From NCBI RefSeq assembly GCF_900220985.1, contig NZ_OCPC01000003.1, positions 248,001 through 312,000 of the forward strand: a stretch of 64,000 bases of DNA, read 5' to 3'. Positions 1 through 64,000 of the stretch are shown piece after piece; the first letter of the stretch is position 1; every line of letters begins with the position of its first letter. The notes under the pieces were generated by a model. The model saw nothing but the letters and a program-made list of their open reading frames with translations, did not search any database and had not been told where the DNA came from. Source of the DNA: Parahoeflea halophila. GTDB lineage: Bacteria > Pseudomonadota > Alphaproteobacteria > Rhizobiales > Rhizobiaceae. The position numbers were made by a program, and so were the translations under genes.

Positions 1-1466
1 AGGCCGGTCAGCCGGCCCCAGGCGATGCTCGGGCGCACCCGGCCAATACCGGAGCGCAGCGCCAGATCAGTCAGGGCACCAAGGATCAGGAAGACGCCAA
101 GCGCGATGCCGAGCGCTGCCAGCACGGGCGCTCCGGTCTCAATAAAGACCACACCAAGCCCGACCAGCATGGCAATGCCGACAGCAAAGTAGAGCCGGTG
201 CGCAGCACCTGCCAGATCACCGCGTTTCCAGGCCAGCAGCGGCCCGAAGGGAACCGCCAGCAGCAGCGGGATCATCAGCGGGCCGAAGGTCAGGTTGAAG
301 AACGGCGGACCGACCGAAATCTTGGTCCCGGTGACGGCCTCCAGGAGCAGCGGATACAGCGTTCCAACCAACACCGTGGCTGCAGCCGTGGTCAGGAACA
401 GGTTGTTGAGCACAAGCGACCCTTCGCGCGAGATCGGCGCGAACATGCCTCCGGCCTTCAAGGTACCGGCGCGGAAGCCGAACAGGGCCAGCGCACCGCC
501 GATGAAGATCACCAGAATGCCCAGAATGAACACGCCGCGGGTCGGATCGGTGGCGAAGGCATGCACCGATGTCAGGACGCCCGACCGCACCAGGAAGGTG
601 CCGAGCAGCGAGAACGAGAAGGTCAGGATGGCAAGCAGCACCGTCCAGATCTTGAGTGCCTCGCGCTTTTCCATCACCAGCGCCGAATGCAGCAAAGCAG
701 TGCCCACCAGCCAGGGCATGAAGGAGGCGTTTTCGACCGGATCCCAGAACCACCAGCCGCCCCAGCCGAGTTCGTAATAGGCCCAGTAGCTGCCCATCGA
801 GATCCCGGCGGTGAGAAAGATCCAGGCCGTCAGGGTCCAGGGTCGGACCCAGCGCGCCCAGGCCGCATCAATGCGACCCTCGATCAGCGCCGCAATGGCG
901 AACGAAAAGGAAATCGAAAACCCGACATAGCCGAGATACAGCAGCGGCGGATGGATCGCCAGCCCGATGTCCTGAAGGATCGGGTTCAGGTCATTGCCTT
1001 CGGCGGGCGCCGGATCAAGCCGCAGAAACGGGTTCGAGGTCAGAAGCACGAAAAGCAGAAAGGCGACCGTGATCCAGGCCTGGACCGAAAGCACATTGGA
1101 CTTCAACGTGTCCGGCAGATTGCGCCCGAACAGCGCCACCAGGCCCGAAAACAGCACCAGGATCAGCACCCAGAGCAGCATCGAGCCCTCGTGATTGCCC
1201 CAGACACCGGTGATTTTGTAAATCATCGGCTTGAGCGAATGCGAGTTCTCGACCACATTCTGCACCGAGAAATCCGATGTCACATAGGCGTTGGTCAGCG
1301 CCGCAAAGGAGATCGCAACCAGCATCAGCGAAGTGACCGCCGCCATGGGGCCGACGGCCATCAGACCCGCATCACGGCGGCGCGCGCCGATCAGGGGAAC
1401 AACCGATTGCACGACCGCCGTCGCCAGCGCGAGGATCAGTGCAAAATGGCCGATTTCAGTGATCAT
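1..1466 (-). CDS. ccmF: Cytochrome c-type biogenesis protein CcmF (3' end outside window)
   Basis: This is a multi-pass inner-membrane protein of the heme lyase complex that attaches heme to apocytochrome c in the periplasm, working with CcmH and CcmI. The minus-strand frame is open from an ATG at 1466 to the window edge, about 488 codons of a family that is usually around 650. The N-terminus MITEIGHFALILALA, the NHEGSMLLW segment and the tryptophan-rich WWD motif (GWGGWWFWDPVENASFMPWL, around 710-770) are diagnostic. It lies 41 bases downstream of ccmE in a ccmI-ccmE-ccmF operon. Only the C-terminal part is missing, because of the window boundary. Confidence 0.95.
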   Translation of the reverse strand, partial: MITEIGHFALILALATAVVQSVVPLIGARRRDAGLMAVGPMAAVTSLMLVAISFAALTNAYVTSDFSVQNVVENSHSLKPMIYKITGVWGNHEGSMLLWVLILVLFSGLVALFGRNLPDTLKSNVLSVQAWITVAFLLFVLLTSNPFLRLDPAPAEGNDLNPILQDIGLAIHPPLLYLGYVGFSISFSFAIAALIEGRIDAAWARWVRPWTLTAWIFLTAGISMGSYWAYYELGWGGWWFWDPVENASFMPWLVGTALLHSALVMEKREALKIWTVLLAILTFSFSLLGTFLVRSGVLTSVHAFATDPTRGVFILGILVIFIGGALALFGFRAGTLKAGGMFAPISREGSLVLNNLFLTTAAATVLVGTLYPLLLEAVTGTKISVGPPFFNLTFGPLMIPLLLAVPFGPLLAWKRGDLAGAAHRLYFAVGIAMLVGLGVVFIETGAPVLAALGIALGVFLILGALTDLALRSGIGRVRPSIAWGRLTG

Positions 1467-1507
1467 GGCGTCTTCTCCCATGCCGCGCCGGCATGCTTTT
1501 CGTCCGT

Positions 1508-1978
1508 CTACTGCGTCTGCGTTTCGACCCCGGGGGCCGGATCCCCCTCCTGCCAGACCCCTTGTGCTTTCAGCGAGTCCGCAACTTCCTTGGGCATATA
1601 ATTCTCGTCATGCTTGGCGAGAACGGAATCGGCCAGGAATGTTCCTTGCTCGGGCGAAAACGTGCCTTCGGTGACCACCCCCTGCCCTTCGCGGAACAGG
1701 TCGGGCAGGATGCCGACATAGCGCACCTTGACCGAAGCGTTGGTGTCGGTCACCCGGAAGGTCACGGCCGAATTCTCACCGCGCTCGACCGAGCCGTCCT
1801 CGACCAAGCCGCCAAGCCGCACGCGGGTGCCCGGCGCCATTTGCTGTGCCAGCACGTCCGTGGGCGAATTGAAGAACACGATCTGCTCGCGCAGCGCCGA
1901 GGCGACCAGCGCCGCTGAAGCGGCCAAAAACACCGCACCCCCGGCGATGATCGACAATCGTTTCTGCTTGCGGTTCAT
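1508..1978 (-). CDS. ccmE: Cytochrome c maturation heme chaperone CcmE
   Basis: CcmE is a periplasmic heme chaperone anchored by one N-terminal membrane helix. It binds heme covalently through a histidine and passes it to CcmF. The 156-residue product has a positively charged start (MNRKQKRLS), a membrane helix at about residues 8-28, an OB-fold core, and the heme-binding motif [10 protein letters not shown] with His123 and the conserved Tyr127. Its ATG overlaps the ccmI stop codon by four bases (ATGA at 1975-1978), which points to translational coupling. Length and motifs are normal for the family (cycJ in older rhizobial naming). Confidence 0.96.
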
Positions 1979-3627
1979 TGCTCCTCCTGAGCCTGTTCAA
2001 GACTGAGCTCGGAAGCAAGGCGTGCGAGTGTGCGCCCGGCCTCGCTGTCGGCGGGGAATGTGTCCCCGGCGCGCTCAAGAGCCGTGACAGCGGAGCCACG
2101 ATCGCCCATCACCGCGTAGGATCTGACCAAGCGCAGCCAACCTTCGAGATTGTCGGGATTTTCCACCAGCCTGGCATTCAGGGAGTCGACCATCGAGCGG
2201 ATCATCGCAACCCGGTCTTCAACCGTCATCTCAGCCGCCGCGGCAACATCGGCCTGTGTCGGACCGGCCGATGGCCGAGGGGTCGATGCAGCATCGGAAC
2301 CGCCAGGCGGGACAGCTTCAGCAGGCCGGGGAGCCTGCACGGCCGCAGCCTCACCGCCCGCCGGCGGCAGGATGAAGGGGGTCTTGGTTGCGACCGGTGA
2401 TTCGGCGGGGGAAATTGCCTGTGCGGCGGGCACATTAGGTGCCATCGGCACGCCGCCGAGTATCGGGGTCTCGCTGAGGCCAAATTCCCTGGCCAGCGTG
2501 CTGAGTTGCTGGAACTCGGGGCTGGCCGGTGCAAAGACGGCAAAGGCGCGGTCGAGAGCCGCCTGTGCCCTGTCACGGCCTCCGGTGACGACATGCGAAC
2601 GGATCAGCCGCAGCCATCCGGCAACGTTGTTGGGATTGTCGGCCAGCTTGGATTCGAGGCTCTCGATCATCGAGGCAATCATCGCCTGCCGGTCCTCAGG
2701 GCTCATGGTCTGCGCCGCAGCAATATCAGCCGCGGTCGGATTGCCAGGGACCTGCGCGCCGGTCCCAGACAATGGCCCGGTGCCTGCTTGGGGCTGTAAG
2801 TCCGCGAGCTGACGCTCAACCGCGGGAATCCATGGCGCCCCCTCAGGTGCAGCCTCGAGCATGCCGTTGAAGGCCGCTCGTGCTTCACTTGTCTTGCCCG
2901 ATTGGGCCAGCGCCACCGCCAGAAAGAACTGTGGTTTCGGGTCGGCGGAATCGAGTTCCCGCGCGGTCTGGAAGGCCAGATTGGCTTCTTCAGTGACAAT
3001 GCCTCCCGACGCGGAGAACAAGGCCTCGCCAAGGCTCGACAGCCGTGTTGGGGACGGGCCCAGAATCGATATCGCCTTTCTGTAGGCTGTGGCTGCGTCC
3101 TCAAAGCGGCCGGTGCGCAGATAGATCGGGCCGAGCACGTCCCAGCCGCGGCCGTCATCGGGATTTTCCGCAAGGTGCTGCTCAGCCTTGGAGATCAGCA
3201 TGGCGACGTCGCTGGCCTGCGGATCGGCCTGCAGCCTTGCCGAAAGCGGCAGCTGCGGCAAACCGGGCCTGCCGAGTTCGAGATAGGCCGTCAACGCTGC
3301 AACCGGCATGAAAAGCGCCATCATGATCACAACCGCACGGCGCAGACCGCGATTGCTCCCTGCACGGCCTTGAGATTCTGCCGCCTCGCTCTTGCGGGCG
3401 GCGCTAAGCAGGCGGCGGGAGATTTCCGTCTTGGCGACTTCGGCCTGAACCGGGTCCACCAAGCCTTCCGCCAGATCACGGTCGACTTCGCTCAACTGGT
3501 CGCGATAGACCTCGATATCATGCAATTCGGGCGCGTCAGGCGCCTCCGAACGAGCACGCGCCACCGGCCTCAGCAAGGCCAGGGTCGCAACGGCGGTCAT
3601 GACGGCGGCGATTACCCAGAACAACAT
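1975..3627 (-). CDS. ccmI: Cytochrome c maturation protein CcmI with a duplicated C-terminal module
   Basis: CcmI (CycH) presents apocytochrome c to the heme lyase. Two membrane helices (about residues 1-22 and 97-115) flank a cytoplasmic loop, followed by periplasmic TPR repeats (about 140-270, e.g. [20 protein letters not shown]). At 550 residues it is long for the family, which is commonly nearer 370-400 in rhizobia. The excess comes from two similar modules at about 299-383 and 457-541. Each begins AD(I/V)AAA and carries (A/R)MI.SM(I/V)(E/D)SL and then GWLRL(I/V)RS, and they are joined by a Pro/Ala-rich linker. It is the first gene of the ccm operon seen here. Confidence 0.93.
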
Positions 3628-3895
3628 ATGGCTTCAATATCCGAGCATTCTTTGTTTTCCAACTGCATTCGGCTTCGAAAGCCTGATTGGGGCGATTGGT
3701 CGCGTATCGGGCTTCTCAAGCAGTAACCGCCTGCACGATACCGTCCAGACTGGCCAGGCGAGACCGAGATTCAGTCTGCTGCAGAGGGCATTGGCTGCGC
3801 CCGGTGCTTCAACCCGCCAGTTGTGATCAGCGTGTAGGAAGCTTAACAGGGCTGCGGCGCATCGCCGTGATCGAGATCAATAAGAAAATTCGCAG

Positions 3896-4345
3896 TCAGC
3901 CGAGTGGTGTCCAGCTGCCATCATCATTGCGGCATGCTGCCCCCTGCCCCTTCACCGGGACGCCGCGAATGGTGGCAGTGTGGACATATTGACGGCAATT
4001 TTGCTGACCGACCTGATAGGGAGTACCCGCCGACACTTCGCCGGCCGTTCGCCCACTCTGGCTGCTCCAGGCAACCACCTGGCCGAGGGGGGCCTTTTCT
4101 AGTGCCTGATACTCGGCTTCCAGTGCCCGCAGCCGGTCCGCTCCGCTCAACCCGCTGGCAGCATCGGCCGGCAGGATTCCGCCATTCAGCGCGGACAGGA
4201 TCGAATCGGTCCCGGCGACTTTCGAACCTGAAACCGGCGCAAAGGAAAGCGGCCGCACCGCGCCTGTGCCGGTGCAGCCGGCCAGCACAACGGAAAGACC
4301 CGCAATCGCGCCGTATTTCACCAGATTCCAGACTGTATATGCCAT
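3896..4345 (-). CDS. Small outer-membrane lipoprotein, 17-kDa surface-antigen-like C-terminus
   Basis: Function unknown. I chose the ATG at 4345 (MAYTVWNLVKYG) rather than the longer frame opening at 4393, because it gives a normal lipoprotein signal ending in the lipobox LAGC and a 149-residue precursor. After lipidation at that Cys, an Ala/Gly/Ser-rich linker leads to a C-terminal half with QNCRQYVHTATI and a final GSWTPLG. That pattern resembles the surface-antigen domain shared by Rickettsia 17-kDa antigen relatives. It sits between feuQ and ccmI on the same strand, with about 150 bases to feuQ, so it could be the last gene of the feu transcript. The family assignment is by pattern only. 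Confidence 0.7.
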   Translation of the reverse strand: MAYTVWNLVKYGAIAGLSVVLAGCTGTGAVRPLSFAPVSGSKVAGTDSILSALNGGILPADAASGLSGADRLRALEAEYQALEKAPLGQVVAWSSQSGRTAGEVSAGTPYQVGQQNCRQYVHTATIRGVPVKGQGAACRNDDGSWTPLG

Positions 4346-4500
4346 GCTGCCGTCGTCCTCATTGTTGCGCAGGTGCCAGCTCGATCGCCACATATTGCTA
4401 CAGGCCGTAATTGCCTTGTCGCTGTGGCGGCATTGTGACGCAACGCCGGTTCTCTGCCTTGTTCTAGCGCAGTCGAATCCGAATTACGAACCACATTGGT

Positions 4501-5883
4501 TCAAGCCTCCGTGATCAGTGCCGGCAATGTCATCCGCGCTGAAAGTCCGCCGAGATCGGCCTTCGCCAGGGCAACCGAACCGTTGTACTCCGAAGCGATC
4601 TCTTCAACGATGGAAAGCCCCAGGCCTGTCCCCGGCTTTGACTCGTCAAGCCTGCGGCCCCGTTTCATCGCTTCGCGCATCGCTGCCTCGTCGAGACCGG
4701 GTCCATCATCGTCGATTTCGATGCGAAACATCGGCCTCTGGCCCTCATTGGCGGGGACGGTCCGCAACCTGATGATGACGCTCTGACGGGCAAACTTGGC
4801 CGCATTTTCGACCAGATTGCCGAGCGCCTCCTCGAGATCCTGGCTTTCCATGGCCAGCACCGCATCACGCGGCTCGATGTCGGTGGCAAAATCGAGATCC
4901 CGGTTGAGCTTGGCCATCACCCGGACCAGCCGCTCAATCACCGGTGCGGCCTCGGTGCGTGCAAGCACACTGCCGCGCTGGGCGGCAATGCGCGCCCGAT
5001 CAAGATAGGTCTGAACCTGGGCCTGCATGGTTTCGGCCTGCGCCCGCACCAGCTTCTGATGGGACGGGGCCATGTCCCGGGACTCATTGATCAAAACCGC
5101 AATCGGAGTCTTGAGCGAATGCGCAAGGTTTCCCACCTGCATCCGCGCCCGGTCCACCACCCGGTGATTGGCTTCGATCAAGGCGTTGATCTCTCCGACA
5201 AGAGGCGCAATCTCGCGGGGAAAGCTCCCGTCCAGCTGCTGAGCCTCCCCCGCCCGGACCCGGCCCAAGGCCTGCCGTGCATGATCAAGTGGGCGCAATC
5301 CGTACAGAATGGCAACCGCATTGACCATCAGGCTGCCAATGCCGAACAGCGCCAGCACCAGATAGAGATTGGTCGAGAAGGCGGCGATTTCGGCTTCCAG
5401 CACCTCGCGGTTGCCGGCCACCCGGAAACGCGCCGCACGCCCCTGATCGTCCAGCTCCACCTCGGTCTCGATGACTTCAAGCTGATTGGCCTCGACATCG
5501 ACGGCCGAGTAGCTTCGTTGATAGCGTTCGTTGAAGGGCAGGTCTTCCACCGGTGGCGAAGCCAAAGTGCCCGCATCGATCGAAATCGACGCGAGGCGCG
5601 GACTGTCCAGCTCCCCGAGAGGTTCGACCAGCCAGATCCAGCCACTGCCCGGTTGATCGAAAACCAGATCGCCCAGTTGCGGATTGCCTGAAAGCCGACC
5701 ATCCTCATTGATCGTAACCGCGTTGATCACGCTGTTGAGGTGGGCGCGCAACAGGTCGTCAAAAGCGCGTTCGCTGCCGGCGCGATAGAGTTGCGAGATC
5801 ACGATGGCGATCGCGACCAGGGCGATCACTGCCCAGACCGAAGCAAACAGCAAAACGCGTGCGGTGAGTGAACCGCCCTTCAT
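4501..5883 (-). CDS. feuQ: FeuQ-type sensor histidine kinase
   Basis: Membrane histidine kinase paired with FeuP. In Sinorhizobium FeuP/FeuQ controls genes including the cyclic-glucan exporter ndvA and is needed for symbiosis. The order is TM1 (about 10-32), a periplasmic sensor (33-170), TM2 (171-195), HAMP, a dimerisation helix with His255 in NLAHSLKTP, the N-box around 351-365 (NLVENAAKFA), DDDGPGL at 391-397 and GTGLGLSIV at 418-426. All catalytic motifs are intact. The ATG overlaps the feuP stop by four bases (5880-5883). The PhoQ-like HSLKTP box and the neighbour FeuP make FeuQ the best assignment. Confidence 0.88.
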   Translation of the reverse strand: MKGGSLTARVLLFASVWAVIALVAIAIVISQLYRAGSERAFDDLLRAHLNSVINAVTINEDGRLSGNPQLGDLVFDQPGSGWIWLVEPLGELDSPRLASISIDAGTLASPPVEDLPFNERYQRSYSAVDVEANQLEVIETEVELDDQGRAARFRVAGNREVLEAEIAAFSTNLYLVLALFGIGSLMVNAVAILYGLRPLDHARQALGRVRAGEAQQLDGSFPREIAPLVGEINALIEANHRVVDRARMQVGNLAHSLKTPIAVLINESRDMAPSHQKLVRAQAETMQAQVQTYLDRARIAAQRGSVLARTEAAPVIERLVRVMAKLNRDLDFATDIEPRDAVLAMESQDLEEALGNLVENAAKFARQSVIIRLRTVPANEGQRPMFRIEIDDDGPGLDEAAMREAMKRGRRLDESKPGTGLGLSIVEEIASEYNGSVALAKADLGGLSARMTLPALITEA

Positions 5884-6566
5884 CCCGACTTGCCGCTGGT
5901 TTCGCCGTCCGGTGCAACCATACGGTAGCCGAGGCCGCGCACGGTCTCGATCAGGTCAACGCCGATCTTCTTGCGCAAGCGGCCGACGAAAACTTCGATA
6001 GTATTGGAATCGCGGTCGAAGTCCTGGTCGTACATGTGCTCGACCAGTTCCGTGCGCGAGACCACCTCGCCCATGTGATGCATGAGATAGGACAGCAGCC
6101 GGAATTCGTGGCTGGTCAGTTTCAGCGTGGTTCCGTCGACGCTCGCCTTGGATGCCTTTGTATCGAGACGAACCGGGCCGCAGGCAATCTCCGACGAGGC
6201 GTGGCCGGAGGCACGCCGGATGAGAGCACGAATGCGCGCCAGCACTTCTTCGACATGAAACGGCTTGGTGACATAGTCATCGGCGCCCGCGTCGATCCCT
6301 GCCACCTTGTCGCTCCAGCGATCGCGGGCAGTCAGGATCAGAACCGGCATGGTACGGTTGTCGGCGCGCCATTTCTCGAGCACCGTGACCCCATCCATCT
6401 CCGGCAAACCGATGTCGAGAATGACGGCGTCATAGGGCTCGGTGTCGCCAAGAAAATGACCTTCCTCGCCATCATGGGCGCGGTCGACTACATAGCCCTG
6501 CTCGATGAGTGCTTCGGCCAGCTGGCGATTGAGATCCTTGTCGTCCTCAACAATCAGAATACGCAC
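5880..6566 (-). CDS. feuP: FeuP-type response regulator (OmpR/PhoB family)
   Basis: DNA-binding response regulator phosphorylated by FeuQ. The receiver domain holds the acidic pair ED at 7-8, phospho-acceptor Asp51 (VILDIGLP) and Lys101 (VTKPFH). A winged-helix effector domain follows, with LTSHEFRLLSYLMHH and DRDSNTIEVFVGRLRKK. The 228 residues match the family length. The wording of the linker and wing is very close to the rhizobial FeuP proteins as I remember them. It lies between a candidate feuN and feuQ, a three-gene arrangement matching the signalling unit described in Sinorhizobium. Confidence 0.92.
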   Translation of the reverse strand: MRILIVEDDKDLNRQLAEALIEQGYVVDRAHDGEEGHFLGDTEPYDAVILDIGLPEMDGVTVLEKWRADNRTMPVLILTARDRWSDKVAGIDAGADDYVTKPFHVEEVLARIRALIRRASGHASSEIACGPVRLDTKASKASVDGTTLKLTSHEFRLLSYLMHHMGEVVSRTELVEHMYDQDFDRDSNTIEVFVGRLRKKIGVDLIETVRGLGYRMVAPDGETSGKSG

Positions 6567-6709
6567 TTGGTTTGCTCCCGCTGTTGTGCCGCGGCGCCCA
6601 CCACATCAACTGCACGACGCCGCCCCCTTACCATGCACCGACTCGCTCGATCCGCACCAGTTCGGAATCACGAAGTGCACAAACTCGCCGGGTTCCGTTG
6701 CTGAAACGC

Positions 6710-6997
6710 TTACTGCGGCACCGAAACGGTGACCTTTTTCGGACGGTCATTGCCATTGCCCGGCACCAGCACGGTGATCACGCAAATGGTCTGGCCGCCG
6801 CTGGACTGGGCTGAAGCCGACAGCAACTGCCCGCCGGTCTGGCCGACCACACGAGTTGCTGCCCCCGAACAATCGGCCGCCACCTCGACGATGGCAGTGC
6901 CGTCCGGCGCACGCAAATCCTGCGACACGGTGGCAACCGGGGTCATGGTCGCGGTCTGCGCGGCAACCAAGCCTATTGTGAGTGCGTTTGTGATCAT
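6710..6997 (-). CDS. Small secreted protein, candidate FeuN-type modulator of FeuQ
   Basis: From the ATG at 6997 the product is 95 residues with an N-terminal signal-like stretch (MITNALTIGLVAAQTA), then a soluble domain with two cysteines (ADCSGA and QTICVIT) and a Lys-rich tail before VSVPQ. The longer frame opening at 7045 would put 16 unlikely residues before the signal. FeuN in Sinorhizobium is a small periplasmic protein encoded next to feuPQ that restrains FeuQ. Position, size and export signal fit, but I cannot align the sequences here. The gap to feuP is 143 bases, same strand. Confidence 0.6.
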   Translation of the reverse strand: MITNALTIGLVAAQTATMTPVATVSQDLRAPDGTAIVEVAADCSGAATRVVGQTGGQLLSASAQSSGGQTICVITVLVPGNGNDRPKKVTVSVPQ

Positions 6998-7105
6998 GGT
7001 CTGCCCTGAAGCGGTTCGTATTTCATCCTGGAGCCAGTGATACAAGATCCTGTCTGAACCGCAAATGAATGGGAACCGGGATGATTCCGGCCTCCACCCT
7101 TGGGG

Positions 7106-7312
7106 TCAACCTATCCGGTCCTTTGCCTGGATGCGGCCGATGATGGCAATCACGCCGCCAAGCGCGGCGCCAAGCGAGGTCAGCAGGCCGGTCAGGGCCT
7201 CGCGGTCGGCGTCTCCAAGTTCGTATCCGAGCAGGCCGAGCGCTGCAGAGCCGATCGTCACGATGGCTCCCCACAGAGTCTTTGACTGCCACCAGGGTTT
7301 GATATCAATCAT
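7106..7312 (-). CDS. Small holin-like membrane protein at the end of the GTA cluster
   Basis: Starting at the ATG at 7312 the product is 68 residues (MIDIKPWWQSKTLWGAIVTI). It has two hydrophobic segments separated by a short acidic turn (ELGDADREA) and a basic tail (GRIQAKDRIG). That two-helix layout and the WWQSKT.WGA opening recall small phage holin-like proteins often found near lysis or tail genes in rhizobia. It begins only 29 bases after the g15 stop on the same strand, so it probably belongs to the GTA transcript and could help release particles. Membrane pore activity is inference. Confidence 0.6.
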   Translation of the reverse strand: MIDIKPWWQSKTLWGAIVTIGSAALGLLGYELGDADREALTGLLTSLGAALGGVIAIIGRIQAKDRIG

Positions 7313-7341
7313 CGCACTCGTCCTTTCAAGGGTGAGGTAAA

Positions 7342-10300
7342 TCAAAGTGTGCAGGTTGCGGTCCGGGTCACTCCCCAGGGCACACGCTTTCCCGCCTGGG
7401 AGACGCGGAAGGTCAGTGAGGATTGCGGCGCGCCGAAATCCTCGATCTCGAGCGCCGACGTGTATAGCCAGCCGGATGTTTCCGGCTCGACGGTTCGGAT
7501 GACCGTGCCGGCATCGAGAATTTCCAGCCGGTAGCGCTCGAAACCTTCGTCATTGGCAATCTCGGCGGCGGTCCAGCTGTCAGCAGACAGACGCCCCCGC
7601 CGGATCCAGGAAAGGTCAATGCCCCCGGCCTGCCGGCTGGCGCGCAAATGCACCGGCGACAGCGGCGTCAGCGCCCTCTCTCCACCGGCGAAAACCATTG
7701 GCGCCATTGTGCCCGCGGCTGAGCCGGTGGCTTCGGCGATCCAGTTGAGCTCACGGGCCGCCTCTTCCAGCCGGAGATCGAGCGGCATGACGGCGCTGTC
7801 GAGCACGATGACGGTCGCACCTGACGCTGCACCAGCGCGCATTGCATCATCGGTTCCGCCTTGGCCGCGCAACAGGCTTCCAATCCGCCAGCGCCCGGCG
7901 GAAACCTCTTCGGCGGTTTCAAACTGAACCACCTCCCAGACGCCTGTATCAGAGTGGATTGCAAGAACGTTGGCGCCATTGAGGACCGCCTGACGGCTGG
8001 CGCTTGCCAGACCTCCAAAGGCCAGGTCGACCAGCAGCACAGCGCTTTCGTCAAACCGGCCTTCCGTGTCAGCGGGCGGCAGCGCTTCAGCCAATTTTCC
8101 GATTCGGGCGGGGGCGGAAAGGGTTGTGCGCGGCGTATAGCCTTCGGTTTCGACGGAACTCGACAGCAGCATCTGCCGCCACGGTGTTGCCAGGCCGGCA
8201 GCGCGCGCCCAGGCCGTTTGATCCTCGCCGGTCAGTACCGGCAGATCAAGAAAGACGATCGCCGGGGCAAAGGCCGCATTGGCGTCATTGGTCGCACGGC
8301 TGGTGAATGCATCCACAGCCGCAGGCCCAGCGCCGCCCGCATGCGCCACTGCCTCGATGCGGCGGATGTCACCGTCTTCGATGCGGCGGATATGAAACCG
8401 GCCTTGCGGCGCATTCCCCATGACGAAATGGATCGCATCCCCCGGCTGCACAGCCACCGACTGCGGTGGCAGGGCAAAACGCAATCGGCGGCGCTGCAGC
8501 CGGTGATCCTGCAGCCAGCGGTCGGCGCTCATGCGGGCCAGCCCAGGTTCAAGTGCGAGGCTCAGCGGCAGGTCGGTCTGGCGCACCGGCTCACGTTCGA
8601 GACGGCGTGAACGCGCCGAGGCCGGAGCGTAATCAGTCATCGGGTCTGCCGACAGCACCACCGCCTCATTGGCAAATTCGCTGAGTTCGCCGCGAACCTC
8701 CTCGAACAATGGCCCCTCGCCGGGTTCGGCCACCATTTCTATCTCTGCCGGGGCCGCGCCAGAAGTCAGCCGTGAGACGAATTCCAGACCTTCAGGACCT
8801 TCGCGGACATCGATGCAGAAAGCCTCGACCAGGGGCTGCAGCACGGCCCGCACCGAGGCAGGGCTCGAGATAACGTGGCCCGAGACCATGCCGTCGACCC
8901 GGTCGACATTGAAATCCGTGACCCCCGCATCGCTCAGAACACTGGCGACCAGATCCTTCAGCGCCACGGTTCCAAGGCGCCCGTTGAGCCAGTGGCCTGT
9001 GCGCCAGTTGGCTCCGTCAGACCACACCGACGACGACAGCGGAAAGGCCGGAAACGGTCGTGCATCCCAGGTCCAGAGGTGAATATGGTCGCTCGCAACC
9101 ATGCCGTCGGCATTGTCCGCCCCGGCCCAGTGAGCGAGATGAGCCGCGAGAAACGCCCGCTGGGCGAGATCATCGCGGCCGCCATTCGAGAACCAGGGAA
9201 CAGCGCCTTCCGACGATTTCGGATCGGGGAAAAGGTTCGGCTGATTGGCACCCTTGTCCACCGCCGGGCATCCGAGCTCGGTGAACCAGAACGGCTTGGA
9301 GCCGGGAACCCAGGCGCTCGGACTAGCCTCTTCCATTCCTCCGATCCGGTCGAAATGCTGATTCTCCCACCATCCGCGTAGATCCTTGACCCGGTAGACC
9401 CAGTCCTTGCCGGCAAATCCGTCCGAAATCGGCAGCCGCTCGCGTGCGTTCCTTGCGGTTTCGCTCGGATAGCACCAGTCGAAGCCTTCACCGCCTGTGA
9501 TCGCTGTACGCATCGCCGCCTCGTCATTGGCAAACCCCGCCCCGTCCGGATTGCCAGCCGAGACGTCTGCGTCGCGCCAGTCGCTCAGCGGCATGTAGTT
9601 GTCGATTCCGATGGCGCCGATGGCCGGGTGCGCCCACAGCGGGTCAAGATTGAAATAGATGTCGCCCGAGCCGTCATCAGACCGGTGGCCGGCATATTCA
9701 GTCCAGTCGGCGGCATAGGTCACGGTCGTGGCGCCACCCAGCATCGCCTTGGTATCGGCCGCCAGTTCGATCAGCTTGCCGACAAAGGGAAACGCACCGG
9801 TCTCGTCACGCAGGCGGGTCAGGCCGATCATCTCCGAGCCGATGACGAAACCATCGACGCCGCCCGCAGCAATCGCCAGTGCCGCGTGGTGCAGGATGAA
9901 ACGGCGGTAGCCTTCATCGCCGCCGGTCCATGTGACGCTGTCGCCCGAAACGACGACATCCAATACAAGCGTGTTCCCGCACAGTGCGTCGATCTCGCTG
10001 CCCATTGCTGCCGTGCCATCGGGAGTTCCGGGCAATCCCGGGGCAACGCTCGCGGTCAGCCGCCCGCGCCAGGGGTAGGCCGGCTGCCCGGTGCCGCCGG
10101 CGGGATTGGGCAGCCCATTGGCTTCGGGCAGGTCCATCAGCACGAAGGGATAGAGCACCACCTTGAGGCCGCGCGCCTTGAGGTCACGGATCGCCTCGAT
10201 GATGGAGCTGTCATCCGGCGTGCCGCCATAGGCCGGGCCGCCATTGCTGGTGGAGACCAGGTGCGCGGTGGCGCGGCTCAGCCCACCGACTTTCCAAGGC

Positions 10301-11190
10301 CTGGTTTCAGCATTTCTGGCGACCACCTCGACGCCGGGGCGGAAGCGGCAATGGCTCGCGCGCAGGTCATCGCCAAACCAGGCAGAGACCAGCGCCACAG
10401 ATTTCAGGTTCGGGCACAGCGCCTGCAGTTCGTCGATCGATTGCGACCAGTCGGTAGATGCCTGATGCATGTTGCGGTTGAGCGTTCGCACCGCGCCGAC
10501 CCCGAGGCTTTCGCGCACGGGCGTGGTGGCATAGCCATGCTCGGTCGACCCCGGTATCAGTGCCACCGCCTCGATTGCCGGTTCCAGCCCGCCGACTGGG
10601 CGAACCACCTCGAACTGCAGCGCCGGAATACGGTTGCCGAAATCATCGAGCGGCAGCCGTTCGAAAACGACATAGGCAAGGCCGCGCCAGGCCGGCGCGC
10701 GGCCCACGCCCTGCTTGGCTTCGATCAGCGGATCGGGCAGTTGCGTGGCCGTGCCCCGGTAGATCCGCATATCCAGGCTGTCCAGATCAAGTTCGCGCCC
10801 GTCGGCCCAGACCCGGCGGATGAAGGCGATCGGTCCTTCGCACAGCCCGAGCGCAAAATTGGCATGATAGTGATAACTCTCCACTTTCGGCCCGCCGCCC
10901 TTGCCGCCCTGGCGCTCCCGGGTCACCGTCTCCTCAAACCGTGTCGCCCAGATCAGCACGCCTGCAATCCGCATCGAGCCGTGGACACGCAGGATCGGCG
11001 AACCTTCATCGGCGGAGGGAATGCGGGCCCCGCTGAGCCCGCGCCCTGCAATGGTACGGGTGGAGTTGATCAGGCTGGTGTCGAGCATGCCGCCGACAGT
11101 GGCGCCGATGGCGGAACCGATGGCGGTGCCGACCGGGCCGAAGACACCGCCCAGTGACGCGCCAGCCACCTGCAGCAGGATAGTCGCCAT
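7342..11190 (-). CDS. GTA g15: large host-attachment/tail-tip protein with TIM-barrel domain
   Basis: The largest GTA structural protein, 1282 residues, forming the tail-tip megatron of the particle in Rhodobacter capsulatus. The N-terminus is hydrophobic and Gly/Ala-rich (about 1-45). A GTA TIM-barrel-like region follows in the first half: SALVSAWFGDDLR, EYAGHRSDDGSGDIYFNLDPLW and the glycoside-hydrolase-like block PFWFTELGCPAVDKGANQPN. The second half has the phage-tail domain (for example EPVRQTDLPLSLALEPGLARM). Length agrees with the R. capsulatus protein of about 1300 residues. It is intact, with no internal stop, and is separated from g14 by 15 bases. Confidence 0.93.
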   Translation of the reverse strand: MATILLQVAGASLGGVFGPVGTAIGSAIGATVGGMLDTSLINSTRTIAGRGLSGARIPSADEGSPILRVHGSMRIAGVLIWATRFEETVTRERQGGKGGGPKVESYHYHANFALGLCEGPIAFIRRVWADGRELDLDSLDMRIYRGTATQLPDPLIEAKQGVGRAPAWRGLAYVVFERLPLDDFGNRIPALQFEVVRPVGGLEPAIEAVALIPGSTEHGYATTPVRESLGVGAVRTLNRNMHQASTDWSQSIDELQALCPNLKSVALVSAWFGDDLRASHCRFRPGVEVVARNAETRPWKVGGLSRATAHLVSTSNGGPAYGGTPDDSSIIEAIRDLKARGLKVVLYPFVLMDLPEANGLPNPAGGTGQPAYPWRGRLTASVAPGLPGTPDGTAAMGSEIDALCGNTLVLDVVVSGDSVTWTGGDEGYRRFILHHAALAIAAGGVDGFVIGSEMIGLTRLRDETGAFPFVGKLIELAADTKAMLGGATTVTYAADWTEYAGHRSDDGSGDIYFNLDPLWAHPAIGAIGIDNYMPLSDWRDADVSAGNPDGAGFANDEAAMRTAITGGEGFDWCYPSETARNARERLPISDGFAGKDWVYRVKDLRGWWENQHFDRIGGMEEASPSAWVPGSKPFWFTELGCPAVDKGANQPNLFPDPKSSEGAVPWFSNGGRDDLAQRAFLAAHLAHWAGADNADGMVASDHIHLWTWDARPFPAFPLSSSVWSDGANWRTGHWLNGRLGTVALKDLVASVLSDAGVTDFNVDRVDGMVSGHVISSPASVRAVLQPLVEAFCIDVREGPEGLEFVSRLTSGAAPAEIEMVAEPGEGPLFEEVRGELSEFANEAVVLSADPMTDYAPASARSRRLEREPVRQTDLPLSLALEPGLARMSADRWLQDHRLQRRRLRFALPPQSVAVQPGDAIHFVMGNAPQGRFHIRRIEDGDIRRIEAVAHAGGAGPAAVDAFTSRATNDANAAFAPAIVFLDLPVLTGEDQTAWARAAGLATPWRQMLLSSSVETEGYTPRTTLSAPARIGKLAEALPPADTEGRFDESAVLLVDLAFGGLASASRQAVLNGANVLAIHSDTGVWEVVQFETAEEVSAGRWRIGSLLRGQGGTDDAMRAGAASGATVIVLDSAVMPLDLRLEEAARELNWIAEATGSAAGTMAPMVFAGGERALTPLSPVHLRASRQAGGIDLSWIRRGRLSADSWTAAEIANDEGFERYRLEILDAGTVIRTVEPETSGWLYTSALEIEDFGAPQSSLTFRVSQAGKRVPWGVTRTATCTL

Positions 11191-11205
11191 GTCTTGCCTC
11201 TCTTT

Positions 11206-11688
11206 TCAGGTTGTCGTCTTCGGTTCGGCGTTCTCAGGTCCGCGGGGAATCCGGTGCACCGCAGCTATCCGCCGCCGCCAGGAGGGAATCAGGGCGCTTT
11301 CGATCACACCTGCGGCCTCGTAGGCATGGATGAAGTGGTCGGGGCCCGAAAGAATGCCGGCATGCTTGGCCGAGACCCCCGCGCGCCAGCGAAACAGCAC
11401 AATGTCGCCGGGCATGGCATCCGCCGGCGAAATGGCGTCCCCGCAGTGGTCACGCGCCGCGATAAGCAGGCGGTCGCAGCCGGAACGCTCGGCCCAGTCG
11501 GGCGCATAGGCTCCCGGATCCTGGGCCTGCCGCCCTGTCACCTCGGCCCAGACGCCGCGCACCAGACCGCGGCAGTCACAGCCCACCCCTTTGCGTACAC
11601 CCTGGTGCCGGTAGGGCGTGCCGATCCAGCCTCTCGCCGCAGCGACAATGCGCTGGCCTCTGCCATCTTCCATCACGGTACCGCTCAC
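11206..11688 (-). CDS. GTA g14: NlpC/P60-type cell-wall peptidase
   Basis: Predicted cysteine peptidase of the GTA tail tip that opens peptidoglycan during DNA delivery. The 160-residue product has the NlpC/P60 arrangement: GWIGTPYRHQG, then the catalytic Cys in VGCDCRGLVRGVW, and a downstream His in KHAGILSGPDHFIHAYEA. The frame opens with GTG at 11688, overlapping the g13 stop as GTGA; an ATG at 11673 is an alternative start. It is placed between the hub protein g13 and g15 exactly as in other alphaproteobacterial GTA clusters. Confidence 0.92.
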   Translation of the reverse strand: MSGTVMEDGRGQRIVAAARGWIGTPYRHQGVRKGVGCDCRGLVRGVWAEVTGRQAQDPGAYAPDWAERSGCDRLLIAARDHCGDAISPADAMPGDIVLFRWRAGVSAKHAGILSGPDHFIHAYEAAGVIESALIPSWRRRIAAVHRIPRGPENAEPKTTT

Positions 11689-12575
11689 GGCACGATCGGC
11701 CGGCCGTCATGGACGGTGTCTGCATCGGCATAGCCATAGGCAAAGTCGCTTCCGGGCAGGTAGGGAAAGCCCTGAAAATTGAGCCCGTTGGCGAATTTGG
11801 CTGAACAGGTTTCAAAGGCCTTGTCGCAGCCCGCGGACACGTCAAGCTGGTCGCCGGGCTGGGGCAGCCGCGCCAAAGGCGCCCAGAGCGCCAGCCGCGC
11901 CCCGCCCGGCTCAACCGTGTGGTGCGAAATGTCAGCCTGCAGTCCCGCGAGCAGTCCGGTGGCAAAGCGGATACGGCCATCGCTGAACCAGCCGGCGGGC
12001 CGGCCGGAAAGGCCGCTGACGATCAATGTCATCTCGTCGACCGCCTCGACAAGACTTCCAGTCAACCTATACGGAGCCGGCGAGATATTTTTCGTGCAAC
12101 GGGCGTCGCCGAGATCGGCGTCGCAGCGACGGCCGTAGAGCCGCCCCTGCGGCTGATCCAGCTGGGCTGCGAGACTGCGTAACTCGACGGTGAAGGCCTG
12201 TCCCGCGCTCCGGACCTCGCCGAGCTGCCGCGTCGACAGCAGCACGTGGTCGCCGGGGCGTTGCCAATTGACCAGAAAAATCTCGACCCGTGCCCCGTCA
12301 TAGTGTCCCAGCGCCAGATCATCGGTGCTGATCGCAGCGTCGGAGAAGGCGCCAGCCACATTGGCGGCATCCGCTTCCAGCCCGAGCCCTGATTCCACCT
12401 CGCTGGCGCGAAACCCGGTGGCGGCGGAAAACACCGTACCGTCAAATGCGAGGTCATGATCGTGCTCGGTAAAACCCAGCACCTGGCCGTCGGTGCGGGT
12501 CAGCCGCCAGGCATGGCAGGTGGTAGTCGATGTCTGCGCCAGGTGTGCAGCAAGTCCGTTTGGCAGGTTTCTCAT
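11685..12575 (-). CDS. GTA g13: tail hub protein (DUF2163)
   Basis: Baseplate/hub component that links the tail tube to the tip. The 296-residue product matches the DUF2163 / phage BR0599 layout: WRLTRTDGQVLGFTEHDHDL near the N-terminus, then CDADLGDARCTK, and the Cys-rich C-terminal GCDKAFETCSAKFANGLNFQG. These cysteines may coordinate metal in related hub proteins. The ATG at 12575 overlaps the g12 stop by four bases and its own stop overlaps g14, so g12-g13-g14 are translationally coupled. Confidence 0.92.
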   Translation of the reverse strand: MRNLPNGLAAHLAQTSTTTCHAWRLTRTDGQVLGFTEHDHDLAFDGTVFSAATGFRASEVESGLGLEADAANVAGAFSDAAISTDDLALGHYDGARVEIFLVNWQRPGDHVLLSTRQLGEVRSAGQAFTVELRSLAAQLDQPQGRLYGRRCDADLGDARCTKNISPAPYRLTGSLVEAVDEMTLIVSGLSGRPAGWFSDGRIRFATGLLAGLQADISHHTVEPGGARLALWAPLARLPQPGDQLDVSAGCDKAFETCSAKFANGLNFQGFPYLPGSDFAYGYADADTVHDGRPIVP

Positions 12576-13213
12576 GGCTTCATCTCCAGCAGTGGCACGC
12601 TCGGGACGGAGCCTGCCTTGAAGGCTGCCAGGCTCACCTCGATGCGGTCGGTGTCAAAGCGCACCGGAATGTCGAACTCGTAGCCCGCGGTCACGATCGC
12701 GCCCGGTCCCGGGACCGATCCGGGCCCGAACGTCACATGGCCCGTCACGTGATCGACTGTGAAATCGCCCCCAGCGAGCGCCAGACCGTCAATGGCCACC
12801 ACCACGCTGCCCGCGACCGGCTTCTCGATCCGGCGGGTGCTCGAGCCTCCGGCATCCTCGTAGGTCTTGGTCAATTCGAACCCGGTCCGTACCCCGTCCC
12901 CGGTGCCGATCTGCTGATCGATTGCGGTGACCGCCTGGCCCGGCGGGGCGGAAGCATGATCCACAGGATCGCGGAAGCGGAAGCCGTAGAGCTGGCCACG
13001 CCGGGCCTCGAAGAACGCGGTCAGCTGGTAGAGATCCTCGATACCGCGCAGTCCGGTTCCGGCGTCATAACGCCGCCGTGCATCGGCCCAGCGCGCATTG
13101 CGGGTTTCGCCGCCATTGGACAGTGCCACGATGTCGGTGCGCCGCACCGGCCCGCCGCTGGCGCCGAGCGACAGCCTGAGCGGAAACCGTACTTCGTGAA
13201 AACCATTGCTCAT
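12572..13213 (-). CDS. GTA g12: distal tail protein (DUF2460)
   Basis: Distal tail ring protein of the particle. The 213 residues carry the family signature near the N-terminus (FHEVRFPLRLSLGASGGP), the RRYDAG repeat, the QLYGFRFRDPVDH segment and the C-terminal GYEFDIPVRFDTDRI. These define the phage conserved hypothetical family TIGR02217/DUF2460. It starts 15 bases after the g11 stop and overlaps g13. The length equals the typical ~210 residues and nothing suggests damage. Confidence 0.93.
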   Translation of the reverse strand: MSNGFHEVRFPLRLSLGASGGPVRRTDIVALSNGGETRNARWADARRRYDAGTGLRGIEDLYQLTAFFEARRGQLYGFRFRDPVDHASAPPGQAVTAIDQQIGTGDGVRTGFELTKTYEDAGGSSTRRIEKPVAGSVVVAIDGLALAGGDFTVDHVTGHVTFGPGSVPGPGAIVTAGYEFDIPVRFDTDRIEVSLAAFKAGSVPSVPLLEMKP

Positions 13214-13228
13214 CTGATCCCTCCCGGG

Positions 13229-13813
13229 CTAGAGCCCGCGCCGCCCGCGGCCGACCGCACGGGCCAGCATCGCGGTCACCTGGGCTTCGGATTTTGAGAA
13301 ACTCGCCGCATCAGGTGTCGTCACGTTGAAGGTCACCTGCACCGGCTGAACGCCACCGCTTGTGGCCACGCCAAGCCTGCCATCCGGCCCGCGGCTAAGC
13401 GGCAGGATCGCTTCGGCTCCCGCTTCCCCCATCAGGCCGACATCACCGCCCGGCATCGGAAACAGCGAAGGGCCGCCGACCACGCCGCCATCGGCGAAGG
13501 CAGTGACGCGTCCCGGCACGCCGCCTCCGGCGAAAGGCAAGACACGCCCGAGGCTGCCCGACAGTCCGGCGATCGAGTTGCTGACCAGCTGGTTCAGTGG
13601 CCGCGTCCCCGCATCGACCGCAATGCCCACCATGCGCTTGCCCAGTGTGCGCAAAACATCGTCGAGACCACGCCCGTCGACGGTGGCGGATTTCAAGGCT
13701 CCCGACAGCGCCCCGCCGAAGGCATCGGCCTTCTGCGTCAGCTCGTCAAGCGCCCGGTCGGCGCCGTTTAGGTCCAGCTCCACATTGACATTCAGGTTCG
13801 GCTCATCGGGCAT
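13229..13813 (-). CDS. GTA g11: tail tape measure protein
   Basis: Short tape-measure protein of 194 residues, consistent with the short tail of GTA particles. It opens MPDEPNLNVNVELDLNG, continues with an alpha-helical region (ALDELTQKADAFGGALSGAL) and a Gly-rich hydrophobic segment (RVLPFAGGGVPGRVTAFADGG). It ends with the block GEAGAEAILPLSRGPDGRLGV, which is common to phage tape measures. It overlaps the preceding small chaperone gene by 11 bases. Family length is around 200-220, so the product looks complete. Confidence 0.88.
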   Translation of the reverse strand: MPDEPNLNVNVELDLNGADRALDELTQKADAFGGALSGALKSATVDGRGLDDVLRTLGKRMVGIAVDAGTRPLNQLVSNSIAGLSGSLGRVLPFAGGGVPGRVTAFADGGVVGGPSLFPMPGGDVGLMGEAGAEAILPLSRGPDGRLGVATSGGVQPVQVTFNVTTPDAASFSKSEAQVTAMLARAVGRGRRGL

Positions 13814-14045
13814 TGACGGGGTCCTTTGCAGTCGTGACGGGATCGCCGGGGGCGTCGGGGAACAGCGCCATCAGCGATTCAAGCCCTTGCCGGGTGGCTG
13901 TCGGGGGCATCCCGGTCGTTCCAATCAGCGCGCGGAGTTCGGGCAGGCTCAGCTGCCAGAACGCATCGGGTCTTAGCCGCAGGTGGCCGAGGCCGAAGCG
14001 GAGCACGGACGCCCAGGGGAAAAACGTCCGGTCCGGCATCGTCAC
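13803..14045 (-). CDS. GTA g10.1-type phage tail assembly chaperone
   Basis: An 80-residue protein of the TIGR02216-type tail assembly chaperones found between g10 and g11 in GTA clusters. The recognisable part is FPWASVLRFGLGHLRLRPDAFWQLSLPELRA, with the conserved Arg-Phe-Gly-Leu and the DAFW motif. Its ATG overlaps the g10 stop by four bases and its 3' end overlaps g11. Together with g10 it is likely to act as a pair of chaperones keeping the tape measure soluble, as G/GT proteins do in phages. That role is known for the family, not shown here. Confidence 0.85.
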   Translation of the reverse strand: MTMPDRTFFPWASVLRFGLGHLRLRPDAFWQLSLPELRALIGTTGMPPTATRQGLESLMALFPDAPGDPVTTAKDPVNAR

Positions 14046-14455
14046 CTCCCTGCCACCTGCGGCCCGGGAGGGTTTCCAGGCCTGTCCGGAGCCCGGCCCT
14101 CCCGATCTGAAATCTGTGGTGCGTGTCCGGCAGCTTCCGCGCTGCCAAAGCTGACCCAGAGCAGTTCCGTGGCAATGCGGGCAAAGCCTGCCGCCCCGTC
14201 CTCGGTCGACATTTCGGCCACGTCGTCGTCGCTCAACCGGTTGCCGGCGCCGCGCAGTCCGGCACCGACAATGCGGATGATGTCGCCAGCCGAAAGCTGG
14301 CCCGCCTCGAACCGGCCGGCGAGCTCGCCCAGATTGGCAACGTCAAAAGCGCTTTCGAGCTCGGCCAGTGCACCCAGCGTCAGGCACATCAGCCGGGTTT
14401 CGCCGTCAAATTTCGCGGCGATCTCACCGCGGTGGCGGTTGGGATAAATTTTCAT
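14042..14455 (-). CDS. GTA g10: tail chaperone
   Basis: 137-residue GTA gp10-family protein. Features are NRHRGEIAAKFDGETRLMCLTLGALAELE near the N-terminus and GRFEAGQLSAGDIIRIVGAGLRGAG in the middle. The segment after about residue 115 is Arg/Gly/Pro-rich and more variable. It begins eight bases after the end of the restored g9 frame (14463) and overlaps the next small gene by four bases. In the RcGTA scheme it sits with g10.1 between the tail tube protein and the tape measure. Confidence 0.87.
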   Translation of the reverse strand: MKIYPNRHRGEIAAKFDGETRLMCLTLGALAELESAFDVANLGELAGRFEAGQLSAGDIIRIVGAGLRGAGNRLSDDDVAEMSTEDGAAGFARIATELLWVSFGSAEAAGHAPQISDREGRAPDRPGNPPGPQVAGR

Positions 14456-14462
14456 TGCCGCC

Positions 14463-14869
14463 TCACAGCGCTGCGAAGCTCAGCGCGCCGGCCGATTCCA
14501 GCGCGATTTCGAACGTCATCTCGCCGTCATGGCGGCCGGCATATTCGAGCGCGATGATCTGGAACGGTCCCGTCACGGTGCCGAAATCCGGTATCGCCAC
14601 CTGCCAGTCGCGAATCTCGCTGGCGAAAAAACGCTTCGCGTCAGCGCATCGCTGGCCTGGTCCTTGAACAAGCCGCCGCCCGAAAGCGACGCCCGCTGCA
14701 CACCGGCGCCACCCAGAAGCTCACGCCAACGCCCGGCAGATTCGGCGTCGGTGATGTCGACGGCCTCGGCATTGAACGCCAGCCGCCGGGCCCGCAGGCC
14801 TGCAATGGTCACGAAACCCCCGCCATCATCAATCTTGATAAGCAGGTCCTTGCCTTTCTGCGCCGTCAT
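14463..14869 (-). CDS. GTA g9: major tail tube protein, interrupted by a -1 frame change
   Basis: Major tail protein (TP901-1 type) that polymerises into the tail tube. The frame from ATG 14869 reads MTAQKGKDLLIKIDDGGGF through AFNAEAVDITDAESAGRW and GVQRASLSGGGLFKDQASDAL. It then leaves the family pattern and stops at 14573 after 98 residues. Stepping back one base at a run of six T (plus-strand A at 14626-14631) restores a perfect family ending (FASEIRDWQVAIPDFGTVTG to LESAGALSFAAL), stopping at 14463 for 135 residues in all. The start has an AAAGGA ribosome site. Either an indel/assembly error or slippage explains it. Confidence 0.88.
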
Positions 14870-14918
14870 GGAATTTTCCTTTCAGTTTCCGGATGGGCAT
14901 TGACGGAACCGGCGGCTG

Positions 14919-15317
14919 CTATGGTTCGGTCACCGCGCGAAATCTCAGCCGCGCCACATGCAGCGCCGTTTTCGGCGCGCGGCGGCTCACAGTGCGTTCA
15001 TGCCGAAGGTTGATCAGCACCGCGCCATCAAGGGTCAGTTCTGCATCATGGAGTGCGTCGCGAACCGCATCTGCCAGTTCCACGGCCTGACGGCGGCCAT
15101 TCTGCCGGGTCCAGGCCTCGATCTCGAACCGGTGCACCGTGCCGTCCCCGTCACCGGTCGAATAATCGGCCATGGTCATCACACCAATCACCAGGTATGG
15201 CGGCTCGGCGCGGGTGATCTGCCGGTCGAAGATCCGGCCCGGCCCGGTAATCGCCAGCACATCCGGGCTGATGGACAGGCGTTCGACGACAGCACTCTGC
15301 AATGCGTTGGCGCTCAT
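14919..15317 (-). CDS. GTA g8: tail terminator / minor tail protein (DUF3168)
   Basis: 132-residue protein of the DUF3168 family that caps the tail tube next to the head. I use the ATG at 15317 (MSANALQSAVVERL) because it overlaps the g7 stop as ATGA (15314-15317), rather than the in-frame start at 15341. Typical segments are PPYLVIGVMTMADYSTGDGDG, FEIEAWTRQNGRRQAVELADAV and the C-terminal LHVARLRFRAVTEP. It lies 49 bases upstream of g9. Confidence 0.9.
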   Translation of the reverse strand: MSANALQSAVVERLSISPDVLAITGPGRIFDRQITRAEPPYLVIGVMTMADYSTGDGDGTVHRFEIEAWTRQNGRRQAVELADAVRDALHDAELTLDGAVLINLRHERTVSRRAPKTALHVARLRFRAVTEP

Positions 15318-15649
15318 GGCCAGCACTCCTCGCAGTCGCACAGCAGGTAGCGGCGGCTCTCGTCGGGATCGCGCAGCGTGCGGATTTCGAGGACACGGCT
15401 GCCATAGACAAAGCGCATGGCGTGGTGGATATCGTCGCGGTGGCGGATGGTGACCCGGTGCGAGATCGGCGCCAGCACAGCGCCTGCCTGTTCCCGCGCG
15501 GCTGCCCGCAGCGGCTCGATCCGCCCCCAGAGCGTGGCGACCGGGGTCCAGCTTTCGCTCACCCCGCCCTGCCCGTCGTCCAGCCCCTCCGAAGTTTCAA
15601 GCACCAGCCGCGCGCTCAGACGGCCCGGATCGACCACCATGGCTCCCAT
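15314..15649 (-). CDS. GTA g7: head closure / stopper protein
   Basis: Head-tail joining (stopper) protein of about 111 residues. Diagnostic parts are DPGRLSARLVLE, the VSESWTPVATLWGRIEPL block and VTIRHRDDIHHAMRFVYG, all typical of SPP1 gp16-like head closure proteins. The ATG at 15649 overlaps the last base of the g6 stop (TGATG); a GTG at 15652 and an ATG at 15640 are alternatives. It ends with a Cys-rich tail (LLCDCEECWP) and overlaps g8 by four bases. Confidence 0.9.
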   Translation of the reverse strand: MGAMVVDPGRLSARLVLETSEGLDDGQGGVSESWTPVATLWGRIEPLRAAAREQAGAVLAPISHRVTIRHRDDIHHAMRFVYGSRVLEIRTLRDPDESRRYLLCDCEECWP

Positions 15650-16215
15650 CACAGAGCCCGCCTTTGCCAGGGCGCGATCAGCCGCTGATAGCCAGGCGGA
15701 ACCGACGCCGGCTGCATCTCGGCCGTCACCGCACCGCGAAACACGTAAAGATGGGCAGCGTGAACGAGGATCGCCCGCTTGAGTTCGGGCGGCACCTCGG
15801 TGCCCGCGCCAAAGCCGGCCGTAAACTCGATCTCGATGCCATTGATCGGCTGGCTCGGTCGTGGCCGTCCCCGCACCACCAGCCGCGCGGGCTTGGCGGT
15901 CGCGTCGAGCAGGAGACCGCTCAGGTCCTGATCCTGCGCCACACCATCCGCGTCGTAAACCAGAATCGCATCAATGGTTTGAACCGGGGTTTTCATCAGC
16001 GGAATCACGTCACTTCGCGGCCAGTCGTCGAGCACAAGGCGGAAGCTCCGGGTCATCAGTGCGGTGCCCGTAACCGCTTCGAGGTGGGTGCGAGCGACAC
16101 GGATCAGGCTTTCAAGCAGCTCGTTCTCGTCGTTGGCGTCGATCCGCAAATGCGCCTTCAGCTCGGCAAGCGTCACCGGTTCCGCCAGCGGCGGATCGGT
16201 CTCAATCAGGGTCAT
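15649..16215 (-). CDS. GTA g6: head-tail connector (adaptor)
   Basis: 188-residue gp6-like connector forming the adaptor ring below the portal. The family signature is at the N-terminus (EPVTLAELKAHLRIDANDENELLESLIRVARTHLE), followed by FRLVLDDWPRSDVIPLM and a C-terminal helix ending YQRLIAPWQRRAL. It starts 89 bases after the capsid stop. That spacer contains two stem-loops and is the widest gap among the genes from g15 to g5. The gene appears intact. Confidence 0.91.
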   Translation of the reverse strand: MTLIETDPPLAEPVTLAELKAHLRIDANDENELLESLIRVARTHLEAVTGTALMTRSFRLVLDDWPRSDVIPLMKTPVQTIDAILVYDADGVAQDQDLSGLLLDATAKPARLVVRGRPRPSQPINGIEIEFTAGFGAGTEVPPELKRAILVHAAHLYVFRGAVTAEMQPASVPPGYQRLIAPWQRRAL

Positions 16216-16248
16216 GGCAGTCTTCGGGAATAAAGGTCGTCAGGGATG

Positions 16249-16300
16249 GTTCCCTCCCCCGAGCCTGTCGGGAGAGGGCTGGTCCGGGAGGAGCGGACCT
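16249..16300 (-). promoter_or_regulatory. Two stem-loops between capsid (g5) and connector (g6) genes
   Basis: The 89-base g5-g6 spacer contains an imperfect C-rich/G-rich inverted repeat (CCCTCCCCCGA at 16252-16262 against TCGGGAGAGGG at 16268-16278) and a six-base-pair hairpin, GGTCCG at 16280-16285 against CGGACC at 16293-16298. No U-tract follows, so these are not classic terminators. They could protect the 3' end of capsid mRNA or reduce readthrough into tail genes. The role is inferred from position only. Confidence 0.4.
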
Positions 16301-16304
16301 TGTG

Positions 16305-17549
16305 TCAGGCGGCAAATTTCAGAAGCTTGATCGCCTCGAAATTCTGCACCCCGCCACCGACACGCTTGGTGGTGTAAAACAGCACATAGGGCTTGGCCGA
16401 ATAGGGATCGCGCAGGACGCGCACCCCGGTGCGGTCAACGACCAGGTAACCGCGGCGGAAATCACCAAAGGCGATCGCCAGCGCATCGGCGGCCACATCC
16501 GGCATGTCCTCGGCCTCGACCACCGGGAAGCCCATCAGCGAGGCAGCCTGTCCCACGCCCGCCGGTGGCACCCAGAGATAATTGCCGTCCGCATCCTTGA
16601 ACTTGCGGATCTGGCTCTGAGTCTTGCGGTTCATCACGAAGCGCCCGTTCTGCCGATGCCCTGCTTTGAGCGCATAGATGAGTTCCACCAGCCGGTCGGA
16701 CGGGTCGGCACCGAACGCGCCTGCCGATCCGGTGGCGATGTGACCGAGATTGCCCCAGCTCCAGCTGTCATCATCCACGCTGGGATAGTCGAGAAAGCCG
16801 CGCGGCTTGTTGACACCGTCTCCGGTCACAATCGCCGCGCCTTCCTGCTCGGCAAAGGCGGCTTCCACCTCGCTCGCAATCCAGCCCTCGATGTCGAGCG
16901 CGCCATCCTCGATAAGCGAGGCCGTTGCCGCCGGCATGGCGTAAAGCTCCATGGTCGGAAACTGCAGCTCCGCCAGCTGCGGCGCCGCCGTCTGCGGCCG
17001 GGCATCGGTCTCGCCGACCCAGCCGGTGGCCATGCCGTCGAGCGCAAACGGCTTCTTCAGCACCGCGCCCGAGACCTGCCGCACGGTGGCGATCGAACGT
17101 ATCGGCGAGAGTTCCGAAAGCCTGCGGCCGATCTCGCTGTCGAGTTCGTCGGGCACCAGATAGCCGCCATCCGGATCGCTGCCGGCCGACATCGCCTTGA
17201 GTTCTGCCTGACGCAGCCCGGCCTCGTCGCCACGCCGCACATAGGCGTCAAATGCCTGGCGCACCGGACTGGGTGCGGCACCTCCGCCTCGTCCAAGGTC
17301 AGGGCGCGCGCGCTTGACCGCAAGCGCATCAAGCGCACGTTTCTGCTCGTCCAGTGCGGTGTCGATGCGCGCCATCTTTTCTTCCGTCACGATGTCGGCA
17401 CTGCCGCGGCGTTCGATCTCGGCCAGGCGTTCGTCATTGGATTGCTTGTAGTGCTCGAAAGCGGACATGAAGTCCTCGAAGGCAGCGGAAACGTCGGCGT
17501 CGACGCTCTTGGTTTCCGGCGCTCGGGTGTTATCAAACGCGGTCGTCAT
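16305..17549 (-). CDS. GTA g5: major capsid protein (HK97 fold)
   Basis: HK97-type major capsid protein, 414 residues from the ATG at 17549, which has its own AAAGGA ribosome site. The N-terminal third is a charged delta-like region (for example FEHYKQSNDERLAEIERR) that the protease normally removes. The capsid core includes SDPDGGYLVPDELDSEIGR, a family hallmark, then LYAMPAATASLIEDG and the C-terminal GDFRRGYLVVDRTGVRVLRD and VGGGVQNFEAIKLLKFAA. There is no stop codon between the protease gene and this start, so the capsid is also the C-terminal part of a longer frame. Confidence 0.95.
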   Translation of the reverse strand: MTTAFDNTRAPETKSVDADVSAAFEDFMSAFEHYKQSNDERLAEIERRGSADIVTEEKMARIDTALDEQKRALDALAVKRARPDLGRGGGAAPSPVRQAFDAYVRRGDEAGLRQAELKAMSAGSDPDGGYLVPDELDSEIGRRLSELSPIRSIATVRQVSGAVLKKPFALDGMATGWVGETDARPQTAAPQLAELQFPTMELYAMPAATASLIEDGALDIEGWIASEVEAAFAEQEGAAIVTGDGVNKPRGFLDYPSVDDDSWSWGNLGHIATGSAGAFGADPSDRLVELIYALKAGHRQNGRFVMNRKTQSQIRKFKDADGNYLWVPPAGVGQAASLMGFPVVEAEDMPDVAADALAIAFGDFRRGYLVVDRTGVRVLRDPYSAKPYVLFYTTKRVGGGVQNFEAIKLLKFAA

Positions 17550-18272
17550 GGTTAGTCCTTTCAATTTCTTGAGGTCGGTGAGCCAGGAGCTCCGGAACAA
17601 GGCGCCGGTCAGGCTGCGCATCCGGGTTATCAGGCGTTTGAGATCCTCCGGCGCAGCGTCCTGCCTGTCCGAAAGGGCGCCATAGCCCCGGGCGATCAGC
17701 CCGCGTGCCTGGCGTCTGGTCAGCCCCGCATCCCGCGTGAGCCTCCGTTCGAGTTCGCGCCGCGTCGGCGCAGCGACTCCCTGTCCGAGCGCCTTGACGG
17801 CAGTCACCCGCGCGCCCGGCTGCATCGGGAATGTCACCACCGAGATCTCCCAGAGATCGGCACTCATGATCCGCCGTATCCCGGCCTTGGCTTCGGTGCG
17901 GGCGCGCAGGGTCTGAAACCCGATCGACAGCCCGTCGAGCGCGCCGGATTTCATCAGCTCGTGCACCTCGCGGGCCCGGGCCACGCCGAGTGCCAGCTTT
18001 CCCTCGACATGCAGGCCGCGCGCGTCCTCGCGGATCGACAGCCAGCGGCCGATCGGCTGGTCCGGATCGTGCTGGTAGAGCATGCGCACATCGGTCGCGC
18101 CGCGGCGTTTGAGCGAAGCGGCGAAAGCACCGGGCTCGATCACGTCACGGCCGAGATCGACGGCGCCGAACAGGCTGGCATAGCCCGAAAAACTGCCGTC
18201 ACCACTGACGTCCTCCAGTGCCAGATCGACGCGCTTGTGCTGCCGTCCGGATGCGCTCCAGTCCGTTGTCAT
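16305..18272 (-). CDS. GTA g4: HK97 prohead protease, in frame with the capsid without a stop
   Basis: The protease matures the procapsid. From the ATG at 18272 (MTTDWSASGRQHKRVDLALE) the peptidase domain covers about the first 185 codons (down to roughly 17700). It includes GYASLFGAVDLGRDVIEPGAF, the His of MLYQHDPDQPIGRW and a Ser in LSIGFQT, the usual His/Ser pair. Instead of ending there, the frame continues through ITRMRSLTGALFRSSWLTDL into the capsid ATG at codon 242. It could make a 655-residue protease-capsid fusion. Independent capsid initiation is supported by its own ribosome site. Whether the stop was lost or the fusion is functional cannot be told here. Confidence 0.85.
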   Translation of the reverse strand: MTTDWSASGRQHKRVDLALEDVSGDGSFSGYASLFGAVDLGRDVIEPGAFAASLKRRGATDVRMLYQHDPDQPIGRWLSIREDARGLHVEGKLALGVARAREVHELMKSGALDGLSIGFQTLRARTEAKAGIRRIMSADLWEISVVTFPMQPGARVTAVKALGQGVAAPTRRELERRLTRDAGLTRRQARGLIARGYGALSDRQDAAPEDLKRLITRMRSLTGALFRSSWLTDLKKLKGLTMTTAFDNTRAPETKSVDADVSAAFEDFMSAFEHYKQSNDERLAEIERRGSADIVTEEKMARIDTALDEQKRALDALAVKRARPDLGRGGGAAPSPVRQAFDAYVRRGDEAGLRQAELKAMSAGSDPDGGYLVPDELDSEIGRRLSELSPIRSIATVRQVSGAVLKKPFALDGMATGWVGETDARPQTAAPQLAELQFPTMELYAMPAATASLIEDGALDIEGWIASEVEAAFAEQEGAAIVTGDGVNKPRGFLDYPSVDDDSWSWGNLGHIATGSAGAFGADPSDRLVELIYALKAGHRQNGRFVMNRKTQSQIRKFKDADGNYLWVPPAGVGQAASLMGFPVVEAEDMPDVAADALAIAFGDFRRGYLVVDRTGVRVLRDPYSAKPYVLFYTTKRVGGGVQNFEAIKLLKFAA

Positions 18273-18331
18273 GATTGCTGTCCTTGCTGTTCGTGAAGTG
18301 CCTGTTGCCCCGGCGGCGAGACCCGGGCCGG

Positions 18332-18658
18332 TTATTGTCTTGCCGCCGGTCCGCGCCCGGCCCGGTCGGCGATGCGGGCCAGCGCGCCGAGCACCCACCA
18401 GGCGGTCATGGAAGCGGCCGCCGATCCGGTGAGCAGGGTTTCGGTTGGCGAAAGCAGTCCGCTCACCCCCATCCACTGTGCCAGTGCCACACCGGCCGGC
18501 GCGCCGAAAACGAGCCCCGAAACGACACCGGCAATGGCCCGGGCCACAGCTTCGCGCGTGCCCTTGGGCATCATGTAGGCGAGTGAAACCAGCGCGCCTG
18601 CAACAGCCCCGGCGGTGCGGGCGGCCAGCATTGCCGGCTCCGGATCCATGCTCTGCAT
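18332..18658 (-). CDS. GTA g3.5-position small membrane protein (DUF6107-like)
   Basis: 108-residue protein between portal and protease. The start at ATG 18658 is supported by a strong GGAGG site at 18666-18670; the frame opening at 18739 is longer but would overlap g3 and lacks such a site. Two or three hydrophobic helices are visible (LAARTAGAVAGALVSLAYMM, IAGVVSGLVFGAPAGVALAQ, MTAWWVLGALARI). In rhizobial GTA clusters the protein here is annotated DUF6107, as I recall. Its function is not known; a membrane role in assembly is a guess. Confidence 0.75.
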   Translation of the reverse strand: MQSMDPEPAMLAARTAGAVAGALVSLAYMMPKGTREAVARAIAGVVSGLVFGAPAGVALAQWMGVSGLLSPTETLLTGSAAASMTAWWVLGALARIADRAGRGPAARQ

Positions 18659-18725
18659 CGCGTTACCTCCGGCGGCCGGTTCCGCCTTGCAAATTGATTC
18701 AGGTTGTTGGGAATGTGAGTCCGGT

Positions 18726-19919
18726 TCAGCCCGCAACACGCTGATATCCCACGGCTTCCCGCTTTTCCTCGTCGGTGAGGAAGTCCGCTGCGCCGACCCG
18801 AGCCCAGAGCCCGTCGCGCTCGGCGGACAATCCCGGCAACCGGTCGGCGTCGTAATCGATCTTGAGCCCTGCGCCGTAGACCTGCTGCAACCAGGCGGTC
18901 AGCGCGGCGGCGGTCCGGTGCACCAGCGGCAGCACGGTCAGCCGGCAAAACGCGCGGTTGGCCTCCTGGTAATTGGCGTAGGTCAGATCGCCGGGAATGC
19001 CCAGCAGCATCGGCGGCACCCCGAGCGCCAGGGCGATGTCGCGGGCAGCCCCGTTCTTCGCCTCGATGAAATCCATGTCGCGCGGCGTCAGCCCCATCGC
19101 CTTCCAGTCGAGCCCGCCTTCGAGCAGCATCGGACGGCCGGCCCGGCGCGCCCCCTGATAGCCGTCCTCGAGTTCGGCCTTGAGCCGTTCATATTGTTCC
19201 GGCGTCAGGTTGCCCCCCTCCTTGGGCTGGTAGACCAGCGCGCCCGACGGGCGGGCGGAATTGTCCAAGAGCGCCTTGTTCCAGCTCATCGCCGCATTGT
19301 GCAGGTCGAGCGCCATCAGCGCTGCCTCCAGCGGCGCAAATCCCAGATGATCATCGAGCGGGTGAAACAGCTTGAGATGCAAAAGCCCAGGCCCTTCCTC
19401 CGGGCTCACAGCAAAGCGCTGCCGCCTGCCGCCGGCCTGGTGCTCATAGGCTGCCGGCCATCCGTCGCCCCCCTCGATGACCCGCATCCGGTCGGGCCGC
19501 AAAAGCTGCAACCCGGCAAGGTGGCCACCGGCGCTCACCGGGTTGATCCAGGCATTGCCCGAGAGCACCAGATGGCCGTAGAGCGTTTCGAAAAACCCGT
19601 CACCGGCCCCGTTCGGATCAGGCCTTTGCAACAGGTCAAGCACCGGGTGCCGCTCCTGCTCGCGGCCGCCGTCAAAAACCAGCCAGGGCACCGAGGCTGC
19701 GGCTTCTGCAATCATCCGTGTCGCGCGATGCGCCACCGGATTGCGCATGAACCCCTCGCGGGACATTGCCGGATAGCTGCGCGAACTCCACTGTGCGCCC
19801 GCGTCCGCGGACAGCGCCGCAAGCGCGCCCGGCAACCAGCTCTTGGCGGCAGGTGCGCGCATCCGGGACGGGTGGGTCCGCGCCTCGCCGTGCCAGGGAA
19901 GCCGAAATCCAAATGCCAT
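18726..19919 (-). CDS. GTA g3: portal protein
   Basis: Dodecameric portal of the head (HK97 family). From the ATG at 19919 (MAFGFRLPWHGEARTHP), which has an AGGAAAGG site, the product is 397 residues. The frame is open further upstream, but that stretch contains a terminator and a dispersed repeat, so it is not coding. Family segments are NPVAHRATRMIAEAAASVPW, GHLVLSGNAWI, LKLFHPLDDHLGFAPLEAAL and the C-terminal VPPMLLGIPGDLTYANYQEA. The stop lies 67 bases before the g3.5 start. Confidence 0.94.
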   Translation of the reverse strand: MAFGFRLPWHGEARTHPSRMRAPAAKSWLPGALAALSADAGAQWSSRSYPAMSREGFMRNPVAHRATRMIAEAAASVPWLVFDGGREQERHPVLDLLQRPDPNGAGDGFFETLYGHLVLSGNAWINPVSAGGHLAGLQLLRPDRMRVIEGGDGWPAAYEHQAGGRRQRFAVSPEEGPGLLHLKLFHPLDDHLGFAPLEAALMALDLHNAAMSWNKALLDNSARPSGALVYQPKEGGNLTPEQYERLKAELEDGYQGARRAGRPMLLEGGLDWKAMGLTPRDMDFIEAKNGAARDIALALGVPPMLLGIPGDLTYANYQEANRAFCRLTVLPLVHRTAAALTAWLQQVYGAGLKIDYDADRLPGLSAERDGLWARVGAADFLTDEEKREAVGYQRVAG

Positions 19920-19946
19920 TGCATTGCCCTTTCCTGATCGGGAATC

Positions 19947-19975
19947 AAAAACCCCGCCGGGCAAGCCAGGCGGGG
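19947..19975 (-). terminator. Intrinsic terminator between g2 and g3, on the GTA sense strand
   Basis: On the minus strand a seven-base-pair GC stem (CCCCGCC ... GGCGGGG, plus-strand 19952-19958 and 19969-19975) is followed by TTTTT (plus-strand 19947-19951). It would stop transcripts from the terminase before they enter the portal gene, 28 bases upstream of the g3 start. Full expression of the cluster would need antitermination or a second promoter. Confidence 0.75.
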
Positions 19976-19989
19976 CCATTATCCTCTCC

Positions 19990-20130
19990 GTCTTACCGGA
20001 CTTGATCCAGACAAGCGAAGCGACGTCGTAGCCTCCGGTATCCAGTGGCCCTGCGTCCGCCGGGTCAGAAGCCTCTGTCCAGCCCGATGACCTGGGCGAG
20101 CTGGATTCCGGATCGGGGTCCGGCATGACG
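19990..20130. repeat. Two inverted copies of an intergenic palindromic repeat
   Basis: The spacer between g2 and g3 holds CTGGATTCCGGATCGGGGTC then CGGCATGACG on the plus strand (20101-20130). A related unit in the opposite orientation (19990-20045) contains TACCGGACTTGATCCAG and CCTCCGGTATCCAG. This pattern (CTGGAT.CCGG..C...GTCCGG.ATGACG) is typical of small dispersed palindromic repeats of alphaproteobacterial chromosomes. A genome-wide count would confirm it. Confidence 0.55.
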
Positions 20131-20156
20131 GAACCGCAATGTGTCCTGTTCACCCC

Positions 20157-21494
20157 TCACAGATGCCTGATCTGCGGTGCGCCCCTTTGGCCCAGAAGCA
20201 ATTCGGTCAGCGCCCAGACCAGCGCATCGAGCCGGTCGGGCGAGCGGCCCGACGACAGCCCGTCCGGACCGAAATCGCACATCTGGTCCTCGAGACTGGC
20301 AAAATGGCCGGCATGAACCACCCTACCCTGCTCATAGAGGGCGGCCACCGGTTCGGCACGCAGCCATTTGCCGCGCGTCGCCCGCACGCTGCGCACCGGC
20401 AGCGTCGGCTCGACGGTGCGCAGCACGCTTGTCACCATGTCGCCGCCCTGGTTGATCTCGGCGACCACGCAATCGGCGTCAAAGCGCCGGTAGAGCCGGC
20501 TCACCGCATTGGCCCAGGCCGAGGGGCTCGCGCCCTCGACCGAACCGTCGGCCAGCACCACGGCGCGGCCTTCCGCATCGAGCCCGGCGGCAATGATGCC
20601 GCAGCAGGAATATCTGGCGTCGCTTACCGCCGGCGGATCGACGGCGACCACGATGCGGCCGAGCTGGCCGTGGTTGCGGACCACCAGCGCCTCGATCTGG
20701 TCGCGCCGCCACAGCCCGTCCTCGCGGTCGGCGATCAGCTCGCCGTCGAGTTCCTGCCGCCCGAGCCTTGTGCCGTCATAGCGGTCCCGGATGGCGTCGA
20801 GAAACCCCGCCGCCAGGTGCTGCGCATTGTCCTCGGTGCGGATCCGCGTCACCCGCGTCGCCTTGTCCTTGACCAGCGCCAGCATCAGCGGCGTCGCCCT
20901 CGGCGTGGTCGTCACCAGCTGCCGTGGCGAGGTGCCGAGCCGCAGGCCGAATTGCAGCATGTCCCAGGTCTCGCTGGCATGGCGCCATTTGCCGAGCTCG
21001 TCACACCAGGCGAGATCGAATTGCGGCCCGCGCAGGCTTTCGGGGTCTTCGGATGGAAACATCTGCGCCACCGCTCCCGAGGGCCAGACCAGCCTGCGCC
21101 GCGTCGCCTCGAAGACAGGCCGCCCGGTGCGCGCCACGCCCATGATGCCCGACACCCCGTCGATCATCACCTCGCGGGCATCGCCAAAGGTTTCCGCCAC
21201 CAGCGCGATGCGGCCCTCCCTGCCAAGGCCAGCAATCTCGCCCGAGGCCAGCGCATGCACCCATTCCGCTCCGGCTCTTGTCTTGCCCGAGCCGCGCCCG
21301 CCCATCAAGAGCCAGGTGCGCCAGTCGCCTTCGGGTGGCAATTGCTCCGGCCGCGCCGCAAGCTGCCAGTCCTGCGCATTGGCCAGCAGCGCCCGGTCGT
21401 CGAGCCGGGCGAGATGGGCCGCCACCAGAGCGTCCACCGTCCTCGCACCAGCCTCAAAGCGGGGTTGCGAAATTGAGTCCGGCAATGGCTCCAT
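20157..21494 (-). CDS. GTA g2: large terminase subunit
   Basis: DNA-packaging motor ATPase and nuclease. From the ATG at 21494 (MEPLPDSISQPRF, AAAGGA site) the product is 445 residues, the usual family size. Walker A is LLMGGRGSGKTRAG and Walker B is FDLAWCDELGKW. The nuclease half has VVAVDPPAVS and a late acidic SPDRLDALVWALTELL. The frame is open up to 21713, where an ATG overlaps the g1 stop (ATGA). That start would add 73 Pro/Glu-rich residues and cannot be excluded. It is the second gene of the cluster. Confidence 0.93.
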   Translation of the reverse strand: MEPLPDSISQPRFEAGARTVDALVAAHLARLDDRALLANAQDWQLAARPEQLPPEGDWRTWLLMGGRGSGKTRAGAEWVHALASGEIAGLGREGRIALVAETFGDAREVMIDGVSGIMGVARTGRPVFEATRRRLVWPSGAVAQMFPSEDPESLRGPQFDLAWCDELGKWRHASETWDMLQFGLRLGTSPRQLVTTTPRATPLMLALVKDKATRVTRIRTEDNAQHLAAGFLDAIRDRYDGTRLGRQELDGELIADREDGLWRRDQIEALVVRNHGQLGRIVVAVDPPAVSDARYSCCGIIAAGLDAEGRAVVLADGSVEGASPSAWANAVSRLYRRFDADCVVAEINQGGDMVTSVLRTVEPTLPVRSVRATRGKWLRAEPVAALYEQGRVVHAGHFASLEDQMCDFGPDGLSSGRSPDRLDALVWALTELLLGQRGAPQIRHL

Positions 21495-21709
21495 GCCGTT
21501 GTTTTCCTTTACATTCGGGTCATTTTCTCCGGTGCAAATACCGGTCTCCTGCTCTTGCTCCGGTGGTTGCGGCTCGGCGGCATCGACAGGTTCGGGCTCC
21601 GGCGGTTCATTCGTTGCGGCTTCTGCTTTTGACCGATGCGGGGGTCTGGTAAAAATCACAGGCCTCGCCCAGACGCTGCTTCTCAACGCCAGCGCCATGC
21701 CTCGAATGA

Positions 21710-22288
21710 TCATGCCTCGCGCCCGCGCTCGGCTGCCAGGCGTTCGGCAGCCGCAAGGATCAGCTGGCGCACGGTCTGGCGCAGTTGCTCGCGCTCTCCC
21801 GCACTGAGGTTCTGCTGCGAAGCACGCACCCGGTCCCCGGCAATCAGCCGCTCCATCTGGTCGATCTTTTCCAGCGTCCGGGCAATCAGCGCGACCTGAT
21901 CCACCGCCGGCTTGCCTTCAACCCCGTCGGCGCCGAGCCGTGCGGCCTCGCGGTCAAGCACGGCACGCATCTGCGCAAGCATGCGCTGCGTGCTCTCGGC
22001 CACAAGCGTTGGCGCGGTCACACCGCCGGGCTGAGGCGCAGGCACTGCGCCGTCCGGATCCGCCTCGGTGTCATGCTGCTTGAGCTCCAGCGGCTCGAGC
22101 GCCAGCACCAGATCGATCAGGTGGTCGATCAGCCCGGCTTCGCCGGCACCGCCCGCCGGACAGGATCCCAGGCCGGCCACTGCCACAGGTCCCGGCACAC
22201 CACTTGCCACACCGCGTGCAACTCCGGCCACCGCACCGCCCGCAGCAGACAGCATTTTCCACCCGCCAACCCGAAAGGTCTCGGTCAT
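21710..22288 (-). CDS. GTA g1: candidate small terminase subunit
   Basis: 192 residues from the ATG at 22288 (MTETFRVGGWKMLS). The N-terminal third is Gly/Ala/Pro-rich and poorly conserved-looking. The C-terminal half is strongly helical and charged, with DQVALIARTLEKIDQMERLI and LSAGEREQLRQTVRQLIL. The position directly before the large terminase and the helical pattern fit the g1 small terminase that selects DNA for packaging in RcGTA. A start at 22372 would place codons across a terminator hairpin and is unlikely. The four-base overlap at 21710-21713 couples it to the g2 frame. Confidence 0.7.
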   Translation of the reverse strand: MTETFRVGGWKMLSAAGGAVAGVARGVASGVPGPVAVAGLGSCPAGGAGEAGLIDHLIDLVLALEPLELKQHDTEADPDGAVPAPQPGGVTAPTLVAESTQRMLAQMRAVLDREAARLGADGVEGKPAVDQVALIARTLEKIDQMERLIAGDRVRASQQNLSAGEREQLRQTVRQLILAAAERLAAERGREA

Positions 22289-22334
22289 CACAGCCTCGCA
22301 AATTTCCGCAAAAACCCGGCCGCCTCCGGCCAAC

Positions 22335-22364
22335 AAAAAAGCGCCCCGGAAAACCAGAGGCGCC
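22335..22364 (-). terminator. Intrinsic terminator in the GTA leader, upstream of g1
   Basis: On the minus strand GCGCCTCTGG, a TTTT loop and CCGGGGCGC form a strong stem (plus-strand 22341-22364), followed by six T (22335-22340). It lies about 45 bases before the g1 start codon and points into the cluster. No other minus-strand gene lies within 500 bases upstream that would need it, so it is probably a leader terminator of the GTA transcript. Confidence 0.75.
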
Positions 22365-22508
22365 TCACGCAATCATCGATTTCAAGCAGCGATCGAACCG
22401 GCCCAACCAGCCAACCAGCCCAACCAGCCGCCAGGGCCACATCACCCCGGCAAACCACCACCCTCGCCCCAGTCACCGCTTGCGGCGCATTTCTGTGACG
22501 ATGACATA

Positions 22509-22537
22509 ACCCTACCAAACCCCCGTGACACCGTCAA
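22509..22537 (-). promoter_or_regulatory. Possible sigma-70-like promoter for the GTA leader
   Basis: On the minus strand TTGACG (plus-strand 22532-22537) is followed after 17 bases by TAGGGT (22509-22514). A transcript from here would run about 210 bases, through the leader terminator, before reaching g1. The -35 box is good and the -10 weak, as expected for an activator-dependent promoter. The match is by eye only. Confidence 0.35.
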
Positions 22538-22572
22538 GGATTATTTTCCTATTTTTTGGCGGAGGTAACACT

Positions 22573-22858
22573 ATGCGCCGCACCGTCAAGCACTCCCGTG
22601 TGGAGTATGTCGGCCGCAGAAGTGATGCAGTGACCCACCCCGATACGATTGAAGGCGTCTTCTCGATCTACAAGCGTGGCATGATTGGTATCTAACAGCG
22701 TTGCGGCAAAGCCGACCTGAATCGCTACCTTGCCGAATTTGAATTCCACTATAAACGCCGCTCGCCCCTTAAGATTTCAGACCGCGAACGTGCCGAAGAT
22801 CCGATGGGGCTCAGCCGGCAAGCGATTTACCTATAATCAAACTGGTCGAGCCGCTTAA
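22573..22858 (+). pseudogene. Relic of an IS1595-family transposase (C-terminal part)
   Basis: The plus-strand frame from 22573 reads the C-terminal half of an ISXO2-like transposase: RRTVKHSRVEYVG, then HPDTIEGVFSIYKRGMIGI. An in-frame TAA at 22693-22695 follows, where the family has Tyr, and then QRCGKADLNRYLAEFEFHY. A second lesion near 22805 shifts the frame, after which GSAGKRFTYNQTG restores the usual ending until TAA at 22858. The catalytic N-terminal part is absent. A minus-strand open frame at 22549-22749 is only its shadow. It lies beside the putative GTA promoter. Confidence 0.8.
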
Positions 22859-22896
22859 ACCTACAGAAAGCACGGCGCTTTATGCGCTTGCGGAAA

Positions 22897-23094
22897 TCAC
22901 GACGAAAATAGTTGCACCACCTGCACCACGGCCATTATGGCCGTGGAAACCGCCGCAATAACGGCAGCCACCTGCACCCACCAAGGTAAAGCCATGGTCG
23001 TTACAATCTCCTTCCCGTCCCAATAAAGCCTTCCGCTCACTGTATCGACCGACATACGTTCGAAATCATCAATCGAAATCACTTTTATTGCCAT
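22897..23094 (-). CDS. Tiny single-helix membrane protein, function unknown
   Basis: 65 residues from the ATG at 23094 (MAIKVISIDDFERMS), chosen because a GGAGGAGG ribosome site lies just upstream. The N-terminal 35 residues are soluble and acidic (SGRLYWDGKEIVTT), followed by one long membrane helix (PWWVQVAAVIAAVSTAIMAV) and a short tail. It lies in the AT-richer islet between the GTA cluster and the chromosome core, divergent from the HEPN-like gene 177 bases away. I do not recognise a family. Confidence 0.6.
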   Translation of the reverse strand: MAIKVISIDDFERMSVDTVSGRLYWDGKEIVTTMALPWWVQVAAVIAAVSTAIMAVVQVVQLFSS

Positions 23095-23271
23095 GCTTGC
23101 CTCCTCCACCACTTCGGTGAGGGCAACATAGACTAGTTAGACGGCTCTCCCCAAATTAGGTTTGTCTTCCCCCTTCTCCGATTCCCGCTTAGGCTTCGGG
23201 GGCGTCGGTAATGCGCGGCGCACTGTTTTATCGCGACGTTTTCTTTTCCGTTTCGCTAAAAAGGTCACCTC

Positions 23272-23838
23272 ATGTCTGACGAACAAGCAAACTCTTACCC
23301 ACCAGATTCCGAACTAAATTTATACTATCTGCTCGTCGGCAGAGTGGCGATGGGTTGGGCCGCGTTTGAAACGCGAATCAATCACACAATTTGGCGTCTG
23401 GCCGGCGTAGAACAATACGCCGGAGCATGCCTGACCGCTCAAATTACCGCTCCCGTGCCTAGGTTCAAAGCATTGGTAGCTCTTGCAAAGTTTCGAGGCG
23501 CATCCGAAGAACGATGCAAAGCCTTGAATTCACTAAGCGCCGCCGCAGATGGGGTTGCGCGTCAGCGTAATAGACTAGTGCATGATCCTGCATACACGAA
23601 CGATGGAAAGCCTTTTCGTCTTCACATTACAGCCGATAGAGCGATCGACTTTGAAATGAAACCGGTAGAACTTCAAGACTTCCAGAAGCTGGAACTGGAG
23701 ATATCAAGAATAACGAACCGCTGCATCCAAGAGATCAGTTTGCTTTTCTCCGAGATTCCTCCGTACGATGATAAATCGTTCTGGCAAGGTGAGGGAATAG
23801 AACTGGGCCCCATGCCAGAAAGAGGTGATTCTACATAA
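23272..23838 (+). CDS. Hypothetical protein with a HEPN-like RNxxxH motif
   Basis: 188-residue soluble, helical protein. The notable feature is AARQ-type helix sequence VARQRNRLVHDP with Arg99-Asn100-x3-His104, the RNxxxH signature of HEPN ribonuclease domains (found in abortive-infection proteins, toxins and RNA-processing enzymes). An upstream helical part includes VGRVAMGWAAFETRINHTIW. Base composition and codon use look AT-richer than the neighbours, suggesting transfer. No nucleotidyltransferase partner or known defence gene adjoins it. A ribonuclease role is possible, but many uncharacterised proteins share this motif. Confidence 0.6.
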   Translation: MSDEQANSYPPDSELNLYYLLVGRVAMGWAAFETRINHTIWRLAGVEQYAGACLTAQITAPVPRFKALVALAKFRGASEERCKALNSLSAAADGVARQRNRLVHDPAYTNDGKPFRLHITADRAIDFEMKPVELQDFQKLELEISRITNRCIQEISLLFSEIPPYDDKSFWQGEGIELGPMPERGDST

Positions 23839-24019
23839 GAATAGCTTCGTCCATCTCGGGGGCAACTTCAATCCCATCTGCCGGTTTGTCGCCTGCTGCC
23901 TTCTTTCGAGTTATTCACTTTTGTCACGCATGAAATTCGGACTATATGCCTATTCTCTTAATTTGGGTGTTGATGCGTAGCAACCATGCCTTAGAGCTCA
24001 GGTTCCCTCGGCTCCAGTT

Positions 24020-24286
24020 TCACTTGAGTCCCAATGCCTTGATCACCCCGATCAGCGTCGACAGGCGCGGGTCGCCGGTCTCGCCGAGCGCATTGTAAAG
24101 GGCTTCGCGGGTCACGCCGGCCTTGCGGGCGATGTCGCTCATTCCGCGCGCCTTGGCGATGTCGCCCAGAGCTGCGGCAAACAGCGCCGGATCGCCCTCG
24201 ATAAGCGCCGCATCCAGATAGGCCGTCGCCATCTCCGGACTGTCAATAAACTCTGTGATATCAATTTGTTGCGTTTCGATTGCCAT
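24020..24286 (-). CDS. Addiction-module antidote protein (HigA-like) without an adjacent toxin
   Basis: 88 residues with the architecture of the TIGR02684 putative antidote proteins. The N-terminus is TEFIDSPEMATAYLDAALIEGDPALFAAALGDIAKARGM and the HTH is SDIARKAGVTREALYNALGETGDPRLSTLIGVIKALGL. The family is normally preceded by a ~100-residue RelE/HigB-type killer gene. Here the preceding gene on the same strand (24298-24693) shows no toxin features, so the antidote is solitary. It may now act as an independent DNA-binding regulator. Confidence 0.85.
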   Translation of the reverse strand: MAIETQQIDITEFIDSPEMATAYLDAALIEGDPALFAAALGDIAKARGMSDIARKAGVTREALYNALGETGDPRLSTLIGVIKALGLK

Positions 24287-24297
24287 TCACCCACCCC

Positions 24298-24693
24298 TCA
24301 ATGCCGTGGATCTTCCGCGATCCGGATCGCGTCCTCGATCTGGGCCTTGAGCACCGGCAGATAGGCCTTGTTCATGGCAATCGTCAGCTCGCCGCCGCCT
24401 TCCAGCGTCAGCATCAGCCCGAGCTCGCCCTGCGGATTCATGGCAAGGCCCATCCGGGTGGTCTTGAGCACCTGGTAATTGGGTTGCTCGTTTTCCGGCA
24501 GAGCCGAGACCACCTGGCCGAGATGACTGGTCAGCGCGGTGATGGTGGCGGGGACCATTTTGGCATCGAATTCGAGAGCGAATTTTTCGCCCTTCGCCGT
24601 TGCAACCACGAGCGCCACCGAGCCGTCGTCCGGCCGCGCCTCGCCGGCCACCAGGGTTTGGAAAATCGGGGCCTTGTTCATGGTCTCGGTCAC
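24298..24693 (-). CDS. Hypothetical protein
   Basis: 131 residues from a GTG at 24693, or 127 from the ATG at 24681 (MNKAPIFQTLVAG). No family is recognised. The protein is a compact alpha/beta type without signal or membrane segments, containing VALVVATAKGEKFALEFDAK, NYQVLKTTRMGLAMNPQGEL and LMLTLEGGGELTIAMNKAYL. It ends 11 bases before the antidote gene and is probably co-transcribed with it. Codon use is like the high-GC core. Confidence 0.6.
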   Translation of the reverse strand: MTETMNKAPIFQTLVAGEARPDDGSVALVVATAKGEKFALEFDAKMVPATITALTSHLGQVVSALPENEQPNYQVLKTTRMGLAMNPQGELGLMLTLEGGGELTIAMNKAYLPVLKAQIEDAIRIAEDPRH

Positions 24694-24820
24694 TTGGCTG
24701 CGCTCCTGTGCTCACATCACGGCGCGGAACCCTTGTCCGCCCCCTTGGCATGTAGGCGGCCGCAGCAGGCATGTCCACCGCCGTCTCTTCCGCACACACC
24801 GCACTTCAAGGTCAGCACGC

Positions 24821-24850
24821 AAAAATACCGCCGGAGAAAATCTCCGGCGG
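24821..24850 (-). terminator. Intrinsic terminator of the DUF1328 gene
   Basis: A ten-base-pair perfect stem (CCGCCGGAGA at 24828-24837, TCTCCGGCGG at 24841-24850) with a three-base loop is followed on the minus strand by TATTTTT. It lies 41 bases after the stop of the small membrane protein gene at 24891. Confidence 0.85.
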
Positions 24851-24890
24851 TTGAGGTGCTTCAGCTTGGGAGGATGAAGAACGTGTCGCG

Positions 24891-25052
24891 CTAGGCGATG
24901 GCAACGATGCCGAGGACGGCAAGCAGAAACAGGATCAGCACGATGCCGATCAGCAGTTTCGCGCCGGTCATGGCGGCACCGGACAGGCGGCCAAAGCCGA
25001 GAAGGCCCGCGACCGCGGCAACAATGAGCAAAATCAGGATCCACTGGATCAT
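24891..25052 (-). CDS. DUF1328 / UPF0391 small membrane protein
   Basis: 53-residue two-helix membrane protein from the ATG at 25052 (MIQWILILLIVAAVAGLLGF), supported by a GGAGG site seven bases upstream. The Gly-rich turn GFGRLSGAAMTGAKLL between two hydrophobic helices is typical of UPF0391 proteins. Function is unknown; relatives are often stress-induced. It forms its own short transcript ending at the terminator at 24821-24850. Confidence 0.82.
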   Translation of the reverse strand: MIQWILILLIVAAVAGLLGFGRLSGAAMTGAKLLIGIVLILFLLAVLGIVAIA

Positions 25053-25144
25053 GGGAAAACCTCCATTTGGCAATTACGGGGTCATAACGCCGCAGGCGGC
25101 GATTTGGTTCCCGGCAGGGCTCAAGTTTCTCGCGCCGGCGCGGC

Positions 25145-25597
25145 TCAGACGTCCTCGCCGGGCCAGTCGACGAGGTAATCCTCGAACTCCTCGACATCCA
25201 CATCAGCCTCGCTGACCGTGCTGCCGCGTACCGAAACGCCGGCCTCGTGCACGGTGTTCGGATCGCCCGAAACCAGCGGATGCCACCAGTAGAGATCAGC
25301 GCCTTCACGCACCAGCCGATAGCCGCAGGTGGGCGGCAGCCAGGTGATGGTCTCGACCTGCTCGGGCGTCAGGCCGATGCAGTCGGGCACGGTGGCCTGG
25401 CGGTTTTCATAGTCCTTGCAGCGGCAGGTGTGGCCGTCAAGCAGGCGGCAGGCAATGTTGGTCCAGGCGATTTCGCCGGTATCCCAGTCTTCAAGCTTGT
25501 TGAGGCAGCAGCGGCCGCAGCCGTCGCAGAGGCTTTCCCATTCCGCCTCGGTCATCTGGGCCAGCGTCTTGGCCTTCCAGAAAGGCTTGGCGTCCAT
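25145..25597 (-). CDS. YcgN-like cysteine cluster protein (UPF0260)
   Basis: 150-residue YkgJ/YcgN family protein. It has the [14 protein letters not shown] cluster near the N-terminus and further cysteines in [27 protein letters not shown] and PPTCGYR, a pattern suited to binding zinc or an Fe-S cluster. [17 protein letters not shown] is the conserved C-terminal block. Biochemical function is not established for the family. It is a single gene, convergent with nothing close; the PBP gene runs divergently from 25761. Confidence 0.92.
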
Positions 25598-25760
25598 TGC
25601 CGTTTTCCTTTTTCATGTCTGCCTGCCTGCGAGCACGCGCTGGCGGCTTGTCCTTTGACTGAAAATACTTCAAAAGCATAGACCAAAGGGGCGAAACCGT
25701 GATGCTATCGTGCATCGCGGCAACACCAGTGCGCGGCGATGCATGCCGCCGCCGCCCGCA

Positions 25761-27968
25761 ATGGACCTAAGACCCGTGCAAGACCCGTTCAACCAGGACA
25801 ACAGGCCGCGCAAGCGCTCCAACCTCTTTCTGCGCATTGATTCGTGGATTGATTCCTCGATCTGGAATGCCGGTTTCCGCCTCGGCGAAATCTGGGAGGA
25901 GATCACCATCTTCTTCCGCCGCTTCCGCACCCGCGGGGCCTGGAAGGTGGTGTTCGAGATCGCCGGCGAAGGCATGAATGTCGGGGTTGCCGGTTTCGTG
26001 CTGCTTCTGGCGCTGGCGCTGCCGGCATTCGAGGAAACCGCCGGAAACTGGCGCACCCGCGACGATTTTGCCGTCACTTTCCTTGACCGCTACGGCAACG
26101 AGATCGGTCACCGCGGCATCATTCACGAGGATTCCGCCCCGGTCGACCAGCTGCCCGATCATTTCATCAAGTCGGTGCTGGCCACGGAAGACCGGCGGTT
26201 TTTTGATCATTTCGGCATTGATTTTCTCGGTCTCGCCCGCGCCATGACCGAAAACGTCAAGGCCAACCAGGTGGTTCAGGGCGGCTCCACCATCACCCAG
26301 CAATTGGCCAAGAACCTGTTTCTGACCAATGAGCGGACAATCGAGCGCAAGATCAAGGAAGCGTTTCTGGCCTTGTGGCTTGAAGCCAACCTGTCGAAGA
26401 AGGAAATCCTTCGGCTTTATCTCGACCGCGCCTATATGGGCGGCGGCACCTTCGGCGCGGCAGCAGCGGCTCAGTTCTACTTCGGCAAGGACATCACCGA
26501 AGTCTCGATCGCGGAGGCGGCCATGCTCGCGGGGCTGTTCAAGGCCCCTGCCCGCTACGCCCCGCACATCAACCTGCCGGCCGCACGGGCGCGGGCCAAC
26601 GAGGTGCTGTCAAACCTGGTCCAGGGCAATCTGATGACCGAGGGCCAGGTGATCGGCGCAAGGCGCAACCCGGCCAGCGTGATCGACCGGGGCGCCCGCG
26701 ACGCGCCGGACTATTTCCTCGACTGGGCCTTCGAGGAGGTCAAGCGCATCGCAGCCTCCTACGAACAGCATTCGCTGATCGTGCGCACCACGATTGATCC
26801 GGGCATGCAGGAAGCCGCCGATGCGGCGATTAAAACCACGCTGCGCCAGTACGGCGATCGCTACCGCGCCAGCCAGGCAGCCCTGGTGCTGATCGAGAAC
26901 GGCGGCGCGGTGCGCGCCATGGTCGGCGGCCGCGATTACGGCGAAAGCCAGTTCAACCGCGCCTCCCGCGCGCTGAGGCAGCCGGGATCGTCGTTCAAGA
27001 TCTTCACCTATTCGCTGGCGATGGAAAAAGGCATGACGCCGGAAACCTCGATTGTCGACGCGCCGATTTACTGGGGCAACTGGAACCCGAAGAACTACGC
27101 CGGCGGCTATTTCGGGCGGATCGACATGAAGACTGCCCTGGCGCGCTCGGTCAACACCATCCCGGTGCGGCTCGCCAAGGAACGTCTCGGCGAGGATCCG
27201 ATCGGCCAGATCATGGCGCAGGCCAAGAAATTCGGCGTCGAGACCCCGATCCGCCGGGATGTGACGATTCCCATCGGCACCTCGGAAGTCACGGTGCTGG
27301 ACCAGGCCACCGCCTACGCGGTCTTCCCTGCCGGCGGCTACCAGTCGCGCCGCCACGGCATCGCGCAGATCATGAATTACAATGGCGATGTACTCTATGA
27401 TTTCGAGCGCGACGAGCCGCCCGCCGAACGGGTTCTTTCGGAAGACGCCGCCAACTACATGAACCAGATGCTCACCCGGGTTCCCTATGTCGGCACCGCC
27501 CGGCGCGCGGCCGTCGACGGTGTTCTGACCGGCGGCAAGACCGGCACCACGCAGGCCTATCGTGATGCCTGGTTCTGCGGCTTTACCGGCAATTTCACCG
27601 CCGCGGTCTGGTTCGGCAATGACGACTATACCTCCTCCAACCGGATGACCGGCGGCTCGCTGCCGGCGATGGCCTTCAAGCGGGTGATGGATTATGCGCA
27701 TCAGGGCATAGAACTCAGAGCCATTCCGGGGGTCGACGACCCGCTTCCGGCCGACAAGGCGACGCCGCTTGTTGCCGGTTCTTCGACCGATGAGGATGGA
27801 AATGTAGTGCCGGCACGACAGCGTCTGAGGTCTCTCAACCGGGAGAGCACCGATGTGCTCAGGGATCTGGGGGAGAAGCTCAAGACGGCGCGGCCACTTG
27901 GCGCACGCGACCGCCTGGCCCAGGTAGACGCCACGCCGGAACTTGCTCCATCCACCGTCGAGCGGTAG
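25761..27968 (+). CDS. Class A penicillin-binding protein (PBP1A family)
   Basis: Bifunctional peptidoglycan synthase with glycosyltransferase and transpeptidase domains, anchored in the inner membrane. Numbered from the ATG at 25761 (735 residues), the membrane helix is about 74-90 (VGVAGFVLLLALALP). The glycosyltransferase Glu is 143 in LATEDRRFFDHFG, with GGSTITQQLAKN following. The transpeptidase has SSFK (Ser410), SVN (463-465) and KTGTT (Lys593), all intact. A GTG at 25710 and an ATG at 25743 are alternative starts and no ribosome site is decisive. The tail after about residue 640 is low-complexity and charged. Confidence 0.93.
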   Translation: MDLRPVQDPFNQDNRPRKRSNLFLRIDSWIDSSIWNAGFRLGEIWEEITIFFRRFRTRGAWKVVFEIAGEGMNVGVAGFVLLLALALPAFEETAGNWRTRDDFAVTFLDRYGNEIGHRGIIHEDSAPVDQLPDHFIKSVLATEDRRFFDHFGIDFLGLARAMTENVKANQVVQGGSTITQQLAKNLFLTNERTIERKIKEAFLALWLEANLSKKEILRLYLDRAYMGGGTFGAAAAAQFYFGKDITEVSIAEAAMLAGLFKAPARYAPHINLPAARARANEVLSNLVQGNLMTEGQVIGARRNPASVIDRGARDAPDYFLDWAFEEVKRIAASYEQHSLIVRTTIDPGMQEAADAAIKTTLRQYGDRYRASQAALVLIENGGAVRAMVGGRDYGESQFNRASRALRQPGSSFKIFTYSLAMEKGMTPETSIVDAPIYWGNWNPKNYAGGYFGRIDMKTALARSVNTIPVRLAKERLGEDPIGQIMAQAKKFGVETPIRRDVTIPIGTSEVTVLDQATAYAVFPAGGYQSRRHGIAQIMNYNGDVLYDFERDEPPAERVLSEDAANYMNQMLTRVPYVGTARRAAVDGVLTGGKTGTTQAYRDAWFCGFTGNFTAAVWFGNDDYTSSNRMTGGSLPAMAFKRVMDYAHQGIELRAIPGVDDPLPADKATPLVAGSSTDEDGNVVPARQRLRSLNRESTDVLRDLGEKLKTARPLGARDRLAQVDATPELAPSTVER

Positions 27969-28153
27969 GAGCTGCGGATGCGCCGCGGCAATGGTGCATA
28001 TTACGATCTTTTCATGTCCAGCGTCTGGTTATTGAGACGGGATTGTGCTTTTTCCTGTCGCGTGGCGTGGTCTCGGTCATGATCTGACGCCGCAGAAGAC
28101 GCCCTTGCGCGGCGCCCGCCACGCTCCCCTGTTTATCGAGGAAATCCGCCCCC

Positions 28154-28741
28154 GTGTTTCGTCTGCCCGTCCTGGTTGCTCTGACACTGGCGATCGCTTT
28201 CGGCGGCGGCGTCTGGTCCGCGTCCTGGACACTCCAGGCCACGTCCGGCTTCGGCGCCATCCGGCTCGGGCCGTGGAGCGCCTATCCCGAATTGCAGACC
28301 GCGAGTGCGGACCCCTTCGCCAAGGCGCATCGTGCGGGAGATGGCCGCTTGTTGCTCGGCCGCGCCGAAGGCCTGGTGTTTACCGCCAGCAGCGACGAAA
28401 CAGGGACCCCCTTGTCGGGGCGCTGCAGCTACGAAGTTTCCGGTTCCACGCCGCCGGCACGGTTCTGGACCCTCAGGGTCATCGATGAAAACGGTGCAGC
28501 GCTCGAAGCTCCGCCGCGCGTGCCAACCAGCCTCAATTCCTGGACAACGCTGCGCAAGGCCGATGGCAGTTTCAGCATTCGGCTCGATTCTGTCGCAACC
28601 GCCGGCAACTGGATGTGGCTCGATGCAGAGGGTGAAATCAGCCTGGTGCTGACGCTGATCGACTCGCCGGCTGCGGCTTCGCTCAACATGGTCGAGCTCG
28701 ACATGCCCAAGATTTCCCGGATCGGATGCACAGATGCGTAG
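28154..28741 (+). CDS. DUF1214-family exported protein
   Basis: 195 residues from a GTG at 28154 with a GAGGAA site upstream. An N-terminal membrane or signal segment (VLVALTLAIAFGGGVW) is followed by the DUF1214 domain: AYPELQTASADPFAKAHRAG, ARFWTLRVIDENG, LRKADGSFSIRLD and AGNWMWLD. In rhizobia this gene is paired with a DUF1254 gene, as here, with an eight-base overlap at 28734-28741. The pair is thought to act in the envelope, but the biochemical role is not known. Confidence 0.85.
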   Translation: MFRLPVLVALTLAIAFGGGVWSASWTLQATSGFGAIRLGPWSAYPELQTASADPFAKAHRAGDGRLLLGRAEGLVFTASSDETGTPLSGRCSYEVSGSTPPARFWTLRVIDENGAALEAPPRVPTSLNSWTTLRKADGSFSIRLDSVATAGNWMWLDAEGEISLVLTLIDSPAAASLNMVELDMPKISRIGCTDA

Positions 28742-29288
28742 CGTGTTGCTGGCCATCGCCATCGGCCTGGTGGGTGCGGCGATCATCCACATCGTCATCG
28801 TCCTTGCCCTGCCGATGTGGACGGGCAAGGACGCCTGGACGCGGGTTGAGGCACTGGGCGACACCAATCGCTTCTATTCGCTTGCCAATGAGCCCAACCT
28901 GACCGGGCTCTACAACGAGGACCCGTATCTCCGCAGCGCTGTCTGCCGCTTCGATGTCAGCGAAGGGCCGGTCAGGGTCGTCGCATCGGGCGACGTGCCC
29001 TACTGGTCGGTTTCGGCCTTTGACAGGGCTTCGAACGAAACCTACTCAATGAACGACCGCTCTTCCATCGGCAGTGGCGTCAACATTGTGTTCGTTACTC
29101 CGGCGCAGATGTTGCAGCTCAGACGGTTCATGCCGCGCGCGCTCGAACGCTCGGTTCTGGTCGAGCTGAAGCAGCCGGAGGGCTACGTGATCCTGCGTGC
29201 GGTGGCGCCGGCCTCGAGCCAGAGACCCGCAGCGCGGGCCTTCTTGTCAAATGCGGTCTGCACCAGCATCACCATCGACCCGGCCTGA
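28734..29288 (+). CDS. DUF1254-family membrane-anchored protein
   Basis: 184 residues. A single N-terminal helix (LLAIAIGLVGAAIIHIVIVLAL) is followed by a DUF1254-like domain: DPYLRSAVCRFDVSEGPVRV, YWSVSAFDRASNETYSMNDR and FMPRALERSVLVELKQPEG. It is the short membrane version, partner of the preceding DUF1214 gene with which it overlaps. Its 3' end overlaps, on the opposite strand, the remnant TetR frame by 42 bases, a sign that the latter gene is no longer whole. Confidence 0.85.
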   Translation: MRSVLLAIAIGLVGAAIIHIVIVLALPMWTGKDAWTRVEALGDTNRFYSLANEPNLTGLYNEDPYLRSAVCRFDVSEGPVRVVASGDVPYWSVSAFDRASNETYSMNDRSSIGSGVNIVFVTPAQMLQLRRFMPRALERSVLVELKQPEGYVILRAVAPASSQRPAARAFLSNAVCTSITIDPA

Positions 29289-29699
29289 GGGCTCCACAGC
29301 CGCGCAGAGCGTGAGAAACTGGCTGTAGGCATGGCCCGCGCGCCAGTTGAACTCGGTTTCCTCCATCGGCGGCAGCGGGGCGATCACGCGGCGAATTTGC
29401 AGGTCTCCGACCAGAAGGTTGAGATACAAGCCGACCGCATCCGTGGTGGTGTCAAACCGCAGCGCCCCTTCCGCCCGCGCGCGCTCCATGACCCTGCCAA
29501 TCAGCGGCGCAATGGTCTCCCGGCCGCGCTCGGAGATAACCGCCCCCAGTCCCGGCGAGTCTGCTGCCGGTGAGTATTTTGGATCGCCTTTGACGAGCTC
29601 CCGAAACGATCCGGGAACAGGGCCTTCGTGCTCACAGAAACCGTGGGCGCGGGTGCATGACACTCTGTTGCCTTGCGTATGCAAAAGGTCCATATTCAA
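29247..29699 (-). pseudogene. TetR-type regulator lacking its DNA-binding domain
   Basis: The open frame has the C-terminal ligand/dimerisation half of a TetR/AcrR regulator (AVISERGRETIAPLIGRVMERARAEGALRF, then AVGLYLNLLVGDLQIRR). Upstream of about residue 30 there is only an unrelated stretch (LHTQGNRVSCTRAHGF), and no helix-turn-helix is found in any minus-strand frame before the divergent gene at 29764. With only about 110 family-like residues, the gene looks decapitated. The conserved region suggests loss was fairly recent. It could still be transcribed, but without DNA binding. Confidence 0.65.
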
Positions 29700-29763
29700 C
29701 TGACAGCTTTTGGCAGTTGGGGTAACCTATATCGCTCTCGTCTACCAGCAAAGGAGATGAGAC

Positions 29764-30069
29764 ATGACCAAACATACGATTGAAACAGTAATTTTCCGGC
29801 TCAACGATGGCGTTTCCCAGCAGGAATTCGCCAAGCTGGCGCACAGCATCAATGATTTCGTCGCCAAACGAGACGGCTTCATCGCCCGTCGCCTGTCGAG
29901 CAGTGATGACGGACTGTGGATCGAGCACGTCGAATGGGCAACGCATGATGCAGCGATGGCCGCAGCAGCTGCGATCGAGAACGAGCCAGGACTTGAACCG
30001 GTCATGAAAGCCATCGACGGCGCGACGTTGAAAATGCACCATACCGCGTTGGAAGTTTCGGTGAACTAG
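29764..30069 (+). CDS. Small dimeric alpha/beta-barrel-like protein
   Basis: 101 residues preceded by an AAAGGAGA ribosome site. The pattern VIFRLNDGVSQQEFAKLAHSIN, then GFIARRLSSSDDG, WIEHVEWATHDAAMAAAAAI and a terminal TLKMHHTALEV resembles antibiotic-biosynthesis-monooxygenase-like ferredoxin folds, in which an active-site or ligand pocket lies between two subunits. It is followed eight bases later by a WYL regulator gene, and such small enzymes are often controlled by the neighbouring YafY-type regulator. Enzymatic activity is unproven. Confidence 0.7.
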   Translation: MTKHTIETVIFRLNDGVSQQEFAKLAHSINDFVAKRDGFIARRLSSSDDGLWIEHVEWATHDAAMAAAAAIENEPGLEPVMKAIDGATLKMHHTALEVSVN

Positions 30070-30077
30070 GAAGCATC

Positions 30078-30776
30078 ATGCGTCGCAGCGACCGTCTTTC
30101 ACAGATCATCGAGATCGTCCAGGACGGTCGGCTGCACCTTGCACGCGATCTCGCAGCACGCCTGGAGGTCTCCGTGCGGACAATCTATCGGGATGTCGAC
30201 ACGCTGGTGGCGTCAGGCATCCCGATCGATGGCGAGCGGGGTGTGGGATACATGCTCCGCGAGCCCGTGTTTCTCCCGCCGATGAATCTTTCTCTCATGG
30301 AGCTCGAAGCCCTTCATCTGGGAATGGCGATTGTCGCCGAGGCCGCCGATCCGGAACTGCAACTGGCGTCGGTTTCGCTGGCCTCCAAGATTGCAAAGGT
30401 GGCCTCTGCCCGCGGCACGGTTCCCCGGAACTGGGGGTTTGGCGTCTACCCGTTTGCACAGGCCAGGGCAGGTTTCAAACACATGCCGAAAATTCGCGCC
30501 GCCACCCGCAACCGCACCAAGCTGGAAATCGACTATGTTTCGCTGGATGGCCAGGCATCGACGCGTCTGGTTCGACCGCTTGAAATCACCTATTGGGGCA
30601 GGGTCTGGACCTTATCGGCCTGGTGCGAAAAGCGGAACGATTTCAGGGTGCTCCGGATTGATCGCATGGAAAGGTGCGAGGCTACAAGCGAGTGTTTCGA
30701 TGACGAACCTGGCCGCAATTTGGAAGACTACCTGGCGCAGGTAAACGCCGAAATGACCGGGACGAAGGACGGATAG
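30078..30776 (+). CDS. YafY-type HTH and WYL-domain transcriptional regulator
   Basis: 232 residues. The N-terminal HTH (RRSDRLSQIIEIVQDGRLHLARDLAARLEVS followed by VRTIYRDVDTLVASG) is a DeoR-like winged helix. The C-terminal WYL domain is visible as VRPLEITYWGRVWTLSAWCE and FRVLRIDRM. WYL domains sense small ligands or nucleic acid. It is probably co-transcribed with the small barrel protein at 29764 and may repress that unit. Length is normal for the family. Confidence 0.9.
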   Translation: MRRSDRLSQIIEIVQDGRLHLARDLAARLEVSVRTIYRDVDTLVASGIPIDGERGVGYMLREPVFLPPMNLSLMELEALHLGMAIVAEAADPELQLASVSLASKIAKVASARGTVPRNWGFGVYPFAQARAGFKHMPKIRAATRNRTKLEIDYVSLDGQASTRLVRPLEITYWGRVWTLSAWCEKRNDFRVLRIDRMERCEATSECFDDEPGRNLEDYLAQVNAEMTGTKDG

Positions 30777-30922
30777 GATCGTAGCGCAAGGATGCGGCGT
30801 CCTGATGAAACCCGCACAAGCGCAGATGCGCTCTCAAGAGCGGCCGCTTCCTTTTCCGGCACCTGTTCATTGCCCCGAGTGCCACGCGGCATTGAATAAT
30901 CCGGGGCGCGGCCATGCCACCT

Positions 30923-31141
30923 TCAGCGGCGCTTTCTTCCACGCGGTTTGTCCGGCGTGAAATCGTCGAACATCGGCTGATGCCGGATTGGTTTCGGAAA
31001 CCCGTCGTCGCTGTACAGCGGTTCACGCCGCACCCCGGTGAACATCAGTATCTTTGCAGAGGCTGAGGCGCGTTTGCTTGCACTGCCTGGCCGCTCTAGC
31101 TCCCGGCATCTTGATCGATCGAAGGTCAATATTGTCGCCAT
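30923..31141 (-). CDS. Small basic hypothetical protein
   Basis: 72 residues from the ATG at 31141 (MATILTFDRSRCRELERPGS), with a GGAG sequence upstream. The frame itself opens at 31183. The central part SASAKILMFTGVRREPLYSD resembles short rhizobial proteins with an I(I/L)xFxGVRxE motif. The C-terminus is very basic (DKPRGRKRR). No function is known, and it may bind nucleic acid or a membrane protein. Confidence 0.55.
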   Translation of the reverse strand: MATILTFDRSRCRELERPGSASKRASASAKILMFTGVRREPLYSDDGFPKPIRHQPMFDDFTPDKPRGRKRR

Positions 31142-31291
31142 ATCTGGACTCCAACATGGTGGAACAGGAAATACGCTCGACATTCTTCTCCTTGAAGTAT
31201 TTCTTCTAGCGTCGACTTGGTTAACAGCTCGCTAACGCTTTTGCTGTAATTTGACCCAAGAGTGTTGTTGCGTTTGAGTAAGGTGTACCCC

Positions 31292-32491
31292 GTGTCAGAC
31301 AGTTTCCGCGATCTCGAACGACCAGAAGGTGGTCGCCGCAAGGATGCCGTGATGATGGCCGCGATAAGCGGCCTCGAATGCCTGGATCACCCGACGCGCC
31401 AGGACCTGGTGCGGTTTTCACGGCTTTTCGTCCCACTTTACAAAACCGCAAGCCAGGAAGCCCGCCGCACCGCGTCGGCAACCCTGTCGCGGCTTTCGCA
31501 GGTTCCCGAAGACGTAGCGGAGATGCTGATAAATGAACCGATCGCCATCGCGGCACCGTTCATCGTGCACTATCCGCGGTTTAAGGAGACTGCGCTGGTC
31601 CAGGCGGTGATGCGCCATGGCGCACCGCATGCCCGTGCGGCGGCGCGCCGGTCGGACCTGTCTCCACAGGCCATCGCCAGGCTGCAGCAGCTCAAGGATC
31701 CGTCGGTCGACAGTCTGCTTGTGCTGCGGGGACTGATTCCGGCTCCCGCACAGCCGCAAGCGGCCTCTGAGATGCAGGCAGTACCTAAGATGCAAGCCCG
31801 GGCACCGGAAGCTGCAACTGCCAAGTCGTTGCCTTCACGCCCGAACGTCGCGGCGCCACCGCTCGATCCGAGCGAGCGGCTCAGGACCCAACTCAAGGCG
31901 CTTGTCGCTGCAAGCCCGGCGCCACAGGCGCCGCTCAACCGGCCGACGAGCCCGCACAAACGCGCCACCACACAGTCCTCCGCCGCCCCCGTGCTTGCCG
32001 AACCGGCGACTGCGTCAGCCAAGGCCAGGGCACAACGCCGGGTCGGCGACGTTCGGCTGGCGCAGCTGGCGCGCCATGCCCGGACTGACCAGGAATCCTG
32101 GTTTGCGACCGCCCTTGCCGATGCCATGGGTGCCAGTTTCGCGCTTGCCGAACGCATCATGATGGACCTGTCGGGACGGCAGCTGGCCACGGCGATGATC
32201 GGGCTTGGCGCCCCGGAAGCCACCATCAAATCGGCACTTGAGAGCTTTTTTCCGCATCTGGCCAATCCGTCAGCCCGCCACACGCTCGCCACCGACCTGA
32301 TCGAGGAGCTCGACAGCGAAAATTGTGCTGCGCGGCTCCAGTCCTGGCAGCGCGCCGACAGCTACACAAATGGCGCCGCCTCCCATGTTCCGGCGCTCGC
32401 CGACGGCAAGCCGGTGCGTCAGGACCGCGACCAGCGGGTCTCCCCGCGTGATGTACGCGACCGGATGCTGCCCTCCCGCAAGACAGGCTGA
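31292..32491 (+). CDS. DUF2336-like protein
   Basis: 399 residues from the GTG at 31292 (SDSFRDLERPEGG); the frame also contains an earlier ATG at 31262. The N-terminal half is made of HEAT-like helical units (RQDLVRFSRLFVPLYKTAS, AEMLINEPIAIAAPFIVHYP, ARAAARRSDLSPQAIARL) as in DUF2336 proteins. A long Ala/Pro-rich linker follows (about 160-260). A second helical domain carries WFATALADAMGASFALAERIM. It is soluble, without a signal. Function is unknown; the family is common in alphaproteobacteria. Confidence 0.6.
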   Translation: MSDSFRDLERPEGGRRKDAVMMAAISGLECLDHPTRQDLVRFSRLFVPLYKTASQEARRTASATLSRLSQVPEDVAEMLINEPIAIAAPFIVHYPRFKETALVQAVMRHGAPHARAAARRSDLSPQAIARLQQLKDPSVDSLLVLRGLIPAPAQPQAASEMQAVPKMQARAPEAATAKSLPSRPNVAAPPLDPSERLRTQLKALVAASPAPQAPLNRPTSPHKRATTQSSAAPVLAEPATASAKARAQRRVGDVRLAQLARHARTDQESWFATALADAMGASFALAERIMMDLSGRQLATAMIGLGAPEATIKSALESFFPHLANPSARHTLATDLIEELDSENCAARLQSWQRADSYTNGAASHVPALADGKPVRQDRDQRVSPRDVRDRMLPSRKTG

Positions 32492-32537
32492 AGAGGGCCG
32501 GGTCTGCCCGCCCGCGTGGCGCTGCGGCGAGCAACGC

Positions 32538-33320
32538 CTATGCGTCAAGCAGCCTGACCGGGCTGCCGACCTCGATGACGCCATCATTGAGCACCTCGGC
32601 GTAGATGCCCATGTCGAAATGGCCATAGGCCTTCTTCAGCAGCCTGGGCACCATGATGTCGCGTTCGGCGGTGTCGGGATTGACCTCGGTGGCCAGACAG
32701 CGCTGGGTCCGGTGCAGCACGTTGAAGGTTACCTCGCCCACCTGAATGCGGCGACCGACCAGTTCGAGCTCGCTGAAGGCGGGCCAGCCTTCGAATACGA
32801 TGTTGCCGCGAAAACGGCGCACGTCGACTTCCTGCGAAATTTCCTCTTCGAACGCCCGCACCGAATCGAGATTGATGAAGGAAATCGCGTTCATCAGCGT
32901 GGTCGAAACGACCGAAGCATCGGTGAAACGGTGCGGAAAGGCCGAAGCGAAAAACGGGGCTTCCTCGTCCTTGAGATCGAGCAGCTCGGTGAGAAAGCGG
33001 CTGGCCTCGCCGGCGCCTTTCTCGGTATTCATGTCGAATTCAAGCTTCGGCTCTGAAGTGGTGCTGATCGTCAATATCCGGGTCCGGGCGTCAAAATCCG
33101 TGTTCAGACCGGCGAGCTTGGCGTGCTGCAACAGGACGATGAAGCGGCTCTTCTGCAACGGTTTCGGACTTGCGGGATCGAAGCCGCTGTTTTTCTTGGC
33201 AAAACCGAACAGGCGATCGCCGGGAAAGCCATCCCCGGTTGTGAGCGAGGCCTGCTCGTGAGGCTGCGGGCTGAGCCCCTTGATCGGGTAGCTCGACAAC
33301 GACAGGACTTTTCCGTTCAT
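32538..33320 (-). CDS. MOSC-domain protein
   Basis: 260 residues from the ATG at 33320, which has a GGAAAGAG site. The open frame extends upstream to 33767, but that part reads as low-complexity Arg/Ser/Pro and lies over the DUF1491 gene. The beta-barrel MOSC domain is seen in LSSYPIKGLSPQPHEQ, FPGDRLFGFAKKN, FRGNIVFEGWPAFSE and LHRTQRCLATEVNPDTAERD with its conserved Cys. MOSC proteins bind molybdenum cofactor or carry sulfur. The specific substrate is unknown. Confidence 0.88.
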   Translation of the reverse strand: MNGKVLSLSSYPIKGLSPQPHEQASLTTGDGFPGDRLFGFAKKNSGFDPASPKPLQKSRFIVLLQHAKLAGLNTDFDARTRILTISTTSEPKLEFDMNTEKGAGEASRFLTELLDLKDEEAPFFASAFPHRFTDASVVSTTLMNAISFINLDSVRAFEEEISQEVDVRRFRGNIVFEGWPAFSELELVGRRIQVGEVTFNVLHRTQRCLATEVNPDTAERDIMVPRLLKKAYGHFDMGIYAEVLNDGVIEVGSPVRLLDA

Positions 33321-33498
33321 TGAGATCTCTTTCCGGATTCCAGCAAGCTTCTGTTCAACAGCGATTCGACCGCGCGGCCGGTGCCACTTTACCAGAGCCT
33401 GTTCGGAAGAGATCCGTCTGCACGCCAAAACAGGTGCGCATATCTGGTCGCTCCGGACCTTTAGCCGGGCTGCAACCCGCGTTCGGGCAGGCGTTGGG

Positions 33499-33840
33499 CT
33501 ATTCTTCGGCGAAAGCCAGATAGGTTTCGGGGCTGTCGGTTTCGATTTCCACCACCCAGATATCGGGGTCGAACCTCGCCTCGCGGGCAAGCAGCTCGGA
33601 GATTTCGCTTTCCTGAACCCGGGACTTTCTGATTTCGAACAGCCGGTCCTCGGGATGATCATCGTCAAAGGCCGTTTGCGGCGCCGGCGCGGCCAGGCTT
33701 TCGCTGCCATCGCGGTGGCGGATACGGATGAAGATTGCGCCTGCCTCTTCCGCCCCGCGGCGTTCAATCGCCGCCATACCGCCCTCGGCGAACAGCCGGC
33801 GCGTCAGTGCCGCGACGAACATGCCGGCTTTCAGTCTCAC
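33499..33840 (-). CDS. DUF1491 family protein
   Basis: 113 residues starting with GTG at 33840, which overlaps the preceding gene's stop as GTGA. Typical parts are MRLKAGMFVAALTRRLFAEG, AGAIFIRIRHRDGS and the C-terminal RFDPDIWVVEIETD. The family is conserved in Hyphomicrobiales and has no known function. It is coupled to the peptidoglycan-binding protein gene directly upstream on the same strand. Confidence 0.9.
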   Translation of the reverse strand: MRLKAGMFVAALTRRLFAEGGMAAIERRGAEEAGAIFIRIRHRDGSESLAAPAPQTAFDDDHPEDRLFEIRKSRVQESEISELLAREARFDPDIWVVEIETDSPETYLAFAEE

Positions 33841-34760
33841 AGCGCGCCGATTTCGAGCAGTTTCTTCAGCACCGTCTCGTTGGGTTCGCCAGTCACGGGC
33901 AGGCGGTAGTGCTTCTCGAAGGCGCTGATGGCGGCACGGGTCTGTGATCCGGCCACGCCGTCGACGGTGATGTCGGCATAGGCTATGTTGGACAGACCCG
34001 ACTGAATCTGTTGCACCAATTCGCTTGGACCTTCCACAGGTTCAGCGGGGACGGTGACCGGTTCGCCGGCGCGCGCATCGGAGGCAACGGCCGGGGCCGG
34101 CCTTGGTGCCGGGCGCGCCACCGGCTGGCTACTGGCAATCTCGGCCGGTGCGGCCGCTTGCCTGGTCTGTGCGCCGGCCTGCTCCATGATGGAAAGCAGC
34201 GATGCGCTGGGTTCACCGGTCTCGGTGTAGCCGTTGTTTCTCTCCCAGGCGCGAATGGCGGCTTCGGATTTGGGGCCCATCAGACCGTCGATCTCGCCCG
34301 AATACAGGCCCTTCTCGGCCAGCACCGTCTGAATTCGCGTCAGAACCCGGTCGGATGCAGGCGTTGCGGAGACTTCGGGCGTGACGGCCGGCGCTGCAGG
34401 AGCCGGTGGATTGGGTACCGGGATCGAGGCGGTCGGGGTCTCGTCGCTGCGCTCGATCCGGTACGTGGTGACGATACGGGTTGGCGCGCCCTTGATCAGC
34501 GGGCTCATGGTGTCAGACGGCGTGCGCACGCGCGCGCTTCCCGCAGATGCCACGTCGCGGGTCTTGAGGATCGGCGCGGGATGCTGTCCAGGCTGGTGCC
34601 ACAGGGCATTGGTGGCCACAAAACCGAAAATGACCGCAAATGCCACGCTGCCGCCGGCGAGCGATGGGTGTGCCGATATGACCGATCCGAGCAACCCGAG
34701 GATGCCCTGGCCGTCGGTCTCATCGTCAATCAAGTCAGGCGATACGCGCTGTCTCGGCAT
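33837..34760 (-). CDS. Membrane-anchored protein with two peptidoglycan-binding domains
   Basis: About 307 residues from the ATG at 34760 (MPRQRVSPDLIDDE); earlier ATGs at 34769 and 34784 are possible. One membrane helix (GGSVAFAVIFGFVATNALW) is followed by a periplasmic Pro/Ala-rich region. Two PG_binding_1 repeats come next, around RIQTVLAEKGLYSGEIDGLM and QIQSGLSNIAYADITVDGVA, each ending with an (A/S)xxAIxAxE-type helix. It starts inside the 3' end of the DivJ-like kinase gene, so both probably share a transcript linking cell-cycle signalling with the envelope. Confidence 0.82.
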   Translation of the reverse strand: MPRQRVSPDLIDDETDGQGILGLLGSVISAHPSLAGGSVAFAVIFGFVATNALWHQPGQHPAPILKTRDVASAGSARVRTPSDTMSPLIKGAPTRIVTTYRIERSDETPTASIPVPNPPAPAAPAVTPEVSATPASDRVLTRIQTVLAEKGLYSGEIDGLMGPKSEAAIRAWERNNGYTETGEPSASLLSIMEQAGAQTRQAAAPAEIASSQPVARPAPRPAPAVASDARAGEPVTVPAEPVEGPSELVQQIQSGLSNIAYADITVDGVAGSQTRAAISAFEKHYRLPVTGEPNETVLKKLLEIGAL

Positions 34761-36615
34761 AGTCTTCATTCCTGGTTTTTTCATCAATTCGGGCCGGCGT
34801 TGCGGCCGTTCTCCTGGCGGACTTGGGCAGCAGCGGCGGGAACACTACGGCGGAACTCGCCGCTTCGTCTTCCAGCTGCGGATTGGCGCCCGAACCGTCG
34901 GCGGGCAGACTGATGGTCACAATCGTTCCTTCGCCCTCGCGGCTTTCAATGGCGAAAGTGCCACCGTGCAGATCCACAAGCCCCTTGACCAGGGACAGGC
35001 CGAGGCCGGTTCCCTCGTAATGGCGGCCGAGTTCATTCTGTGCCTGGACGAATGGCTCGCCGATCGAAGCCAGTTTGTCCGCGCAGATGCCGATGCCCGT
35101 GTCGCTGACAATGAGCTCCAGCCTGCCGTCGCGGATCGCAGCGTCGACATTGACCACGCCACCGGCATCGGTGAACTTGATCGCGTTGCCGACGAGATTG
35201 ATCAGGATTTGCTGCAGCGCGCTCTTGTCTGCCACCACCTCGGTCTCGGCGCCGCGGACCAGGCGGCGGGTCAGGGTGACACCGCGATTGGAGGCCTGCA
35301 GCCTTAGCATCGCATCGCAATTGTCGATGACATCGGCGATCGGGAATGCCTCGACAAAGACCTCATAGCGCCCGGCTTCGATCTTCGACATGTCCAGCAT
35401 GGTGTTGACCAGCGCCAGCAGGTGCTGACCCGATTGATGGATCAGACCGACATATTCACGCTGACGCTCATCGCTGAACTTGCCAAACATCTCGCGGCCG
35501 AGAATATCGGAAAAGCCGATGATGGCGTTGAGCGGCGTGCGCAGCTCATGGCTGACCGCGGCAAGAAAGCGGGTCTTGGAATCGTTTGAACTTTCAGCCC
35601 GCCTGGCCAGAGCCTTGGCACGGTCATGATCGGCAATTTCCGCCGACACGTCACGTGTCTGGGCCAGAACGCCGCGGAAGCTGCCGTCAGCGCCGCGCTC
35701 GGCTGCAAGCGAGATTGCGACATGGAGAAATTGCGAAGCTTCTCCGGGGCAGTCGAAGCGCAGGTCGATCTGGCTGCGGGCGTGGCCGCGGCGGAGACTG
35801 TCGATAGCATCGAAGAAGGCGATACGGTCGGCGACATGGATGCGGTTGATGAAGCCCCTGCCCGACACATCTCCGATCTTGCGGCAAAACTCGGCCTGGT
35901 CGGCGCCCGAGATCCGGATCACATCGCCCCGCGCGTCATGCAAGGTCAGAAGCCCGGGCAAACGCTCGAGAACGTGTGTGCCGTCAGCCTGGCCCGGGTG
36001 ATCCTCCGGCCGGGGAGCCGCTACTACGGATGAAGTTGCGGCCTCGACCGGCTGTCTGGCCACGAGGGCAAGACCACGGCCCAGCACATAGATGCCGAAG
36101 GCCAATCCCGCTGCTGCTGCGGTGCCGCCGCCGGGAGCCGACGGAACTGTGCCGAGCGCTGTGAAGGCGATGACGCCGAGCATGGCAACGCCGGCGGCCA
36201 GCACACCCAGCACCAGGCCGGAAAGCCTGCGGGTGTAAAGCGCGGCTTCTAGCGGCAACAAGGCCAGAAGCGGCAGAAACGGAGAGACAAACCCGCCGGT
36301 GCAGGCGACCAGAGCAAAAACTGCAGCTGCGACACCGGCAAGGGCCGCGCGCCCGGCAAGACGGGTCGAGCCGGTGGCGGCCAGCAACCCGGCGACAGCC
36401 ACTGGCAGCGCCATTGCCGCCAGTGTACCTGCGACCGCGTGCGGCCAGGGAAATGCGGTCAGCAAAACCGGAGCGGCGATTACCGGGGCAGCGATGATGC
36501 TTGTCAGACAGGCTGTCATGGCGCGCACCTGGCCTTCGTAAGCCCTGTCGCCATGCGCGGCAGAACCCAACCAGGATTCGGCGGTCTGCCGTCCGGTCAG
36601 GATCATTCTGTCCAT
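34735..36615 (-). CDS. DivJ-like PAS sensor histidine kinase
   Basis: A membrane kinase of about 626 residues from the ATG at 36615 (MDRMILTGRQTAESW). The frame opens at 36732 and the start is uncertain because no ribosome site stands out. Six or so hydrophobic helices come first, then a PAS domain (LPGLLTLHDARGDVIRISG). The core has His in AAVSHELRTPLNAIIGFSD, an N-box QILINLVGNAIKFTD, DTGIGI and GTGLGLSLVKGL. The block EMFGKFSDERQREYVGLIHQ resembles DivJ/PdhS-type kinases that phosphorylate DivK and feed the CckA-CtrA cell-cycle pathway. The subtype is a pattern-based call. Confidence 0.75.
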   Translation of the reverse strand: MDRMILTGRQTAESWLGSAAHGDRAYEGQVRAMTACLTSIIAAPVIAAPVLLTAFPWPHAVAGTLAAMALPVAVAGLLAATGSTRLAGRAALAGVAAAVFALVACTGGFVSPFLPLLALLPLEAALYTRRLSGLVLGVLAAGVAMLGVIAFTALGTVPSAPGGGTAAAAGLAFGIYVLGRGLALVARQPVEAATSSVVAAPRPEDHPGQADGTHVLERLPGLLTLHDARGDVIRISGADQAEFCRKIGDVSGRGFINRIHVADRIAFFDAIDSLRRGHARSQIDLRFDCPGEASQFLHVAISLAAERGADGSFRGVLAQTRDVSAEIADHDRAKALARRAESSNDSKTRFLAAVSHELRTPLNAIIGFSDILGREMFGKFSDERQREYVGLIHQSGQHLLALVNTMLDMSKIEAGRYEVFVEAFPIADVIDNCDAMLRLQASNRGVTLTRRLVRGAETEVVADKSALQQILINLVGNAIKFTDAGGVVNVDAAIRDGRLELIVSDTGIGICADKLASIGEPFVQAQNELGRHYEGTGLGLSLVKGLVDLHGGTFAIESREGEGTIVTISLPADGSGANPQLEDEAASSAVVFPPLLPKSARRTAATPARIDEKTRNEDYAETARIA

Positions 36616-37078
36616 GAGATCGTCTAATTTTATCACTGCCGAATCCGTACACGCCGCAGTTATTTGTTGTTGGCGCAACATTGTCATTGCTGACTTAAGG
36701 AAAGGATAAGCAGGGGCGCCGGAGGCAGCCAAAACCAGTCGATTTCCGGCCTTCAGACGCCTGCCGAAACGGCTTTGGCGTTTATGGTTAATTGTTGCTT
36801 TCCCGGGAGCCAGCTGCAGCGGACCGGCATGAAACCGCGCAGAACAGGCTTTCGCCGGGACCGAACAACGCCAGGCCTGATGCAGGCCGGCCTGTTTCAG
36901 ACAATGCGACAGGCTCTCAGGAGCGACATGATCAATTGCCTAAAGTTTTCGGCAAATTTGGCTCAAAAGCACAGGCCCAATTCAAATCCGCCTTGAAGTT
37001 TTTGTCTCATGGTGTGTGCAAGTTCGGGACAACCCGGACACCCCCGTCCAAAGATGGCGGGCAAACAGGAAGGGCCAA
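36616..37078. other. Intergenic region between the divergent kinase and DUF5330 genes
   Basis: About 460 bases with no gene I can support. It holds the 5' regions of both divergent genes. AT-richer patches lie at 36615-36720 and 36780-36800. I see no convincing hairpin, tRNA or complete CtrA-type double TTAA box. Confidence 0.5.
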
Positions 37079-37405
37079 ATGATGTGGTTTTTGATTAAGG
37101 GAAGTTTCTGGTTTTCACTTGTGCTGATCACCTTGCCGTTTCTCGACCAGTCCTCGCGAGAGACGCTTGAAGATGCGCCGCCGCTTGAGGTTGGCCAGAG
37201 CATGGCCGCGGCCGTGGAAGCAATTGATGACATCAGACAGATTTGCGTCCGCAAGCCTGAGGTCTGCCAGACCGGCAGCGAGACCTTTGCAGCCCTGGGA
37301 TCCCGGGCAAAGGAAGGCGCACGGATTGCCTACCAGTTTCTCGATTCCAAATTCGCCGATGGCGAACCCGAACTGACGACAGGCTCGCTGCCGGTCGACA
37401 ACTGA
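37079..37405 (+). CDS. DUF5330 family protein
   Basis: 108 residues from the first of two adjacent ATGs at 37079, preceded by AGGAAGGG. An N-terminal hydrophobic stretch (WFLIKGSFWFSLVLITLPFL) anchors or exports it. The rest includes AAAVEAIDDIRQICVRKPEVCQTG, with two cysteines, and AKEGARIAYQFLDSK. The family is restricted to Hyphomicrobiales as far as I recall and its function is unknown. Transcription ends at a clear hairpin at 37508. Confidence 0.85.
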   Translation: MMWFLIKGSFWFSLVLITLPFLDQSSRETLEDAPPLEVGQSMAAAVEAIDDIRQICVRKPEVCQTGSETFAALGSRAKEGARIAYQFLDSKFADGEPELTTGSLPVDN

Positions 37406-37507
37406 TTTCCCTCGCTCGTCGTGCTCCATGAGGGAGCAGTGGCGGAGGGGGAAAGCCCGCACGTACATGATGCTTGAAATTGCCAACTCCAGTCGCGTCT
37501 GACGCGC

Positions 37508-37549
37508 CGCCGCCGGGAACAGCCCTTCCTCCCGGCGGCGTTTTCTTTT
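37508..37549 (+). terminator. Intrinsic terminator of the DUF5330 gene
   Basis: CGCCGCCGGGA (37508-37518) pairs with TCCCGGCGGCG (37530-37540), giving an 11-base-pair stem, followed by TTTTCTTTT on the plus strand. It lies about 100 bases after the stop at 37405. Confidence 0.88.
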
Positions 37550-37704
37550 GTTCTGGCGCAGGCGCGCCTTCGCCGGCCGCGTCGCGACCGGACAGGTCCC
37601 TTGCGCCGCTTGGGGATGGGATCCGGGCCGTCAATTTGCATCGCAGCGGGGTGCATAAACGGGCAAACACGCCTATATGAGTTTGCGAGTTACAGGGAAT
37701 ACAG

Positions 37705-38148
37705 ATGTCCACGTTGCAAACCATCATTGACGACTTCGAGTATCTTGAAGACTGGGAAGACCGCTACCGCTATCTCATCGAGATCGGCAAGGCGCTGCCG
37801 GACATGCCGGCCGCCGAAAAGACAAACGAAAACAAGGTCAAGGGCTGCGCCAGCCAGGTCTGGCTGGTGGCCGAAACCGAAGCCGGAGATCCTGCTGATC
37901 CGGTCATGACCTACCGCGGGGATTCCGACGCGCATATCGTTCGCGGGCTGGTGGCGATCATCCTGGCGGCGACATCGGGGCAGAAGGCGTCGGCAGTCGA
38001 GGCGCTGGATGAAGCCGCATTGATGTCGCAGCTGGGGCTGGGCGAACACCTCTCGACCCAGCGAGCCAACGGATTGCGGTCGATGGCGTTGCGCATCAAG
38101 GCACATGCGGCAGCAGCGCGGTCCGAAGCTGCGGCGCCGGGCGATTAA
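37705..38148 (+). CDS. sufE: SufE cysteine desulfurase activator
   Basis: SufE accepts persulfide sulfur from SufS during iron-sulfur cluster assembly in the cytoplasm. The 147 residues include YLIEIGKALPDMP, NKVKGCASQVWLV with the sulfur-accepting Cys48, and GDSDAHIVRGLVAIILA. All conserved positions are present. The Ala-rich C-terminus is longer than in E. coli. It is monocistronic here, convergent with the DUF6456 gene 65 bases away. Confidence 0.95.
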   Translation: MSTLQTIIDDFEYLEDWEDRYRYLIEIGKALPDMPAAEKTNENKVKGCASQVWLVAETEAGDPADPVMTYRGDSDAHIVRGLVAIILAATSGQKASAVEALDEAALMSQLGLGEHLSTQRANGLRSMALRIKAHAAAARSEAAAPGD

Positions 38149-38212
38149 CCAATGCATGTCGCGTTCAAATGGAATCATTCGAACGGTAACGTACATGCAT
38201 TATTTCAAGGTG

Positions 38213-39037
38213 TTACAGCGAGTTTTGCGCATCCGATTGGTGGCGCGGCGCTGTAGAAGCTCCGGATCTTCGCTTCGGCCGCGCGTAATGGCGGGCAAGC
38301 GCGGCCAGCGCGGTCCGCAGCATCAGCTTGGCCGAGCGGGCGGGCCATTGCCGTTCCCGCTCGACCTCGGCGAGCCCCTTGAGAAAACAGCAGATATCTA
38401 TCAGCACCCCGGCGAGTTCCGGGCCGACGTCAGCCAGGGCGGTTTCCACCCGCGTCCGGGCCGACATGGCGGTGTCGGTGAGTTCGGCAGCACCGCCGGC
38501 AAAGCCTGGCTGACGGCCTGCACGCACCGGTTCCCAGCGCTGGCCGAGTGAAGGCTGCAACTGCGCTCGGGTGAAATCAACGCGCAACCTTTCCCCCGCC
38601 TCAACCTGGGAGGGTTCGAGGAACAGACCGCCTCCCCTGCCCTTGATCCGCGCCAGAGCCGCCAGCGGCGATTCAGCCTGGTTGACCTGCAGCTGCCCGT
38701 GATCGGGATCAGACCGTGCCACCAGCAGCCGATGCTGGTTCTGGAACGCGCTGCCGGGATCGGCTAGCCAGCGCCTGAGTGCCGCGCGGCCCTCGGGCGT
38801 CACACGGCACGAAAGCTTGTCATCTCCCTGCGTCTTCACCTCGATCAGGCCCTGGCTCAGCGCCAGCCGGAACACCCGGGCGTCGGTTTTCCGCACTGTT
38901 CCGTCCTCGCGGACGAGCCGAAGCCGGCCTGAGCGCAGCCCGGCCCGGGCACCTTCCGTGTGTGCCGCGCCGCGCGTGACGAAATTGATCAGTTCGGCCA
39001 GCGCCTTGCGGGAACGTCGGGCCTCAGAGCTCTGCAT
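38213..39037 (-). CDS. DUF6456 protein, candidate GafZ-type GTA antiterminator
   Basis: 274 residues from the ATG at 39037 (MQSSEARRSRKALAELIN). The N-terminal part is winged-helix-like (VRKTDARVFRLALSQGLIEV). The C-terminal DUF6456 region includes ESPLAALARIKGRGGGLFLE, EAGERLRVDFTRAQLQPSLG and GPELAGVLIDICCFLKGLAEVER. In Caulobacter GafZ, and in the corresponding part of R. capsulatus GafA, proteins of this family help transcription of the GTA cluster; GafZ has been described as an antiterminator. It overlaps the HTH gene by 14 bases, as expected for the GafY-GafZ pair. The link to the GTA here is inference supported by two terminators inside that cluster. Confidence 0.7.
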   Translation of the reverse strand: MQSSEARRSRKALAELINFVTRGAAHTEGARAGLRSGRLRLVREDGTVRKTDARVFRLALSQGLIEVKTQGDDKLSCRVTPEGRAALRRWLADPGSAFQNQHRLLVARSDPDHGQLQVNQAESPLAALARIKGRGGGLFLEPSQVEAGERLRVDFTRAQLQPSLGQRWEPVRAGRQPGFAGGAAELTDTAMSARTRVETALADVGPELAGVLIDICCFLKGLAEVERERQWPARSAKLMLRTALAALARHYARPKRRSGASTAPRHQSDAQNSL

Positions 39038-39611
39038 TGTCGTGCTCCAGAGGTGCAAAGACGGCCTTCACACACCGCTCGCACCGTTCCACGAAACGGT
39101 CATAGGCAGCGTCATCACGACGGTCCTCGATCACGGAACAGGCGTGCATGACCGTGGTGCGGTCACGGGAGAAAGCGTTGGCAATGGTCTGATAGGGCAC
39201 GGACAGCACGACATGGCAGAGATACATGGCGATCTGACGGATATGACAGCGCGGTCTGCGCCGTGCGGCGCCTTCAGGCAAGTCCCGCTCACAGGCTGCC
39301 GCGAACAATTCCGAAACCAGCCGCCAGGTCACCCGGCAACGCAAGGTGTCGGCGAAACTTGTGTTGCGCTTGCGACCGCAGCGGCGCGCGCGGCAGGCAC
39401 CAAGGGCCAAGGAGGTGTCCGGCAAGCCTTTGCCGCCGACCTTCTCCTTATCCGCAGTATTGCCAGCCGGACCGGCAATGGCAGGCGCCGCCTCGCTGCC
39501 CAGGATGGTGCCCGACAAGGCCTCCGCCATCGAAAGCCGGGAGCAAACGCCACTGTCTCTCCGGGCCGCTGCGCTGTCGTACCTGCTGATCTTTACGGAT
39601 TGACGAACCAT
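39024..39611 (-). CDS. DnaA-domain-IV-like HTH protein, candidate GafY-type GTA activator
   Basis: 195 residues from the ATG at 39611 (MVRQSVKISRYDS), with GGAG nine bases upstream. The N-terminal half is variable and Gly/Ala-rich. The C-terminal half closely follows DnaA domain IV: RCHIRQIAMYLCHVVLSVPYQTIANAF, followed by SRDRTTVMHACSVIEDRRDD, with the Arg-Thr-Thr-Val-x-His signature used to contact DNA. The protein has no ATPase domain, so it is a stand-alone DNA-binding factor. Together with the overlapping DUF6456 gene it matches the split GafY/GafZ arrangement of GTA activators. Confidence 0.75.
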   Translation of the reverse strand: MVRQSVKISRYDSAAARRDSGVCSRLSMAEALSGTILGSEAAPAIAGPAGNTADKEKVGGKGLPDTSLALGACRARRCGRKRNTSFADTLRCRVTWRLVSELFAAACERDLPEGAARRRPRCHIRQIAMYLCHVVLSVPYQTIANAFSRDRTTVMHACSVIEDRRDDAAYDRFVERCERCVKAVFAPLEHDNAEL

Positions 39612-39951
39612 GATGAAAATCTCCATTGATAGGAATATTTTCTTACATGATATGCAGATCTTGAGGACGTGCAGCCACCCACCAACTACAGCCTGACGTT
39701 GATATCACGTCGTTTTTGAGCTTTTTCCATCATTTACGAAGGATTTTTTTCCTCACTTCATACAGCCCCTCTGGCCGGCGCGGCAGAGATGGAAGCCGGA
39801 CCCCACGCAAAAATAAAACCGCAGCCTCATGGGCTACGGTTTTTGCAGTCTCGCTTCGCAGTCGTTCTTGCGGTCAGTTGCGCCTGATTTGGCTTTCGGC
39901 TGTTGCGGTTCGGGTTGACGACAAAACCGCACTGGAGCCGGTGGCAGAGGC
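39612..39951. other. Intergenic region between mucR and the gafY-like gene
   Basis: About 340 bases without a supported gene. It holds an AT-rich 5' region for the HTH gene (around 39612-39760) and the mucR terminator at 39808-39845. Nothing else is evident. Confidence 0.5.
39808..39845 (-). terminator. Terminator downstream of mucR
   Basis: Minus-strand AAAACCGTAGCCC, ATGA and GGCTGCGGTTTT form a stem-loop followed by ATTTTT; the T-rich plus-strand side also allows bidirectional use. It is about 107 bases downstream of the mucR stop and faces the HTH gene transcript's 5' region. Confidence 0.75.
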
Positions 39952-40374
39952 TTACTTGCCGCGCTTGCGCTTCTGCCCGAGGCCCATTTCCTTTGCCAAA
40001 CGCGAACGCGCCTCTGCATAGGACGGGGCAACCATCGGATAGTCTGCGGGCAGATCCCACTTTTCGCGGTACTGCTCTGGCGTCAGCCCGTAATGGGTCA
40101 TCAGATGGCGCTTGAGCGATTTGAATTTCTGTCCGTCTTCCAGGCAGATCAGATAGTCATTCTGGATCGAGCGGCGAACCGAAACTGCCGGCTTCGGCTT
40201 TTCGACGACTTCTTCCGCCGGCGCAGTTGCTCCACCAAGAGCGGCATGCACCTGGGTAATGACGTTGGGGAGATCATTGGCGGCTACTGAGTTGTTGCTC
40301 ACATAGGCAGCAACAATCTCTGCGGTCAGCTCAATGAGCAGTTCCGCGCCATTGTCCGTGTTCGTTTCTGTCAT
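39952..40374 (-). CDS. mucR: MucR/Ros family zinc-finger regulator
   Basis: 140-residue transcriptional regulator with a single prokaryotic zinc finger. The finger lies in [20 protein letters not shown], with Cys77, Asp80, His90 and His94 as likely ligands. It is followed by [20 protein letters not shown] and a basic tail (LGQKRKRGK). The N-terminal [14 protein letters not shown] region serves oligomerisation in relatives. MucR binds AT-rich DNA and controls exopolysaccharide, motility and virulence genes, and it represses itself. The AT-rich upstream region fits that. Confidence 0.95.
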
Positions 40375-40642
40375 AGTCTGGTCCTAACTCTTTTCTAATA
40401 TACCAACTGCCCAGGCGCCGGAAAAATGGTTACAAATAACGCAAAATCCGACCTGACCGTCTGCGACACTGGATTTACATTGTTTTACACATGAAACAAG
40501 TACTATTTCTTATACAAAATTACCAGCATCAATACAATTTTAAAGAAATTTTACGACTAAATGTAATTAATACGGGAAACACCGATCAAAATAAATTTAA
40601 AAGTTGTGCTCAACATTGAACTACATTGGTGGTTTTGCTCAC
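40375..40642. promoter_or_regulatory. AT-rich regulatory region upstream of mucR
   Basis: The 268 bases between mucR and mrpG are strikingly AT-rich for this genome, especially about 40430-40630, with runs such as ATTTTAAAG and TAAATTTAAAAG. MucR/Ros proteins bind AT-rich DNA with T-A steps, so autoregulation is likely here. I find no convincing open frame or hairpin with a U-tract. Confidence 0.5.
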
Positions 40643-40975
40643 CTAATCTTCCGGCTTCATCTCATCCATGACGGAAATCGAAGCTAACCGGTATCCCACC
40701 GCATAGGCAGCCTTAGCCAGAAGATGCGACGAAACCGGGGCAGTGAGCAGGAAAAAGACAACGCCGGCAAGAGCCCGAGACATGGTTCCGACGTCGTTTG
40801 CTTGAACGGCCAGCGCGATCAGCATCAGGCAGGCCCCCATCGTTCCGGCCTTGGACGCCGCATGCATGCGCGTGTAGAGATCTGGCAGGCGCAGCAGACC
40901 GATTGAAGCAACGAGAGCGAAAACAGAGCCGATCACCAGCAGGGCGGCAGAAATCAATGTGACGACATCATTCAT
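40643..40975 (-). CDS. mrpG: Mrp-type cation/proton antiporter subunit G
   Basis: 110-residue membrane subunit with three helices: [20 protein letters not shown], then [16 protein letters not shown] and [20 protein letters not shown]. The [20 protein letters not shown] block is the MnhG/PhaG signature. It is the last gene of the seven-gene operon and overlaps mrpF by eight bases. The complex exchanges Na+ or K+ for protons and supports pH and salt tolerance. Confidence 0.93.
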
Positions 40976-41396
40976 GGTCTTGCCTCCCGGAAATCTTGTT
41001 ATCGCCTGACGACGGTGCGGTGGCGGTACGAGCCTTGGCGTCCGGTCCCGCGCTCAAGGCCGCCTTGCGTGCGGCTGCAGCAGCCTGGCGGGCTTCGGTA
41101 ATGATGTCATCCTCGGTCTTGCCACGCGACAGCACGAATCGGGCAAAGGCAACGGTGGCGAGAAAGCCCACCAGACCCAGCGCAATGGCGACATCGACGT
41201 AGAGCGTGTAGCCGGTCTTGATGCCGATCACCGCGATGAAGCCGATGGCAATGGCAACAAGCATGTCGAGACCGAGGATCCGGTCGGGCAAGGTCGGTCC
41301 CTTGACGATGCGGTAGATGGTGACCAGGAACGACAGGCTCAGGATCGCCAGAGCAAGGGTGACGGCAGAATCAAAAATCGCGGCGACACTGATCAT
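40968..41396 (-). CDS. mrpF: Mrp antiporter subunit F
   Basis: 142 residues with three helices and the family block [20 protein letters not shown] followed by [12 protein letters not shown]. The C-terminal 45 residues ([20 protein letters not shown]) are an Ala/Lys-rich cytoplasmic extension longer than in typical subunits. It overlaps mrpE by four bases (ATGA) and mrpG by eight. Confidence 0.93.
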
Positions 41397-41866
41397 CGGA
41401 ACGCCTCCATGATCTTGCGCTCGAAGCCTTCGGCAATGTCGCGGCGAGCGGCTTCCGGGTCCGAGGCATCGATGGCATGCACGTAGAGAATGCGCCGGTC
41501 GTCGGAAACGTCCACCGACAGCGTGCCGGGCGTCAGGGTAATAAGATTGGCCAGCATGGTGATCTCGAAATCGCGATCGACCCGCAACGGATAGGCGAAA
41601 ATTCCCGGTTTCAGGTTCATGTTCGGCGACAGCACCATGACCGCAACGCGCCAGGCCGAGAGCACCAGTTCATAAACGAACAGCACCAACAGCGACAGCA
41701 CCCGGCGGGCGCGCGAAAAATACCCGACCGACCCGACCTGCTCGCGAATCAGCGACAGCGCAAAGATCGCAAGCAGGAAGCCGAAGGCAAAGTTCAGGAA
41801 ACTGAACGAACCGGTGACCGCCGACCAGCTCAGGGCGAGCAGAAGATTGACCAGGAACAGGCTCAT
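41393..41866 (-). CDS. mrpE: Mrp antiporter subunit E
   Basis: 157 residues. Two to three N-terminal helices ([40 protein letters not shown]) precede a cytoplasmic domain with [20 protein letters not shown], the MnhE hallmark, and [16 protein letters not shown]. It overlaps both mrpD and mrpF by four bases, showing tight translational coupling within the operon. Confidence 0.94.
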
Positions 41867-43431
41867 TGCGACGCCTCCACGGGAAAGACCGACAGCACAT
41901 AGGCGGAGGGATCAATCAGCCCGCGGGCGGCATCCTGCGCCAGTGCCATCACCGGCTCGGGCCAGACACCGGCGGCTATCGTGACGGCAACCAGGCCGGC
42001 AAGCGCAATGGTCGCGCCGGCCGATAACGAGGCCGGCACCATTGTTGCCGGGCCCTCGCCCGGAGCCGGACGCCAATAAGCCAACACCCAGATCCGCCCG
42101 ACGGTAATCGTTGTCAGGAGCCCGGTCACGAGAATCGCTCCGGCCAGCCACCAGGCACCGATGTCGAGCGATGCCTTGACCAGCATGATCTTGGGCCAGA
42201 GCCCGGAGAACGGCGGCAGCCCTGCCACGGAAAGGAACAGGATCAGCGTCATCGCAGCGAGAAATGCGTTCCTGGCGTAAAGCCCGCCTGCGCTGGTGAG
42301 TTCGAAACTGCCGCCAAGCCGCGCACCGATGCCGGTGGCGAAATACAGCGCCGTCATCACCACCATCGAATGGGCGGCGTAGAAGATCGCGCCGGACAGG
42401 CCGGCCGGGCTGCCGAGCGCCAGGCCTGCCATCATCACCCCGATGCCGGAAATCACCAGAAAGCCGAGCGAGCGGCGGATGTCGTTCTGCGCCAGCGCCC
42501 CGACGACGCCGAGAATCATGGTCAAGGCGGCTGCGATCGCAATCAGGAACGACAGCTCCTCGCGCTCGAACGGAAACAGCATCCCGAGGATGCGGAGCAG
42601 CGCGTAGATGCCGACCTTGGTCAAGAGGCCGGCAAACAGCGCCGAAACCACCAGCCGCGGGGTGTGGTAGGACGCGGGCAGCCAGAAATTGACCGGAAAC
42701 GCAGCCGCCTTCATGGCGAAGGCCAGCAGATAGAGCGTGACCAGCGTCATCAGCGGCGCCGTGCCGCGCAACTCCGACGCCTTGACGGTGATGTCGGCCA
42801 TGTTGAGGGTGCCGAACAGGCCATAGAGATAGCCGGTCGCGACCAGGAACAGCGTCGTGGCGACCAGGTTGAGGAAGGCATATTTGACCGCCCCGTCCAG
42901 CTGCTTGCGCTCGGAGCCAAGCACCAGCAAGCCGAAGGACGAGATCAGCAGAACTTCGAACCAGACATAGAGATTGAAGATGTCCCCGGTCATGAAGGCG
43001 CCGAGAATACCGGCCATGATCAGCAGCAGGAACGGGTAGAAACCATAACGGCGGCCGGTGTCATCGACATCGGAGCGGCCGTAGATGCCAGCCCCCAGCG
43101 CCACCAGCGCAGAGGTTGCTGCAAAGAATGCGCCGAGCAGATCGACCGTGAAGGAAATGCCGAATGGCGGCAACCAGCGCCCCATGGTCATGGTGACGGT
43201 GCCGTTCTGGATGACATGGGCCAAAAGCGCAAACGTCATCAGCACCAGGATGCCAAGCGCCGGAATGGCGACCAACGGCTGGATATCGGTCCGCTTGCGC
43301 AGCATCAAAAGGATCGCGCCGAGCAGGATGCACCAGACCACAGGAGCCGCCACCAGCCAGTCAGCAGCCGGTACCTTGTCCATGGTGTAGGCGACGGAGA
43401 GGTCTGCCAGAGGTTCGCTTTTACCAGCCAT
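41863..43431 (-). CDS. mrpD: Mrp antiporter subunit D
   Basis: 522-residue proton-translocating subunit related to NuoM/N of complex I, with about 14 helices. The conserved core includes LYVWFEVLLISSFGLLVLGS and KAAAFPVNFWLPASYHTPRL, with the lysine and histidine of the proton path. It also has ALAQNDIRRSLGFLVISGIG. It starts 11 bases after the mrpC stop. MrpD and MrpA are thought to form the two ion-pumping modules. Confidence 0.95.
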   Translation of the reverse strand: MAGKSEPLADLSVAYTMDKVPAADWLVAAPVVWCILLGAILLMLRKRTDIQPLVAIPALGILVLMTFALLAHVIQNGTVTMTMGRWLPPFGISFTVDLLGAFFAATSALVALGAGIYGRSDVDDTGRRYGFYPFLLLIMAGILGAFMTGDIFNLYVWFEVLLISSFGLLVLGSERKQLDGAVKYAFLNLVATTLFLVATGYLYGLFGTLNMADITVKASELRGTAPLMTLVTLYLLAFAMKAAAFPVNFWLPASYHTPRLVVSALFAGLLTKVGIYALLRILGMLFPFEREELSFLIAIAAALTMILGVVGALAQNDIRRSLGFLVISGIGVMMAGLALGSPAGLSGAIFYAAHSMVVMTALYFATGIGARLGGSFELTSAGGLYARNAFLAAMTLILFLSVAGLPPFSGLWPKIMLVKASLDIGAWWLAGAILVTGLLTTITVGRIWVLAYWRPAPGEGPATMVPASLSAGATIALAGLVAVTIAAGVWPEPVMALAQDAARGLIDPSAYVLSVFPVEASQ

Positions 43432-43442
43432 ACCCGGCTCCC

Positions 43443-43820
43443 TCAGTAACCAGTTGGCGGCGATGGCTCGGCCATCGGCTCAGCGACGCGCATCTCGTCG
43501 GAATTGTCGGTGTGCAGTTCCTGGAAGGCGCGGTAGCCCAGCACCAGCAGGAAGGCAAAGAACGAGAACGAGATCACGATGGCCGTCAGGACCAGGGCCT
43601 GCGGCAGTGGATTGGCGGCAAAATCGCTCAGGGCATCGCTGTCGCCGCCGATGATCGGCGGTACTTCCCGCGTGACCCGCCCGGCGGTGAAGATCAGCAG
43701 GTTGACGGCGTTGCCGAGAATGGCCGCACCCATCAGCACCCGGATGATGTGCTTGGACAAAAACAGGTAGATGGCGACGGTGAAAAATGCGCCCACCAGG
43801 ATGGCGAAAATTGGTTCCAT
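43443..43820 (-). CDS. mrpC: Mrp antiporter subunit C
   Basis: 125-residue NuoK-like subunit with three helices: FAILVGAFFTVAIYLFLSKH, then IRVLMGAAILGNAVNLLIFT and LVLTAIVISFSFFAFLLVLG. The conserved Ala-Asn-Pro-Leu-Pro-Gln-Ala (ANPLPQA) before the third helix is present. Its ATG shares one base with the mrpB stop. Confidence 0.94.
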   Translation of the reverse strand: MEPIFAILVGAFFTVAIYLFLSKHIIRVLMGAAILGNAVNLLIFTAGRVTREVPPIIGGDSDALSDFAANPLPQALVLTAIVISFSFFAFLLVLGYRAFQELHTDNSDEMRVAEPMAEPSPPTGY

Positions 43821-44239
43821 CAGTCGCGGTCCCTTTCCTCAAGCGCCAGCGCAATCGAGGAGATCGCGCCAACCACCACCAGATAGACACCGACATCGAA
43901 GACCAGCACGCTCGACAGGGCGACTTCCGCGCCGAAGATCTGCGGATAGATCCAGAGCCCCGACATGTAGGGAACGCCGGCAAAGACCGAAAGCACACCG
44001 GCCATGGCAGCCATGAACAGGCCGAAGGCGGCAATCGCCATCGGATGAAAATAGATGGCGCGGCGCACCGGAGCAACACCGCAGGCAATGCCGTAGATCG
44101 CCAGGGCCGACGCAGCGATCAGGCCGCCGATAAAGCCGCCGCCGGGCTCATTGTGGCCACGCAGCAGAACGAAGACCGAAAACAGCACCATCAAGCTGGT
44201 CAGGTAAGGCGCGATCGAGCGGAAGATTACCGTGCGCAT
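43820..44239 (-). CDS. mrpB: Mrp antiporter subunit B (MnhB)
   Basis: 139 residues from the ATG at 44239 ([14 protein letters not shown]), two bases after the mrpA stop and with a GGAGG site inside the mrpA end. The longer frame from 44290 is rejected because the first part overlaps mrpA and lacks a site. MnhB features are [20 protein letters not shown] and [20 protein letters not shown]. In rhizobial Pha systems A and B are often fused; here they are separate, as in group 1 Mrp operons. Confidence 0.92.
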
Positions 44240-44240
44240 G

Positions 44241-46625
44241 TCATCTTGCCTCCGCTGTCTGATCGGCGACGGCGATTCCGTCAGGATCATTATCCGCCAC
44301 CCGGGCGCGCGGCGTGCGGATCCGGATCAGGGCCAGGATGGCCAGGCCTGCGACCATGACCACGGCAATCTCGCCCAGCGTATCTGTTCCGCGGAAGTCG
44401 ACCAGGATGACGTTGACCACGTTGGTGCCGTGCGCGACGACCTTCGAATAGGCCGCGAAAAACTCGCTGAGAGCCGTGTTGAAGGGCTGCTGCGTCACCG
44501 CGATCAGATAGAGGGTGAAACCGATCCCGCAGGCAAGCGACACGCTCATGTCGAAAAGCTTTTGCAGCGTTGGCCGGTGGTCGGAAGCATGCAGCTTCAG
44601 GCGGGTCATCACCAGGGCAAGAATGACGACGGCGAGCGTTTCGACCATGAACTGGGTGAAGGACAGGTCCGGCGCGCCAAACAGCATGAAGATCAACGCC
44701 ACGGCAAAGCCCTGGACGCCCAGCGAGACAATCGCGATGAGCCGGTCGCGCGCATAGAGCACGGCAAGCAGGCCGATCACACCGATGGCGATGACCACCA
44801 GTTCATGAAACTGAACATCGTCCGGCCAGACCGGAACAGCCGGCCATTCGCCGTACCAGGCCATGGGGCCGATCAAGGCGGCGGCGATCATCAGGAAGGT
44901 GACGGTCATGTAGATGTCCAGCCGGCCGGGCTGAAGAATCCTGGTCAGCGAGACCGAAAGCCGCACGAGACCGGAGACGAACTGGTCGAAACCCCGGTCC
45001 GGTCCCCAGCCGATGGCGGCAAGCAGCGACGCCATGCCGGCGCGCAGCCGGTCGAGCATGCGGTAGGCGATGATGCCGAAGATGACGGTGACAATCGACA
45101 GGATCAGCGCCGGACCCATGTGCGGGATCAGCGAGATGGTCACCTCTTCGGGCGCCCCGGCGACGGCGCTCGCCATCGGTGAAGAGATGAAGCGGTGGGT
45201 GAGCGGCGACACCAGCGCTGCCGCCAATGCTGCCAGGCTGAGCGTCAGAGGCCCGAGCCAGAGCAGTACCGGGCCTTCATGGGCCGCCTTCGGGGTTTTG
45301 ACCGCGGGGCCAAGGAACGGCTTGATGGCAACGGCAAAGCCGATGACGAACATCAGGCCATTGCCGATGACCGCAACGGCGACAAAGGCCAGAGACCAGA
45401 TATCGGTGGCCCAGAGCGCGTAGTAGATTTCCTCCTTGGCGAGAAAGCCGAAGAAGGGCGGCAGACCGGCCATGGAAATGGCAGCGGCGATGGCAGCAAA
45501 GAATGTGACCGGCATTGCCTTGCGCAGTCCGCCGAGCCTGGTCACGTCGCGGGTGCCGGCCTCGTGGTCGATCAGGCCGGCGACCATGAACAATCCGCCC
45601 TTGAACAGCGAATGCGCCACCAGATAGAGCACGGCTGCGGCGACGGCGTGCTCGGAACCGAAGCCGGTCAGCATGACCAGGAGGCCGAGCGAGGACACCG
45701 TGGTGTAAGCGAGCATCAGCTTGAGATCGGTCTGGCGGATGGCAAGCAGCGTGCCGACAATCAGCGTGGCGCCGCCAAAGACCGGCAGGATGGTTTCCCA
45801 CCAGACGGTCTCGCCGAGCACCGGGTTAAGGCGCATCAGAAGATAGACGCCGGCTTTGACCATGGTGGCCGAATGCAGATAGGCCGAGACCGGTGTCGGC
45901 GCTTCCATGGCGTTCGGCAACCAGAAATGCAGCGGAAACTGTGCCGATTTGGAAAACGCGCCGCCAAGCACCAGGAACAGCGCCAGAAGGTAGAACGGGC
46001 TGGCGCGGAGCTCGTCGCCGTAGTTGAGCAGCAGCGACAGCTGGGTCACGCCGGTAATGTTCCAGATCACCAGCAGGCCTGCGAGCAACGCCAGGCCGCC
46101 GCCACCGGTCACCACCAGCGCCTGGACGGCGGCGCGGCGCGAGGCCTCGCGGGTGTGATCAAAGCCGATGAGCAGGAACGAGGTGATGGAGGTCAGTTCC
46201 CAATAGACAAACAGCATCAGGAAGCTGTCGGAGATGACCACGCCGAGCATGGCGCCCATGAACAGAAGCATGAACGAGAAGAAGCGGCCAAGCTGGGCGT
46301 GCCCCTTCAGGTAACCACCCGAATAGAGGATGATCAGCGTGCCGATGCCGGAAATCAGAATTGCGAAAGTGAGCGACAGGCCGTCTATCAGCCAGGAGAA
46401 GCTGACGTTGTAGGAGGGGACCCACTGAAAGCCGCCGGTGACGATGCCGCCATCGGCCACCTCGGCAGCAAAGCCAAGAAAATGGATGAAGATCGCCAGC
46501 GGCGCCAAGGCCAGAAGCCAGGCGGCATTGTGGCCAAGACGGCGCGTCAGCCACGGAGCAACCACCGCCGCCAGGAATGGCAGCATCAAGACAATAAAAG
46601 TCGCACCAGGCGCAGCTGCGCTCAT
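44241..46625 (-). CDS. mrpA: Mrp antiporter subunit A
   Basis: 794 residues from the ATG at 46625. The NuoL-like N-terminal two thirds includes [54 protein letters not shown] and [16 protein letters not shown]. The C-terminal DUF4040/MrpA part has [20 protein letters not shown] and [20 protein letters not shown]. It is the first and largest gene of the operon, followed directly by mrpB. The subunit supplies one of the ion pathways of the complex. Confidence 0.95.
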
Positions 46626-47021
46626 CAATATTCCCCGGGGGACGGCCCTCTGATTTCCACTTGGCGTGAAATTATGTTCGTCACTTAGTCATCGCATTCG
46701 ATCAGGACAAGCCAATCCTTTGCATTATTCGTGGAAAAGCAATGTCCGCAGCGGACGAAATGAACACCTGCGTCAATCTAACCGATTAGGATCGCGACAG
46801 GTGCGGCTGGCCAGCATCAATCGCCGGGATCTCCCTGAATCCGGTCACACCAAAATAGGTCAGCATTATTGACATAAATTCCGATTCGTGATCATTGTTT
46901 CCCCCGGGCCGCCTTGAGCGCATGATTGTTGCGCGAAATCCGCTCTGCCTGACGAATTGAAATCATGAGCTGCCGAAATGAGGGGCACGTCGCCCCTGGC
47001 ATGGCAAATGGGGGAATGGAG
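46626..47021. other. Intergenic region between mrpA and the aminotransferase gene
   Basis: About 395 bases containing the divergent promoters of the mrp operon and the aminotransferase gene. I found no convincing small gene, hairpin or repeat. Confidence 0.5.
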
Positions 47022-48284
47022 ATGAGCACTCAGATGCAGGCTGATACGACCGGCGCGCTTGCGGCTGGACACGGTCTTGACTGGCCACATCTGTTCGCCA
47101 CGCGGGCGGAGCGGATGAAGGCATCGGAAATCCGCGAATTGCTGAAGCTGCTCGATCAGCCCGACGTGATTTCCTTTGCCGGCGGCATTCCCGACCCGGC
47201 GCTGTTTCCCGCCGAAGCTTTTGGCGCGGCGCTCCGCTCGGCGCTAACGGGGGACACGAAGGGCGCGGCGCTGCAATATTCGGTCAGCGAAGGCTACAAG
47301 CCGTTGCGGGACTGGCTGGTCACCCGCATGGGCTCGCTCGGCATAGCCTGCACCGCCGACAACATCATGATCACCTCGGGCTCGCAGCAGGCGCTCGACT
47401 ATCTCGGAAAACTGTTCCTTTCGAAGGGCGACACCGCGCTGGTTGGCTGGCCGACCTATCTCGGCGCACTGCAGGCCTTCAACGCTTATGAACCGAACTA
47501 CGACCGGCTCACCCCGCTCGGCAACCGTTCGGCGGGCGATTACCGCGAGACGGCGCAGGCAATGGGCGGGAAGGTGAAGTTCGCCTATGCCTCGGCCGAT
47601 TTCGCCAACCCGACCGGCGAGACGCTGCCCGAAAGCGCGCGCACCAGGATCCTCGAGCTGGCCGAGGCGCTCGACATCGCCGTGATCGAAGACGCCGCCT
47701 ACCAGTCGCTCCGCTATGACGGCGACGAGGTCCCTCCCCTGCTGGCGCTCGACATCAAGCGCAGCGGCGCGATCGACAACACCCGCACGATCTATTGCGG
47801 CTCGTTCTCCAAGACCCTGGCCCCGGGCTTGCGCGTCGGCTGGGTCTGCGCGGCAAAGCCGGTTGTTTCAAAACTGGTGCTGATGAAACAGGCCGCCGAT
47901 CTGCATTCGGCGACGCTCAACCAGATGGCAATCCACACCGTCGCCTCCGAAGGGTTTTCGGCCCAGGTGGCGAAGATCAAGGCGACCTACCAGGCCCGCC
48001 GCGACGCCATGCTCGATGCCCTTGCCCGCCACATGCCCGAAGGCGTGAGCTGGACCAGGCCCGACGGCGGCATGTTCATCTGGGTCACCCTGCCCGAACA
48101 GTTCGACGGTGCGGCGCTGCTCGCAGAAAGCATCAGACGCGAACGCGTCGCCTTCGTCCCCGGCCGCGCCTTCTTTGCCGACGGCTCTGGCGCCAACACG
48201 ATCCGGCTGTCGTTCTCCTGTGCCTCCGAAGCGATGATCGAGGAAGGGATCAAGCGCCTGGGCCGGGTGGTTCGGGGCGGTTAG
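47022..48284 (+). CDS. PLP-dependent aminotransferase (fold type I, LysN/2-aminoadipate-like)
   Basis: 420 residues from the ATG at 47022, which follows a GGGGGAA/GGAG site (an in-frame ATG lies six bases earlier). Class I/II aminotransferase motifs are DVISFAGGIPDPALFP, LQYSVSEGYKPLRDWL, ITSGSQQALDYLGKLFL and the PLP-lysine block CGSFSKTLAPGLRVGW. It resembles 2-aminoadipate and aromatic or branched-chain aminotransferases; the amino-acid substrate cannot be told. It converges with the LysR gene, whose stop is six bases away. Confidence 0.88.
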   Translation: MSTQMQADTTGALAAGHGLDWPHLFATRAERMKASEIRELLKLLDQPDVISFAGGIPDPALFPAEAFGAALRSALTGDTKGAALQYSVSEGYKPLRDWLVTRMGSLGIACTADNIMITSGSQQALDYLGKLFLSKGDTALVGWPTYLGALQAFNAYEPNYDRLTPLGNRSAGDYRETAQAMGGKVKFAYASADFANPTGETLPESARTRILELAEALDIAVIEDAAYQSLRYDGDEVPPLLALDIKRSGAIDNTRTIYCGSFSKTLAPGLRVGWVCAAKPVVSKLVLMKQAADLHSATLNQMAIHTVASEGFSAQVAKIKATYQARRDAMLDALARHMPEGVSWTRPDGGMFIWVTLPEQFDGAALLAESIRRERVAFVPGRAFFADGSGANTIRLSFSCASEAMIEEGIKRLGRVVRGG

Positions 48285-48289
48285 AGCCC

Positions 48290-49171
48290 CTACGCCCACG
48301 CTTTGCCGAACTGCGCGCACAACCACTCCGCCAGATGATCCCGGTCTTTTGCCGGGCGGGCGGGTTTGATGGGGGCAACGGCGTGGTAGCCGATTGCGGG
48401 GCTGGCGTCGTCGCGCCAGACCACCACCAGATCTTTTGATTTGATCTCCTCTTCGATCAGCACTTCAGGCGCGATGGCGATGCCGCGGACGGAGCGGGCG
48501 GCGGCAATTGCAAGTGCCGTCTGGTTGAAGCGGGAGATGCGTGCGGACTTGCCGGCACCTTCGTCGCTGCCGAGCAGCTGACGCCAGTACTGGTGGCTGC
48601 TTTCGAGCAGCCGGTGGGCGCGGAAGTCTTCGAGGCTGCCTATCGGCGGCGCGGCTTGCAGATAGGCGGGACTGGCGACCGCCACCAGCTCGAGCGGCGC
48701 GAGTTCCACTGATCTGAGCTCTGGCGCGAAGGGCGGGCTTGCCTGCCGGACCACCAGATCAACGCCGTCGGCGCCGAAATCGGACAGCGCCTCGGAAGCA
48801 ATCACCTGCAACTCGATCTCCGGATACAGCGCCTCGAATTCCGCGAGGCGCGGCATCAGCCACATCGAGGCAAATGACGGCGGCACGGAGAGCACGACGC
48901 TGCGGGTCTGGGGCGCCAGCCGTGCGGTGGCCTGATCAATGCGGGTGAGTGCGGCATGGATCTCGGTGAAATAGGCCGCGCCTTTGCCGGTCAGTTCCAA
49001 CCCCCGTGGCCTGCGGACAAACAGCTTCTGGCCAAGCGCGGCTTCGAGATTGCGCACCTGCTGGGCGACCGCGCCCTGTGTGAGATTGAGCTCTTCGGCG
49101 GCGAGACGGAAATTGAGATGCCGGGCAGCGCACTCGAAGGCGCGCACGCCGTTGAGATTGGGCAGACGCAT
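48290..49171 (-). CDS. LysR-family transcriptional regulator (GcvA-like)
   Basis: 293 residues from the ATG at 49171 (MRLPNLNGVRAFECAARHLN), an opening typical of the GcvA subgroup. The HTH is NFRLAAEELNLTQGAVAQQV, and the effector domain includes SVPPSFASMWLMPRLAEFEA and LVVRQASPPFAPELRSVEL. It is divergent from the SDR gene (start 49278), which is therefore its probable target. The intergenic 106 bases should contain the operator. Confidence 0.9.
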   Translation of the reverse strand: MRLPNLNGVRAFECAARHLNFRLAAEELNLTQGAVAQQVRNLEAALGQKLFVRRPRGLELTGKGAAYFTEIHAALTRIDQATARLAPQTRSVVLSVPPSFASMWLMPRLAEFEALYPEIELQVIASEALSDFGADGVDLVVRQASPPFAPELRSVELAPLELVAVASPAYLQAAPPIGSLEDFRAHRLLESSHQYWRQLLGSDEGAGKSARISRFNQTALAIAAARSVRGIAIAPEVLIEEEIKSKDLVVVWRDDASPAIGYHAVAPIKPARPAKDRDHLAEWLCAQFGKAWA

Positions 49172-49277
49172 GCAGCGCTCCAACTGACAGTAGATTTTCT
49201 ACAGTCTTAGCCAGAAAACATGATTGGTCAATCTTTCAGGCGCCCGGTAATTTCAGCGCAACCGAAGGAGACACGAA

Positions 49278-49982
49278 ATGAGCGAACACAAGGTTGCCTT
49301 GATCACCGCAGGCGGCAGCGGCATGGGCGCGGACGCAGCCCGCAGGCTGGCGGAAGATGGCTTCAAGGTCGGCATCCTGTCCTCTTCAGGCAAGGGCGAA
49401 GCGCTGGCCGAAGAGCTTGGCGGGGTGGGCCACACCGGCTCCAATCTCGATGCCGACGCCCTGTCGGCCTTTGTCGACAAGGCGCTCAAGGCCTGGGGCC
49501 GGATCGATGTGCTGGTCAATTCCGCCGGGCACGGGCCGAAGGGCGATCTGCTGTCGATCAGCGATGACGACTGGCACAAGGGCATGGAATATTACCTGAT
49601 GAACGTGATCCGGCCTGTCCGGCTGGTCACGCCGCAGATGGAGCGTCAGGGCGGCGGCACGATCATCAACATCTCGACTTTCGCTGCGTTCGAAGCCGAT
49701 CCGCTGTTTCCCACCTCTGGCGTGTTCCGAGCCGGGCTGGCGTCCTTCACCAAGCTCTATTCAGACCGTTACGCGGCGAAAAACATCCGCATGAACAATG
49801 TGCTGCCGGGCTTCATCGATTCGCTGCCGGAGACCGAAGAGCGCAAGGCACGGATCCCGATGGGGCGTTATGGCCATCAGCGCGAGGTCTCGTCGCTGAT
49901 TTCCTATCTGGCATCGGACGATGCCGCCTACATCACAGGGCAAAACCTGAGGATAGACGGCGGCTTGACGCGGTCGGTTTGA
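49278..49982 (+). CDS. Short-chain dehydrogenase/reductase
   Basis: 234-residue Rossmann-fold oxidoreductase. The nucleotide-binding motif is ALITAGGSGMGADAARRLAE and NSAGHG is the NAG motif. The catalytic region is IINISTFAAFEADPLFPTSG followed by KLYSDRYAAKNIRM. The usual YxxxK tyrosine seems replaced: the expected position reads FRAGLASFTK, so catalysis may be altered or the enzyme atypical. The C-terminus ITGQNLRIDGGLTRSV is standard. It is controlled, probably, by the divergent LysR. Confidence 0.88.
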   Translation: MSEHKVALITAGGSGMGADAARRLAEDGFKVGILSSSGKGEALAEELGGVGHTGSNLDADALSAFVDKALKAWGRIDVLVNSAGHGPKGDLLSISDDDWHKGMEYYLMNVIRPVRLVTPQMERQGGGTIINISTFAAFEADPLFPTSGVFRAGLASFTKLYSDRYAAKNIRMNNVLPGFIDSLPETEERKARIPMGRYGHQREVSSLISYLASDDAAYITGQNLRIDGGLTRSV

Positions 49983-50003
49983 CCGGCGCCCCCGGGGAAG
50001 TCG

Positions 50004-50252
50004 ATGACCAATGCTGTTTTCAACGGGGTTACGGGCGAGCGGATCGCCTTCGCCATCAAGTGGGTGGCGTCGGCCATTCAGATCCTCGGCTACACCGCGA
50101 CCGGTTTCGGCTTCACGCCCTGGAACCTCTACCTGTTTGTGATCGGCGTGTTCGGCTGGTTTGCCGTCGGCGTGTTGTGGAACGACCGGGCGATCATGCT
50201 AATCCACATCGTGGCGTTTGCAGCGATGCTGGCGGGCATGGGCGCGGGCTGA
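50004..50252 (+). CDS. Small membrane protein (DUF6552-like)
   Basis: 82 residues with three helices: FAIKWVASAIQILGYTATGF, LYLFVIGVFGWFAVGVLWN and AIMLIHIVAFAAMLAGMGAG. The Lys-Trp-Val-Ala-Ser and LWNDRAIMLIH segments resemble small alphaproteobacterial proteins annotated DUF6552. It begins 21 bases after the SDR stop and may share its transcript. Function is unknown. Confidence 0.7.
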   Translation: MTNAVFNGVTGERIAFAIKWVASAIQILGYTATGFGFTPWNLYLFVIGVFGWFAVGVLWNDRAIMLIHIVAFAAMLAGMGAG

Positions 50253-50264
50253 GCCTCTCTGTCC

Positions 50265-51497
50265 CTAGCTTCTCGCGGGGTAAGGGCGATCCGTCGCCAT
50301 GTCGCTGCGCCGGACGGCCGCGCCGCCGCGTTCTGCGGTTGCCGGGAGCGGCCTGGCGCCCGGCACGGTCTTCCGCCTCACCCCGTTGAACACCAGCGTC
50401 AGCACCGCGCTGCGGCTGATGGCCAAGTGGACGGCATAGGAAATGAGGCCGGCGAAGTGCGCGATGATGGTGAATTCGACGACCGGCGGCAGGTCGACCA
50501 TCAGAAACAGTGTTGCCAGCACATAGATCACCGGATGGTGGAACAGGTAGATGGTGAACGAGGCACCGACCAGCTTGCGCACGCGCGCGTCCGGGCGGTT
50601 GAAATGCCGGTGCGCCAGGCTCGAGATGTAGCCGACGATCAGGAGGGCTCCGAAGATAGCCGCCATCACCTTCAGGGTGTGATCGATCAGGTCGGTGTGC
50701 GGCGCCTGCGAGAACGTGACCAGGACCACCCCGGCGAGCGCGGCCATGGGGCCGGGCTTCCGCAGCAGCTCGTTGAGCCTGGGGCTCGCATAGACCAGCG
50801 CGCCGAAGCCGAAATAGACGACATAGAGATTGTAGTTGATGACCGCGTTTCCGTAATAGGGGCTTGCCGCAGCGACGATTTCCTGGGCGCGGGCGGCGAG
50901 TTCGCAGAGGGCGGCAAAGGCCGCCAGCGAGAGGATGCGGTTGTCAGCGACCCAGTCGACGAAGGCTTCCAGCCGGGCGCGCAAGGTGCCGCTGCTCAGT
51001 GCCTGCAGGAGCGCCAGCGCCATGCAATAGGCGATCAGCACCCAAAGAAACCACAGATGCGAAATCCACGGTTCGCCGAATTGGCTGAGCTGGGCCGCGA
51101 TCAGGCCGGGAACCTCGGAGGCGGGCACCGTGCCCTTGACGGCAAGCGCCAGCTGCTGGACCAAGATCTGAAACGGCACGATGAGCAAGATCGCCGAAAG
51201 CAGCGGCAGTCCGAGACGGATGAGCCGGCCCCTGAGCCACGGCCAGGCCCCCTGCCGGTCGACGAGCATCATCGAGAACAGGCCGGCAAGCAGGAAGAAG
51301 CCGGGCATGCGGAAGCTGTGCAGGAAATCGGCGAGATGGGTGAGCGCCTGACTCTTGTCAGGCGAGGCGACCGACCATTCGTGGCTCAGCGAATAGATCA
51401 CCGCAGCATGGAACGGGATGCCCAACATCAAAAACAACGCACGGGAAAAATCCCAGTGGTGCAGCCGCATTGCCGTTTTGCGCTGCCTCGAAGTCAT
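50265..51497 (-). CDS. Membrane acyltransferase (OpgC/MdoC-like)
   Basis: 410-residue acyltransferase-3 type protein with about ten helices. The N-terminal block RLHHWDFSRALFLMLGIPFH carries the conserved basic/acidic residues and His of the family, and FRMPGFFLLAGLFSMML is the second signature. FTIYLFHHPVIYVLATLF is the late helix. Relatives include OpgC, which succinylates osmoregulated periplasmic glucans. Interestingly FeuPQ, earlier in the window, controls glucan export in Sinorhizobium. The substrate is not determined by sequence. A Pro/Arg-rich cytoplasmic tail follows. Confidence 0.78.
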   Translation of the reverse strand: MTSRQRKTAMRLHHWDFSRALFLMLGIPFHAAVIYSLSHEWSVASPDKSQALTHLADFLHSFRMPGFFLLAGLFSMMLVDRQGAWPWLRGRLIRLGLPLLSAILLIVPFQILVQQLALAVKGTVPASEVPGLIAAQLSQFGEPWISHLWFLWVLIAYCMALALLQALSSGTLRARLEAFVDWVADNRILSLAAFAALCELAARAQEIVAAASPYYGNAVINYNLYVVYFGFGALVYASPRLNELLRKPGPMAALAGVVLVTFSQAPHTDLIDHTLKVMAAIFGALLIVGYISSLAHRHFNRPDARVRKLVGASFTIYLFHHPVIYVLATLFLMVDLPPVVEFTIIAHFAGLISYAVHLAISRSAVLTLVFNGVRRKTVPGARPLPATAERGGAAVRRSDMATDRPYPARS

Positions 51498-51662
51498 CGG
51501 CTTTCCGATCGTCTTGATTGCCGCTCAGTCGAACCAGCATGATGGCTCACAAAAGGTTAAGACACGGTGGGAATAACCCGTAGGATTTCATTCAAATTTT
51601 AGCGTTCAGTCGCTCACGGCGAAAGGGGCTGCGATACGCGAGCCCAGCCTGTGCCAGAACGG

Positions 51663-51689
51663 GAAAGGCCGGGGTTTTCGCCCCGGCCT
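51663..51689 (-). terminator. Terminator downstream of ilvC
   Basis: A perfect nine-base-pair stem (AGGCCGGGG at 51666-51674, CCCCGGCCT at 51681-51689) with a six-base loop is followed on the minus strand by TTTCCC. It lies 28 bases after the ilvC stop. The U-tract is short but the stem is strong. Confidence 0.75.
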
Positions 51690-51716
51690 CTCTGATCAAC
51701 GGTTTGTCACGAGGAC

Positions 51717-52820
<1,104 letters not shown>

Positions 52821-52861
52821 TTAGCGTTTCCGTGCTGCGGCGTTGGCCTCAGCTCCGGGGT

Positions 52862-53545
52862 TCAGCCTCGTCCGTAAAGGCGCATGAAATGGGCTGCGGC
52901 GGTTGCGGATATGGTCCTGATTTCGGTGTCATCGGGGCGCCGGTCTTCGCCCAGAAGCGCACGGATCTGGGTGTCGGCCACCACCAGGCCGAAAAACGTG
53001 CGGCAAGCCGTATCAACCTCGTCGAAATCCAGCAAGCCCGCAGCCCTGCCCGCTTCAAACAAGGGCGCCAGCCGCTGCCGCATGGCAAACGGGCCGTTGG
53101 TTAGAACGATGGCACCAAGCCGGCTCTTGCCGGATCCGGCGTGGGAGACGGCGGCGCGGTTGAGCGCAATCGACAGGTCGCCGGTCAGCACGGTGAGCCA
53201 GTTCTCGGCAAAGCCGTTGAGTGCGGCTTCGAGGCTGTCGCGGGTCAGCTTGTCCTGCGGCAGCTTTGGCATCCGCACCTTCGACGCCTGCCAGCGTACC
53301 GTGGCGGTCAGCAGCCCATCACGGTCGCCGAACCACTTGTAAAGCGTCTCCTTCGAGCAGCTGGCAGCACGGGCCACCGCGGCAACGGAAAACCCGTCGC
53401 CCTCGGCCACCATCAGCTTGAGCACCGCATCAAGCACCTCCTGCTTCCGCTCGGACATCGCCTCGCCCGCCGATGCGCCAAAGGCGGCATCAGCGGGGGC
53501 TGCGGTCTGCTTGGGAGCAGTTTCGGAAGCTGGAGATAATGTCAT
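52862..53545 (-). CDS. TetR-family transcriptional regulator
   Basis: 227 residues from the ATG at 53545 (MTLSPASETAPKQT). The longer frame to 53596 would read through the operator palindrome and is rejected. The HTH is MVAEGDGFSVAAVARAASCS followed by KETLYKWFGDRDGLLTATVR. The ligand domain contains FAENWLTVLTGDLSIALNRA and FFGLVVADTQIRALLGEDRR. A perfect palindrome immediately upstream suggests strong autorepression. Its target and ligand are unknown; it lies between ilvC and rpiB, all on the minus strand. Confidence 0.9.
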   Translation of the reverse strand: MTLSPASETAPKQTAAPADAAFGASAGEAMSERKQEVLDAVLKLMVAEGDGFSVAAVARAASCSKETLYKWFGDRDGLLTATVRWQASKVRMPKLPQDKLTRDSLEAALNGFAENWLTVLTGDLSIALNRAAVSHAGSGKSRLGAIVLTNGPFAMRQRLAPLFEAGRAAGLLDFDEVDTACRTFFGLVVADTQIRALLGEDRRPDDTEIRTISATAAAHFMRLYGRG

Positions 53546-53554
53546 GCAGAGGCT

Positions 53555-53573
53555 GTACCGTACCGTACGGTAC
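53555..53573. promoter_or_regulatory. Operator-like palindrome upstream of the TetR gene
   Basis: GTACCGTACCGTACGGTAC contains the perfect 14-base palindrome GTACCGTACGGTAC (53560-53573), preceded by a further GTACC half-unit. It lies 14 bases before the TetR start codon, over the likely promoter or leader, so binding would block its own transcription. Confidence 0.7.
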
Positions 53574-53589
53574 TCTGTCAACAGGAGTT

Positions 53590-53636
53590 TGCGCACCGGT
53601 AACCGAATTCAGCCGGAACCGGGTTTCCGGTGCGCA
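53590..53636. repeat. Long inverted repeat between rpiB and the TetR gene
   Basis: TGCGCACCGGTAACC (53590-53604) is complementary to GGTTTCCGGTGCGCA (53622-53636), with a single mismatch and a 17-base spacer. No U-tract follows in the rpiB direction. It could be an mRNA stabiliser at the end of the dctPQM-rpiB transcript or a protein-binding site. Confidence 0.55.
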
Positions 53637-53642
53637 CAGATC

Positions 53643-54089
53643 TCAGCGTTCGGAATCCATCACGTGAAGTTTTTCCACCCGCCGGCGGAATTCCTCGCTG
53701 GTGGAGAATTCGGCTTCCAGGAAGGCACGGATCAGATCACTGGCGAGCCAGGGGCCGACAATCTGGGCGCCGATGCACATGACATTGACATCATCGTGCT
53801 CGACACACTGGTGCGCAGAGTGAACATCATGGCAGACGGCGGCGCGGATGCCCTTGACCTTGTTGGCGGCAATCGAGGCGCCAACGCCGGTGCCGCAGAC
53901 CATGATGGCGCGGTCGGCAGTGCCGTCCGCCAACGCACCGGTCACCAGTTTGGCAATGTCGGGAAAATCCACTGGCTGATCGTCGAACGAGCCGACATCG
54001 GTGACTTCATGGCCCAGTGCCTTGATGGTTTCCAGGGCATGCGCCTTCATGGGGAAACCGGCATGATCGGAACCGACGACTATTCGCAT
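53643..54089 (-). CDS. rpiB: Ribose-5-phosphate isomerase B / LacAB-type sugar isomerase
   Basis: 148 residues from the ATG at 54089 (MRIVVGSDHAGFPMKAHALE). The RpiB signature is complete: the GSDHAG opening, the active-site Cys65 in IMVCGTGVGASIAANKVKGI, and the histidines in AAVCHDVHSAHQCVEHDDV, followed by VMCIGAQIVG. The enzyme interconverts aldose and ketose phosphates. Its placement at the end of a TRAP operon suggests a catabolic role on the imported sugar derivative rather than core pentose metabolism. Confidence 0.93.
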   Translation of the reverse strand: MRIVVGSDHAGFPMKAHALETIKALGHEVTDVGSFDDQPVDFPDIAKLVTGALADGTADRAIMVCGTGVGASIAANKVKGIRAAVCHDVHSAHQCVEHDDVNVMCIGAQIVGPWLASDLIRAFLEAEFSTSEEFRRRVEKLHVMDSER

Positions 54090-54112
54090 TATGGATTTTC
54101 CTTCCAATGGGG

Positions 54113-55387
54113 CTAACGCAGGAAGCTGGGAAGCCAGAGTACAAGATCAGGGGCGAAGGTGATCACGCCGAGCGTCAGCAGCAGCGGGACATAGAACGGG
54201 GCAAGCGCCCTGAGCAGCTGACGCAGCGAAATGTCGGCGATCGAGCAGACCAGAAACAGCGACAGCCCCATGGGCGGTGTCAGCAGCCCGATCATCAGAT
54301 TGAAGATCGCGACAATGCCCAGATGCACCGGGTCGACGCCGGCCAGCACCATCGGCGGTGCAATCACCGGCACCACCAGCAGCGTCGCGGTGGTGGAATC
54401 GAGGAACATGCCGGCGATGAAGAAGATCAGGTTGGCGATCAGCAACAGCACCAGCGGGTTGGTCGACAGCTGCAGGATCAGCGCAGCGAAATCCTGCGGC
54501 ACCTGCTCGACGGCAAGGATCCAGCCGAACAGGGCGGCGGCGGCAACAATGATCAGGATCGCGCTGGTCGAGCGCACCGTGGCCAGCATCGAGTTCCACA
54601 GATGCGCCCATGTCAGCTCACCGTAAATCAGCGCGCTGATCAGGATGACATAGACCGCAGTCACAGCGGCAGCTTCTGTCGGCGTGAACAGGCCCACCAG
54701 CATGCCTGCAATCATCAGCACCGGCGCCAGGATCGCCGGAAGTGCCGGAAGCAGAGAAACCCAGACCTCCCCTAAAGTGGGCCAGCGTTCGGCCCGGGGC
54801 ATGGCATGGCGCATCGAAAGCACAGCTGCGGTCAGCATCAGCAGGGCAACGCAGATGAGTGCCGGAACGATGCCTGCGAGCAGCAATTGCACGGTCGAGA
54901 CGCTGGTCACCGAACCGTAGACGATGAGCGGGATGCTCGGCGGAAAGATCGGACCGACAACAGCCGACGAGGCAGTGACCGCAGCCGAAAACGGGGCGCT
55001 GAAACCACGCTTGCGCATGGCCTCGATCTCGATCTTTCCCAGTCCGCCGACATCGGCCAAAGCTGCGCCTGACATGCCGGAAAAGATGAGCGACGAGAAT
55101 ATGTTGACCTGGGCGAGACCGCCCGGCGCGCGTCCAACAAGGGTGTCGGCGAAACGGAAGATGCGGTCGGTGACCCCGGAGAGGTTCATCAGATTGCCGA
55201 CAAAGATGAACACCGGCACGGCCACCAGCGGAAAACTGTCGAGCGCATAGGTGACGCGCTGGGCCAGCAGACCGAGCGGAAAGCCCTCGACAAGGATATA
55301 AACGATGCTCGGCAGCAGGATGGCATAGACCACCGGGAACCCGAGGATGAAGAGCGCCAGAAAGGCCAGAATGATGACAATACCCAT
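54113..55387 (-). CDS. dctM: TRAP transporter large permease (DctM)
   Basis: 424-residue permease with about 12 helices that couples solute uptake to sodium or proton entry. The family blocks are VPVFIFVGNLMNLSGVTDRI, FSGMSGAALADVGGLGKIEI, ASSAVVGPIFPPSIPLIVYG and FTPTEAAAVTAVYVILISAL. Length is normal. It begins eight bases after the dctQ stop and ends 23 bases before the rpiB start. Confidence 0.95.
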   Translation of the reverse strand: MGIVIILAFLALFILGFPVVYAILLPSIVYILVEGFPLGLLAQRVTYALDSFPLVAVPVFIFVGNLMNLSGVTDRIFRFADTLVGRAPGGLAQVNIFSSLIFSGMSGAALADVGGLGKIEIEAMRKRGFSAPFSAAVTASSAVVGPIFPPSIPLIVYGSVTSVSTVQLLLAGIVPALICVALLMLTAAVLSMRHAMPRAERWPTLGEVWVSLLPALPAILAPVLMIAGMLVGLFTPTEAAAVTAVYVILISALIYGELTWAHLWNSMLATVRSTSAILIIVAAAALFGWILAVEQVPQDFAALILQLSTNPLVLLLIANLIFFIAGMFLDSTTATLLVVPVIAPPMVLAGVDPVHLGIVAIFNLMIGLLTPPMGLSLFLVCSIADISLRQLLRALAPFYVPLLLTLGVITFAPDLVLWLPSFLR

Positions 55388-55395
55388 GGCTGCTC

Positions 55396-55863
55396 TCAGA
55401 TGCTGACGCTGGTGGCTTTCTGCGGCGGCCTGCGCAGATGGACAATGTGGACGACCGCCGCGGCAGCAAAACCGAACAGGGTGGAGCCGAGGAAGAGCCA
55501 GAATGGAATCTTCAGCGTCGGTGTAGCGTTGTTGAGGTTCTTGCCGATGGTGCCGAGCACCGCATAGGCAACCAGCCCGGCAATGAAGATCGCTGACAGC
55601 GAGGTCAGCAGGTCAAGGAACCGCCGGAACAGATCCGGCATCGCCTTGCGCAGATCCCCCATGACGATGTTCTCACCAGCCTCGACCACCAGCGGGAAGC
55701 TGATGAAGACAACGCAGATCAACAGAAAGCGTGTGAACTCTTCCGCACCAACTATCGGCGCGCCGAAGACCGAGCGCATGATGATCTGGGCGAATGGCAC
55801 GAAGACCAAGGCGCCGAGCAAAAAAACGCTGGCGATTTCAACAATGCGTCTGGCAAGTTTCAT
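55396..55863 (-). CDS. dctQ: TRAP transporter small permease (DctQ)
   Basis: 155 residues with four helices: IASVFLLGALVFVPFAQIIM, FLLICVVFISFPLVVEAGEN, LTSLSAIFIAGLVAYAVLGT and LFLGSTLFGFAAAAVVHIVH. The GAEEFTRFLLI motif is typical of DctQ proteins. It lies 59 bases after dctP. Confidence 0.92.
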   Translation of the reverse strand: MKLARRIVEIASVFLLGALVFVPFAQIIMRSVFGAPIVGAEEFTRFLLICVVFISFPLVVEAGENIVMGDLRKAMPDLFRRFLDLLTSLSAIFIAGLVAYAVLGTIGKNLNNATPTLKIPFWLFLGSTLFGFAAAAVVHIVHLRRPPQKATSVSI

Positions 55864-55922
55864 GACACCCTTCCCCCGGTAAAGTGGCGGGCGCCCAAAG
55901 ACGCCCGCCGGTCAGCACAGGG

Positions 55923-56915
55923 TTACTCGACCGCTGCGATCTGCTCGATATAGGGGGCAAAATCCGGGAAGTCGGCCCGGATCTGATCCAACACCGGGGT
56001 GCGGAAAGCATCCATGTCGAGACCGTCGGCTTCGGTGATAACGGTCATGCCGTTCTCTTTCAGCTCCTCGACCAGACCGGCTTCCGATTCCTGCGCCCAG
56101 CGCAGCGACTCGTCGGCCTTCTCATCGAGCACCTTGGTGATCTTGGCGCGGTTGTCTTCACTCAGGGCCTGCCAGACGTCTTCATTGACGAAGACAGCAA
56201 GCACGGAGTGCATGTGGCCGGTCATGGCGACGTGCGACTGCACCTCGTAGAGCTTGTTGGCCGAAATCATGGTCAGCGGGTTTTCCTGACCGACCACCAG
56301 ACCGGTCATCAGCGCGGTGGGGAGTTCGGAGACTTCCACCGGGGTCGGGGTTGCGCCGAAGCCCTTGACCATCGAGACCCAGAGATCGAGCGGAACGGCA
56401 CGGAACGGCTTGTCCTTCAGGTCGGCAGGCGACTTGACCTCGAAATTGGACGAAATGTGACGGGCACCGCGATAGATGCGGCCGATGATGCGGACACCGC
56501 CCTCTTCAATCAGCTTGGCGTTGATTTCCTGCAGCGCAGGCGATGAGTCCGGGTCAGTCGCCGCCAGCGCCTGTTCGGCGCTGCGGTAGATGAACGGCGC
56601 ATTGAACACCGCCACGTCCGGCACGATGCGCGCCAGCGAGGCAAAGTCGTGGTGACCCATCGAGATCGAACCGAGACGGACGCCGTCGACCATTTCGGCG
56701 ACGCCGCCGAGCTGGCTGGCCGGGAACACCTTGACCGTGACCTCGCCGCCGGTGGCTTCCGCGATACCGGCGGCTGCTTCTGCCGCATATTGGGTCTGGA
56801 TATCGCCTTCGGAGCCGACATGGGCGTAGCGAAGTTCTTCCGCGACAGCCGGAGCCGACATCAGGCCAAGGGTCAGGATGGCGGACGCAATGCGCCCGGT
56901 TATTGAAGTGTACAT
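55923..56915 (-). CDS. dctP: TRAP transporter solute-binding protein (DctP)
   Basis: 330-residue periplasmic binding protein from the ATG at 56915 (GGAGGAG site). The earlier open frame to 57104 overlaps the GntR gene and is rejected. The signal peptide is SITGRIASAILTLGLMSAPA followed by VAEELRYAHVG. The conserved ligand-loop region is FNAPFIYRSAEQALAATDPD, and KDKPFRAVPLDLWVSMVKGF carries the arginine that binds a carboxylate in the family. A sugar-acid or related carboxylate is the likely ligand, given the neighbouring GntR and rpiB. Confidence 0.93.
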   Translation of the reverse strand: MYTSITGRIASAILTLGLMSAPAVAEELRYAHVGSEGDIQTQYAAEAAAGIAEATGGEVTVKVFPASQLGGVAEMVDGVRLGSISMGHHDFASLARIVPDVAVFNAPFIYRSAEQALAATDPDSSPALQEINAKLIEEGGVRIIGRIYRGARHISSNFEVKSPADLKDKPFRAVPLDLWVSMVKGFGATPTPVEVSELPTALMTGLVVGQENPLTMISANKLYEVQSHVAMTGHMHSVLAVFVNEDVWQALSEDNRAKITKVLDEKADESLRWAQESEAGLVEELKENGMTVITEADGLDMDAFRTPVLDQIRADFPDFAPYIEQIAAVE

Positions 56916-56943
56916 GCTTACTCCTCCACTGTTGATTTTCAGT

Positions 56944-57693
56944 CTACTTCGCCATTCCACCACTGCTGAAAGCAGCAATGATGCTCTTGCGGCGCAGTTC
57001 GTCGCCAATCGCGAAGTGCTGGCGCAGCCGGTGATCGGCAGCATCTCCATCCCCTTCCACGATCGAAAGAAATACCTGGCGGTGGGATTCCACCAGGTCG
57101 TCAATCACCTCCGGTGTCTTGTGCGTGACCTGACGGCGTTCGACATGGTTCTGCTTGAGCAGTTCCGAGATCGCCTTGTAGAGCGTGATCAGCGCCTGGC
57201 TGTGGCTCGCCTGAACGATGGCCGCATGGAAGCGGAAATCGGCCATGCCGCCCTTTTCGGGATCCGACAAGGTGTTGATAAGCGCAGTCAGCGAGCCGCC
57301 GATCCGGTCGAGATCGCTGTCTGTGGCGCGTTCGCAGGCGAGCCGGATTGCCTGGCATTCGATCGCCATGCGGGCCTGCATGATGTCTTCGGAGACGTTC
57401 TGTTCCTGGGCCAGGCTGAAGGTGAAGAAATTGGTGAGCACCGAAATATCGGCTTTGCCGACGAAAGCGCCACTGCCGTGCCGGATATCGACGAGACCGA
57501 GCATGGCCAGCGACCGCATGGTCTCGCGCAGAAGCGGGCGACCGACATTGAGCTGGGTGGCGAGATCGCGCTCGGCCGGCAGCCGGTCACCGGTCTTGAG
57601 CTCACCCGACAAAACCTTGTCGCGGAAGAATGCGAACACGCGCTCGCTTCCGGTTTGCGGATCGGAATCTTCCCTGGTGACGTTATCGTTCAT
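56944..57693 (-). CDS. GntR/FadR-type regulator of the TRAP-rpiB operon
   Basis: 249 residues. The winged helix is LSGELKTGDRLPAERDLATQ, then LNVGRPLLRETMRSLAMLG and DIRHGSGAFV. The all-helical FCD ligand domain has DFRFHAAIVQASHSQALITL and VESHRQVFLSIVEGDGDAAD, with the acidic/His residues that bind metal and carboxylate effectors. It is the first gene of the block, 28 bases before the dctP start. A FadR-type palindrome lies upstream, so it probably represses the whole unit including itself. Confidence 0.92.
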   Translation of the reverse strand: MNDNVTREDSDPQTGSERVFAFFRDKVLSGELKTGDRLPAERDLATQLNVGRPLLRETMRSLAMLGLVDIRHGSGAFVGKADISVLTNFFTFSLAQEQNVSEDIMQARMAIECQAIRLACERATDSDLDRIGGSLTALINTLSDPEKGGMADFRFHAAIVQASHSQALITLYKAISELLKQNHVERRQVTHKTPEVIDDLVESHRQVFLSIVEGDGDAADHRLRQHFAIGDELRRKSIIAAFSSGGMAK

Positions 57694-57704
57694 TGGTCTC
57701 CTCC

Positions 57705-57719
57705 AGTGGTCTTACCACT
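57705..57719. promoter_or_regulatory. GntR/FadR-type operator
   Basis: AGTGGTCTTACCACT is a perfect 6-3-6 inverted repeat that includes the FadR-family core TGGTnnnACCA. It lies 11 bases upstream of the regulator's start codon. A second half-site (GACCACTTTTGATC) occurs near 57840. Confidence 0.75.
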
Positions 57720-58101
57720 TTAGATCTTTTTTGAGAACGAGAGTCAAGTGGGTGATCTGTAGCGATCAAAACCCCTTGGATCCGTGGATTTATAAGCGAA
57801 ATAGCGCCTCTCGCTCACATCTTGCGAGCAAAATTGTCCTGACCACTTTTGATCATCGACGATTGCGGCAAAGGAGTACGGCTCACCAAAATTGGCACGT
57901 CCCGGCCGTACGGCGGATCAATAGCAGAGAACCGACGTGTCCATGCCAGTATCGCACGCCACCCCAACCTACGGCAGGTGAGCCGGGAAGCATGTACTGG
58001 CCGTGCCCCTGGGGCACACATGCCCGGACGGACTGCGGGATCAATTCTTGCGAACAAACAGCCGGTCGCCGGGGTCACCCGCTCGACCTGTTGAACAGGC
58101 G
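57720..58101. other. Intergenic region upstream of the GntR gene
   Basis: About 380 bases with the GntR promoter at its left end. Short open frames on both strands (57815-58094) have no ribosome site or recognisable family and read as low-complexity, so I do not call a gene. Confidence 0.5.
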
Positions 58102-58602
58102 CTAGTCGGGACTGACCGGGGTCGGCAGCAGGCGGCAGCGGACCATGGCGGTGGGTGGGGTGCCGGGCGTGGTGGTGAGAGCCATCTGGCGGCTCGATAG
58201 CATCCGGATGGAGATGTTCTTGCTCGTCGTCATGCTGCCGCGCGCCTTGCAGATGGCTTCAAGGCTGTTGACGGCAGAGCCGGGCTTCCCTTGTGAGATT
58301 TCGCAGGTTTCGTTCGAGCGGCGAATGCTGTCAGGTGTAATGACGGCAAAGCCTTCAAAGCTGGTCTGGTCCATCATCGCGCATTTGTCGCCATTGCTGG
58401 CCCACACCCCGACATAGGCAAGCTTGCTCTGACTGCGGTCATGTTTGAGCGCTGCAAGCGTGTCTTTGCGCAACAGGCTCTCGGGCGGCAATACAGCGTC
58501 GAGATTGACCGAAGGCTTCTTTGAGGATTTTGACGACGGCTCGGTGACGCATCCCGCCAGGACCAGCATTGCCATCGTTACGATTATCTTGATGCGACTC
58601 AT
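58102..58602 (-). CDS. Hypothetical lipoprotein
   Basis: 166 residues. The signal ends in a lipobox (KIIVTMAMLVLAGC), followed by a Ser/Lys-rich tether (EPSSKSSKKPSVNLDAV). The domain after it has GVWASNGDKCAMMDQTSFEG, SNETCEISQG and LEAICKARGS, with three spaced cysteines. The TxxRxCxL-type ending (PTAMVRCRLLPTPVSPD) closes it. No family is recognised. It is a single gene on the minus strand and probably faces the periplasm. Confidence 0.72.
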   Translation of the reverse strand: MSRIKIIVTMAMLVLAGCVTEPSSKSSKKPSVNLDAVLPPESLLRKDTLAALKHDRSQSKLAYVGVWASNGDKCAMMDQTSFEGFAVITPDSIRRSNETCEISQGKPGSAVNSLEAICKARGSMTTSKNISIRMLSSRQMALTTTPGTPPTAMVRCRLLPTPVSPD

Positions 58603-58773
58603 GGTGACCCCGGTTGAAGCGTGACTGGTTTCTGGCCGAGCAATTTGCGAAATTCAAGAAATATCAGGACGTCTTGCCTGCACAATGTCGATAGTCGCTG
58701 CCTTGGCCCGGTCGAAACTGCTGGCCGGCCGGCTCGGCAGGACCGTGTTGAGGGAGGTCAGACCAAAACAGGA

Positions 58774-59523
58774 TCACGTGTGACCGCAGGCCCTGACAAA
58801 ACGGCGAACGGTTTCCGCCATGCCGTATTCGAGCGCATCCGCAGTCAGACCGTGGCCGATTGAGACTTCCAGAAGCTCCGGAATGGCGCGGGCGAGAGCC
58901 GGCACGTTTGCGACCGTAAGATCATGGCCGGCATTGACGCCCAGGCCCAGTTCGGCGGCAATCTTTCCCGAATTCGCGAGCTTCTCAAGCTCTTCGGCAG
59001 CACGGGCCGGATCGTCGAAAGTGCCGCCATAGGGGCCAGTGTAGAATTCAACCCGGTCGGCACCGGTGGCTTTGGCCGCCTCGAGCGCCGCCCTGGTGGC
59101 ATCGGGATCGCAGAACAGCGAGACCCGTGCGCCACCCTTCTTCAACCGCTCGACCACCGAGCGCAGGAGATTGCCCTTGCCCTCGAAATCCCAGCCATGG
59201 TCGGAGGTTGCCTGCGACGGATCGTCGGGCACCAGGGTGACCTGTTCCGGCGCGTTGGCTTCGACCAGATCGAGAAACTCTTCCGTTGGGTAGCCTTCGA
59301 TGTTGAATTCGGCTTGAGGAAATTCATCGTCAATCAGCGCCCGGATCTCGGGAAGGTCTGAAAAACGGATGTGCCGCTGATCGGGACGCGGATGCACGGT
59401 CAGTCCATGCGCACCGTTTTGCAGCGCGATGCGGCCGAGGCCGGTGACACTTGGCCACGGCAGGTCACGGCGATTGCGCAGCATGGCGACGGCATTGAGG
59501 TTGACGGAGAGTTGCGCAGGCAT
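58774..59523 (-). CDS. pdxJ: Pyridoxine 5'-phosphate synthase
   Basis: PdxJ condenses 1-deoxyxylulose 5-phosphate with 3-amino-1-hydroxyacetone phosphate to make pyridoxine phosphate. The ATG at 59523 gives 249 residues ([20 protein letters not shown]). Conserved parts are [65 protein letters not shown] and the C-terminal [15 protein letters not shown] and [13 protein letters not shown]. The active-site His and Glu residues are in place. Confidence 0.96.
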
Positions 59524-59695
59524 GGAGGCCCCTCGGAAATGAACGATCAGACGAGCCACAGGCTCTCAGAGGTTTCCTAAAGCATCTGTCTTCGATGTGA
59601 AAATGAATTTCGGGAAAGCCTGCATTCCGAAATCAGATCAGTGCCCCCTGTCGCGGCGCCGAACGGGCGGCGCCTGCGCATTCCCGGCCCATAGA

Positions 59696-59971
59696 TCAGG
59701 ATCTGCCGCGCCGCAGCCGCGTCGAGTACTCCTTGATGTCGGCATCGTAGTCCTCGATCATCCGGCGCTGGCGCTTCCTGCCGATCCGCAGCGCTGTCCA
59801 GAAAAACACCACGGCAAAGACACCGATCAGGACGAAGATCGGACCGCCAAGATCCTTTGGATCGGACGACCCGAAGACCTGCACAAGCAGATCATCAAAA
59901 CCGATTGCTTGCGCGGGCCCTGCAGTCACAAGGATGGCAGGCAGTGCGGCGATTGCAGACAAAAGGCGCAT
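59696..59971 (-). CDS. Small exported membrane protein
   Basis: 91 residues from the ATG at 59971 (MRLLSAIAALPAILVTAGPA; another ATG is two codons earlier). A signal peptide ending GPAQA is followed by IGFDDLLVQVFGSSDPKDLG, one membrane helix (GPIFVLIGVFAVVFFWTALR) and a basic, charged cytoplasmic tail (RKRQRRMIEDYDADIKEYST). No family is recognised. Confidence 0.65.
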   Translation of the reverse strand: MRLLSAIAALPAILVTAGPAQAIGFDDLLVQVFGSSDPKDLGGPIFVLIGVFAVVFFWTALRIGRKRQRRMIEDYDADIKEYSTRLRRGRS

Positions 59972-60184
59972 GAACATCTTCCCTGTTCAGATAATCCGCG
60001 GTCAGCCTAAGGAAATAATGTTAAGGAACTGGGCACGGGCCTCCTTTCCCCCGACGGTAAGTTGCCGCACGCTCCCTCTGGCGGCCCCAGCCTACGGTGT
60101 GAGCGAAAATCGAAAAAACGCCGACAAACACGAAAATCCATCGCATTGGCATTCTCTCTCAGTTTTCTCCGGCCAAAAGCGCGG

Positions 60185-60850
60185 TCAGAGGCTCATCGCC
60201 AGCACCCGGCTGATTTCGGTCAGTGAGCGGCCCGATTGCTCCATCCACACATTGAAGGCTGACTGGACGTCGGCCAAAGCCTTCTTCGAGGTCGGTTGCT
60301 TGTCGACCACGCCCTCGGCAATCAGCCGGTCAACCACGCTCTGGGACAGGATGAAGCTGTCCCTGCCCTGGCTGCGGAGGCAATACTGCCCGGTTGTGCC
60401 GCCAAGCCGGCTGCCCCGTTTCTTGAACAGATCGAGAAGACCGACGAAATCCGTCGACGGCCAGGCGGCAATGGCTTTGCCGGCGCCGCCGGATTGCGCC
60501 GCAAGCTCGCGGACAAAGATGGCGTTTTCCTGAACCGATCTGATCTTGGCGCCATTGCGGATGATCCGCGTGTCGGCAACCAACCGGCCGAAATCCTCAT
60601 CATTGAGCATGGCGCATTTACCCGGGTCGAAGCCGTCAAACGCCGCCTCGAAACCCGGCCACATGCTTTCGACAACCTTCCAGTTGAAGCCTGCCTGAAA
60701 AACGCCTCTTGTCATCGCTGCAAGCCACCGATCATCGGGAATGGCGGCCAGCTCTCCCGCGCGCTTTGGTAACGGCAGCATGGCGTTGAGCGCCTCTGCT
60801 CCGCCCTTGCGGTTGGCAGCAATGTCAAAAATCTCGTCGAATGAACGCAT
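60185..60850 (-). CDS. DNA-3-methyladenine glycosylase I-like protein
   Basis: 221 residues from the ATG at 60850 (MRSFDEIFDIAANRKGGAEA), with a CGGAGGG site. It belongs to the Tag-like HhH glycosylase group: RWLAAMTRGVFQAGFNWKVV, MWPGFEAAFDGFDPGKCAML, LVADTRIIRNGAKIRSVQEN and a late GTTGQYCLRSQGRDSFILSQ. The usual E. coli Tag zinc ligands are not evident, as in many distant Tag-like proteins. Base-excision repair of alkylated DNA is the expected role. Confidence 0.85.
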   Translation of the reverse strand: MRSFDEIFDIAANRKGGAEALNAMLPLPKRAGELAAIPDDRWLAAMTRGVFQAGFNWKVVESMWPGFEAAFDGFDPGKCAMLNDEDFGRLVADTRIIRNGAKIRSVQENAIFVRELAAQSGGAGKAIAAWPSTDFVGLLDLFKKRGSRLGGTTGQYCLRSQGRDSFILSQSVVDRLIAEGVVDKQPTSKKALADVQSAFNVWMEQSGRSLTEISRVLAMSL

Positions 60851-60939
60851 TTGCCCTCCGGTGCAATGTTTCTTTACGTCGACACTAGAGCGGCTGACCC
60901 GGGGTTGGAAAGGCCGTTTCAAGGAGATGCGGCAAGGAT

Positions 60940-60971
60940 CGAAAAATCAGAGAGGCCGCTGACGCGGCCTC
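60940..60971 (-). terminator. Terminator downstream of the hemerythrin gene
   Basis: GAGGCCGC (60952-60959), a TGAC loop and GCGGCCTC (60964-60971) form a perfect eight-base-pair stem, followed on the minus strand by TCTGATTTTT. It lies 142 bases after the hemerythrin stop. Confidence 0.75.
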
Positions 60972-61112
60972 CAGGCAATCACCCGCCAGCTTTTGGTTCT
61001 GACTGACCCCGGTCAACTCTGCCCGAGCGAAGGCAGTTCGGACAGCCGAGGCAGGTACCGGTCCGGATCCTTTTGCAGAACAGGTCGGGCGCGCGGTCGT
61101 TTAATGCAGGTT

Positions 61113-61805
61113 TCAGCACAGCGAAGCCTCCAGCGCGTTCCAGTCGCCGTGCCGCCAGGGGTGCCCGACAACAGTCTCCATGAATGCCGCAAACACGTTG
61201 TCGGGCATGCCCGCATGCATGCCGGTGACCATGGCCACCCGCTCGGAGGGAGTTGCGGCGCCAAGCATGGCGCGCGAGTACAAGGCCATTTCTTCCGGCG
61301 GTATGTCCTGCACAATTCGGGTGCGGATGCCGACAATTTCATCTGCCGAGAAGTGCTTCTCGATCAAGGGCATCAGAACCGTTTCTTCCTCATTCATGTG
61401 TGTCAAGTCATCGGCAAAGTAAACCGCGAAGCGCTGGTACAGACTGCGCAACTTTGCCGGCCTGTCATGAGCCGCGGCAGCAACATCCGCAGCCATCCGG
61501 CGCATCTCGACGAAGGCCTGCTCGTGCTCGGCATGGTCATCGCCGGCATGGATTGTAGCGCCGGGCGCGCGTTCATCGAGCAGAATGTGAATCTTCTCGT
61601 TCTCATGGTGCAGATGGCTTGCCGAGACCATCAGATGGGTTTCAAACTGCTGGAGAACGGAAGTCACCGCCGCCTCGTCGGATGGCTCAACCGACCCGAG
61701 CGAAATCAACATCTTTGCATTGGCGAAACGGAGGCCTTTGTGGATGGCATAGTAGAGATCTTCCTTGGTCTCGGCGGCCGGTTCAATGGTGGATTGGGCG
61801 TTCAT
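61113..61805 (-). CDS. Hemerythrin-like HHE domain protein
   Basis: 230 residues from the ATG at 61805 (MNAQSTIEPAAETKED), with a GGAG site. The frame before it to 61937 overlaps the LysR start and is not coding. Iron ligand-type motifs are ASHLHHENEKIHILLDE, DDHAEHEQAFVEMRR and DDLTHMNEEETVLMPLIEKH, the pattern of a four-helix diiron protein that binds oxygen or nitric oxide. It is divergent from a LysR gene across about 118 bases, a common arrangement for direct regulation. Confidence 0.88.
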   Translation of the reverse strand: MNAQSTIEPAAETKEDLYYAIHKGLRFANAKMLISLGSVEPSDEAAVTSVLQQFETHLMVSASHLHHENEKIHILLDERAPGATIHAGDDHAEHEQAFVEMRRMAADVAAAAHDRPAKLRSLYQRFAVYFADDLTHMNEEETVLMPLIEKHFSADEIVGIRTRIVQDIPPEEMALYSRAMLGAATPSERVAMVTGMHAGMPDNVFAAFMETVVGHPWRHGDWNALEASLC

Positions 61806-61923
61806 GTCTAAAACTCCTGTCAACACCGGTTCATCCGGTGTTCGGGAGCGGGCAATAGCGGATAGGAAACGCTTGAAAAACGCCTCCAGTTCGGATTGAG
61901 TGTCGGAAAATTCGAGACAATCG

Positions 61924-62847
61924 ATGGACCATCTCAAGGCGATGAAAGTGTTTCAGCGGATCGCGGAGCGCGGCAGCCTAAGTGCGGCCAGCCTCGATCT
62001 CGGTTTGTCGCGTGGTGGCGCCAGCGCGGTCCTCAGTGAACTCGAAGCCTATCTCGGTGTCCAACTGATTGAACGCACAACCCGCAGACTGCGGTTGACG
62101 GAAGACGGACGGCATTACCTGGAGCGGTCGCGATCGATCACCGAGGCGGTCCAGATCCTCGAAGACGAGATCGGTGCAGCGGAAAGGCAACCGCGCGGCC
62201 GGCTCAGAGTGCAGATTCCGTCAGGGCTGACAGCTATGGCGCTGGCGCCGGCTGTAAACAGCTTCATGGAGACCTATCCGCATATCGAACTTGACATCCT
62301 GTCGGGTGACGCAGTGCCGGATTTCATCGGCCAGCAGATTGATGCTGCAGTGATCATCGGCTCTGTACCGGAGGCCGACATTGTCGCCCGCCCGCTTGGC
62401 AGGATTCCGTCCACAACCGCGGCGGCACCGCGATACATCGAGCGGCACGGCGTGCCCGCCACGGTTGCCGATCTGAGCCGCCACCGTTGCGTGGCTGCGA
62501 TAATCCCGGGATCGGGCCAGCGGGCGCCCTGGCGCTTTCATATCGCTGGCAAGGATGCGCAGTTGCGCGTGGACGGCCGGCTGGCATTTGAATCCCCGAT
62601 GGCTGCGGTCGCCGCTGCGGTTTGGGGAGCAGGGATCGTCCAATTCGCCAGCTATCTGCTCTATTCGGACATTCGTGCCGGCCGACTGGTGGAAGTGCTG
62701 GAAGATGCACGTCCACGCGGTGTCGGACTGCATCTTGTGCATCCCCGCCACCGGCTCAAACCCAAGAAGCTCAAGATTTTCGAGCAATTCCTCCGCCAGC
62801 TTGATGTTGAGACCCGGCAGAAATGGCGTATCAAGGCCGTCAGCTGA
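61924..62847 (+). CDS. LysR-family transcriptional regulator
   Basis: 307 residues from the ATG at 61924 (MDHLKAMKVFQRIAERGSLS). The HTH is SLSAASLDLGLSRGGASAVL, followed by LERTTRRLRLTEDGRHYLER. The effector domain includes GRLRVQIPSGLTAMALAPAV and DAAVIIGSVPEADIVARPLG. It is transcribed away from the hemerythrin gene and likely controls it. Confidence 0.9.
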   Translation: MDHLKAMKVFQRIAERGSLSAASLDLGLSRGGASAVLSELEAYLGVQLIERTTRRLRLTEDGRHYLERSRSITEAVQILEDEIGAAERQPRGRLRVQIPSGLTAMALAPAVNSFMETYPHIELDILSGDAVPDFIGQQIDAAVIIGSVPEADIVARPLGRIPSTTAAAPRYIERHGVPATVADLSRHRCVAAIIPGSGQRAPWRFHIAGKDAQLRVDGRLAFESPMAAVAAAVWGAGIVQFASYLLYSDIRAGRLVEVLEDARPRGVGLHLVHPRHRLKPKKLKIFEQFLRQLDVETRQKWRIKAVS

Positions 62848-63070
62848 AGCGAAGAAAATGCCGTGGGTCGATTTGCTTCAGGCAGGACTGACGGCCGGCC
62901 GGATCATATGCCGCGCAGCGCGTTTCTTCGTGCTGACGCGGGTCGGGACCTAGGCGACCCCTAAGCCGGCCCGGCGCAGCTTGCCAATCAGCTTGCTCCC
63001 GTCCACCCTGCCGCCTACCATCAGGCAGGAGATGCTGCGCCAACTGCGTGGCCACCCAGGGAGCCGTTCG

Positions 63071-64000
63071 ATGATCTTCATCAGCACCACAAAGACCGGT
63101 GAACAGATCAAATACCGCGACAACAAGCGGTGGCTCTGGGTTCTCTCGGTGCTGTCTCCGTCGCTGCCCGGTCTGGCCGCGGTGACCTATCTTCTGACCG
63201 GAGATGCCTGGTGGGTGCTTGCGCCGGTGGTGTTTTATTACGGCATCTACATTGTCGGCGATCACCTGGTCGGCACCGATCCGAACAACCCGCCCGAGGA
63301 GGTGGTCGAGGCGATGGCTTCGGATCAATACTACCGGGTGCTGCTGTTTCTATCGGTGCCGGTTTTCTGGTTTTCCTTCCTCGCCTGCGCAATCGCGGCA
63401 GGCCAACCGGGCACGCCGCTCTGGGCCTGGATCGGCCTGGTGGTTGCTGCAGGCGTGAGTTCGGGCACAGCCATCACCGTCGGCCACGAGCTGGGCCACA
63501 AGCCCAACCGGCTCGACCAGTGGGGCGCCAAATTCGCTAATGCGGTGTCGGGCTACGGCCATTTCTGCATCGAGCACAATCGCGGCCATCACGTCCATGT
63601 CGCCACGCCCGGGGACCCCGCCTCCGCCCGGCTCGGGGAAAGCCTGTGGCGCTTCGCATGCCGGGAAATTCCGGGAACCGCGCGGCGCGGCTGGCAGATG
63701 GAGCGGGCACGGCTTGCGCGCAAGGGGTTGCCGTTCTACCACTGGCGCAACGACATCCTGCTGGGCTATGCGATCACGCTGGTGGCGGACCTGCTGCTGG
63801 TCGCCGCTTTCGGCTGGACCATGCTGGCCTTCGTGCTGGTCCACAATCTGATCGCCTGGTTTCACCTCACGACTGCCAATTACATCGAGCATTACGGGCT
63901 CAAACGGAAGCTCAATGCCGATGGACGCTATGCCCCGTGCGAGCCACGGCATTCCAGGAACACAAACCACATCATTTCCAACCTGATGCTGTTTCACCTG
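63071..64000 (+). CDS. AlkB-like membrane diiron hydroxylase (3' end outside window)
   Basis: The frame is open from the ATG at 63071 (MIFISTTKTGEQIKYRDNKR) to the window edge, 310 codons of a family of about 390. Helices near the N-terminus (WVLSVLSPSLPGLAAVTYLL and others) are followed by the histidine boxes of alkane 1-monooxygenases: HELGHKP, EHNRGHHVHV and, near the edge, EPRHSRNTNHI. NYIEHYGLKR is also typical. The enzyme would oxidise terminal methyl groups of alkanes or related hydrocarbons with rubredoxin as electron donor. The rest of the gene lies beyond the window. Confidence 0.92.
   Translation, partial: MIFISTTKTGEQIKYRDNKRWLWVLSVLSPSLPGLAAVTYLLTGDAWWVLAPVVFYYGIYIVGDHLVGTDPNNPPEEVVEAMASDQYYRVLLFLSVPVFWFSFLACAIAAGQPGTPLWAWIGLVVAAGVSSGTAITVGHELGHKPNRLDQWGAKFANAVSGYGHFCIEHNRGHHVHVATPGDPASARLGESLWRFACREIPGTARRGWQMERARLARKGLPFYHWRNDILLGYAITLVADLLLVAAFGWTMLAFVLVHNLIAWFHLTTANYIEHYGLKRKLNADGRYAPCEPRHSRNTNHIISNLMLFHL

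Follow-up and report, generated by a model that had tools for sequence, protein, structure and literature searches.

The window analysed here, a 64,000-nt stretch of Parahoeflea halophila (GCF_900220985.1, NZ_OCPC01000003.1, positions 248,001-312,000), carries a gene transfer agent (GTA) cluster on its minus strand. GTAs are domesticated viruses that move host DNA from cell to cell. The cluster is of RcGTA type, with portal, tail-tube, hub and megatron genes of that type in order. Gene calling placed g1 (21710..22288, ATG start chosen) at the small-terminase position without a family match, followed by g2, the large terminase (20157..21713; Pfam Terminase_6N/6C), g3, the portal protein (18726..19919; Pfam Phage_portal; RcGTA portal Rcc01684, E 5.4e-123), and g4 to g15 (7342..18739), assigned by family matches as DUF6107, protease-capsid, connectors, tail tube, hub and megatron. 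Profile matches in this GTA included NF048004 GTA_megatron (1642 bits), TIGR02218 for the hub, and PF11836 (GTA-gp10). Within the window, 16 kb from the GTA promoter block, lies a minus-strand gafYZ pair: a gafZ homologue (38213..39037), which is a candidate antiterminator and the sole DUF6456 copy in the genome, and an overlapping gafY homologue with a DnaA C-terminal HTH (39024..39626; PF08299, E 9.7e-13). The DUF6456 domain scored well above the Pfam cut-off (PF20057, E 4.3e-48, 163 bits against 26.3), with the GafY-like gene directly adjoining.

The initial annotation had proposed two intrinsic terminators facing the GTA genes, and both were recovered in minus-strand sense, using a d-score formula in which d >= 25 defines a strong terminator. 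T1 (22335..22363; d 44) lies in the leader and consists of the hairpin GCGCCTCTGGTTTTCCGGGGCGC at 22363-22341 and a T6 tract at 22340-22335, with 46 nt between this tract and the g1 ATG (22288); its predicted dG is -14.8 for the core and -18.3 including three more flanking pairs. T2 (19947..19975; d 41) lies between g2 and g3, with the hairpin CCCCGCCTGGCTTGCCCGGCGGGG at 19975-19952 and a T5 tract at 19951-19947, 27 nt before the g3 ATG; a simple pattern scan returned just a short overlapping hairpin at this place. From the promoter to the cluster end, T1 and T2 alone among sense hairpins reached d >= 10. Three weaker structures fell below that value: T1b (22310..22333), whose hairpin at 22333-22316 follows immediately on T1 and carries a T5 tract, and two from an energy-only listing, namely a hairpin with a T tract at the g5/g6 junction (16235..16265, dG -12.5) and a bulged hairpin within g3 (19635-19596, -16.9 kcal). 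A promoter placed after either terminator, in the 46 nt before g1 or the 27 nt before g3, was rejected, as the alignments contained no conserved promoter motif there.

Upstream of T1, alignment of relatives revealed a promoter block of about 67 bp, TAGGAAAATAATCC-TTGACG-N17-TAGGGT-N5-CATCGT...TGCG (22486..22551, minus strand), comprising an upstream box, a core promoter and an initially transcribed region. The block was present in 78 of 81 Rhizobiaceae loci, the loci without a match being L044 (1189 nt upstream of TerL), L058 (332 nt) and L049 (full length), and removal of 17 of the 78 leaders as near-duplicates left 61 non-redundant ones. Many columns were identical in 61/61, including TAGGAA and the T at +14, which lie beyond the search pattern, although shared ancestry of the loci inflates such conservation counts. 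In the -35 hexamer TTGACG (22532..22537), TTG was kept in 61/61 and the A and C in 60/61; the -10 hexamer TAGGGT (22509..22514) follows after 17 nt. Transcription probably starts at 22502, which would place the -10-like hexamer CATCGT (22498..22503) at -1 to +5 as a candidate sigma-dependent pause element. Its A2 and T6 were invariant in the 61 leaders and also in 85/85 promoters chosen solely on sequence upstream of the -10 (85 of the 86 TerL-linked block places). The spacer between -35 and -10 was likewise conserved, with ACGG in 61/61 and an imperfect direct repeat (TGACGG/TnACGG) 8 bp apart. No palindrome was identified here as a putative GafZ site, and beyond about -50 on the upstream side the 61-leader alignment contained nothing conserved that could be a GafY site.

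Searches with the upstream half (up to 3 mismatches) found a single copy of the block in this genome, at the GTA. Across the family, 91 of 151 genomes carried it, compared with 0/151 for a reversed-pattern control, and DUF6456 was found in 89 of these 91; 28 of 118 TerL-bearing genomes lacked the block with up to 3 mismatches allowed. Of 100 places with the block in the 151 genomes, 86 lie 312-2141 bp before a same-strand terminase (TerL) gene of this type; if our reading holds, the block would thus mark GTA promoters specifically.

We assessed the leader terminators across the same relatives. A strong terminator was present in the sense direction in 35/61 non-redundant leaders and in the antisense direction in 0/61, and a second sample, overlapping with the first, gave 38/85 and 0/85. 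Ten dinucleotide shuffles of the 61 leaders yielded 0-2 leaders with d >= 25 (mean 0.7), and the background was 25/1604 windows downstream of g2 and 16/1387 windows upstream of the promoter. These results confirm that leader terminators exceed chance expectation. T1 itself was kept in 11/11 Hoeflea/Pseudohoeflea loci; its position stayed steady while the stem sequence varied, with double compensatory changes at pairs 1 and 7, and pair 8 was standard in just 6/11.

A promoter controlled by activation alone, through GafY and an IHF-like factor, would need no antiterminator, and T1 and T2 would then be leaky, incidental, or guards against low-level read-through. Initiation in Caulobacter requires GafY and IHF (PMC11150451), and the block stood intact without a strong leader terminator in 26/61 and 47/85 leaders; in 15/61 loci no strong terminator was found in up to 12 kb scanned. 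However, T1 keeps its place despite changes in its stem, compensatory ones included, and since it follows the conserved block it would truncate the very transcripts that start there. The -10-like hexamer, which is not known as a requirement for activation, is invariant. In addition, block and terminator recur jointly three times in one relative outside the 61-set (G434), each block with its own strong terminator that begins 22-32 nt after the presumed start and one of them at the g2-g3 junction. Another relative, G368, carried eight blocks, all without terminators. Taken together, we regard control by activation alone as quite unlikely.

The leaders also bear on whether T1 could be an RNA-based attenuator, that is, a riboswitch, a leader peptide or a protein-binding leader, for which a 5' leader hairpin is the usual form. 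The leader alignment showed no sequence conservation between block and T1, and in 9/85 leaders the hairpin began 16-20 nt after the presumed start. A search of positions 18000-25500 gave no Rfam match to the leader at E <= 1, the lone match lying on the other strand (24816-24852). Unconserved leaders that are at times almost absent, early hairpins and the negative Rfam search leave little room for an RNA switch, and an attenuator was rejected as highly improbable.

T2 showed a narrower distribution. It occurred at d >= 25 in 9/61 non-redundant loci, every one of them among the 11 Hoeflea/Pseudohoeflea loci, and was lost in both H. alexandrii loci; elsewhere in the order, a terminator at the T2 position was found in one other family, at two loci. 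The initial annotation had held that a processive antiterminator would be needed to reach the tail genes. For T1 this predicted need is well supported: its placement and conservation, the promoter block and the nearby gafYZ pair all speak for it. T2 is real but clade-restricted. No extra promoter block was seen before T2 in the 61 representatives, where sense and antisense median scores were alike and the best scores were far under those of the leader blocks. T2 and the relatives' hairpins before g6 or g9 might instead act independently of GafZ and tune the relative amounts of structural proteins, either as partial terminators or through mRNA processing or stabilisation; such a role would be compatible with a gate at T1. 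The spacing of T2 was constant to g3 and variable to g2. A terminator beyond the g3 start occurred in 16 representatives; among the 12 of these that were examined, eight loci had it at the g8-g9 junction and three at g5-g6, next to capsid or major tail genes, as a ratio-setting role would suggest. Against such a role, a stop after g2 would yield terminase in excess of portal and capsid, although particles should need the reverse, and in each of its nine loci T2 is followed by a tract of T5-T7. We consider ratio-setting an unlikely account of these hairpins.

The reading that we favour is antitermination: the GTA unit is probably under a Q/AlpA-type gate served by GafZ, organised like a lambdoid late operon. 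Two elements of such a gate can be read directly from the DNA, namely a predicted terminator between promoter and g1 and a -10-like hexamer at the presumed -1 to +5. A sigma-70 promoter upstream of g1 would initiate transcription, and contact of sigma region 2 with the second -10-like hexamer (CATCGT) would make RNA polymerase pause after about 14-17 nt. GafZ, perhaps with GafY, may occupy a site within or close to the -35/-10 region and load onto the paused polymerase, which would then pass T1 and later T2, so that g1 to g15 are transcribed. Without GafZ, transcription would stop at T1 and yield only the leader, an RNA about 165-170 nt long.

The same layout, with loading before a terminator, is found for phage Q (PMC6606751) and Pseudomonas AlpA (PMC9371919). 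Q shares with this locus a -10-like sequence in the initially transcribed region and a downstream terminator. Q also has a binding element between -35 and -10 (PMC6606751), the interval that holds the conserved spacer here. The Pseudomonas aeruginosa AlpA system has its -10-like sequence at -1 to +5 and a terminator downstream of the target promoter; changing the A or T of that element impaired antitermination, and the AlpA target is a lysis operon rather than a GTA (PMC9371919). For GafZ itself, the PDB searches by sequence and by fold gave no match to either protein among the results listed. A sequence search of the PDB gave 0 matches; the GafZ model (pLDDT 82.8) gave 0 fold matches at E <= 0.001 and 704 at E <= 10, with no Q or AlpA among the best 50 of the 704. 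A sigma region 4 domain (3hug_K) matched weakly (E 0.64, TMt 0.74). Since no fold match was significant, the structure was rejected as proof of a Q-like nozzle.

The parallel with Caulobacter drawn in the initial annotation holds in the logic of control but not in position. GafZ of Caulobacter is an experimentally supported antiterminator, and CcGTA of Caulobacter crescentus shares with this locus the split gafY/gafZ, termination within the GTA unit and a single genomic target for GafZ (PMC11150451). However, the tested CcGTA terminator consists of three 150-bp repeats after g1, whereas a plain hairpin precedes g1 here; the putative GafZ element there is a palindrome (PMC11150451). The locus here has an invariant -10-like hexamer. 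The CcGTA -35 is degenerate (AATCAT), in contrast to the near-consensus one here, and a near-consensus -35 freed the Caulobacter promoter from dependence on GafYZ (PMC11150451). With a native -35 already near consensus, the P. halophila unit would presumably need an off-switch, and a terminator after the promoter would supply it.

Beyond the family, 60 of 80 TerL-positive genomes of the class were sampled, and 27 of the 60 gave loci with a portal match. A strong terminator lay 400-750 nt before TerL in 6/27 of these loci, and a strong antisense terminator within 2.6 kb in 3/27. Extension of the block pattern to the class was abandoned: it gave 22 places at up to 1 mismatch, three at GTAs (G000, G189 and G012), and because a control with the pattern reversed matched even more often, the other places are background. 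Assignment of G012 to Rhodobacteraceae was unsupported, its portal being only distantly similar to that of RcGTA. Five loci with attractive leader terminators (L131, L132, L136, L142 and L157) had no GTA portal match and were left uncounted; they are probable prophages, and in L131 and L142 the proteins encoded downstream matched DUF4055.

As for novelty, GTA antitermination in a different order from Caulobacter was part of the initial annotation; the terminators are visible here, but the order already has a precedent. Korotaev et al. (eLife 2025) reportedly described antitermination in the chimeric Bartonella GTA (BaGTA), which has another phage origin, unlike the RcGTA-type cluster here. GafZ antitermination in Caulobacter is likewise known, whereas the GTA literature searched yielded no description of the promoter block, its pause element or terminators in the leader, and the word 'terminator' had 0 occurrences in the main text of the two R. 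capsulatus papers searched. The main text of the Caulobacter paper (PMC11150451) contains none of the terms 'pause', 'pausing' and '10-like'; loading of GafZ via a sigma-dependent pause is a suggestion of the present analysis.

A broader reading, which we put forward tentatively, is that the block and its adjoining terminator form a self-contained, duplicable antitermination cassette derived from an ancestral phage late promoter, which would load GafZ via the sigma-dependent pause. DUF6456 proteins would then be a further, unrelated class of Q-like antiterminators, and the cassette may be the ancestral switch of rhizobial, perhaps of many alphaproteobacterial, GTAs, copied to extra promoters in genomes such as G434 (three) and G368 (eight). 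If the proposed gate alone is true, the Caulobacter result would become a testable rule with defined bases, the A and T of the -10-like hexamer and the T1 stem. Rhizobial GTAs would then hold their promoter poised ahead of a stop signal, and a single protein would free the whole 15-kb unit, which would bear on how cells keep a lethal domesticated phage silent yet ready.

The gene transfer agent (GTA) cluster of the window, running from 22288 down to about 7342 on the minus strand, is of the RcGTA type: its portal matched RcGTA Rcc01684 (E 5.4e-123), and a terminase, GTA-gp10, a baseplate hub and a GTA megatron were further components. The loci nearest to it were those of Hoeflea, which places the window in a Hoeflea-like Rhizobiaceae. 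About 16 kb from the cluster, a gafZ homologue (DUF6456, E 4.3e-48; the single occurrence of this domain in the genome) and an overlapping gafY homologue with a DnaA-type helix-turn-helix lie at 38213-39626. The prohead protease and major capsid domains are joined in one 723-codon frame (16305-18476, minus); among eight Hoeflea loci, the window included, six have no stop between these domains and two have one, and at three relatives' loci (L009-L011) the two parts sit in different frames.

The initial annotation had placed intrinsic terminators in the leader before g1 and between g2 and g3, both oriented toward the GTA genes, and both were confirmed, as T1 (22335-22363, minus) and T2 (19947-19975, minus). 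By the d'Aubenton Carafa formula the d-score was 44 for T1 and 41 for T2, and they were the only sense hairpins with d >= 10 from the promoter to the cluster end. A weaker second hairpin directly follows T1, and by energy alone there are weaker candidates within g3 and at the g5-g6 junction. T1 was kept in 11/11 Hoeflea and Pseudohoeflea loci, the window counted. The seven outer pairs of its stem were standard in at least 10 of these 11 sequences and pair 8 in just 6; both bases of the pair had changed at pair 7 (C-G to G-C) and again at pair 1 (G-C to A-T). T2 was found in nine of the 11 loci, where its start lies 40-101 nt before g3 in spite of a g2-g3 gap that varies from 146 to 1354 nt among these nine; it was decayed in both H. 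alexandrii loci. At d >= 25, the threshold for a strong terminator, T2 was absent from all other representatives of the 61-locus Rhizobiaceae set and present in two loci from another family of the order (L115, L116). By eye, a palindromic intergenic repeat fills the g2-g3 gap at 19990-20140, and a similar one is seen in the related locus L002.

Upstream of g1, a promoter block was present in 78 of 81 loci, with the consensus TAGGAAAATAATCC TTGACGGCGTGACGGTnn TTTGA TAGGGT TATGG CATAGT CGGAAAAGTGCG. Relative to the inferred start (the invariant A, window 22502), conservation extends from about -50 and fades by about +17, with the -35 at -35 to -30, the -10 at -12 to -7 and a -10-like hexamer, CATAGT (CATCGT in the window), at -1 to +5. 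A TAGGAA box and the T at +14, both outside the search pattern, occurred in 61/61 leaders. A second sample, which overlaps the first, comprised 85 promoters from a genome search; A at +1, T at +5, C at +6 and T at +14 were each found in 85/85 of these promoters, which were selected by sequence upstream of the -10 alone. The -10-like element of AlpA likewise occupies -1 to +5 (PMC9371919), and antitermination was impaired when its A at +1 or its T at +5 was substituted. A remnant of an IS1595-type (ISXO2-like) transposase (22573-22890, plus), a weak match (E 0.008, below the cut-off) with interrupted frames, begins some 20 bp upstream of the block. Other Hoeflea loci have a terminator upstream of the GTA, and a similar one occurs here at 24851, apparently set apart from the promoter by an insertion of about 2.3 kb; the inserted stretch carries an HI1420-type addiction-module antidote gene (24020-24286, minus; PF21716, E 1.8e-25).

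Of the non-redundant Rhizobiaceae leaders, 35/61 had a strong terminator no more than 400 nt from the block, compared with none antisense, 0-2 in each of ten shuffles, 25/1604 control windows downstream of g2 and 16/1387 upstream of the promoter. The second sample gave 38/85 sense and 0/85 antisense (47/85 without), and in nine of the 85 promoters the hairpin begins 16-20 nt after the start; in both samples the sequences share ancestry and are not phylogenetically independent. Stem sequences vary between clades, so position and form are kept, not sequence. The remaining 26/61 leaders had no strong terminator. Among 12 loci examined after g3, eight without T1 have a strong one between g8 and g9 (L012, L013, L026, L032, L034, L037, L041, L045), and in three a strong one lies at the g5-g6 junction. 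In 15/61 no strong terminator was found in the part scanned.

The block occurs once in this genome at <=3 mismatches, at the GTA, and in 91 of 151 genomes of the GTDB family; the reversed pattern occurred in 0. A same-strand large terminase gene (TerL) followed 312-2141 bp downstream at 86/100 block places. Among the other 14 are six extra copies in genome G368 and two in G434; four (G337, G365, G391, G433) look like contig breaks, because elsewhere in the genome TerL begins close to the start of a contig. In G390 TerL is on a different contig, and G344 lacks it. The block was missing from 28 of 118 TerL genomes. DUF6456 was encoded in 89/91 block genomes, the exceptions (G300, G403) belonging to one genus. 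Since block, TerL and DUF6456 all accompany the GTA, this co-occurrence would fit GafZ as the putative partner of the block.

In G434 the block occurs three times: upstream of g1, upstream of g3 and, about 35 kb away, upstream of a second g1-like gene. All three copies have a strong terminator that starts 22-32 nt past the inferred start. One of these units lies at the g2-g3 junction, where Hoeflea carries T2. On sequence grounds, this genome gives the strongest indication that the block and its terminator act as one functional unit. G368 has eight blocks, none with such strong terminators; most of its copies (L193-L199) keep the region after the -10, and off-cluster ones adjoin other genes, which may point to an expanded regulon or a dispersed element.

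Outside the family, a weight matrix built on the 61 leaders detected related blocks in 7/29 further loci from the order and class (L084, L086, L087, L090, L093, L099, L100). A strong terminator lay 400-750 nt before TerL in 6/27 class-level loci with a portal hit, and a strong antisense one anywhere in 2.6 kb in 3/27. These results indicate an old promoter-terminator arrangement that not all lineages share; the others may have the stop signal elsewhere, as in Caulobacter, or lack it. Five loci with a related terminase (L131, L132, L136, L142, L157) are probable prophages, two of which (L142, L157) combine a sigma-70-like promoter with an A2 + T6 hexamer at -1 to +5 and, no more than 20 nt from the inferred start, a strong terminator; it looks as though phages of the class had this late-promoter design in common.

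GafZ-mediated GTA antitermination is already known from Caulobacter: the initial annotation's statement that the GTA cluster there is controlled by antitermination agrees with PMC11150451, in which GafZ lets part of the polymerase past a GTA terminator and a putative GafZ site lies between -35 and -10. Antitermination is also reported for the Bartonella GTA. In the literature covered, which took in few subscription journals or preprints, neither leader terminators in RcGTA-type clusters, nor this promoter block, nor a pause element turned up.

According to PMC6606751 and PMC9371919, Q and AlpA use an element between -35 and -10 plus a -10-like sequence at the transcript start; these hold RNA polymerase in a sigma-dependent pause during which the antiterminator loads, and terminators are then ignored. 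Judged from sequence, every cis element of this scheme has a conserved counterpart here, the binding site in the spacer being putative. No PDB entry matched an AlphaFold model of GafZ (pLDDT 82.8) significantly; the weak matches included a sigma region 4 domain, in accord with the prediction of a sigma-like motif in Caulobacter GafZ. An RNA-based switch in the leader is unlikely, because the stretch between block and hairpin is unconserved and sometimes missing, and no Rfam match was found in it. The simplest joint reading, with a predicted start, pause and factor, is that GafZ would load during a sigma-dependent pause and carry the polymerase through T1, then T2. The native -35 here is near consensus, unlike that of Caulobacter, where changing the -35 to near consensus rendered the promoter active independently of GafYZ. 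The promoter may therefore fire without GafY, and T1 may be its main off-switch.
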